Assembly (NCBI RefSeq): GCF_011806385.1
Contig: NZ_JAATOX010000036.1
Location: 1-32,811 of the forward strand
DNA length: 32,811 nucleotides
Direction of reading: 5' to 3'
DNA from: Phaeobacter sp. HF9A
GTDB lineage: Bacteria > Pseudomonadota > Alphaproteobacteria > Rhodobacterales > Rhodobacteraceae
The position numbers and the translations under genes were made by a program. The notes beneath the pieces are model-generated. The model ran no database searches. It had not been told where the DNA came from and worked only from the letters and a program-made list of their open reading frames with translations. Below, one piece after another: positions 1 to 32,811 of the stretch (positions within the stretch are counted from its first letter, which is position 1; every line of letters begins with the position of its first letter).

Positions 1-828
1 GTCATCCCTCTTTTCCTCCTTTTCCCGTATTTCCTCTCTTCCTCCTGGGTCAACTTCCATTGTCGACAGCGCATCCATGGCCGAGGTCAGACGGTTCTCA
101 GCAGAGACCGCAAGATCCGACAGGATCGACAGGGTGGCGCTGTCCTCGGTTCCCGCCAGGGCAAGCGACACGCCAGACAACAGGTTGATCTCCGAGCGCA
201 CCTCCAGAAGAGTCTGCAAGGCGGTGAACTTGTTGTCCACCAGATCCAGCATCGTCTCTTCGATCACGGTGATGGTGTCCTCGCCCTGCATGGCGATATT
301 GAAATAGGCTTCATCCGCGATCTCGATCAGACTGGATTGCAGGGCCGACACCAGCCCTTGCAGGTCGCCAATCATGGTCGCCGTGCGCTGTGTGGTGTCA
401 AAAGCGGTCCCACGCGCCGCAATCAGGTTTTCAAGCATCTGATCAACCGCTGCATTGTCTTCCGCGAAATCTTGTCTGACATCCTCCGGCAGATTGGACA
501 CGACGGTGTCAAGATTTTGAAGTGAGCTCTCGACCTTGTCCTTGGCCGCTGTCAGCTCTGTGGCATTCTTTGACATCAGAACGGCAAGCATTGCATCTTT
601 GGTCGCGGCGGAGGCCATCACGAGATCATTGCTGCGTGTCAACTGCGGCAGATCCCGCTCTGTCATGTCACCCATGCTCGACGAGACACGATCAAACGAT
701 TGATAGATCCCAAAGCCAGCCGCACCGACGGTTATCGCGATCACCATCAGGAGAACCGTGATTTTTCCGCGAATGCTGGAGAACACATTCAACCGGCGCA
801 GGACTGTATGTAGGAAAGATCGAATCAT
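1..828 (-). CDS. Methyl-accepting chemotaxis protein, N-terminal part (runs off the window)
   Basis: The minus strand is open from an ATG at 826-828 to the window edge, giving 276 residues with no stop. The product starts MIRSFLHTVLRR, has one hydrophobic segment at about residues 23-42 (ITVLLMVIAITVGAAGFGIY), then a long helical, Asp/Glu/Ser/Thr-rich stretch typical of a periplasmic four-helix ligand domain. The HAMP and signalling domains would lie beyond position 1, so the chemoreceptor assignment rests on topology only. AGGTGA lies 6 bases before the ATG and supports the start. It is co-directional with, and 119 bases downstream of, a periplasmic binding-protein gene, which suggests (inference) that the binding protein may present ligand to this receptor. 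A sensor kinase with a similar N-terminus is the main alternative. Confidence 0.7.
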   Translation of the reverse strand, partial: MIRSFLHTVLRRLNVFSSIRGKITVLLMVIAITVGAAGFGIYQSFDRVSSSMGDMTERDLPQLTRSNDLVMASAATKDAMLAVLMSKNATELTAAKDKVESSLQNLDTVVSNLPEDVRQDFAEDNAAVDQMLENLIAARGTAFDTTQRTATMIGDLQGLVSALQSSLIEIADEAYFNIAMQGEDTITVIEETMLDLVDNKFTALQTLLEVRSEINLLSGVSLALAGTEDSATLSILSDLAVSAENRLTSAMDALSTMEVDPGGREEIREKEEKRDD

Positions 829-860
829 AAGATCACCTATTTGAGGGTAACTTGCGGCCC

Positions 861-885
861 TTCCCGCCCGGTGCCCGGGCGGGAA
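861..885 (-). terminator. Perfect 11-bp inverted repeat between the binding-protein and receptor genes
   Basis: An 11-base arm (861-871) and its exact complement (875-885) flank a 3-base loop, giving a very stable GC-rich hairpin. No T-run follows on the minus strand, while ATCTTTT follows on the plus strand. It could be an mRNA-processing or attenuation hairpin that lowers receptor expression relative to the binding protein. A classical intrinsic terminator is less certain. Confidence 0.4.
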
Positions 886-947
886 ATCTTTTCATCGTGA
901 TCTGTGGCCCGCTAGATCTGCGGATCAAGTCGGCACCACACAGGAGA

Positions 948-2105
948 TCAGGAATCCCCGGCAGCCGCGATGGGTTCAAAGCTGCCGTCGGCGGTGATGC
1001 GGGTCAGGAAGACATCATCCATGCCCTGGTTGTCATCCGCGCCAAAGGTCATGGTCACCCCGCCCAGATCAACCGTGGTCAATGCGGCCAGCGCCTCCAG
1101 GTAGCTTTCGCGGGTCAGATCCTTGCCGGCGGCCTCCAGCCCCTCGATGGCAAGACGGCCAACGATATACCCTTCCAGAGACACAAAACCGGGCTTTGCG
1201 GCGGCATCCACTGCGGCCAGCGCCTTGGTGTATTGCGCCACAACCGGCACGGATGCATCCCATGGGAAGGGCACAACCTGGCTCACGATGACGCCTTCAC
1301 CGGCATCGCCAAGCTCCTGCGCCAGGGCTTCGGAGCCGACAAAGGAAATATTGACGAAGGTGGCATCCATTTTCATCTTGCGCGCCAGTTTGATGAACTC
1401 CGCCACCGGCTTGTAGGCACCGACCACCACAACGGCATCCGGCTTTGCCTTGCGGATATCCAGCAGCGCCTTTTTCACCGCCGTGGTATTGCGGGTGTAG
1501 GTGCCTTCCGCCGCGAGCGTCATGCCGCGCTTTTCCAGGGCCGCATTGACACCGGACAGACCGACACGGCCAAACCCGTCATCCTGATAGAGAATGGCGA
1601 TGGATTTCATGCCCTGTTGATCGACCAGATAGTTGATCCAGGCTTCGGTTTCGGCGTTATAGGTGGCGCGCACGTTAAAGATATTGCCATGGCTTGCATC
1701 GCGCAGGAACCCGGCCCCGGTAAACGGGCCGATAAAGGGAAGCTGCGCTTCGGTGGCAATGGGCTGCGTCGCCGAGGAGGTCGGCGTGCCGACCGGGCCG
1801 ATCAGCCCGATATGGTTGTTCTCATCCACCACGGTCTTGACCAGAGCCGCAGAACGATCCGGCTCGTAGCCATCGTCCATGGTGTCGAGTTTCAGCATCC
1901 GCCCGTGAACACCGCCTGCGGCATTGGCTTCCTCGAATGCTGCGGTGATCCCAAGCCGCATCCCCGTGCCAAGCGCCGCCGCCGGGCCTTCAAACGCAGC
2001 CACCTGCGCAAAGGTGACGCTGGCATCTGTGACACCTTGTTCGGCACTCGCAAAATGTGGAGATGCGAGCAACAAAGCGGCTAACAGGGATTTTCGAAAA
2101 AACAT
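948..2105 (-). CDS. ABC transporter periplasmic substrate-binding protein (Leu/Ile/Val-type family)
   Basis: The 385-residue product has a signal peptide (MFFRKSLLAALLLASPHFASA, cleavage before EQ) followed by a periplasmic binding-protein-like I fold of the LivJ/Peripla_BP_6 type: ASVTFAQVAAFEGPAAALGTGMRLGI near the N-terminus, then IGLIGPVGTPTSSATQPIATEAQLPFIGPFTGA. Full-length family members are 370-400 residues, so it is complete. A GTG three codons upstream (2114) is possible, but GGAG sits 8 bases before the ATG at 2105, so that start is preferred. No permease or ATPase gene is adjacent. The next co-directional gene is a chemoreceptor, so the protein may serve sensing rather than, or as well as, uptake. 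The ligand cannot be read from sequence; amino acids, amides and aromatic acids are all possible for this family. Confidence 0.85.
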   Translation of the reverse strand: MFFRKSLLAALLLASPHFASAEQGVTDASVTFAQVAAFEGPAAALGTGMRLGITAAFEEANAAGGVHGRMLKLDTMDDGYEPDRSAALVKTVVDENNHIGLIGPVGTPTSSATQPIATEAQLPFIGPFTGAGFLRDASHGNIFNVRATYNAETEAWINYLVDQQGMKSIAILYQDDGFGRVGLSGVNAALEKRGMTLAAEGTYTRNTTAVKKALLDIRKAKPDAVVVVGAYKPVAEFIKLARKMKMDATFVNISFVGSEALAQELGDAGEGVIVSQVVPFPWDASVPVVAQYTKALAAVDAAAKPGFVSLEGYIVGRLAIEGLEAAGKDLTRESYLEALAALTTVDLGGVTMTFGADDNQGMDDVFLTRITADGSFEPIAAAGDS

Positions 2106-2605
2106 AATGAGCACTCCGAGGGGTTGGGTTCGTCAACACGTCAAAGCCTTCCCACTCCACCGTTAAATAAAAGATAATCCGCATATGTGGTGCAGGCATG
2201 CTTGCGCCTTGATACGAAGGCTTTGGAGCATCCGGGGATGTCTTGAACGCAAGATCGCCACTTAAATGTGCATCTTATCAACATGATATACGCCCATCCC
2301 ACGCAGCTCAGACATCTTAAAATTGTTCGTAACAATGTTTGAGAAAGTCATAACAATGGTGCCGCATAAACCGCTGGCCTGGCGACAGCCGTGATCGCTT
2401 CATTCCCCCAAAGGCAGGCTTAAGCGGCCGCGGCAAACCATCTGGGCGCGGTGACAACTTCGATTCTCTCATGGCTCTCATCCCGCAAGGCGCCGCCACA
2501 GGCCGGGATCTGATCCGCGCCAAATCCGTGATCAACATCAGCGGGACTCGACTCTGATGCGTCAGGAATTTATTAAGAACAAAATGTGAACATTGGGCGT
2601 CTGAA
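2106..2605. other. Intergenic region upstream of imuB
   Basis: This 500-base region separates the divergent binding-protein and imuB genes. It contains AT-rich stretches near 2265-2350 and 2565-2590 and the SOS box at 2577-2591. No convincing gene is present. A 74-codon minus-strand frame starting near 2540 lacks a ribosome-binding site and resembles nothing recognisable. No imuA-like reading frame is seen, although imuA often precedes imuB in this group. Confidence 0.6.
2577..2591 (-). promoter_or_regulatory. LexA (SOS) box of alphaproteobacterial type
   Basis: The sequence is GAAC-AAAATGT-GAAC, the exact reverse complement of the GTTC-N7-GTTC direct-repeat box known for LexA in Rhodobacter and other alphaproteobacteria. 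It lies 14 bases before the imuB start, in a position where bound LexA would block transcription. This fits the known DNA-damage induction of imuB-dnaE2 cassettes. Confidence 0.8.
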
Positions 2606-4075
2606 ATGTTTGAAGGAATCAGAAAACGTATCGTTTGCATGTGGTTTCCCCGGTTGGCCAGCGACCGGTTTCTACGGGCGCAACCTGTCGAGGGGCCGTT
2701 CGTTGTCACGCTCAAAGCCAACAATGCAGACCGCATATATTGCCTGAATGCCGCGGCAGAGCAGTCCGGCCTTGAACGCGGCATGAGCTTTGCCGATGCC
2801 CGCGCCTTTTGTCCGACGGTGATCAGCCAGCCCGCCCGGCTCGATCTCGATGCCCGGTTCCTGACCACCCTGCGCCGCTGGGCGATGCGCTACTGCCCCT
2901 GGGTGGGATATGAGGACCGCGACGGGCTGGTGCTTGATATCACCGGTGCCGCGCATCTTTGGGGCGGCGAGGCCGAGATGCTGGCGGATATGCGGTCGCG
3001 GGTGGCGCGCGCAGGTCTTGCGCTGCGGCTTGGGCTTGCCGACACTCGTGGTGCGGCCTGGGCGTTTGCGCATTATGGCCAGGGAGATCAGGCGCTTGCG
3101 GATCTGCCGGTGGCGGCCCTGCGGCTTGAGGAGAAAACAGTCACCGCCCTGCAACGTCTGGGGCTGCGCAGCATCGGGGCGCTGTCGGCCACCGCACGCG
3201 CGCCGCTGGCCCGCCGTTTCGGACCCGAGCTGATGATGCGGCTGGATCAGGCCCTGGGCCATATCTCTGAACCCACGGCCCCCGAAAGCGAGCCGCCGCA
3301 TTACGCCGCCCGGATGAGCCTGCCGGACCCGATCGGCCTTGCGGATGATGTGATGGGGGTTGCCTCGCGCTTGCTCAGCCCGCTGTGCGACAAGCTCAAG
3401 GCGCAGGAGATGGGGGCGCGCAGGCTCTGCCTCACCCTGCGCCGCGTCGATCAGGGCAGCCAGCAGATCGAGCTGCGCCTTGCCGCGCCGATGCGCGATC
3501 CACACCGCATCCTGCCGCTGTTTGAACGCGGGGTCGGAGAGGTGGACGCGGGGTTTGGCATCGACCAAATCCGGCTGGAGGCGGTGGTGGTCGAACCGCT
3601 ACCGGTGCAACAGATCAGCAGCCATCACGCTGGCGGAGGGGGCCGCGCGCCGGGGCAGCTGGATGATCTGATCACCCGTATCGGCACCCGCATCGGGTTG
3701 GAGAACATCCAGCGGTTCCTGCCCGCCGACAGCCACATCCCCGAGCGCGCCTTTTCCATTGCGCCCGCTGCCTATAGCAGGCCCGAGACGGGCTGGACCG
3801 CGCCCCGCCCGCGCCCCTTGCGCCTGTTTGCGCCGGAGCCGATCGCCGCCACCGGATCAAAGCCCCCCGAGCGGTTTCGCTGGCGCCGCATGCGCCTGAC
3901 GACGGGACGCGCCAGTGGCCCCGAACGGATCGCGCCGGAATGGTGGCTGCCGGACGAGCGCTGGCGCTCGGGGGTGCGCGATTACTGGAAGCTGGACACC
4001 CGCGAGGGGCGGCGCCTGTGGCTGTTTTACACGCCGCAAAACCCCGGCTGGTTCGTCCAGGGAGAGTTCGCATGA
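2606..4075 (+). CDS. imuB: ImuB, catalytically defective Y-family polymerase homologue
   Basis: The 489-residue protein has the N-terminal ImuB pattern (IVCMWFPRLASDRFLR), the palm signature DGLVLDITGAAHLWGGEAEML, a little-finger-like middle part and the conserved tail ending WRSGVRDYWKLDTREGRRLWLFYTPQNPGWFVQGEFA. Unlike true Y-family polymerases, it does not show the usual N-terminal DxD/Y metal-binding motif, as expected for ImuB, which acts as a scaffold linking DnaE2 to the sliding clamp in damage-induced mutagenesis. The ATG at 2606 lies just behind the SOS box and has only a weak ribosome-binding site; an ATG at 2639 is a less likely alternative. The stop overlaps the dnaE2 start (ATGA at 4072-4075), so the two are translationally coupled. 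No imuA is seen upstream. Confidence 0.9.
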   Translation: MFEGIRKRIVCMWFPRLASDRFLRAQPVEGPFVVTLKANNADRIYCLNAAAEQSGLERGMSFADARAFCPTVISQPARLDLDARFLTTLRRWAMRYCPWVGYEDRDGLVLDITGAAHLWGGEAEMLADMRSRVARAGLALRLGLADTRGAAWAFAHYGQGDQALADLPVAALRLEEKTVTALQRLGLRSIGALSATARAPLARRFGPELMMRLDQALGHISEPTAPESEPPHYAARMSLPDPIGLADDVMGVASRLLSPLCDKLKAQEMGARRLCLTLRRVDQGSQQIELRLAAPMRDPHRILPLFERGVGEVDAGFGIDQIRLEAVVVEPLPVQQISSHHAGGGGRAPGQLDDLITRIGTRIGLENIQRFLPADSHIPERAFSIAPAAYSRPETGWTAPRPRPLRLFAPEPIAATGSKPPERFRWRRMRLTTGRASGPERIAPEWWLPDERWRSGVRDYWKLDTREGRRLWLFYTPQNPGWFVQGEFA

Positions 4076-7000
4076 CCGAGGCTGTTCGCGATCATCACCC
4101 GGTGGCCCCCAGCCGACCTGAACATATGCTCCGGCCATATGGAACGGCGGGCTATGCGGAGCTTTGCGTGACCAGCAATTTCACCTTCCTCACCGGCGCT
4201 TCACACCCGGAGGAGCTGGTGCTGCGCGCCGCTGAGCTGGGTCTGGACGCCATCGCCATCACCGACCGCAATTCGCTGGCCGGAGTGGTACGGGCCTATT
4301 CCGCGCTCAAGACCCTGCGCGAGGAGGTCTCCCAGGCGCTGCGGGTGCGCTCGTCGCATCAGGTTGATCCCTGTTCACGACAGGAGGTTGGCCGACCGCA
4401 AGACCTGCACATGTCCGGGGCCACCCATCTGCCCAAGCTCATTGTCGGCAGCCGTCTTGTGCTGCGCGATTGCCCGGTCGAATGGCTGGCCCTGCCCACG
4501 GATCGCGCCGCCTATCACCGGCTGTCGCGGCTGTTGACCCTTGGCAAACGACGGGCGGAGAAGGCGGAATGCCACCTTGACCTCAGCGATCTGGAGGCGG
4601 GCTGTCAGGGCATGATCCTGATCGCCCTGCCGCCAGCGGATCTCAGCCCCGCGCGGGGCGCGATCCAGCGGCTCCAACATCGCTTTCCCGGCCATGTCTT
4701 TCTGGGCGCGGCACCGCGCTATGATGGTTCGGATCAGGCCTGGTTCGATGCCTGTGCCGCGCTGGCCCTGCGCTGTTCGACGCCGATGGTGGCGGTGGGC
4801 AATGTGCTGATGCATCACGGGCGGCGGCGCAAACTGGCCGATGTGCTGACCTGCCTGCGCGAAGGGGTCACCATCGACCAGATCGGCACAAGGGCACTGC
4901 CCAATGCCGAACACCGGCTCAAGGGCGCATCCGATATGGCGCGGGTCTATCACCGCCACCCTGGCGCTCTCAAACGTACGCTGGAGATCGCCGCGCGCTG
5001 TGGTTTTGACCTCTCGGAGCTGAGCTACGAATACCCCGACGAGATGTCCGAGGGAGAGCCCCCCCAGGCACGGCTCGAACGGCTGGCGCAGGACGGCGTG
5101 AAACGACGTTACCCCAATGGGGCGTCAGAGCGCGTGCATCACCTGATGGAAAAGGAACTGTCGCTGATTGGCGAGCTGCACTATGCGCCCTATTTCCTGA
5201 CCGTGCATGACATCGTGCAGGAGGCCCGTAGGCGCGGCATCCTGTGCCAGGGGCGCGGCTCGGCGGCCAATTCCATCCTCTGTTACCTTCTGGGCATCAC
5301 CGATGTCAGCCCCGACATGATCGGCATGGTGTTTGAACGCTTTATCTCGCGCCATCGTGGCGAGCCGCCCGATATCGACGTGGATTTTGAACATGAGCGG
5401 CGCGAAGAGGTGATCCAGTGGATCTATGAGAAATATGGCCGCCACCGCTCCGGGCTTTGCGCCACGGTGATCCATTTCCGCAGCCGCGCCGCGATCCGCG
5501 AGGTCGGCAAGGTCATGGGTCTGTCCCAGGATCTGACGGCGCGGCTCTCGGGTGATATCTGGGGCATGTCCAACGCCGGGATTGATCTGGACCGGGTTCG
5601 GGAGCTCGGCCTTGATCCGACAGATCTGCGACTGGTGCAGACGCTTGAACTCATCGGCGAGATCATCGGCTTTCCGCGCCACCTGAGCCAGCATGTCGGC
5701 GGCTTTATCATCACGCGCGGCCGCCTGGACGAGCTCTGCCCGATCGAGAATGCCGCGATGGAGGATCGCACGGTGATCGAATGGGACAAGGATGACATCG
5801 ACGCGCTGGGTATTCTCAAGGTCGATGTGCTCTCCTTGGGCATGCTCACCTGCCTGCGCAAGAGCTTTGATCTCCTGGCCACCCACGAGCAAACCCGGCT
5901 GACCCTCGACACCGTACCGCCGGAGGACCCGGCCACCTACAAGATGCTGCAACGCGCCGATGCGGTGGGGGTGTTTCAGGTCGAAAGCCGCGCGCAGATG
6001 AACTTCCTGCCCCGGATGCTGCCAAAGGAATTTTACGATCTGGTGATCGAGGTCGCCATCGTGCGCCCCGGCCCCATTCAGGGCGGCATGGTCAAACCTT
6101 ATATTCGCAGACGGCAAGGATTGGAGGCGCCCGAACCCTTTGGCCCCGCCCTCGAAGAGGTGACGCGCAAGACGCTCGGCGTGCCGCTGTTTCAGGAACA
6201 AGCCATGCGGATCGCAGTGGTGGGGGCGGGCTACACCGCAGAAGAGGCCGACAAGCTGCGCCGCTCTCTGGCCTCGTTCCGGCGCATGGGCACCATCGGC
6301 GAACATCGCGACCGCTTCGTGCAGGGCATGTTGAAAAACGGCTATGCGCAGGACGTGGCCGAGGCCTGTTTTGCCCAGATCGAGGGCTTCGCCGATTATG
6401 GCTTTCCCGAAAGCCACGCCGCCGCCTTTGCCCTGCTGACCTATGTGTCCTCCTGGTTCAAATGTCATCACCCCGCGATCTTTGCCTGCGCGCTGCTGAA
6501 TTCCCAGCCGATGGGATTTTACGCCCCCGCGCAGATCGTGCGCGACCTGCGCGACCACGGGGTGGAGGTTCGGCCTGTCTGCGTGAACCGATCCGATTGG
6601 GACAACGCGCTGGAGCGGCGTGCAGATGGCTCCCTGGCGCTCCGGCTTGGTTTTCGCCAGATCAAGGGCTTTCGCGAGGAGGACGCCCATTGGATCAAGG
6701 AGGCCCGCGGCAATGGCTATCAAGATCCCGAGAGCGTCTGGCTGCGCGCGGGCGTTGCCCCCACGGTTCTGGAACGGCTGGCCGAGGCAGACGCCTTCAT
6801 CGGCATGGGGCTGACGCGGCGCGATGCGCTCTGGCAGGTCCGCGCGATCCGCGCCCCCAAACCGCTGCCGCTGTTTGCTGACCCGCTGGATGGCGAGGGC
6901 ATTCGCGAGCCGCACTTCACCCTGCCGAATATGCATCTGGGCGAAGAAGTGGTGGAAGATTACGTCGCCCTGCGCCTGACCCTGCGCGCCCATCCGATGG

Positions 7001-7461
7001 AGCTTTTGCGCGCAACACTCCCCGGCCTGACCCCGCATGACCGCCTGATCGACGCCCCCCTCCGCCGCACCAGCGTCTGTGGCCTTGTGATCACCCGGCA
7101 ACGCCCGGGCACGGCATCGGGGGTCATTTTCCTTACGCTCGAAGATGAGACCGGCGTCTCAAATGTGGTGGTCTGGCCCAAGGTCTACAAACGCGACCGG
7201 CGCAGCGTTATGGGCGGGCGGCTCCTCCGCGTTACCGGCCGGCTGGAGCGTGAAGGCATCGTGGTGCATCTGATCGCCGATCAGATCGAGGATCTGTCGC
7301 ATAAGCTCGCGGATCTGGGTCACCCGCTGGATGACGCCGTCGGCATCACCCAGCCGCAGGCCGATGATGCCCCCCGACCACGGCGCAGCGGCACCCAACC
7401 CACCGCCCGCCACCCGCGCGAACAGGCCAAACGACTGTTTCCAAGCCGCGATTTTCATTGA
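4072..7461 (+). CDS. dnaE2: Error-prone DNA polymerase DnaE2 (ImuC)
   Basis: The 1129-residue C-family polymerase performs lesion bypass and mutagenesis under the SOS response. The PHP domain is at the N-terminus (NFTFLTGASHPEELVLRAAELGLDAIAITDRNSLAGVVRAY). The palm follows with PDIDVDF at about 433-439, carrying metal-binding aspartates. The C-terminus has an OB fold (GLVITRQRPGTASGVIFLTLEDETGVSNVVVWPKVYKR) and lacks the extended tau-binding tail of replicative DnaE. The frame is open further upstream, but the ATG at 4072 has GGGAGA 6 bases before it and overlaps the imuB stop, so it is chosen. The length is normal for DnaE2. A Gln/Arg-rich stretch around residues 95-120 between PHP motifs (DPCSRQEVGRPQDLHMSGAT) looks like a lineage insertion. 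The gene probably shares the LexA-controlled promoter of imuB. Confidence 0.95.
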   Translation: MTEAVRDHHPVAPSRPEHMLRPYGTAGYAELCVTSNFTFLTGASHPEELVLRAAELGLDAIAITDRNSLAGVVRAYSALKTLREEVSQALRVRSSHQVDPCSRQEVGRPQDLHMSGATHLPKLIVGSRLVLRDCPVEWLALPTDRAAYHRLSRLLTLGKRRAEKAECHLDLSDLEAGCQGMILIALPPADLSPARGAIQRLQHRFPGHVFLGAAPRYDGSDQAWFDACAALALRCSTPMVAVGNVLMHHGRRRKLADVLTCLREGVTIDQIGTRALPNAEHRLKGASDMARVYHRHPGALKRTLEIAARCGFDLSELSYEYPDEMSEGEPPQARLERLAQDGVKRRYPNGASERVHHLMEKELSLIGELHYAPYFLTVHDIVQEARRRGILCQGRGSAANSILCYLLGITDVSPDMIGMVFERFISRHRGEPPDIDVDFEHERREEVIQWIYEKYGRHRSGLCATVIHFRSRAAIREVGKVMGLSQDLTARLSGDIWGMSNAGIDLDRVRELGLDPTDLRLVQTLELIGEIIGFPRHLSQHVGGFIITRGRLDELCPIENAAMEDRTVIEWDKDDIDALGILKVDVLSLGMLTCLRKSFDLLATHEQTRLTLDTVPPEDPATYKMLQRADAVGVFQVESRAQMNFLPRMLPKEFYDLVIEVAIVRPGPIQGGMVKPYIRRRQGLEAPEPFGPALEEVTRKTLGVPLFQEQAMRIAVVGAGYTAEEADKLRRSLASFRRMGTIGEHRDRFVQGMLKNGYAQDVAEACFAQIEGFADYGFPESHAAAFALLTYVSSWFKCHHPAIFACALLNSQPMGFYAPAQIVRDLRDHGVEVRPVCVNRSDWDNALERRADGSLALRLGFRQIKGFREEDAHWIKEARGNGYQDPESVWLRAGVAPTVLERLAEADAFIGMGLTRRDALWQVRAIRAPKPLPLFADPLDGEGIREPHFTLPNMHLGEEVVEDYVALRLTLRAHPMELLRATLPGLTPHDRLIDAPLRRTSVCGLVITRQRPGTASGVIFLTLEDETGVSNVVVWPKVYKRDRRSVMGGRLLRVTGRLEREGIVVHLIADQIEDLSHKLADLGHPLDDAVGITQPQADDAPRPRRSGTQPTARHPREQAKRLFPSRDFH

Positions 7462-7516
7462 TCCCCTCGGGCACGGATCAGGCCATTCCTTCTTCTAACC
7501 CGAAATATCCCGGAGC

Positions 7517-7533
7517 GCGAGGCAGCGCCTCGC
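7517..7533. other. Hairpin downstream of dnaE2
   Basis: GCGAGGC and GCCTCGC form a perfect 7-bp stem with an AGC loop, 55 bases after the dnaE2 stop and upstream of the TPP riboswitch. No U-tract follows, so it is at best a weak terminator. Confidence 0.3.
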
Positions 7534-7571
7534 ATGCACCACCTTGCCAAGCGCACCGACGGGCCCTAAGG

Positions 7572-7668
7572 TCCACCCTACCTCGGGGTGCGTCCGAAAA
7601 GACGCTGAGATGCCAGTGAGCGAACCCGTTGAACCTGAACCGGATCATACCGGCGGAGGGAAGGTTAT
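7572..7668 (+). promoter_or_regulatory. TPP riboswitch (THI element)
   Basis: All the conserved parts of the thiamine-pyrophosphate aptamer are present in order: CTCGGGGTG (7582-7590), a GCGTC/GACGC stem, CTGAGATGCC (from 7605), GAACCCGTTGAACCTGA, then CCGGATCATACCGGCGGAGGGAAGG, closing P1 with ACCT/AGGT. It lies about 60 bases ahead of thiB and should turn off the thiamine-uptake operon when TPP is plentiful. Confidence 0.93.
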
Positions 7669-7696
7669 TGATCAGCAGGCGCATGATGCCCTGATC

Positions 7697-7725
7697 TCCT
7701 CCTTGCCTGATGCCGCATTGGAGGA
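7697..7725 (+). promoter_or_regulatory. Expression platform: anti-Shine-Dalgarno hairpin of the TPP riboswitch
   Basis: TCCTCC (7697-7702) is the exact complement of the thiB ribosome-binding site GGAGGA (7720-7725), 4 bases before the ATG. TPP binding probably favours this pairing and blocks translation initiation. There is no T-run, so control looks translational rather than by termination. Confidence 0.6.
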
Positions 7726-7729
7726 CGCA

Positions 7730-8716
7730 ATGAAACCTCTCCTTATGACGTGCAGCCTCGCCAGCACGTTTCTCGCCACCACCGCCATGGCCGACCTGCC
7801 GAAGCTGGTGGTCTATACCTACGACAGCTTCGTGTCGGAATGGGGCCCCGGCCCGGCCGTCGAAAAGGCCTTTGAGGCCAGCTGCGGCTGTGATTTGAAA
7901 TTTGTCGGGGCCGGCGACGGCGCCGCCCTGCTGGCGCGGGTCAAGCTGGAAGCTGCGCGCTCTGATGCCGATGTTGTGCTGGGGCTGGACACCAACCTGA
8001 CCGCTGCGGCGCGAGAAACCGGCCTCTTTGCGCCCGTTTCGGTTGCGGCGGATTACGCGATGCCGCTGGCTTGGAAGGACGAGATGTTCGTCCCCTATGA
8101 TTGGGGCTATTTTGCATTTGTGCACAATGCCGACGCGGCCGCCCCCACGAACTTCAAGGCCCTGGGCGACAGCGACACCAAGATCGTGATCCAGGATCCG
8201 CGCTCCTCAACACCCGGGCTGGGTCTGCTGCTCTGGATCAAGGCCGCTTACGGCGATGAGGCCCCCGCCATCTGGGACAGCCTGAGCGACAATATCGTCA
8301 CCGTCACCAAGGGCTGGTCCGAAGCCTATGGGCTTTTTCTGGAGGGCGAGGCCGATATGGTGCTCTCCTATACCACCTCGCCCGCCTATCACCTGATCGC
8401 CGAAGAGGACGACAGCAAATCCGCCGCCCTGTTCGACGAAGGCCACTACATGCAGGTCGAGGTCGCGGGCAAGTTGGCGGCCAGCGATCAGCCGGAGCTG
8501 GCGGATCAGTTTCTGGCCTTCATGGTGTCGGATGACTTCCAGTCGATCATTCCGACGACCAATTGGATGTATCCCGCCGTGACGCCCGCCGAAGGGCTGC
8601 CGCAGGGGTTTGAAACCCTTGTAAGCCCGGAGAAAGCGCTGCTTTTGTCCGCAGATGAGGCCGCAGCGGTGCGGCAGGGTGCATTGGACGAATGGCTCAG
8701 CGCGCTCAGCCAATAA
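7730..8716 (+). CDS. thiB: Thiamine ABC transporter, periplasmic binding protein ThiB
   Basis: The 328-residue protein has a signal peptide (MKPLLMTCSLASTFLATTAMA, cut before DLPK) and the ThiB/TbpA fold: LVVYTYDSFVSEWGPGPAVEKAFEASCGCDLKFVGAGDGAALLARV, then DVVLGLDTNL and VPYDWGYFAFVHN. It binds thiamine or its phosphates in the periplasm and delivers them to ThiPQ. The open frame reaches back through the riboswitch, but the ATG at 7730 follows GGAGGA and gives a proper signal peptide. The length matches E. coli ThiB (327). It is the first gene of thiBPQ and is controlled by the upstream TPP riboswitch. Confidence 0.95.
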   Translation: MKPLLMTCSLASTFLATTAMADLPKLVVYTYDSFVSEWGPGPAVEKAFEASCGCDLKFVGAGDGAALLARVKLEAARSDADVVLGLDTNLTAAARETGLFAPVSVAADYAMPLAWKDEMFVPYDWGYFAFVHNADAAAPTNFKALGDSDTKIVIQDPRSSTPGLGLLLWIKAAYGDEAPAIWDSLSDNIVTVTKGWSEAYGLFLEGEADMVLSYTTSPAYHLIAEEDDSKSAALFDEGHYMQVEVAGKLAASDQPELADQFLAFMVSDDFQSIIPTTNWMYPAVTPAEGLPQGFETLVSPEKALLLSADEAAAVRQGALDEWLSALSQ

Positions 8717-10263
8717 ATCTGCGACCGGTCGCGACATGGCCCGGAACCTGCGCCGCCCTTGGGGTGGCGCTTCTGGTTCTGGGCACATTGGCCGCCGTGG
8801 CCCTGCGGGCCGAGGGCGGGCGCGGGTTCGGGGCTGCCGATTGGGCGGCCCTGCGCTTCACCCTGATCCAGGCGAGTCTTTCGGCACTGTTCAGTGTCGG
8901 ACTGGCGGTGCCGGTCGCGCGGGCCCTGGCGCGGCGGCGCTTCATCGGGCGGCGGATCCTGATCACCCTGCTTGGCGCGCCCTTCATCCTGCCGGTGATC
9001 GTCGCCATTCTCGGCCTGCTAGCGGTCTTTGGCCGCTCCGGCTGGCTCAGCGATCTGCTGGGGTTCGTGGGATTGGCACCGGTGCAGATCTACGGGCTGC
9101 ACGGGGTGGTGATTGCGCATGTGTTTTTCAATCTTCCGCTGGCGACGCGCCTGATCCTGCAGGGCTGGCAGGAAATCCCGGCAGAGCGCTTTCGTCTGGC
9201 GGCGCAGCTCGATGCCGGGCCGCGCGCCATGTGGTCCCTGCTCGAAGCGCCGATGCTGCGTCAGGTGCTGCCGGGCGCCCTCGCGGTGGTCTTTGCCATT
9301 TGCCTGTCGAGCTTTGCCGTGGCGCTCACCCTGGGCGGTGGCCCCCGTGCCACGACGCTGGAGCTGGCGATTTATCAGGCGTTTCATTTTGATTTTGATC
9401 TTGGCCGGGCGGCCATGCTGTCAGCGGTGCAACTTGTCCTGACCGTGGTGGCGGCGCTTCTGGCCCTGCGCGTACCGCCGGGCGAAGGATTTGGCGCCGG
9501 TCTCGACCGGGCGGTGTCCAGGTGGGACGGCAGCGGGCGCAGAACACGCCTGTGGGATGCCAGCTGGATCTGCCTCGCGGCGCTGTTTCTGATGCTGCCC
9601 TTGTTGGCGGTGTTGCTCTCCGGGCTGCCCGGGCTTTTGTCCCTGCCCGCCTCGGTCTGGCGCGCGGCCTGGGTCTCGGTGCAGGTGGCGGCGCTGAGCA
9701 CCCTGCTGCTGGTCTCGATCGCACTGCCGCTGGCAACAAGCATCGCCTTGGGGCGTAAGGCACTGGGCGAGGTGGCCGGGCTCCTTGGGCTGGCAGCCTC
9801 GCCTTTGGTGATCGGCACGGGGCTTTTTCTGCTGATCTATCCGATCGCGGAGCCTGCTGCGTTGGCGCTGCCGGTGACGGCGCTGGTCAATATGGTGATG
9901 GCGCTGCCCTTTGCGCTGCGCATTCTGGTGCCCCGCATGCGGCAGGTGATGAACCAAAGCGCCCGGCTGGCCCTTGCACTGGATATGCGGGGCCCTGCTG
10001 TCTGGCGCCGGGTGATCCTGCCGCGCTGTCGGGCGCAGATCGGCTTTGCCGCCGGGTTGACGGCGGCGCTGTCGCTTGGCGATCTGGGGGTGATTGCGCT
10101 GTTTGCGGACCCGGAGGTCGCAACCCTGCCCTTGCAGGTCTATCGCCTGATGGGGGCCTATCGGATGCAGACGGCGCAGGGCGCTGCCTTGCTGCTCTTT
10201 GCCCTCTCGATGGGGGCGTTTTGGCTATTGGACCGAGGAGGGCGCTATCATGCTGAGGCTTGA
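8692..10263 (+). CDS. thiP: Thiamine ABC transporter permease ThiP
   Basis: The 523-residue inner-membrane permease has about twelve hydrophobic segments in two tandem BPD-type halves, each with an EAA-like loop: LILQGWQEIPAERFRLAAQLDAGPRAMWSLLEAPMLRQVLPG in the first half and RQVMNQSARLALALDMRGPAVWRRVILPRCRAQIG in the second. The fused two-half layout and length are those of ThiP. The ATG at 8692 overlaps the thiB end by 25 bases and has GGA upstream. The 3' end overlaps thiQ by 14 bases, so the three genes are coupled. Confidence 0.93.
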   Translation: MAQRAQPINLRPVATWPGTCAALGVALLVLGTLAAVALRAEGGRGFGAADWAALRFTLIQASLSALFSVGLAVPVARALARRRFIGRRILITLLGAPFILPVIVAILGLLAVFGRSGWLSDLLGFVGLAPVQIYGLHGVVIAHVFFNLPLATRLILQGWQEIPAERFRLAAQLDAGPRAMWSLLEAPMLRQVLPGALAVVFAICLSSFAVALTLGGGPRATTLELAIYQAFHFDFDLGRAAMLSAVQLVLTVVAALLALRVPPGEGFGAGLDRAVSRWDGSGRRTRLWDASWICLAALFLMLPLLAVLLSGLPGLLSLPASVWRAAWVSVQVAALSTLLLVSIALPLATSIALGRKALGEVAGLLGLAASPLVIGTGLFLLIYPIAEPAALALPVTALVNMVMALPFALRILVPRMRQVMNQSARLALALDMRGPAVWRRVILPRCRAQIGFAAGLTAALSLGDLGVIALFADPEVATLPLQVYRLMGAYRMQTAQGAALLLFALSMGAFWLLDRGGRYHAEA

Positions 10264-10957
10264 CGCCATCGACATCAACAAGGGCGGGTTTCGCCTCTCC
10301 GGGGATGTACAGATCTCAAAGGGCACGCGCGTTGCGGTCATCGGTCCCTCTGGCGCGGGGAAATCGACCTTGCTGGAGGCGCTTGCGGGATTTCAGCCCC
10401 TGACGGGTGGGCGGATCCTGTGGCAGGGCGAGGACCTCGCCCCGCTGAGCCCCGGCAAGCGCCCGATGGCGATGCTGTTTCAGGACGGCAACCTGTTTCC
10501 GCATCTGACCATTCGCCAGAATGTACGTCTTGGCATTGACGCCAACCGGCGCTTGACCGCTGAGGAAGAGACTCGCGTGACGGAGGCCCTCGCCCGGGTC
10601 GGGCTGGCCGGGCTGGAAGAGCGCAAGCCCGCTGCCCTCTCTGGCGGACAACAAAGCCGGGCGGCGCTGGCGCGTGTGCTGGTGCAGGGGCGCGATCTCT
10701 TGTTGCTGGATGAACCCTTTGCAGCGCTGGGGCCGGCGCTTAAGGCAGAGATGCTCGATCTGGTGGCCGAAATCGCGACGGAAAGCGGCGCGACGCTCCT
10801 GATGGTCAGCCATGACCCACAGGACGCGCGCCGGATCGCGGATCAGGTTGTGTTGGTGGCGGATGGGAAAATCCATACCGCGGCACCGACGGCGGAGCTG
10901 TTGGACAACCCGCCCCCGGCCCTTCGCGCCTATCTGGGCACCCCGGCGGCGATTTGA
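10250..10957 (+). CDS. thiQ: Thiamine ABC transporter ATP-binding protein ThiQ
   Basis: The 235-residue ATPase has Walker A GPSGAGKS (32-39), a Q-loop region MLFQDGNLFPHLT, signature LSGGQQSRAALAR, Walker B LLLLDEPFAAL and the switch histidine in LMVSHDPQDA. The frame opens 17 codons earlier, but the ATG at 10250 follows GAGGAGGG and yields the normal ThiQ N-terminus (MLRLDAIDI). It powers thiamine import through ThiP at the inner membrane. It is the last gene of the TPP-controlled operon. Confidence 0.94.
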   Translation: MLRLDAIDINKGGFRLSGDVQISKGTRVAVIGPSGAGKSTLLEALAGFQPLTGGRILWQGEDLAPLSPGKRPMAMLFQDGNLFPHLTIRQNVRLGIDANRRLTAEEETRVTEALARVGLAGLEERKPAALSGGQQSRAALARVLVQGRDLLLLDEPFAALGPALKAEMLDLVAEIATESGATLLMVSHDPQDARRIADQVVLVADGKIHTAAPTAELLDNPPPALRAYLGTPAAI

Positions 10958-11044
10958 TCCTCTCCTTGGTATTTTTTGCGATAGCCCATTTCCATCGACG
11001 CATCGGTCTCGCTAGGGTTGCACCATCAAGAGAAGGTGACTGCC

Positions 11045-11647
11045 ATGAAGCTCTATTATTCCCCAGCCTCGCCCTTTGTGCGCAAAGTGATGCTGGTTCT
11101 CCATGAAACCGGACAGATCACTGACGTTGACGTGCTGCCGGTCCAAACCTCGGTCACCCACCCCGATGCCGGCCTGGCGGCCAGCAACCCGCTGGCAAAG
11201 ATCCCGGCGCTGACGCGCGACGGTGGCCCGACACTCTATGACAGCCGGGTGATCTGCGAGTTCCTGGATGAGCGCGCCGGAGGGGCACTCTACAAGGGGG
11301 GCTGGGATATAAAGGTGCTGGAAGCGACAGCGGACGGTATTGCCGATGCGGCGGTTTTGATGGCCTATGAGACCCGCATGCGCCCCGAAGACAAACAATG
11401 GGACGCCTGGATCGAAGCACAGCGCAGCAAGATACTCGGCGCTTGCGCGGCGGTGGAAGCGCGCTGGATGCCCACGCTGACAGGGCCGTTGAATATCGGT
11501 CAGCTCGCGATGGCGGCGGCGCTGGCCTATGTCGATTTTCGCCACCCGAATGCGGGTTGGCGGGAGGGAAACCCGCAGTTGAGCGACTGGCTGCTCGCCT
11601 TCGAATCGCGCCCCTCGATGGTGGCGACTCGCGCAGAAGCCAGCTGA
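11045..11647 (+). CDS. Glutathione S-transferase family protein
   Basis: The 200-residue protein has an N-terminal thioredoxin-like GST domain (MKLYYSPASPFVRKVMLVLHETG, with SNPLAKIPAL and the glutathione-contacting DSRVICEFLDE) and a helical C-terminal domain (WMPTLTGPLNIGQLAMAAALAYVDFRHPNAGW). These are standard GST features; the substrate cannot be predicted. The start at 11045 follows AAGGTGA at a good distance, and an in-frame ATG at 11018 is too far upstream to be likely. It stands alone between thiBPQ and petABC, with 87 bases before it and 235 after it. Confidence 0.9.
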   Translation: MKLYYSPASPFVRKVMLVLHETGQITDVDVLPVQTSVTHPDAGLAASNPLAKIPALTRDGGPTLYDSRVICEFLDERAGGALYKGGWDIKVLEATADGIADAAVLMAYETRMRPEDKQWDAWIEAQRSKILGACAAVEARWMPTLTGPLNIGQLAMAAALAYVDFRHPNAGWREGNPQLSDWLLAFESRPSMVATRAEAS

Positions 11648-11882
11648 GTCCGGTTTCACAGAGTGTTAAACAGCATATGCCAGATAGGAGCTCATCACCC
11701 CCGGGAAGACGCAGCAATGCAACGGTTCGATGAAAGAATACCACTCTCGGGCCTACCTGCGCGGCTTTGACCGCTAGACGAACCCGGTTTGCATCGCTAG
11801 ACACGCGGCTGAGTCACCGCATTGTGAGCGCGGTGCAAGCGCATGTTTGCCCTAAACGGGCGCTGGAATTGGAGAAAACCTC

Positions 11883-12443
11883 GTGTCCCACGCAGAAGAC
11901 CACGAAGGAACCCGGAGAGATTTCCTCTACTACGCCACTGCCGGCGCCGGGGCAGTCACCGCGGGTGCCGCTATTTGGCCCCTGGTCAACCAGATGAATC
12001 CCTCGGCGGATGTTCAGGCCCTGTCCTCGATTATTGTCGATGTGTCAGGTGTAGAGGTCGGCACGCAGCTGACGGTCATGTATCTCGGAAAGCCGGTGTT
12101 CATTCGCCGCCGTACCGAGAAAGAGATCGAAGAAGGCCGCGCGGTGAAAATGGAAGAGTTGGTCGATACCAATTCGGAAAACGCCAACAAGCCCGGGACC
12201 GACGCGGACGATATCAACCGCACGCTTGACGACGCCGGCGAATGGCTGGTGATGATGGGTGTGTGTACCCACCTCGGCTGTGTGCCTCTGGGCAACAACT
12301 CCGGTGATTTCGACGGCTGGTTCTGCCCCTGTCACGGGTCGCACTACGACACCGCTGGGCGTATCCGCAAAGGCCCCGCACCGCGGAACCTTCCCATCCC
12401 GTTGGCTGAGTTCACCGACGCAACCACCATCAAGCTGGGATAA
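11883..12443 (+). CDS. petA: Ubiquinol-cytochrome c reductase Rieske iron-sulfur subunit
   Basis: The 186-residue subunit of the cytochrome bc1 complex starts at a GTG with GGAG 9 bases upstream. A twin-arginine signal anchor ([25 protein letters not shown], 11-35) tethers the periplasmic head. The [2Fe-2S] ligands are visible as C128, H130 (CTHLGC) and C148, H151 (CPCHGS), with C133 and C150 for the disulfide. The insertion [21 protein letters not shown] before the cluster is typical of alphaproteobacterial Rieske proteins. It heads petABC (12 and 18 bases between genes). Confidence 0.97.
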
Positions 12444-12455
12444 GGAGCCGCGCGC

Positions 12456-13784
12456 ATGTCTGGAATTCCCCACGACCATTACGAGCCGAAGACGGGCGCC
12501 GAGAAGTGGCTGCACAGCCGCTTGCCCATCGTCGGCCTGATCTATGACACCATCATGATCCCCACCCCGAAGAACCTGAACTGGTGGTGGATCTGGGGCA
12601 TCGTGCTGGCCTTCTGCCTGGTGCTGCAAATCGCCACCGGTATTGTTCTGGTGATGCATTACACGCCGCATGTGGATCTGGCCTTTGCCAGCGTCGAGCA
12701 CATCATGCGTGACGTGAACGGCGGCTATATGCTGCGCTATCTGCACGCCAACGGTGCGTCGCTGTTCTTTGTTGCCGTCTATATCCACATCTTCCGCGGT
12801 CTGTTCTACGGCTCCTACAAGGCCCCGCGTGAGGTCACCTGGATTGTCGGCATGCTGATTTTCGTGCTGATGATGGGTACCGGTTTCATGGGCTACGTTC
12901 TGCCCTGGGGTCAGATGTCCTTCTGGGGCGCGACCGTGATCACCGGCCTGTTCGGCGCCATCCCGTTCATTGGCGAACCGATCCAGACCTGGCTCCTTGG
13001 TGGGCCGGCCGTGGGCAACGCCACCCTGAACCGCTTCTTCTCGCTGCACTACCTGCTGCCCTTCGTCATCGCGGCGCTGGTGATCGTGCACATCTGGGCC
13101 TTCCACACCACCGGCAACAACAACCCGACCGGTATTGACGTGCGCAAGGGCTCCAAGGAAGAAGCCAAGAAAGACACCCTGCCCTTCTGGCCCTACTTCG
13201 TGATCAAGGATTTCCTTGGCCTCGCGATCGTGCTGGTGGTGTTCTGGGCCGTCGTTGGCTTCATGCCGAACTACCTTGGCCACCCGGACAACTACATCGA
13301 AGCCAACCCGCTTCAGACCCCGGCGCATATCGTGCCCGAATGGTACTTCCTGCCGTTCTACGCGATCCTGCGGGCGTTTACATCCGAAGTGTGGGTGGTG
13401 CAGATCGCCTCCTTCGTCACCGGCGGTATCGTGGATGCGAAGTTCTTTGGCGTGATTGCCATGTTCGGTGCGATCGCCGTAATGGCGCTGGTGCCTTGGC
13501 TTGACACCTCCCGCGTGCGCTCGGGCAAGTATCGCCCGCAGTTCAAGTGGTGGTTCCTGCTGCTGGTCATCGACTTCTTTGCCCTGATGTGGCTGGGGGC
13601 GATGCCTGCGGAAGAGCCTTATGCGTCGTTCTCGCTGATCGCATCCGCCTATTGGTTCGGCTACTTCCTGGTGATCCTGCCGCTCTTGGGTGTGATCGAA
13701 AAGCCGGAGGCGATGCCTGCCACCATCGAAGAGGATTTCGAAAGCCATTATGGCAAGAAATCCGAAGCTACTCCTGCTGAATAA
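12456..13784 (+). CDS. petB: Cytochrome b subunit of the bc1 complex
   Basis: The 442-residue integral membrane protein has the bis-heme cytochrome b core: [62 protein letters not shown], a [18 protein letters not shown] Qo-site helix and the quinol-oxidation motif [13 protein letters not shown] (PEWY). Histidine ligands occur in the expected pairs in the second and fourth helices. It oxidises ubiquinol and passes electrons to the Rieske protein and the low-potential hemes. The start has AAGGAG 8 bases upstream. The length suits the single-chain bacterial form. Confidence 0.98.
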
Positions 13785-13802
13785 GAAGAAGGACAGCTAC
13801 CC

Positions 13803-14594
13803 ATGTTCAAGAAACTTGTAACCGGTGCTGCCCTTGCTCTGGCACTTCTCCCGGCCGCATCCTATGCGTCCGGGGAAGGTGGGCATGTGGAGGATTTCGC
13901 CTTCTCGTTTGAGGGCCCCTTTGGCACCTATGATCAAAACCAGCTGCAACGCGGCCTGCAAATCTTTACCGAGGTTTGCGCGGCTTGCCACGGGCTGAAG
14001 CAGGTTCCGATCCGCACGCTCGCGGATGAGGGCGGCGTTGGTCTTCCCGAAGACCAGGTGCGCGCCTATGCCGCCGGGAACTTCGAGGTGTTTGACCCCG
14101 AGCTTGACGACTTCCGTCCGGCAAAACCGGTGGATCACTTCCCGGAAAACAATGGCGTCGGCGCCCCGGACCTCAGCCTGATGGCCAAGTCCCGCGCCGG
14201 TTTCCACGGCCCCTATGGTCTGGGTATCAACCAGATCATCAAGGGCATGGGCGGACCGGAGTATATTGCCTCGCTGCTGGCTGGCTACACTGGCGAGACC
14301 AAGGAAGAAGCGGGCACCACCTTCTATGAGAACCACGCGTTCCCGAGCGGCTGGATCTCCATGCCGCCGCCGCTGGCCGGTGAGGATGTGGAATTCGCCG
14401 ATGGTCATTCCAACGAGCTGCATCACGAGGCGCAGGACGTTGCGGCCTTCCTGATGTGGGCCGCCGAGCCGAAGATGATGGCACGTAAACAAGCCGGTTT
14501 TGTCGGTGTGCTGTTCCTGGTCGTCCTGTCGGTCCTGCTCTATCTGACCAACAAGCGCATCTGGGCCCCGCACAAGGGCAAAAAATCGCACTAA
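13803..14594 (+). CDS. petC: Cytochrome c1 subunit of the bc1 complex
   Basis: The 263-residue protein has a signal peptide ([23 protein letters not shown]), a c-type heme motif CAACH (C59, C62, H63), a probable axial methionine in [11 protein letters not shown] and a C-terminal membrane anchor ([23 protein letters not shown]). It accepts electrons from the Rieske subunit and reduces soluble or membrane cytochrome c. It is the last gene of petABC and is followed by a strong terminator. Confidence 0.97.
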
Positions 14595-14619
14595 GCGGAC
14601 TGACATATCCTGGATAGAG

Positions 14620-14652
14620 AAACCCCCGGGCCGAAAGGCACGGGGGTTTTTT
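14620..14652 (+). terminator. Intrinsic terminator of petABC
   Basis: AACCCCCG (14621-14628) pairs with CGGGGGTT (14641-14648) around a 12-base loop, followed by an uninterrupted T-run. It starts 26 bases after the petC stop. Confidence 0.9.
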
Positions 14653-14750
14653 CATGGTCAACTCGACGCCGCACGAGGGTGTTTTCGCCAGACCATCACA
14701 CTGAACCTGATCGCCTCAACGGTTCCGGCTGAGGACGTAAATGGGTGGTT

Positions 14751-15610
14751 CTAGCGGTGGTCGTCAGTTGGTTGAAAGTAATCGAAGGTGAGAATCAAAG
14801 CCCCCGATGCGACCTCGGATCGGGTCTGATCCATCACCTCTTCCCGCAACGTTGCCATTTCTTCATCAGTAAGCTCCGGCAATAGGGTGTCTCCAAAACC
14901 ATACTTTTGAACCGTATCGTTAGAAGCTTTGATCGATCTGTCGATCTCGGAAACCCGAACATCCACGTAGCGATTTAGAAGCATCTCTTCCCGCTGCGCT
15001 TCCGTAGTATTGTCAAGGTACTCTTGGGTTATCCCTTTTCTGAAGGTGTGTGGCTCGTCAAGATCCACAAAGTAAGTCATGTACTGCAAACCTTGTGCCC
15101 GCCCGCCAAACATAACGTCCTCATGGTCCATGACAGCATGGGTGGCGAAGCTGAAAAGATCCTCATCCTCGGTCAACGCACGCCCGATGGTTGCCTCCAC
15201 GCGGGATTGAAACTCCTCTTTCATCGCGACCAGTTGGGTATCTCTGATGCCCTTGAGGTCCGACATCACGGTGCCAAGAAGGTCTCCACCGGCGCGTTCG
15301 GTATAGGAGGGACCCTCATAGGTCAGCGGCGCGCGTTCTGCTGTCGCTCCGGTCGCACTGCGTGGGTCTGCGTAAGTCCCGATAAAATCTGGATTTATGG
15401 AGGGACGGTATGTGCTGGCCGAATCCTGCGGAACCGGAGCCTGCGCTGTCTCTGTCACCGTTCCTGTGCTGGCGATGGCAGTGTATTTGGCCGCGTCTGC
15501 GCCCTTTGTGCTCGACGTATCGAGAGAAAGCAGGGGGGGGTATCGGGGCGCTCGAAAGTTGCGCCGAACAGCGCCAATGTGTGGCTGCTGAGGGAAGCAT
15601 TGATCTGCAT
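14751..15610 (-). pseudogene. Hypothetical protein gene with a frameshift at an 8-base homopolymer
   Basis: Two minus-strand frames together look like one gene. The upstream frame starts at an ATG (15610) with GAGG upstream and reads MQINASLSSHTLALFGATFERPDTP. At eight C residues (plus-strand G run, 15533-15540) the frame is one base short of the downstream one, which runs to 14751 and encodes about 250 residues, including FSFATHAVMDHEDVMFGGRAQGLQYMTYFVDLDEPHTF. With 9 (or 6) residues in the run the product would be one protein of about 286 residues. It could be a sequencing error, a real loss or slippage-based on/off switching. The downstream frame alone has no good start, only a GTG at 15458. 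No known family is recognised, and it has no signal peptide or membrane segment. Confidence 0.6.
15533..15540. repeat. G8 homopolymer inside a coding region
   Basis: Eight consecutive G on the plus strand (C8 in the gene's sense) sit exactly where the reading frame breaks. Tracts of this kind are prone to slippage in cells and to miscounting in sequencing. Confidence 0.9.
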
Positions 15611-15792
15611 GTGAATATCCTCAGGTCAAAAGAAAATGAACTTGCAGACAGCTTGGCTGAGTGGGGTTAAAATTCAACAACCTCAGGGAGAAGAAGTGAG
15701 TTGAATTAAAGCTATTCCCTGCTGCGCGCGCGGTTGCGCGATCTGCGCAGAGAAAATTCACGATAGATCGCAGCAACCTCCAGGGGAGACGA

Positions 15793-16317
15793 TCAGGACG
15801 CAAAAAAATTCGAGCTTGGGCTGGCCTTATGAAAGCAGGAAAGGACCTCTGCCGCGTTCTGCGTGGGCGCCGCCGCGCCATCCAGCACGAGGTCGTAGGA
15901 CAGCCCGTGATGCACCGAGTCGTGGTCGCGGGCGGCACTGCCCTTTGGGCGATCACCGCGCCTGGTTTCGCGCGCGTTGAGCGTCCCTAGAGCGGTATGG
16001 AGCCCGACAAAGAGCACCTCATGCGGGCGGAGGAGCTTTTGCAGCTCCCCATGCCAGCCTGGCGTATCAAGGATATGCTCGACGATCAGATCGTTGCCCG
16101 CATCGGCAAAACCCGCAATAGCGCGATGAAAGCCGGAAAAGAACGCAGGGCGCGCGCTTGGCCAGTCCGGGTAGGTCTTGGCATCCCAGGCGCCGCTGTC
16201 GCGCAGATGGTCGATGGAGAGATGCAGGAAGGGGCGACCCGCCTGTTTGCGGATCTCAGCCGCCAGAGTGGATTTGCCGCTGCTGGAGGCCCCGTGCAGA
16301 AACAGGATAAGCGCCAT
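15793..16317 (-). CDS. Chloramphenicol phosphotransferase-like P-loop kinase
   Basis: The 174-residue protein starts MALILFLHGASSSGKST, a Walker A P-loop at 9-17, followed by HLSIDHLRD (the position of the catalytic aspartate in CPT) and DLIVEHIL and VGLHTALGTLNARETRRGDRPKGSAARDHDSVHHGLSYDLVLD, the pattern of the CPT family. Such proteins phosphorylate small-molecule hydroxyls; only the Streptomyces enzyme is known to act on chloramphenicol, so resistance should not be assumed. GGGAGG lies 7 bases before the ATG. It follows mtaB by 18 bases and is probably the last gene of dapF-mtaB-CPT. Confidence 0.85.
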   Translation of the reverse strand: MALILFLHGASSSGKSTLAAEIRKQAGRPFLHLSIDHLRDSGAWDAKTYPDWPSARPAFFSGFHRAIAGFADAGNDLIVEHILDTPGWHGELQKLLRPHEVLFVGLHTALGTLNARETRRGDRPKGSAARDHDSVHHGLSYDLVLDGAAAPTQNAAEVLSCFHKASPSSNFFAS

Positions 16318-16335
16318 ATCGGGCCTCCCTTGGCG

Positions 16336-17601
16336 TCAGGTGGTGAGCTGGCCGCCGCTGACCCCGGTGATGGTTGCGGTGAGCAGCGCGCCCTCGGTCC
16401 GGGGCGCGGCAAAAGAGACCTCGGTGAACTGTTCCGTGCGGCCCATATGGGGATTTTCCATCAGGATGCGATGGGTCTGCCCCACCTGCGCCGCGAGATG
16501 TTTTTCGACCTGCGCATCGCCCGCCGCGCGCAGGCGGGCAGCGCGGTCCTTGATGACATTGCCATTGACCTGGTTCGGAATCTTGGCCGCCGGGGTGCCC
16601 TCGCGCTTTGAATAGGGGAAGACATGCAGCCAGGTCAGGTCGCATTCGGTCACCAGCTTGAGTGAATTTTCGAAATGCGCCTCTGTTTCGGTGGGAAAGC
16701 CGGCGATGATATCAGCGCCAAAGGTCATTTCGGGGCGCAGCTTGCGGGCTTCCTCGGCAAAGCGGATGGCGTCATCGCGCAAATGCCGCCGCTTCATCCG
16801 CTTCAGGATCATGTCGTCGCCATGTTGCAGCGATAGATGCAAATGCGGCATCAGGCGCGGCTCGGTCGCAATGGCCTGCATCAGGTTCTCGTCCACCTCG
16901 ATGGAATCAATCGACGAGATCCGCAGGCGCGGCAGATCCGGCACCAGTTTCAGTATTCGCATCACCAGATCGCCGAGCTTCGGCGTTGCGGGCAGATCCG
17001 CGCCCCAACTGGTGAGGTCAACCCCGGTCAGCACCACCTCGTTATAGCCCTTGTCGACCAGTCGCTTGATCTGATCCACCACGACCCCCGCCGGCACCGA
17101 ACGCGAATTGCCGCGGCCGTAGGGGATGATGCAGAAGGTGCAGCGGTGATCACAGCCGTTTTGCACCTGTACATAGGCGCGGCTGCGGGTGCCAAAGCCG
17201 TCGATCAGATGGCTGGCGGTCTCGGTCACCGACATGATGTCATCGACCAGCACCTTTTCCGTGGTGCCGATAAAGTCCGGCCCCTTGGCCATCCGTTGCC
17301 AGGTCTCGGGTCGCATCTTCTCGCTGTTGCCGATGACCTGGGTGACCTCGCTCATGGCGGCAAAGGTCTCGGGCTCGGTCTGTGCGGCGCAGCCGGTGAC
17401 GATGATCGGCGCATCGGGGTTTTCCCGGCGCAGCTTGCGGATTTCCTGCCGCGCCTTGCGCACCGCCTCGGCGGTGACGGCGCAGGTGTTGACCACCACG
17501 GCGTTCTCCAGCCCGGCCTGGCGGCTGAGCTCCTTCATCGCCTCGGTCTCATAGGCGTTGAGCCGGCAGCCGAGGGTGGTAAATTTGGGCGCGCCGCTCA
17601 C
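16336..17601 (-). CDS. mtaB: tRNA t6A37 methylthiotransferase MtaB (radical SAM)
   Basis: The 421-residue enzyme converts N6-threonylcarbamoyladenosine-37 in tRNAs to its 2-methylthio form. The N-terminal cluster cysteines are C12 (LGCRLN), C40 (NTCAVT) and C71 (TGCAAQ). The radical-SAM cluster C150-x3-C154-x2-C157 (CDHRCTFCIIPYGRG) follows, and the C-terminus carries a TRAM-like domain (HRILMENPHMGRTEQFTEVSF). It starts at a GTG whose GTGA overlaps the dapF stop, so it is coupled to dapF. A role in modifying ANN-decoding tRNAs such as the nearby tRNA-Lys is known for the family; the proximity itself is probably chance. Confidence 0.94.
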   Translation of the reverse strand: MSGAPKFTTLGCRLNAYETEAMKELSRQAGLENAVVVNTCAVTAEAVRKARQEIRKLRRENPDAPIIVTGCAAQTEPETFAAMSEVTQVIGNSEKMRPETWQRMAKGPDFIGTTEKVLVDDIMSVTETASHLIDGFGTRSRAYVQVQNGCDHRCTFCIIPYGRGNSRSVPAGVVVDQIKRLVDKGYNEVVLTGVDLTSWGADLPATPKLGDLVMRILKLVPDLPRLRISSIDSIEVDENLMQAIATEPRLMPHLHLSLQHGDDMILKRMKRRHLRDDAIRFAEEARKLRPEMTFGADIIAGFPTETEAHFENSLKLVTECDLTWLHVFPYSKREGTPAAKIPNQVNGNVIKDRAARLRAAGDAQVEKHLAAQVGQTHRILMENPHMGRTEQFTEVSFAAPRTEGALLTATITGVSGGQLTT

Positions 17602-18449
17602 GATGTCAGGCTTTCCACGAACTGGCGGGTGAAGCTGCCGCTCGCGACATGCATGGTCGGCCCGGTCATCCAGACGCCATCCTCGCGCCAGTCGATCCAG
17701 AGGGTGCCCCCATCCAGATCAATACGCACCTTGCGCCCTGTGAGGCCCCTGCGCGCCGCTGCGACGGCAGTGGCGCAGGAGGACGACCCCGAAGCCAGCG
17801 TGACTCCCACACCGCGTTCCCAAACCCGCATGCGCAGATGGTCCGGCGCGACGACATGCGCGACCTGCACATTGGTGCGCTCGGGGTACAGCGGATGATG
17901 TTCATAGCGCGGTCCGAACTCCTGCAACGGGATCAAATCCGCATCCTCCACAAAGAAGGTGCAATGGGGGTTGCCCATGCCGGTGGCCGTTGGCCCACCC
18001 TCGATCGGGAGCTCCAGCGTATCCATATCCTCGGCAAGGGGAATCTCGTCCCAGCTGAGCTGCGGCGCCCCCATATTGACCGATGTCAGCCCCTCGCCCG
18101 CATCCCGAGCGAACAGGCTGCCGCGCTGAGTCGTAAGATGCAGTTCGCTTTTGCCCGTTTGCTCCATCAGGAAACGCGCGATGCATCGGGTCGCATTGCC
18201 GCAAGCCGCCGAGGTGGAGCCATCGGCATTGTAAAAGATCAGATGCGCATCAGCTGCGTCTGCCTCCTCGATCACCGCGAGCTGGTCAAAGCCCAGGCCG
18301 AACTGGCGATGGGCGATTCCCTTGATCAGGGCGGGCGTCAAAGCGATGTCTTGCGTACGGGCATCCACGACAACAAAGTCGTTTCCAAGCCCATGCATTT
18401 TCATGAACGGCAACATATGATCGGATCCAGGGGAGGTCATAGGCCGCAT
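17598..18449 (-). CDS. dapF: Diaminopimelate epimerase
   Basis: The protein of up to 283 residues has the DapF start KMHGLGNDFVVVDAR, the first catalytic cysteine in NADGSTSAACGNATRC (C83) and GMGNPHCTFFV. The second catalytic motif, normally ACGTG/ACGSG, reads ASGSSSCA, so serine (S220) occupies the usual cysteine position, with a cysteine five residues later (C225). The enzyme interconverts LL- and meso-diaminopimelate for lysine and peptidoglycan synthesis. The start is uncertain: ATG at 18449 has only AGGT upstream, while ATG at 18416 (MLPFMKMHG) gives a more typical N-terminus. It overlaps mtaB by 4 bases. Confidence 0.88.
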   Translation of the reverse strand: MRPMTSPGSDHMLPFMKMHGLGNDFVVVDARTQDIALTPALIKGIAHRQFGLGFDQLAVIEEADAADAHLIFYNADGSTSAACGNATRCIARFLMEQTGKSELHLTTQRGSLFARDAGEGLTSVNMGAPQLSWDEIPLAEDMDTLELPIEGGPTATGMGNPHCTFFVEDADLIPLQEFGPRYEHHPLYPERTNVQVAHVVAPDHLRMRVWERGVGVTLASGSSSCATAVAAARRGLTGRKVRIDLDGGTLWIDWREDGVWMTGPTMHVASGSFTRQFVESLTS

Positions 18450-18506
18450 ATAGACCTAGTGGGAAAATGAATCCAGAGATTGCGCAGAAAACTTTGCAAA
18501 AGGGGG

Positions 18507-18535
18507 TTGACCCCCTCCCGGCTTGACCGTAGAAG
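18507..18535 (+). promoter_or_regulatory. Probable promoter of tRNA-Lys
   Basis: TTGACC (18507-18512) and TAGAAG (18530-18535) are separated by 17 bases and lie upstream of tRNA-Lys with a leader of about 120 bases. The -35 box is embedded in a GGGGGT/ACCCCC inverted repeat. Confidence 0.45.
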
Positions 18536-18661
18536 CCCCCCCTATCGGAACGACGCGGCCAACACGGCCACCGAGTTCAAACCTTAAATAAGCACTTGAT
18601 CTTCTAAGATTAATCAGCTTTAAGGGCGATCCGAGAAGGCCGGTCAGCCTTCACAGAGAGT

Positions 18662-18737
18662 GGGCCGTTAGCTCAGTTGGTAGAGCAACTGACTTTTAAT
18701 CAGTGGGTCGCAGGTTCGAATCCTGCACGGCTCACCA
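18662..18737 (+). tRNA. tRNA-Lys (anticodon TTT), CCA encoded
   Basis: The cloverleaf is complete: acceptor GGGCCGT/ACGGCTC, D arm GCTCAGTTGGTAGAGC, anticodon stem ACTGA/TCAGT with loop CTTTTAA, T arm GCAGG-TTCGAAT-CCTGC, discriminator A (18734) and genomic CCA (18735-18737). Its 3' end is the insertion target of the island that follows; the tRNA itself remains intact. Confidence 0.98.
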
Positions 18738-18740
18738 CTC
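18721..18740 (+). repeat. attL core, 20-bp direct repeat
   Basis: TCCTGCACGGCTCACCACTC spans the T-arm and acceptor 3' strand of tRNA-Lys plus three bases beyond CCA. The identical 20 bases recur at 28330-28349. Flanking bases differ on both sides, so the identity ends exactly there. The integrase gene ends 7 bases to the right. Confidence 0.9.
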
Positions 18741-18747
18741 CTCACCA

Positions 18748-19860
18748 TTACTGATCTCCTTTCAAGGGGTTAGGCGTTTCGGTGACGAACCTTTCGTCAT
18801 GGTTCGTCAAGTCTTGCTGGCCATTGGGCCTCGCGATGAGTTTTTCCATCGCTGATGTTGCCAGATCTTCTCGGCCAGCGGCTTCGGTGTAGAGCTGAAC
18901 CAGCGCCAACGTCTTGTGGCCGGTTACTGACGCGATTTCGTGTGTGGTTGCACCAGCTTCTGCCAGCCGCCGAGCGCAGGCTTTGCGCAGCCCGTGCGAG
19001 CTACACGCTGGCAACTCCGCTTCATTGCACCAGCGCCGCATTGCGTTCCCAAGCCCCGCAGCGGCACGGCTCTTTCCCGAAGATGTGGCCAGAAAGGTTC
19101 GGTCGTTTGGCAAAGCCATCAGGACATCAGCCAAATCTGTGTGCACCGGGATGCTGACCTTAGTACCACCAGATCGGGACGTCTTTTGACGACGGTATTC
19201 GATCCTGCCACCTTTCAGATTGTCAGGTCCCAACTGCACCGCATCCACACGCGCTGCGCCTGTGTAAAGCATCAGGGTCACTGCGAGGTGAGCGAGGCTG
19301 CCCGGTTTATGGACGGCAAAGAAGCGCGCTATTTCCTTCTCTTCCCAAGAGTGAAAGCCCGTCCCGGTCGTGCGGTAAGGCTTTGTCGCTCGGGCCGGAT
19401 TGTCTGCTCGCCAATCCAAGCTGATTGCATGGTCCAAGAGCTGGATCAGCCGTTTGCGCAAGTTGTTTGCTGCGGCAGGCGTTTCCGCTTTTTCGGCAAG
19501 CATTGCTTGAACGTGGCGGCGTTCGAGCTGCGCAATCGGTTTGTTCCCGTGAACTTCCCGAAACTTCTCGACAATCCGCCGGTATACACTCTTTGTACTG
19601 TCAGAAAGATCGAGGAACTCAGGCGAGCGATACCAAGACGCAACCAACGCGTTCACGCTACCCGGGATCGTGCGATCTGCGCCAATAAGGCCGCGCACGC
19701 GATGACCATTCAACGCGGCTTCATAGCGTTGAACGAACTCGTCAGACCCATACTCACGACCTAGCTCGACGGAAAAGCCGCCTTTGCGAAAGCGCCAGCG
19801 GCGCTTGCCGTGCCGGTCTGTGTAGTGCGTAGCGCCGGGGTATTGTTTCTTGTGTTTCAC
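18748..19860 (-). CDS. Tyrosine-type site-specific integrase
   Basis: The protein of about 370 residues has an N-terminal arm-binding region (HYTDRHGKRRWRFRKGG), a core-binding domain and a catalytic domain with the full set: R205 (TGAARVDA), K226 (RRQKTSRSGG), H289-R292 (SHGLRKACARRL), H315 (GHKT) and Tyr324 (LVQLYTEA). It should integrate and excise the element at tRNA-Lys, whose 3' end lies directly downstream. The frame opens at a GTG at 19872, but the GTG at 19860 overlaps the preceding stop (GTGA) and is preferred. It is the last gene of the head operon in the integrated state, which is unusual for an integrase. The stop TAA overlaps an ATG (TAATG, 18746-18750) that leads into the att core. 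Confidence 0.93.
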   Translation of the reverse strand: MKHKKQYPGATHYTDRHGKRRWRFRKGGFSVELGREYGSDEFVQRYEAALNGHRVRGLIGADRTIPGSVNALVASWYRSPEFLDLSDSTKSVYRRIVEKFREVHGNKPIAQLERRHVQAMLAEKAETPAAANNLRKRLIQLLDHAISLDWRADNPARATKPYRTTGTGFHSWEEKEIARFFAVHKPGSLAHLAVTLMLYTGAARVDAVQLGPDNLKGGRIEYRRQKTSRSGGTKVSIPVHTDLADVLMALPNDRTFLATSSGKSRAAAGLGNAMRRWCNEAELPACSSHGLRKACARRLAEAGATTHEIASVTGHKTLALVQLYTEAAGREDLATSAMEKLIARPNGQQDLTNHDERFVTETPNPLKGDQ

Positions 19861-20030
19861 GGCTGATCCCACGGGTTGTCTTTGGACTGATCAGCTTGAC
19901 CCATGGCATAGACGACAATGGTGCCGTCTGGCTTTGTCTCGGTCTTTGCAATGGGGATGCCTGCATCCCTGTGCGCTTTGAGACAGCGGGTAAGCTCTGC
20001 TTGGGTGACGATTGCCTTTCTATTCGCCAT
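19857..20030 (-). CDS. Small integrase-adjacent protein (57 aa)
   Basis: The product reads MANRKAIVTQAELTRCLKAHRDAGIPIAKTETKPDGTIVVYAMGQADQSKDNPWDQP. GGGAGGG lies 7 bases before the ATG. The gene overlaps the portal 3' end by 11 bases and its stop overlaps the integrase start (GTGA), so tight coupling on both sides supports it as real. The pattern of a short helix (QAELTRCLKAHRDAG) followed by a strand after PDG resembles small proteins often found just before tyrosine integrases in alphaproteobacterial islands. It might be an excision or DNA-binding accessory factor; this is inference. Confidence 0.75.
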   Translation of the reverse strand: MANRKAIVTQAELTRCLKAHRDAGIPIAKTETKPDGTIVVYAMGQADQSKDNPWDQP

Positions 20031-21237
20031 CGTCGCTGCCCTCCCGCTTGCCCAGCACGGTCATGTTGAGGGGCGACAGGTATTCCTCGCCGCCGTTGAT
20101 GTCTTTGAGGTTTTCCCATGCGCGGATTTCGTTTGGGCTGAGCCAGCCCCATTCGCGCCCGATGCGATACGCCTCATAGCGCGCTTTCATGTCGCCGCGC
20201 ATCAGCCCCGCCAGATCATGCTCCACAAAGTACCGCTTGCGCCCCTCAGAGGTCAGCAGGGCGACGTTCATCACCTGTTCGACGCGGCGCGCCATGGGGG
20301 CGAGGCAACGCACCACAAGCGCGCGGCTTTCGCCGTCCACATTCGAATAGGTGGCATTGTCGGTGATCCCCACAACGGTCGGCGGGACGCTGAACGTGCG
20401 GGCCACATCCATATTGGAGAGTTTGCGGCTGTCCAGAAACTCGGCGTCCTTGGCGGAAATGCTGAGGCTTTTCCAATCAAGGCCACCATCCAGCACCAGA
20501 ATGCCGGAGGTTTCCGCCTGACCTTCCACGCGATCGCGCATCTTTTGGAGAGCATCAGCCTTGCTGTCGCTGTTGATCTTCTGCGGGAACACCAGTGCGC
20601 CCTCGGCCCGAAAGGCGCGGCTTGCCTGCCGTGCGGCTTGATCCTGTTGCGTCAGCGCCAGCGAGAAAGTCTCCCGCGCCAACTGGATCGGCGAAACGCC
20701 CATGACGCCATCTTGGGACAGGCGGTATTTCAGATGCAGCACTTCCTCTTGGATCAGAGCCTTGGAGGTGCCCCGCGCCTCGCTGACGCGATACCGCAAA
20801 CGGCCGGAACCGAGCTTTTCCACGGTCACTGTGGACGGGTGCAGCGGGTAAAGCGCGATGACCTGGCCCCGCATATTGGTCTCGATCCGGGCGAATGCGT
20901 TGCCCATGGTCAGCAGCGACACCAAGAGGAATTCGCGCCCCTCAAATGCGGTCATCTGCGGGTTGAATTGATCGTGCAGAACGCCATGCAGCGGGTGGCT
21001 GGTCGCCCGTTCACGCCCGCCGTTGGCGCTGCGCGCATAGACGTTCATCGGCATGGCGGCGAGGTTCTGGCTGATGACAGAGATACATGCCTGCGCCACG
21101 GCCAGACCGGAGGCGCGGGCGGGGTCCACAAAACCGGCCCCATTCACGCGCTGACCCAGAAACTCGGCAAGAGCCGGGTCGGAGCTGGCGACCGTTTCGC
21201 GCTTCTCGCGCCCCAGAATGCGGGAAATCAGGCTCAT
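20020..21237 (-). CDS. HK97-type phage portal protein
   Basis: The 405-residue protein shows the HK97 gp3 pattern: AVAQACISVISQNLAAMPMNVYAR, HPLHGVLHDQFNPQMTAFEGREFLLVSLLTMGNAFARIE, ILVLDGGLDWKSLSISAKDAEFLDSRKLSNMDVARTFSVPPTVVGI and ATYSNVDGESRALVVRCLAPMARRVEQVMNVALL. Portals form the dodecameric DNA entry ring of the head and the docking site for terminase. The length is normal. It overlaps the protease gene by 4 bases upstream and the 57-aa gene downstream. In transcription order it is the fourth head gene, whereas in HK97-like phages the portal comes first. Confidence 0.95.
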   Translation of the reverse strand: MSLISRILGREKRETVASSDPALAEFLGQRVNGAGFVDPARASGLAVAQACISVISQNLAAMPMNVYARSANGGRERATSHPLHGVLHDQFNPQMTAFEGREFLLVSLLTMGNAFARIETNMRGQVIALYPLHPSTVTVEKLGSGRLRYRVSEARGTSKALIQEEVLHLKYRLSQDGVMGVSPIQLARETFSLALTQQDQAARQASRAFRAEGALVFPQKINSDSKADALQKMRDRVEGQAETSGILVLDGGLDWKSLSISAKDAEFLDSRKLSNMDVARTFSVPPTVVGITDNATYSNVDGESRALVVRCLAPMARRVEQVMNVALLTSEGRKRYFVEHDLAGLMRGDMKARYEAYRIGREWGWLSPNEIRAWENLKDINGGEEYLSPLNMTVLGKREGSDDGE

Positions 21238-21764
21238 GTCAGCAACTCCAGAATGCGCAGGCGGCGAGCGGCGGCGTCCCGCGTGGGGAAGCCGCCGACA
21301 AGCGAGCGGGCGTTGATGACGGTGCCCTCATAGGCCGGAAAGGCCGAAACCACGCTGATTTCGAACAGATCGACGGCGCGCAGCTCACGCCGCGCCCCAT
21401 CAACATGCTCATCAATGGCCTCAAAGCCGAAAGACATGCCGCCCAGATCGCCGCGTTCAGCAAGGGTCAGCACATCCCGACCCGCCTGCGTGTCCGGCAC
21501 ATCCATGTCAAAACTCAGCCCGCGCGTGTCCTCAGACAGGCGCAGCGAGCCGGAACGGGTGCGGGCCAGAACGCGGGTCGGGTCGTGATCCACCAGCGCC
21601 AGAATGTCCGCCCGCTGTGTGAGGGTGCGGGCGAACGCACCGGGGGCGATGGTTTCAACAACGCCGCTCCCGATACGCGCCTCAGAGCCGAAAAGGGCCG
21701 CATACCCTTCCAGGCGGCGTCCCTTGGCTCTGAGTTCTGTGGTTTGAAAGCGCTTCTCAATCAC
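21234..21764 (-). CDS. HK97-family prohead protease
   Basis: The 176-residue serine protease (U35/S78 family) has the N-terminal RLEGYAALFGSEAR, H60 (ALVDHDP), S111 (GGMSFGF) and an acidic residue at 135 (VDLFEISVVSAFPAYEGT), consistent with the family's catalytic residues. It would cleave the capsid delta domain during head maturation. It overlaps the connector gene (21761-21764) and the portal (21234-21237) by 4 bases each. Confidence 0.93.
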   Translation of the reverse strand: MIEKRFQTTELRAKGRRLEGYAALFGSEARIGSGVVETIAPGAFARTLTQRADILALVDHDPTRVLARTRSGSLRLSEDTRGLSFDMDVPDTQAGRDVLTLAERGDLGGMSFGFEAIDEHVDGARRELRAVDLFEISVVSAFPAYEGTVINARSLVGGFPTRDAAARRLRILELLT

Positions 21765-22042
21765 AGCGAAACACTCCGATAAGGCGCAATCAGGCGATCT
21801 ATTGCATTCGGCAGATAGGGAGCCTTGGAAAACGGCAAATCACCTTTGTTGTCCCAAAGATGCGTTGCCAGCATCAACACCGCTTGGTCCAACGCGGGAG
21901 GGAACGGGTCTGCGCTCATATCCACGCCAATCGACGCGATATGGTCTTTTGCTGCGTCCAGTGCGATCTGAAGTTCACCATCAAAATGGATTTCGTCAGG
22001 CATCAGTCGGCAGTGGGCCCTGAGTTGCGCAAGAGTGATCAT
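21761..22042 (-). CDS. Head-tail connector protein (gp6-like)
   Basis: The 93-residue protein MITLAQLRAHCRLMPDEIHFDGELQIALDAAKDHIASIGVDM...LDQAVLMLATHLWDNKGDL has the helical pattern of phage_connect/gp6 connectors, which extend the portal ring for tail docking. The frame is open far upstream, but the ATG at 22042 overlaps the capsid stop (TGATG), fixing the start. A connector in an element without tail genes suggests that its heads are meant to accept tails from elsewhere (inference). Confidence 0.85.
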   Translation of the reverse strand: MITLAQLRAHCRLMPDEIHFDGELQIALDAAKDHIASIGVDMSADPFPPALDQAVLMLATHLWDNKGDLPFSKAPYLPNAIDRLIAPYRSVSL

Positions 22043-23280
22043 CAGTCGATCTCCGCGTAGCGGAAACCCTCGGCGTGGCGCACCACCACATCCGCATCGA
22101 GGAAGGCATGCAGGATCGCACCGCCCTTGCTGGCCACATCGCTGTGATAGGGATTCATCATCAGGTCCACGCCGGACCAATACCCGATGTAGAGGCTGGC
22201 CCATTCGCCATAGATCAGAGCATTTTTGTCATTGGTTGCGCCGATGTTGTCCGGCACCTGAGTCGAGCTTTCCACGCGCTCATTGTGGAACAATTCGGAC
22301 AGCGGAATGGTGCGACCGTCACCGTCCTTGACCTTGCGGGCGGTGTTCATCACCTTCTTGTTGGTGAGGAAGCCGGTGGTGCCGGTCACATTGTCGGTCT
22401 CCAGCGCGGCGATCAGATCGGCAGTGATATCGGAGCTGAAAGCGCCAGGTGTAACAGCTGTGACACCCCCATCTGCCAGAATGCCGGTCGGCTCATCTGC
22501 ACCGCCGCCCTTGATCCCTGCGCTGTCCAATGCCTGCGCCAGCAGGTAGGCCAGATCGCCGCGCAGGATCGGCTCCAGCGCCTGATTGGATTGCAGCAGC
22601 ATCCGCCGGGACAGTTCATATTCCGCCGTGACCGTCTTCGGCCCCATGTCGGTTTTGGCAAAGCTGGCGTCAGTGCGGTTGCTGTTGGTGTGTTCCGACA
22701 CCCAGCCAGCGGCGCCGGAGCCGACAAGGCGGGGCAGTTCGAGATTGCCGGTCAGACCGCGCAGCACCGTTGCGCCCATGCCCTCCACCTTGAGAGCGGC
22801 GCGGCGGCGGTCGGTCATCGCGGCCAGATCGGTCTTGATCAGGTTGCCAGCGGTTCCGGCGCTGGTCAGGGCGCGGGTCTCGCCGCCCAGCAGGATCTCG
22901 GTCGGAACCATCACGCCCCGCACCTCGCCGCGATCCTTGGCCAGTTCCTGGTGCCATTCGGCTTCAACGCCGGACAGGTGACCGGAGCGGCATTCCATCA
23001 GCGCCTTGCGCACCGAGTAGCCCTCCAGCGAACGCCGGGCCACGGCGTCTTGGGTCAGGGTATCGCCGCGGGCTTCGAGCCGCTCAAACTCCGCGAGCTT
23101 CTGCGCATCCGTCAAACGGCTGTTGAGGCTGCGCACCTCGGCGTCCAGATCATCGAAGCGCTTGCGCTCTTCGCCCGACAGGTCGCGATTTTCCTTCGCG
23201 GCCTTGTCGTGGATGGTGTTCATTTCGGCAATCTTATTGCCGCGTGACTCTTGCAGGTCACGCAGGTTATGAGAGGTCAT
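22042..23280 (-). CDS. HK97-type major capsid protein
   Basis: The 412-residue protein begins with an Arg/Glu-rich coiled-coil delta (scaffold) domain (LRDLQESRGNKIAEMNTIHDKAAKENRDLSGEERKRFDDLDAEVRSLNSRL), followed by the HK97 fold with GWVSEHTNSNRTDASFAKTDMGPKTVTAEYELSRRMLLQS, DSAGIKGGGADEPTGIL and the C-terminal AILHAFLDADVVVRHAEGFRYAEID. The ATG at 23280 follows GGAAGGA and is preferred to the ATG at 23295. The order capsid-connector-protease-portal is the reverse of the usual module order. The gene is led by a small HTH gene 76 bases upstream. Confidence 0.95.
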   Translation of the reverse strand: MTSHNLRDLQESRGNKIAEMNTIHDKAAKENRDLSGEERKRFDDLDAEVRSLNSRLTDAQKLAEFERLEARGDTLTQDAVARRSLEGYSVRKALMECRSGHLSGVEAEWHQELAKDRGEVRGVMVPTEILLGGETRALTSAGTAGNLIKTDLAAMTDRRRAALKVEGMGATVLRGLTGNLELPRLVGSGAAGWVSEHTNSNRTDASFAKTDMGPKTVTAEYELSRRMLLQSNQALEPILRGDLAYLLAQALDSAGIKGGGADEPTGILADGGVTAVTPGAFSSDITADLIAALETDNVTGTTGFLTNKKVMNTARKVKDGDGRTIPLSELFHNERVESSTQVPDNIGATNDKNALIYGEWASLYIGYWSGVDLMMNPYHSDVASKGGAILHAFLDADVVVRHAEGFRYAEID

Positions 23281-23356
23281 CTTAGTTCCTTCCATTGGAA
23301 TTGAGGTGGAAGGTCAGCGCGGTCCGGTCGCCAAACTAGTGCCGCGCTGGCCGGTA

Positions 23357-23890
23357 TTATTTTGTGCAGTTCGGATAGATCTGATCGAGAACTTCAAATG
23401 GGTGCAGGTTCATCCGTGCGCAAACCCGGTTGAAAACATCCGATGCATCAATGACGACAAACCCTTTTCCGACACGAGAACGGAGTTTGCCGTATGTGTC
23501 GCGGTTCCCATCATACGTCCACAGTTCGACTGCAGTGTCTTCGGGACCGACGGCAAAGAGCGTATCTCCGTGGCTATGGTGAAAAGGAAATGAGGGGTTG
23601 CGCTCTGGCAGACCATCCACCCCTTCGCCTTCACTGAAGTGCGCAAACTCAATAGCACGTTTCGCTGCCTCGCTCGCGCTCCCCATCCCAGCATCCAGAA
23701 GTGCTTTCATGATGGCGAACTGCATGATTGAGAAGAACGTGAAAAGGCGGTGTTTGCCCTGAGATCCCCCCCCAGCGTCGGACCTGTGCCCAACCACAAC
23801 ATTGCGTTTCAGCCAGTTTTGCAGTGTCGCTGCGGGAATGTCCGTGAATTCACTTACATAAGAGAGGGTATATTTCGCTGACAGGTCCAT
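23357..23890 (-). CDS. MerR/AlpA-like HTH regulator of the island
   Basis: The 177-residue protein has an N-terminal winged-helix-like segment at about 6-36 (KYTLSYVSEFTDIPAATLQNWLKRNVVVGHR), the arrangement seen in MerR and excisionase/AlpA DNA-binding domains, followed by HRLFTFFSIMQFAIMKALLDAGMGSASEAAKRAIEFA and a C-terminal part of unknown function. AAAGGA precedes the ATG. Its own promoter carries a cluster of CCTTATA repeats that could be its operator. As the first gene of the head operon it is a candidate switch for satellite induction, as AlpA is in some Gram-negative satellites (inference). Confidence 0.7.
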   Translation of the reverse strand: MDLSAKYTLSYVSEFTDIPAATLQNWLKRNVVVGHRSDAGGGSQGKHRLFTFFSIMQFAIMKALLDAGMGSASEAAKRAIEFAHFSEGEGVDGLPERNPSFPFHHSHGDTLFAVGPEDTAVELWTYDGNRDTYGKLRSRVGKGFVVIDASDVFNRVCARMNLHPFEVLDQIYPNCTK

Positions 23891-23917
23891 GTCGGTTTCC
23901 TTTAAATGGTCAAGTGC

Positions 23918-23965
23918 CCTTATAAAGGTTCATAAGACCTTATATGCCCGTCGTCAAGTATAAGG
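23918..23965 (-). promoter_or_regulatory. Promoter and operator cluster of the head operon
   Basis: On the minus strand TTGACG (23952-23957), a 17-base spacer and TATGAA (23929-23934) form a plausible promoter for the HTH/head operon. The heptamer CCTTATA occurs at 23918-23924 and 23938-23944 on the plus strand, 20 bases apart, and inverted at 23959-23965. The middle copy is part of a perfect 12-bp palindrome ATAAGACCTTAT (23932-23943) lying over the spacer and -10. This is a typical layout for a repressor or MerR-type activator site. Confidence 0.6.
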
Positions 23966-23994
23966 GTCGCGTGACCATTTTTAGTTGCTTGAGG

Positions 23995-24378
23995 TTAGCC
24001 TGATAGGCTTCCCATTTGCTCGCCACCAGCTGCACGCCAGATCCCGGCAATGAGCATGGCATCGGGCATGGCGCATTCCTTTTCAAACGCTGGATTGTCT
24101 TCTGCCGAACTGGGGCCTGCCAAGGTCCATAGCACATGGGCAAAGGCGGCGATCCCCGGTGTTGAGCAGGGTGTGAGCTGGATCAATTCCCAGAAGGCGG
24201 CTTCCTCTCTCGTTTCAGCATCTTTACTCTCGGCGCTGTCCCAATCTTCATTGCCGGGTTCCTCTGAGACCGCGAGCCAGTCTTGGCGGGCGCGGCACCA
24301 GTCCCGGTACAGGGGGACAACGGGGTCTATGGCGGCGGACACAGTTTCACTGTTCGCGCAAACGCGTTCTTTGGGCAT
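23995..24378 (-). CDS. Conserved hypothetical island protein (127 aa)
   Basis: The product begins MPKERVCANSETVSAAIDPVVPLYRDWCRARQDWLAVSEEPGNEDWDSAESKDAETREEAAFWELIQLTPCSTPGIAAFAHVLWTLAGPSS. Proteins with this DPVV-LYR-W / LTP-S--GIAA-AHVLW pattern are frequent in Rhodobacterales prophages; no function is known to me. CGGAGA lies 8 bases before the ATG. It is transcribed divergently from the XRE gene, and its promoter is covered by one of the two operators in the shared control region, so its expression is probably controlled by that repressor. Confidence 0.75.
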   Translation of the reverse strand: MPKERVCANSETVSAAIDPVVPLYRDWCRARQDWLAVSEEPGNEDWDSAESKDAETREEAAFWELIQLTPCSTPGIAAFAHVLWTLAGPSSAEDNPAFEKECAMPDAMLIAGIWRAAGGEQMGSLSG

Positions 24379-24402
24379 TGTTCGGTTCTCCGAATTGGGG
24401 TA

Positions 24403-24458
24403 TCACTATTTTATGTTGATAGAGGATTGGCGCAACATGCGTCAACATAAAATGTTGA
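24403..24458. promoter_or_regulatory. Divergent promoters with twin operators
   Basis: Two related 17-bp sites flank the 81-base gap between divergent genes: TCAACATAAAATGTTGA (24442-24458, 7-bp arms) and TCACTATTTTATGTTGA (24403-24419; in the reverse orientation it differs at two positions). Each covers a -10-like box (TAAAAT at 24448-24453 plus strand; TAAAAT at 24408-24413 minus strand). Overlapping -35-like boxes lie between them (TTGGCG 24427-24432; TTGCGC on the minus strand 24430-24435). The rightward start would fall on the A of the XRE ATG, implying a leaderless message. Confidence 0.6.
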
Positions 24459-24459
24459 T

Positions 24460-24690
24460 ATGACACCAGCGCAATGCCGGGCAGCACGTGCCCTAATCGG
24501 TATGACACAACCACAACTAGCCAAGGCAGCAGGTTTTGGTTTATCTACGATTGTGGATTTTGAGAAGGAGCGGCGCGTGGTTTCATCCACCGCTCAAATA
24601 AGAATGATGGAAGCACTTGAGGGCGCCGGGGTCGAGTTTATTCCAGAAAATGGTGCCGGAGCAGGTGTTAGGTTGAAGAAGAGTGTTTGA
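24460..24690 (+). CDS. XRE-family HTH regulator (76 aa), possible antitoxin or repressor
   Basis: The product MTPAQCRAARALIGMTQPQLAKAAGFGLSTIVDFEKERRVVSSTAQIRMMEALEGAGVEFIPENGAGAGVRLKKSV is a single helix-turn-helix of the Cro/C1 type plus a short tail common in alphaproteobacterial regulators of this size. No ribosome-binding site precedes the ATG, and an operator abuts it, suggesting a leaderless, autoregulated transcript. Its stop overlaps the toxin-like gene (TGATG). It may repress both divergent promoters, act as antitoxin, or do both. It reads opposite to the structural genes. Confidence 0.88.
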   Translation: MTPAQCRAARALIGMTQPQLAKAAGFGLSTIVDFEKERRVVSSTAQIRMMEALEGAGVEFIPENGAGAGVRLKKSV

Positions 24691-25094
24691 TGGCGATTAA
24701 ATACGATGTATCGCCTAGGACCATTTTGCTGTGCGACTATAGTAAGGGTGGGTTCCGCGCACCAGAGATGGTCAAGCGTAGGCCAGTGATAGCCATTTCG
24801 CCGCGCCTGCGTCACAGAAGTGGCCTGATTACGGTAGTACCATTGAGTACAACCGAGCCTGAACGGGTCGCGGATTATCACTGCAAGATTACCCTTGCCT
24901 CCCCTCTTCCAAACTTCACAACAACGGAATGTTGGATCAAGGCTGACATGATAGCGACCGTAAGCTTTGAGAGATTAGACTTGTTTCGCACCCGGCGAGA
25001 CCAAACTGGCAAGCGTAAGTATCTAACGCCCCGCATCTCGGAAGACGATTTTGATCGTGTTAAAGCGTGCATCACTGCTGCTTTGGGACTGTAA
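24690..25094 (+). CDS. PemK/MazF-like toxin domain protein
   Basis: The 134-residue protein MAIKYDVSPRTILLCDYSKGGFRAPEMVKRRPVIAISPRLRHRSGLITVVPLSTTEPERVADYHCKITL...ETECWIKADMIATVSFERLDLFRTRRDQTGKRKYLTPRISEDDFDRV matches the PemK/MazF SH3-like barrel: start strand with CDY, KRRPVIAIS, TVVPLST and ECWIKADMIATV. Family members are mRNA-cleaving toxins; activity here is not proven. A TTG one codon earlier is possible, but the ATG at 24690, which overlaps the XRE stop, is preferred. Together with the XRE gene it forms a two-gene unit resembling an addiction module that would stabilise the island. Confidence 0.82.
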   Translation: MAIKYDVSPRTILLCDYSKGGFRAPEMVKRRPVIAISPRLRHRSGLITVVPLSTTEPERVADYHCKITLASPLPNFTTTECWIKADMIATVSFERLDLFRTRRDQTGKRKYLTPRISEDDFDRVKACITAALGL

Positions 25095-25156
25095 ACCCAG
25101 TTTCCGAAATCGCTTCAGAACTGGAAAAAATAATTTCCAAAGTGATTCGCTATTCA

Positions 25157-25185
25157 TTGACCTTTAAGGAGTCAACCGCTATATT
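25157..25185 (+). promoter_or_regulatory. Strong sigma-70-like promoter of a candidate small RNA
   Basis: TTGACC (25157-25162), a 17-base spacer and TATATT (25180-25185) are close to consensus. The promoter lies 62 bases after the toxin gene and points at no gene: the next feature is a terminator about 55-95 bases on. Confidence 0.65.
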
Positions 25186-25191
25186 CCCCTT

Positions 25192-25282
25192 GTCCGCTCG
25201 TGCTGCAAAGCATTGAGCCTCAAGACCACCAACGTGGCAGCCCCGCTATGGCGATAACAAGCCCAGCGGGGCTTCGTTTTTT
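25192..25282 (+). ncRNA. Candidate small RNA, about 91 nt
   Basis: The predicted transcript runs from about 25192 to the T-run ending at 25282. It has a 47-base 5' part without obvious structure and a strong 3' terminator hairpin, the usual plan of a trans-acting small RNA. No convincing coding frame with a start signal lies inside it. Only its last two or three bases overlap the convergent terminase gene, so it is not an antisense RNA of that gene. Targets are unknown. Confidence 0.5.
25239..25282 (+). terminator. Intrinsic terminator
   Basis: AGCCCCGCT (25239-25247) pairs perfectly with AGCGGGGCT (25265-25273) around a 17-base loop and is followed by TCGTTTTTT. It serves the candidate small RNA and also any read-through from the XRE-toxin pair. 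Confidence 0.85.
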
Positions 25283-26948
25283 AAGCAAGAAGTTCCGCCA
25301 GACACAGAGGCAAGTCCTCCTCGCCTTCGCGATCCACAACCGCCAAGGCCATAGCCAGCGCCACGATCCCATCAATGCGCCCGCTTGATTTGCCCTTGTC
25401 CAGCTTCCTGTTGCCTGCTGGGTCCATCTCCACCACCGCATTGGCCGCGCAATAGGTCAGCACCGGATTGGCCGCGTGGCGCAGGCGCGCCTCGGCCACC
25501 GCACGCTCCAACCGGTCAACCGCAGGGGCCATATCGCGGAAACCCTGCCCGAAGGGTTCCAGCGGCGGTTCCGCCCCCATCTTGCCAAGCTCACGTTTCA
25601 GATCTTCGATGCGCCAGCGGTCATATGCGATCATCTGCACATCATAGGTCAGGCAGGCATCGGCAATCGCCTCGGCCACAAAGGAAGGATCGACCACCGG
25701 GCCGGGAATGAGGGTCAAAAAGCCCTGACGCGCCCAGAGGTCATAGGGCACCCGGTCCTGCTCTGACTTTTCGCGAATGCCCTGCTCTGGCAGGAAGAAC
25801 CGGGGCAGCAGATCAAAGCCGCCGGCCTCATCGGGAAAGACCAGGACAAAGGCGGTCAGGTCGCGGGATTGCGACAGATCCAGCCCGCCCCAACATTGCC
25901 GCCCATCCAGCGCCTTGAAGTCCACCGCCCCCGCGTTGGCGTCCCATTCCGCTTTGGCGAGGAACCGCACGTGAGCGTCCACCCGCTGGTTCAGGATCAG
26001 GTTGCGAAACGCTTGCTCCTTTGAGGGCATCCGCTGCGCTTGGCCTGCCTGCCGCCTCACATCCTCCAGAGAGCGGAAGTCACCAAGGGCGGGGTTGGCC
26101 TTGTGCCATGTTTCCTCGATCCACGGGTCATCATCCGCCTCGGCCCCGTAGAACGTCATATGAAAGCTGGGATCATCGACCTCGCCCGAATTGACCTTGT
26201 GGCCATAGTCCACCAGCTCAGACATGACCGCGTGGTCATCGGCAGCTTGGGTGCTGATGACGCACAAGAGCGGGTTTGCCCGCGCGCCCATGGCGGTGTC
26301 CAGCGCCTCATAGAGGTCGCGCTTGGGGGCGGTGCCGAGTTCGTCGTAGATGGTGAAGCTGGGGGAGAGGCCCTGTTTGGTGCTGGCGTCGGCAGAGAGG
26401 GCTTGGAAGATCGAGCCTTTGCCCTGGCCGGTCAGAACCTCGATCCGCTTGCTGAACTTGATGACGTTGGCGCGGGCGTCCAGTTCCGGGTGTTCATCTA
26501 GGATGGCAACCATTTCCGCGAAGGTCTTGCCCGCCTGCGCCTTGTCGTTCGCTGCGGCGTAGACCTCGCCCCGGCTTTCGGCCTCTGGCCCCAGAAGGTG
26601 GCACAGCCCCAGACCGGCCACCAGCTGGGTTTTGCCGTTCTTGCGCGCCATGGACAGAACAGCGGTGCGTACCGGGCGCAGACCGTCTGCATCCTCGGCA
26701 TAGATCGCTTCGAGGAACTCGCGCTGCCAATCACGCACCTGGAGCTTGGTTCCGGCGAGGCTGCCCTGCGTGATCGGCAGATCCTCCAGAAAGGCCACAA
26801 CACGCTCGACGCGGCTCAAACCGGGTTGTTCCCACGGCAGAACGGTGCGGAGCGGGGAGACCTCGCTTGCGGCAAAGCCAAAGCTGCCCTGTGGATTGTC
26901 CGCGATTACCGCCAGTTTTGGTTTTGCGCCTTTGCCTCGTTGTCCCAT
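25281..26948 (-). CDS. Phage terminase large subunit
   Basis: The 555-residue packaging motor has an ATPase domain with a Walker A-like ARKNGKT (101-107) and Walker B FTIYDE (D202, E203), followed by an RNase H-like nuclease domain with GGLDLSQSRDLTAF (first metal aspartate D357) and a later IAYDRWRIEDL. The type is the Terminase_1/HK97 group. It would cut and pump DNA into heads built from the island's own capsid genes. The ribosome-binding site is weak (AGGT about 10 bases upstream). It is separated from the head genes by the oppositely oriented regulator-toxin-sRNA block. Confidence 0.95.
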   Translation of the reverse strand: MGQRGKGAKPKLAVIADNPQGSFGFAASEVSPLRTVLPWEQPGLSRVERVVAFLEDLPITQGSLAGTKLQVRDWQREFLEAIYAEDADGLRPVRTAVLSMARKNGKTQLVAGLGLCHLLGPEAESRGEVYAAANDKAQAGKTFAEMVAILDEHPELDARANVIKFSKRIEVLTGQGKGSIFQALSADASTKQGLSPSFTIYDELGTAPKRDLYEALDTAMGARANPLLCVISTQAADDHAVMSELVDYGHKVNSGEVDDPSFHMTFYGAEADDDPWIEETWHKANPALGDFRSLEDVRRQAGQAQRMPSKEQAFRNLILNQRVDAHVRFLAKAEWDANAGAVDFKALDGRQCWGGLDLSQSRDLTAFVLVFPDEAGGFDLLPRFFLPEQGIREKSEQDRVPYDLWARQGFLTLIPGPVVDPSFVAEAIADACLTYDVQMIAYDRWRIEDLKRELGKMGAEPPLEPFGQGFRDMAPAVDRLERAVAEARLRHAANPVLTYCAANAVVEMDPAGNRKLDKGKSSGRIDGIVALAMALAVVDREGEEDLPLCLAELLA

Positions 26949-27015
26949 TTTATCAAACCTAATTAAGTATTTATCTGACTTCCCCCTCGGTTGCGGGGGT
27001 GTTTGTTTCTCGTGA

Positions 27016-27336
27016 TCAGGAGCGCCCCCACCACCCGTCGGCAGGATCTATCGGGTTGCCGTTCGCGTCACATCCTTTGAAGCGGCGTCCGGTTGCGTTG
27101 CCTTTGGTGCGATCAAAGCCGGAGGTTTTCTCGTTGTGGCAGCGTTCGCACAGAGACATGAGGCCGGACAGTTCGGGGAATGGATCACCGCCTTGGCTGA
27201 TGGGCTTGATGTGATCGACGGTTGTGGCTTCGACCACTTGGCCACGTTGCTGGCAGGCAAAGCACAGCGGGCTTTCATCCAGCTTCACAAGGCGCAGCCG
27301 CTTCCATGTGCTGGTGCAGTAGGGCCATTTATTCAT
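27016..27336 (-). CDS. HNH endonuclease (packaging-associated)
   Basis: The 106-residue protein has a zinc site formed by C25, C28 (CFAC) and C63, C66 (CERC) around the HNH motif: DH at 41-42 (TTVDHIKPISQGGDPFPELSGLMSLCERCHNEKT) and H67-N68. Small HNH proteins next to terminase genes cooperate with terminase in cos-type DNA cutting in HK97-like phages. The start overlaps the end of a 22-codon frame. Terminase follows after 67 bases, in which a GC-rich hairpin (about 26976-26993) occurs. Confidence 0.92.
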   Translation of the reverse strand: MNKWPYCTSTWKRLRLVKLDESPLCFACQQRGQVVEATTVDHIKPISQGGDPFPELSGLMSLCERCHNEKTSGFDRTKGNATGRRFKGCDANGNPIDPADGWWGRS

Positions 27337-27397
27337 CGCTCTGCCCGTCCCGCATTGCCTTGATGATGTCGCTCAGTTTTTTCCAGTTATCGTTCAT
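27329..27397 (-). CDS. Possible 22-aa leader peptide upstream of HNH
   Basis: ATG at 27397 opens a 22-codon frame (MNDNWKKLSDIIKAMRDGQSDE) with a purine-rich AGAGAGAG about 5 bases upstream. The stop lies 8 bases inside the HNH gene, so translation could be coupled. The short, charged, helix-like product and the overlap are the only evidence. Confidence 0.35.
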   Translation of the reverse strand: MNDNWKKLSDIIKAMRDGQSDE

Positions 27398-27743
27398 TGC
27401 TGCTCTCTCTATATTCTCTAACGTTGCACCAAGTCCCTACTGCTCAATGGTGAGACCCGGAGCAGAAGGCATAGGGCGACCAGCCCCGGCCAAGCTGGCC
27501 GAGCTGGTCCCTAGCCTTCAGCGTGAAGATCCTGCTCAACGGAGCCGACCCATCGCTTTCAGGCGCCTCCAGTCCCGACGATCCATGCCGGAGGCTCAGT
27601 CGCTACTTGCGGCGCTTGGATTGACGCCGGGGGACGCGCTTCGACCTTTCGGGCTGCGCTTTGGCCTGTGTCCCCACCCCGTGGTGTGCCAAGTGTTTCG
27701 GTGCGTGCCACCGTCTGAACCGTCCACGCATCGACAGCGCCAA
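27398..27743 (-). pseudogene. Gene-free stretch, perhaps a decayed small terminase
   Basis: No intact gene with a start signal is seen in these 346 bases, at the place where a small terminase gene is usual. One minus-strand frame is open from the preceding gene to 27559 and contains ATEPPAWIV; a second frame immediately continues with DWRRLKAMGRL. A PP-W / W-RL series is seen in P27-type small terminases, so a frameshifted remnant is possible. The plus strand has an open frame too, but without a start site and not recognisable. Low certainty. Confidence 0.25.
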
Positions 27744-27974
27744 TCAGGCGGCGCTGGAGCCTTCTTTCTCGATCTCGATTACATCTTGGGCGTCTTCATC
27801 GAAGAGGCTGGCCACCATGCCTTGCATGGCGTCCAACTGCTTCTGTGTCGGGTTCCAGTTCTTCCACCGGGCGCGGCGGGCCATATTGGCGGCAAACTGG
27901 CGTTCCCATGCGCTCCCGGCGGTGCGGGACAGCCGGGGCATGTAGAAAAGGAGGTGTTCGAGGGTGCGCTGCAT
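27744..27974 (-). CDS. Hypothetical island protein (76 aa)
   Basis: The product MQRTLEHLLFYMPRLSRTAGSAWERQFAANMARRARWKNWNPTQKQLDAMQGMVASLFDEDAQDVIEIEKEGSSAA is a small basic-then-acidic protein. The segment WNPTQKQLDAMQGMV resembles a helix-turn-helix-like pattern seen in many Rhodobacterales phage proteins of this size. Its ATG overlaps the previous stop (TGATG), showing coupling. Function is unknown; a packaging-related or small-terminase-like role is conceivable because it lies upstream of HNH and terminase. Confidence 0.7.
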   Translation of the reverse strand: MQRTLEHLLFYMPRLSRTAGSAWERQFAANMARRARWKNWNPTQKQLDAMQGMVASLFDEDAQDVIEIEKEGSSAA

Positions 27975-28207
27975 CACTGCGCCCCATCCCGGCTCCTGCC
28001 GAACAGGGCCAGAGAGGCGACGTCATGCGCGTCGTCTGCATCCATGCTGATCAGGGCGGCATAAGCCAAACCGGCGCGCTCTGCTTTGGTCAGGCGCACG
28101 GTGAGAATGACCGATAGATCCACCCATGCCTTGGGCGTTGCGAGCGTCAGCGCATAGCCAAGGCAGCGCGCTACTCGTTTGTGCCCGTCTTTGGCAAAAC
28201 GGGACAT
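27974..28207 (-). CDS. Hypothetical island protein, N-terminally cut by attR (77 aa as integrated)
   Basis: From the ATG at 28207 the product is MSRFAKDGHKRVARCLGYALTLATPKAWVDLSVILTVRLTKAERAGLAYAALISMDADDAHDVASLALFGRSRDGAQ. The middle part (ATPKAWVDLSVIL..RLTKAERAGLAYAAL) is of a type common in Rhodobacterales phages, with no known role. No ribosome-binding site precedes 28207. The frame stays open upstream through attR to a TAA on the host side, with no ATG, GTG or TTG in frame. In the excised circle the frame gains an ATG (complement of 18746-18748) with AAGGAG 7 bases before it, giving 127 residues starting MVRSGEPCRTLSSLSGQDVS. Confidence 0.75.
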   Translation of the reverse strand: MSRFAKDGHKRVARCLGYALTLATPKAWVDLSVILTVRLTKAERAGLAYAALISMDADDAHDVASLALFGRSRDGAQ

Positions 28208-28329
28208 TGCGGAGCCAGCGACGCGAGGCTTGTTTGCGTTCGCCAGACGCGAGAATTCTTGTTTGTTTTCAGTGGGCTGATTTTCCCGGTTCGTCAGGCT
28301 AACATCTTGACCGGAAAGACTGGATAGCG

Positions 28330-28349
28330 TCCTGCACGGCTCACCACTC
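28330..28349 (+). repeat. attR core, 20-bp direct repeat
   Basis: Identical to 18721-18740. It is not preceded by the rest of a tRNA, as expected for the distal end of an element inserted into a tRNA 3' end. The host-side flank CTTTTCAATGGGTTAGCG resembles the element-side flank of attL (CCTTTCAAGGGGTTAGGCG, from 18759), suggesting that element and target share imperfect homology beyond the core. Confidence 0.88.
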
Positions 28350-28914
28350 TTTTCAATGGGTTAGCGAAATCGCAGCTTCCCATTTTTTGCTTCCAGCAAC
28401 CACCTAGCTACCACCTTGCATGAAAAAGTGTGGTGCCCTGTGGTATTTCGCGTTTTGAGCAGCAGGTGAATTAGGCGGCTTTATCATGGGCTTGTCAGGT
28501 TCTTGAGTGCGTGGAGGCCGTGCAGGGCTCGTCGTTTCCCGCCGATCATCAAGCGACAGCACTAAGGCGCCCAACGTCATATTCAAACGCCATCATTCAG
28601 TCGAGGCGTGTTCGTTTGCAAATTGGCCACCAGTTGATTAGAGCCATAGGTTCATGACTGCAGCCAGCCCAAATGAGACATTCGTTCTGCGCCTGCATCA
28701 GATGGCCCTACCTTCTGGCCCTGCGCGGGACGCAGTTGTTCGCTGCAAATGACAAATTATCGGCATAGCGGCCAAGCGGACCTTCCCAACCTGACCGAGA
28801 AAGACAATACACCGACTGAACTGTTGGAAGCCCTATGGACCTTTTAGCCTGCATCTTGTGTAGTGCGCTCAGCCCTAGCGTGCCGACGCTACGAATATCA
28901 TTTGAGGTGACAGT
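28350..28914. other. Gene-free stretch between attR and the TerY-P triad
   Basis: No gene is supported here. A 58-codon minus-strand frame (28404-28580) is Pro-rich, has no ribosome-binding site and is unlikely. The composition is more AT-rich than the left half of the window. A 9-bp inverted copy of part of the att core (CCGTGCAGG, 28518-28526) is present but may be chance. The promoter of the triad probably lies in the last 150 bases. Confidence 0.55.
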
Positions 28915-29592
28915 ATGGACGAATTCGAACAAGAGCCATTTGTAGACGCTGTGTTACAGGAGAACCCTGAACCAAGGTGCCCCGTGCTTTTATTGTTGGA
29001 CACTTCCTATTCAATGAGCGGCGCTCCAATTTCAGAATTGAACGAAGGCTTGGCAACGCTTCGCGAAGAACTATTGTCGGACTCATTGGCTGCAAAGCGT
29101 GTCGAATTGGCGATGGTGACTTTCGGACCAGTAGAGACCCGCAATGAGTTCGCGACAGTCGATAACTTCTATCCCGAGACTTTGGAAGTTGGCGGAGCTA
29201 CCCCAATGGGTGAGGCAATTCTGTCCGGCTTGGAAATGCTTCGCGCAAGAAAAGACCACATTCGTTCGAATGGCCTCAAGATCTTCCGCCCTTGGGTCTT
29301 TCTGATTACCGACGGCGCGCCAACAGATAGCTGGAACGAAGCAAAACGCAGCGTTCACGAAGGTGAAGAGCGCAAAGAGTTTATGTTCTACGCCGTGGGG
29401 GTGGAACAGGCGGACATGGGCGTACTTGGGCAGATTGCTACTCGCCAGCCCCTTAAGCTAAAAGGGCTGGCCTTCAAGGAACTGTTTCAATGGCTATCCA
29501 GTTCGCTTAGCGCCGTTTCCCAATCAAACCCCGGCGATACCGTTCCGCTTACTAACCCCACCGCTCCCGATGGCTGGGCTGTAGCGGAATAG
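28915..29592 (+). CDS. vWA-domain protein, TerY/YegL-like
   Basis: The 225-residue protein is essentially one von Willebrand A domain. The metal site (MIDAS) is intact: D29-x-S31-x-S33 ([12 protein letters not shown]), T96 (GGATPMGE) and D133 ([10 protein letters not shown]). GAGGTGA lies 5 bases before the ATG. It is followed after 4 bases by a PP2C gene and then a kinase, the order of the TerY-P triad and of E. coli yegL-yegK-yegI. In that family the vWA protein is thought to be a regulatory or assembly partner controlled by the kinase and phosphatase. Base composition is lower in GC than the core genes. Confidence 0.9.
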
Positions 29593-29596
29593 TATT

Positions 29597-30343
29597 ATGG
29601 CGTGGCGGTGGGCGGCTGCGTCCGAGATTGGCACATCTCACATTCGGAATGGTGTACGGCTTCAAGATGCCTACGCCGTTTCGATGGTCAGAGATGATTG
29701 CATTTTCGCTATCGTTTCTGATGGTGCGGGAAGTGCTGAATTCAGTTCTTTTGGGGCATGGCTTGTATGCCGGTCACTAACTGTTCGTTTCCGAGATTGG
29801 TTGCGCGAAAATCCGGATTTGCCGAATGATGAAATTATAGTCGAATGGATTGATGAAATTCGAGACCGCATTGCGGCTACTGCTGACCGACGCAAAACCA
29901 CTTCCCGCCAATTTGCGGCTACACTGGCGGCAGTCGTTTCGACACCCGACGAAACGCTTACTTTGCACATAGGAGATAGCGCAGTTGTCGGTCGCCGTAA
30001 TGAAGAATGGGACGTTCTTTGCTGGCCCGAAAATGGCGAATACGCCTCAACAACATTCTTTGTGACCGATGATCCAGAACCTCGCTTCAACATCGCGCGC
30101 TACACGCGCGAGCATGACGCATTCGCCTTGTTCTCAGATGGTGTTGGCGATCTGGCGTTATCCCATTCTAAACAGACTGCATCCCCTCAGTTCTTCACGC
30201 CAATGCTACGCCCCGTGGACAACGCGCAAAGCGTTGGGCGGTTGCCTGAGTTGTCAGCTAAGCTGCGCAGATATCTTGCCAGTCCTGCGATTTGTGAAAG
30301 AACGGATGATGACAAGACGCTCATCCTTATTTCTGGGGGCTGA
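29597..30343 (+). CDS. PP2C-type protein phosphatase, YegK-like
   Basis: The 248-residue phosphatase has the PP2C metal-binding aspartates in order: D24 (RLQDAY), D42 (VSDGAGSA), D127 (HIGDSAVV), D181 (LFSDGVGDL) and the terminal RTDDDKTLILI. It lacks a membrane segment, so it is cytoplasmic. It should reverse phosphorylation by the downstream kinase. Only 4 bases separate it from the vWA gene and 2 from the kinase, so the three are one operon. Confidence 0.9.
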   Translation: MAWRWAAASEIGTSHIRNGVRLQDAYAVSMVRDDCIFAIVSDGAGSAEFSSFGAWLVCRSLTVRFRDWLRENPDLPNDEIIVEWIDEIRDRIAATADRRKTTSRQFAATLAAVVSTPDETLTLHIGDSAVVGRRNEEWDVLCWPENGEYASTTFFVTDDPEPRFNIARYTREHDAFALFSDGVGDLALSHSKQTASPQFFTPMLRPVDNAQSVGRLPELSAKLRRYLASPAICERTDDDKTLILISGG

Positions 30344-30345
30344 AC

Positions 30346-32496
30346 GTGCAGGATATCGTCATCGGTAAGGACCTAGTTTCCGTTGCGGAGCTGATTGGCA
30401 AGGGTGGCGAAGGTGAAGTCTATGCAATCAAGGGGCGCTCTGGGCAGGCTGTAAAAATCTACAACGCCAACTTGCGTTCAAAACGGGAAGACAAAGTGCG
30501 CGCGATGGTAGGCGAAGGTCTTGCCGTCAAGACTGAACTTATTGCCTATCCCGGTGAAGTAGTAACTGACCGAGATGGTAACTTCCTTGGGTTCGTCATG
30601 CGGCTTGTGTCGGGCTATCGCCCTCTGCATGAGCTTTACAGCCCCAAGTCGCGGATGCGCCATTTTCCCAAGGCAGACTACCGTTTTTTGATCCATGCCG
30701 CTCTGAATGTCGCGCGTGCCGTTGGGAAGGTCCACCAGACGGGATGTGTTATCGGTGATTTGAACCATTCGGGTATCCTTGTCGCGCCAGACGCAACCGT
30801 TGCTTTGATTGATGCAGACAGCTTTCAGTTCCGCCTTAACGGCACGTCCTACCCTTGCGTTGTAGGGGTGCCAGATTTCACGCCGCCTGAGCTTCACGGC
30901 AAAAACCTCGCGACAGTAGAACGCACGATTGCTCATGATAATTTTGGCTTAGCCGTCGCAATCTTCCATTTGCTCTTCATGGGCAAGCACCCATACGCCG
31001 GAATTCGAAAAGGCCCGGAAACCTTAATGGGTGAAGATATTGCACAAAACCGGTTCGCATATTCCTTGCAACGAAGGGAACAAACGCAATCCAAGCCACC
31101 ACCCGGTGCACTGAAACTAGACCAGTTTCCAGACATTATGTCCAAGACGTTTGAAGCGGCTTTCGGACTAACGCTGGGCACGCGTCCAAGCGCACTTGAT
31201 TGGATACATGCTTTGTCGAAGCTGGAAAACTCGCTTAGCCATTGTGCGAAGGTCAAGACGCACTACTACCCAAGTGCGGCCAAGGGCTGCGTCTGGTGCG
31301 AGCTGTCGGCTAAGAGCGGCCTGGATATGTTCCCGGACCTGTCGGCGGTTACCCCCAATATCCCGACCGATGCGCAGGGCACAGAACAAGCCATTCGCGA
31401 GATTTTGGCGTTCCGCTTTCCGGCAGTTGGTGACTTGCTTCCAACGGTCACGGTTCGCGGTGCCAGTTCGCTGCTGAGACAAGCCAACAGCGGTAAGCGT
31501 GGGCGCGCCCTTTTGGGCTTGCTCATGATGGGTGGTGCCGTCGCAGGCTTCATCTACGCTGCTCCGGCGTGGTTCATCTGGATTGGCTTGGCATTCTGGG
31601 GTTGGTCTTTCGTTGGTGACCGCGAGGTATCGCCCAGCCCATTTGTTCAGGCCTTCAAAGATGCAGATGAACGAGTACAGCGCGAGTTGAATGGGTTTGT
31701 GCAAAGAAACGGTCTGACAGAGGTTGTAAAAGTTCGCGGCGATCTGGATGCAACTATTGCAGCCTACAAGGGCCATGACGATGCGCTTGCCCGCGAGGTG
31801 ATGATACTCAAATCTAACCGGGAGTCGCGTCAGCGACAGGCTTATCTTGATCGCTTCTCAGTACGCCGCGCAAACATTTCGGGGATAGGACCGGCAAAGA
31901 CCGCAACGTTGATTTCTTTCGGCATCGAAACTGCAGCCGATGTGAACCGTTCTGCCGTGATGCAGGTCCCCGGCTTTGGCGAAGTGATGACCGGAAAGCT
32001 GGTAGCTTGGCGGCGTCGGCACGAGTCCCGGTTCAAATATGATAGAACTCCCAACTCTCAGGACGTTGCCGATGAAAGGGCATTGCGTGGACGCTTTGCG
32101 GCTGAGAAAGCCAAACTGGAATCCACGATCCGTAATGGGTTGGGCACCTTGCGAAACGCGCGTGCGAAACTCGACTCATTGCCTGCCCGCGCGAAGAACG
32201 ACCGAGCGCTTTCAGATGCCCTCGCGACGCGTGCAGAAGCCGAAAGGGACTTGAAGGAATTGGGTGCATCGATTCCGGCCTCTACCGTTGCCTTGACGGT
32301 AGCGCCGCCACCGCAACCGTCACCACAATCGCCCAGAGCTCCAAGCCTCTCGACGCCACCTCCACCGCGAAGGACGAGTGCGGCTGGCACTCCAAGGTGC
32401 CCAAAGTGTGGGTCAGCGATGCGGCGGCGTTCAGGGCGGTATGGTCAATTCTGGGGTTGTTCAAGATATCCAAAATGCCGCGGAACTCGAAACTAA
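30346..32496 (+). CDS. Protein kinase with helix-hairpin-helix and C4 zinc ribbon, YegI-like
   Basis: The 716-residue protein starts at a GTG preceded by GGGGG. The kinase domain has a glycine loop IGKGGEGEVY (17-26), K37 (AVKIY), a catalytic loop IGDLNHSGILV (D138) and LIDADSF (156-160) in place of DFG. A C-x5-H...CVWC zinc-like site (C300, H306, C315, C318) follows, then a hydrophobic hairpin (about 388-422), a charged helical part, a DNA-binding-type helix-hairpin-helix (ISGIGPAKTATLISFGIETAADV, 511-533, with VPGFGEVMTGKLVAW), a second coiled segment, a Pro-rich linker and a terminal topoisomerase-type zinc ribbon (C685, C688, C705, C711). The kinase-HhH architecture matches YegI and the TerY-P kinase. 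Confidence 0.9.
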   Translation: MQDIVIGKDLVSVAELIGKGGEGEVYAIKGRSGQAVKIYNANLRSKREDKVRAMVGEGLAVKTELIAYPGEVVTDRDGNFLGFVMRLVSGYRPLHELYSPKSRMRHFPKADYRFLIHAALNVARAVGKVHQTGCVIGDLNHSGILVAPDATVALIDADSFQFRLNGTSYPCVVGVPDFTPPELHGKNLATVERTIAHDNFGLAVAIFHLLFMGKHPYAGIRKGPETLMGEDIAQNRFAYSLQRREQTQSKPPPGALKLDQFPDIMSKTFEAAFGLTLGTRPSALDWIHALSKLENSLSHCAKVKTHYYPSAAKGCVWCELSAKSGLDMFPDLSAVTPNIPTDAQGTEQAIREILAFRFPAVGDLLPTVTVRGASSLLRQANSGKRGRALLGLLMMGGAVAGFIYAAPAWFIWIGLAFWGWSFVGDREVSPSPFVQAFKDADERVQRELNGFVQRNGLTEVVKVRGDLDATIAAYKGHDDALAREVMILKSNRESRQRQAYLDRFSVRRANISGIGPAKTATLISFGIETAADVNRSAVMQVPGFGEVMTGKLVAWRRRHESRFKYDRTPNSQDVADERALRGRFAAEKAKLESTIRNGLGTLRNARAKLDSLPARAKNDRALSDALATRAEAERDLKELGASIPASTVALTVAPPPQPSPQSPRAPSLSTPPPPRRTSAAGTPRCPKCGSAMRRRSGRYGQFWGCSRYPKCRGTRN

Positions 32497-32804
32497 ATGA
32501 TCGGTTTCTGAATGCTCACGGCTTCCCCATGTCGGCGGTTGCGGGCAGCGCGAAGCAAAATGAGCCGTTGATGAGGGCTCGCTAGCTATTTGCGAGGGGA
32601 CACCCGGTGTTATTCGACCTAATAGCAAAACTCCGAAAGAGTTCGCTTACCTTTCGTCTTTCGCCCATGGCGAATGTCGGCAATCCGAGTTGCAGACACA
32701 GCATAGAAGCATTTTGTCGAAGGGCCGGTTGGGCGGTAATCCCCCCCGATCTTAAGGGGATGCGGAAGTAGAATTTTCTCGGCAGGATGAACGAGGAGAT
32801 TCCG
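32497..32804. other. Gene-free stretch with the probable left end of an insertion sequence
   Basis: No gene is seen. From about 32730 the sequence changes to a pattern like the left end and leader of an IS (GGGCGGTAATCCCCCCC, an ATCCCC/GGGGAT hairpin near 32739-32761, then AGTAGAATTTTCTC). The exact terminus cannot be fixed because the partner end lies outside the window. Confidence 0.4.
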
Positions 32805-32811
32805 ATGAAGA
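32805..32811 (+). CDS. Possible transposase start (IS3-like OrfA?), cut by the window end
   Basis: ATGAAGA at the very end is preceded by GAGGAG at 6 bases, a strong ribosome-binding site, and by an IS-like leader. IS3-family OrfA proteins often begin MK(K/R). Only two codons are visible, so this is a guess from context. Confidence 0.3.

What the first reader, a model, noticed from the sequence alone, without database searches (positions are those of the whole stretch)
18741..28329. Excision would rebuild a split gene and join two operons across attP
Seen directly: the gene at 27974-28207 stays open upstream through the attR core but meets a TAA on the host side with no start codon or ribosome-binding site. 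Joining position 28329 to one core copy and then to 18741 (the circular form), the same minus-strand frame continues AGG-AGT-GGT-GAG-CCG-TGC-AGG-ACG and gains an ATG (complement of 18746-18748). AAGGAG lies 7 bases before that ATG, inside the last integrase codons, and the ATG overlaps the integrase stop as TAATG. The rebuilt product is 127 residues, 50 longer than the integrated version, with residues 4-9 coded by the tRNA-derived core. The head-portal-integrase series would then run on into the small genes, HNH and terminase. Integration would thus separate terminase from the head operon promoter, and excision would restore it. Placing attP inside a gene is known from integration-dependent immunity in some mycobacteriophages; here it would act on structural and packaging genes.
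Basis: partly seen in the sequence, partly recalled or inferred. Interest (0 to 1): 0.88.

Follow-up and report, generated by a model that had tools for sequence, protein, structure and literature searches.

The report
Excision completes a split satellite gene
A small virus-like DNA island in a bacterium splits one of its own genes when it sits in the chromosome and would make that gene whole only when it pops out, and related islands keep the same arrangement, which suggests a switch that holds DNA-packaging genes back until the island has left.

Summary
I tested it on relatives. Of 24 islands of 9.1-11.3 kb with an identified att core, 20 keep this frame open from the integrase end, through the core, to the gene's stop; three have another core-spanning ORF and one has none. 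In 14 islands checked, the stretch is stop-free in the gene's frame in 9 and in neither other forward frame in any. At one tRNA-Cys core, three integrase types use three reading frames; the gene matches its own integrase in 8 of 9 elements, while 7 of 7 typed junctions between different islands are out of frame. So the attP-spanning gene is real and under selection. That excision thereby switches on the gene and the terminase behind it is the likeliest reading, but it is inferred: no circle, transcript or protein was seen. Closest known kind: attP-in-gene switches, here with opposite polarity. New variant of a known kind.

The parts
18662..18737 (+). tRNA-Lys(TTT), integration target
   Evidence: ARAGORN
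18721..18740 (.). attL core, 20 bp
   Evidence: exact repeat
18746..18748 (-). start codon of the rebuilt gene, overlapping the integrase stop (TAATG)
18756..18761 (-). AAGGAG, ribosome-binding site 7 nt before that start, inside the integrase gene
18748..19872 (-). tyrosine integrase, 374 aa
   Evidence: PF00589 E 1.6e-11
20020..21237 (-). portal
   Evidence: PF04860
21234..21764 (-). prohead protease
   Evidence: PF04586
21761..22204 (-). head-tail connector
   Evidence: PF05135 and phrog_40; overlaps the capsid ORF end, so its true start is probably inside
22042..23295 (-). major capsid protein, HK97 type
   Evidence: PF05065, phrog_617
25281..26948 (-). large terminase
   Evidence: PF20441, PF03354
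27016..27336 (-). HNH endonuclease
   Evidence: PF01844
27744..27977 (-). small orphan gene after the split gene, 77 aa, overlaps its end
   Evidence: no Pfam or PHROGs match; relatives follow the gene in several islands
27974..28207 (-). body of the split gene as read in the integrated state, 77 aa
28208..28329 (-). island part of the 50-residue N-terminal extension
28330..28349 (.). attR core, 20 bp, codes residues 4-9 in the circular form

Best explanation
A 9.6-kb phage satellite with its own head and packaging genes has its attP inside the 5' part of the gene that follows the integrase. SHOWN from sequence: excision at the cores would give a closely coupled int-gene pair whose coding sequence runs through the tRNA-derived core, and this is kept by selection over many related islands with several integrase types. 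INFERRED: integration takes away the gene's upstream promoter, ribosome-binding site and start codon, so the gene, and probably the small genes, HNH and terminase behind it, are expressed only from the excised circle. The likeliest benefit is that terminase and HNH cannot act on the host chromosome while the island is integrated.
For: Junction ORF exactly as predicted. Gene's frame open across the core in 20 of 24 islands, ATG start in 16 and GTG only in 4; 17 of the 20 have a start within -20..+10 of the integrase stop, 9 of them at -4, overlapping the stop. Zero-stop stretches: 9 of 14 in the gene's frame, 0 of 14 in each other forward frame. Shine-Dalgarno match median 6 nt at junction starts against 3 at the best internal start; 5 or more in 16 of 21 against 3 of 21. 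At one tRNA-Cys core three integrase types use three frames; own gene matches in 8 of 9 elements, typed mixed junctions 0 of 7. Integrases form 10 clusters at 40% identity among 27. Extension dN/dS 0.42, 0.29 and 0.47 in three pairs. Terminase on the gene's strand and downstream in 17 of 17 islands where found, out of 24. Second layout: att upstream of the integrase in 9 loci where a tRNA-linked repeat was found, and int and gene not separated. Empty site in G525.
Against: No circle, transcript or protein seen; among 64 viral-contig relatives no same-type int-core-gene junction was found: the three with an integrase just upstream (L141, L151, L174) are mixed types, though many of these contigs start near the gene. 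Four of 24 islands break the gene's frame (L052, L061, L062, L065). One G477 element pairs a gene and integrase of different type. Promoters not found. L003/L004 extension gives dN/dS 0.87, on 4 changes. In 7 of 24 islands no terminase was found by my profile. The protein has no known function.
Confidence: 0.65

Rival explanations
1. The protein really starts at the internal Met (28207). The upstream DNA is only the integrase arm-binding part of attP and its open frame is incidental, so excision changes nothing for the protein.
For: The integrated ORF is open from 28207. Arm-like repeats do lie in the extension (three types). The extension is less conserved than the body (window/L005: 60% against 84%).
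Against: No Shine-Dalgarno match at the window's internal ATG; frame statistics; frame follows integrase type at one shared core; four relatives start upstream of the Met.
Confidence: 0.07
2. The rebuilt gene is real and used in the circle, but it does not control terminase: the genes behind it have their own promoter and are regulated separately, and attP lies in the gene only because integrase and attP moved as a module.
For: No promoter or transcript data; in L052, L062 and L065 the core-spanning ORF is separate from the gene, which has its own start; L061 has no core-spanning ORF and still has the gene.
Against: Terminase follows on the same strand in 17 of 17 islands where found; no promoter-like site at attR in the window (a weak test).
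Confidence: 0.2
3. The island is a decayed remnant that no longer excises, and the frame is a relic of past mobility.
For: One copy in the genome; no tail or replication gene recognised among 13 ORFs searched; no circle seen.
Against: The named genes are open and the cores identical. A same-type island (integrase 80%) sits in tRNA-Arg elsewhere. An empty site exists in a congener. The public contig L002 is identical to the window and adds nothing.
Confidence: 0.08

Closest known systems
Integration-dependent immunity of mycobacteriophages and M. abscessus prophages (PMC9262239, PMC8092301, PMC9934374; passages read)
   Same: attP core inside a coding sequence next to a tyrosine integrase gene, tRNA site, integration changes the product; tandem prophages with related cores use different frames (PMC9934374).
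   Different: There the repressor loses its 3' end and becomes active on integration, and arm-type sites are said to be absent. Here the gene loses its 5' end (start and ribosome site), it is not recognisable as a repressor, arm-like repeats lie in the coding part, and it leads a packaging operon.
Tn916 circularization-dependent expression (PMC11658703; passages read)
   Same: Element genes are silent when integrated for lack of a promoter and are expressed across the junction after excision.
   Different: Tn916 is a conjugative element and in the passages read only transcription crosses the junction; here a reading frame does, in a head-encoding satellite.
ICEKp1 / ICEclc state-dependent integrase promoters (PMC13023037; passages read)
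   Same: Circular junction brings a promoter to a gene next to attP.
   Different: The controlled gene there is the integrase; no coding sequence is rebuilt in the passages read.
Archaeal suicidal integrases, SSV type (PMC8371274; passages read)
   Same: att site inside a gene that integration splits and excision rejoins.
   Different: There the split gene is the integrase itself; here the integrase stays whole.
Helper-embedded PICIs (PMC10111431; abstract and outline read)
   Same: A late gene interrupted by integration is restored when the satellite excises.
   Different: The interrupted gene belongs to the helper prophage; here the island splits its own gene.
Capsid-forming PICIs (PMC13230959; passages read)
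   Same: Own capsid, portal, protease, connector, HNH and terminase, no tail genes.
   Different: A split gene across attP is not mentioned in the passages read; helper induction untested here.

Membership tests
Capsid-forming PICI | Own head genes (capsid, portal, protease, connector) with terminase and HNH | tested here: met
Capsid-forming PICI | No tail genes | tested here: met
   13 window ORFs searched in Pfam and/or PHROGs, none matched a tail family; 27337-27743 is unassigned
Capsid-forming PICI | Small terminase gene | tested here: inconclusive
   none recognised; the two small orphan genes matched nothing
Capsid-forming PICI | Stl-like regulator and induction by a helper phage | not testable with these tools
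   an HTH gene is present (24460-24690, HTH_31); induction needs experiment
Integration-dependent immunity | attP core within a phage coding sequence beside int | tested here: met
   predicted junction
Integration-dependent immunity | Split gene loses its 3' end on integration | tested here: not met
   the 5' end is lost
Integration-dependent immunity | Split gene is the immunity repressor | tested here: inconclusive
   no DNA-binding family matched for 17 relatives; predicted helical, no fold match
Suicidal integrase | att core inside the integrase gene | tested here: not met
   the core lies beyond the integrase stop in the window; integrase intact
Tn916-type circularization-dependent operon | No promoter for the operon when integrated; junction-crossing transcript when excised | tested here: inconclusive
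   no promoter-like site at attR; no RNA data

The most novel reading that the evidence does not exclude
A widespread class of head-forming satellites uses its attachment core as protein-coding sequence: integration physically parts int from a closely coupled gene that leads the terminase operon, so packaging is licensed only by excision. The frame used through a shared tRNA core is specific to the integrase type, so tandem neighbours of different type cannot switch each other on.
Probability: 0.5. Interest if true: 0.88.

Novelty: new variant of a known kind. Interest (0 to 1): 0.82.

Why it matters
It would be an attP-in-gene switch of opposite polarity to the mycobacteriophage one: built by excision, on a gene that leads packaging functions, in satellites that carry their own heads. 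It offers a testable answer to how such elements avoid packaging or cutting the host chromosome while integrated. It shows tRNA-derived attachment DNA used as coding sequence, with different integrase types reading one tRNA core in different frames. It also points to an unnamed protein family and gives a simple genomic rule (frame across attP) for pairing the ends of tandem islands.

Tried and rejected
Rejected: (1) Chance open frame: other forward frames fail and frame follows integrase type. In one search some off-frames do run 50 or more codons past the core, but with a start only in L052 and L062, where they are the substitute ORFs; L042, L061, L062 (second off-frame) and L096 have such runs without a start. 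(2) Internal start at 28207: no ribosome site, relatives start upstream. (3) L057 as a natural circle: integrase and gene adjacent, but among host genes, with a stop in the core and mixed arm types. (4) L174, L151, L141 as natural circles: arm types differ on the two sides. (5) G477 as intact prophages: the 28-41 kb spacings hold island ends with unrelated genes between, judged by eye from ORF lists of the third element. (6) Function by family or fold search: only single weak hits, no PDB sequence match, no fold match at E 0.001. (7) Phage and plasmid collections: no match to the 77-aa body. (8) Promoter and terminator scans: uninformative.

Dropped before counts: of 28 loci with an integrase on the same strand more than 3 kb downstream of the gene, 24 were used. 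L003 and L004 end at the integrase stop; L059 has its core about 3 kb from the gene; L113 has only a 10-mer there and belongs to the second layout. The L038 core is 10 bp and would not be significant alone; it was kept because it sits at the same tmRNA end as the 13-bp core of L048. In the tRNA-Cys test L065 was left out of the 9 because its core-spanning ORF does not reach the gene (that ORF reads the frame of its integrase type); L042 and L096 use another part of tRNA-Cys. One mixed junction (L065, upstream integrase) could not be typed.
Full report
1. The observation. The window holds an island bounded by an exact 20-bp repeat at 18721-18740 and 28330-28349; the left copy lies at the 3' end of tRNA-Lys(TTT). 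On the minus strand it carries integrase, portal, protease, connector, capsid, a MerR-like gene, large terminase, HNH and small orphan genes; an HTH gene and a PemK-like gene lie on the plus strand. Integrated, the frame meets a host TAA and has no start before 28207. A same-genus genome has the uninterrupted site (94% over bases 1-203 of the 291 joined bases, junction at 120/121).

2. Relatives. The 77-aa body matches 41 of 394 genomes of the window's family and 40 of 390 drawn from its order (the samples overlap). Every listed hit is in the same family; how many of the 390 came from other families is not shown. The family name Rhodobacteraceae rests on the title of one related record (L005). 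No phage or plasmid record matched. Seventeen relatives match no Pfam, NCBIfam or PHROGs family beyond single weak hits. I fetched 75 regions. There are two layouts. In one, the integrase lies downstream at the far end of the island and attP falls between its 3' end and the gene. In the other, the integrase lies about 1 kb upstream of the gene, with an AlpA-like gene between in those I read (by eye, label recalled); a tRNA-linked repeat was found in 9 such loci, 22-169 bp before the integrase ORF. In that layout integrase and gene are never parted.

3. Test of the frame. Of 28 loci of the first layout, 24 have an att core. Core-to-core size is 9,147-11,276 bp. Targets are tRNA-Lys, Arg(TCT), Arg(CCT), Glu, Cys, Phe, Thr, Met and tmRNA; none was found beside L062 and L086. 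Joined at the core, the gene's frame is open from a start on the integrase side to the gene's stop in 20 of 24: ATG in 16, GTG only in 4. Seventeen of the 20 have a start within -20..+10 of the integrase stop; 9 have one at -4, overlapping the stop. In the first 14 islands counted, the stretch from integrase stop to conserved domain has no stop in the gene's frame in 9, and in neither other forward frame in any. In L052 and L062 a different ORF starts near the integrase stop, spans the core and overlaps the gene's own start; in L065 such an ORF ends elsewhere; L061 has none. The 27 integrases compared form 10 clusters at 40% identity, so this is not one recent clone.

4. Ribosome sites and selection. 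The longest match to the anti-Shine-Dalgarno complement has median 6 nt at junction starts and 3 nt at the best internal start; 5 or more in 16 of 21 against 3 of 21 (20 islands plus one G477 element). Four pairs of extensions were alignable: dN/dS 0.42 (window/L005), 0.29 (L102/L106), 0.47 (L042/L096) and 0.87 (L003/L004, 4 changes).

5. A natural experiment at tRNA-Cys. Three integrase types with different arm-like repeats (GTTTCAAA, TGTAAACG, GTGATACC) use the same core and read it in three different frames. The gene is in the frame of its own integrase in L051, L060, L094, L099, L102, L106 and two elements of a G477 tandem array; the first G477 element pairs different types and looks chimeric (8 of 9). 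Starts are ATG except L094 and L102 (GTG); L099, L102 and L106 also have an open ATG in another frame. Where islands of different type stand in tandem, one island's integrase faces another's gene across the same core, and no start is in the gene's frame in 7 of 7 typed junctions (L057, L087, L089, L102 upstream, L141, L151, L174). Similar frame reasoning was used for tandem mycobacterial prophages (PMC9934374, passages).

6. What it does. Shown: the excised form would encode a closely coupled int-gene pair, and selection has kept it. Inferred: the gene is off when integrated and on when excised. Terminase lies on the gene's strand and downstream in all 17 islands in which a profile found it, of 24, so integration probably silences packaging too, which would protect the chromosome from terminase and HNH. 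There is no promoter evidence either way. The longer form of the protein is predicted helical (mean pLDDT 82, pTM 0.44), without a PDB sequence match or fold match at E 0.001.

7. Known systems. attP inside a gene is known in mycobacteriophage repressors (PMC9262239, PMC8092301, PMC9934374) and archaeal suicidal integrases (PMC8371274); expression after circularization in Tn916 (PMC11658703) and for integrase in ICEKp1 and ICEclc (PMC13023037); of these I read passages. A satellite that restores a helper's late gene on excision is known (PMC10111431, abstract and outline). I found no report of a satellite splitting its own gene at the 5' side, nor of this family, in searches, which cover open-licence PubMed Central only. 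Hence a new variant of a known kind.

8. Confidence. Rebuilt gene a real, selected coding sequence: about 0.93. Expression confined to the excised state: about 0.7. Control of terminase by it: about 0.55. No circle was seen: of 64 viral-contig relatives none showed a same-type int-core-gene junction, but many begin near the gene.

Noticed in passing
window 24460-25094 (+): HTH gene overlapping a PemK/MazF-like gene (PF02452 E 2.7e-12), opposite in strand to the rest of the island: a possible toxin-antitoxin pair; relatives of the HTH gene occur in several islands.
   Followed up: partly
window 28915-32496 (+): Next to attR three host-side ORFs look by eye like a von Willebrand A protein, a PP2C-type phosphatase and a kinase with a C-terminal zinc ribbon (labels recalled, not searched).
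   Followed up: no
window 27337-27743 (-): About 400 bp between HNH and the small gene has no ORF of 60 aa on the minus strand, yet the spacing is kept in L003, L004 and L005; a cos site or a small terminase with an unusual start could lie there.
   Followed up: no
L042 and L096: The att core is the 5' part of tRNA-Cys, in the opposite orientation to the other tRNA-Cys islands, so the tRNA would take its promoter from the island (promoter part inferred).
   Followed up: no
L087-L089, L116-L120 (G477 C1 2774511-2881080): Tandem array with four tRNA-Cys cores and three elements, integrase types alternating, with unrelated genes between the island ends.
   Followed up: partly
L052, L062, L065: The core-spanning ORFs end in a shared HWG motif (HWGALV, HWGVAA), followed at once by an overlapping ATG; the G-run of this motif could be the next gene's ribosome site.
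   Followed up: partly
L002 (IMGVR_UViG_2898954250_000006): Public viral-contig record identical to window 18748-32496: it runs about 4 kb past attR and stops at the integrase gene, so its boundaries are not those of the island.
   Followed up: yes
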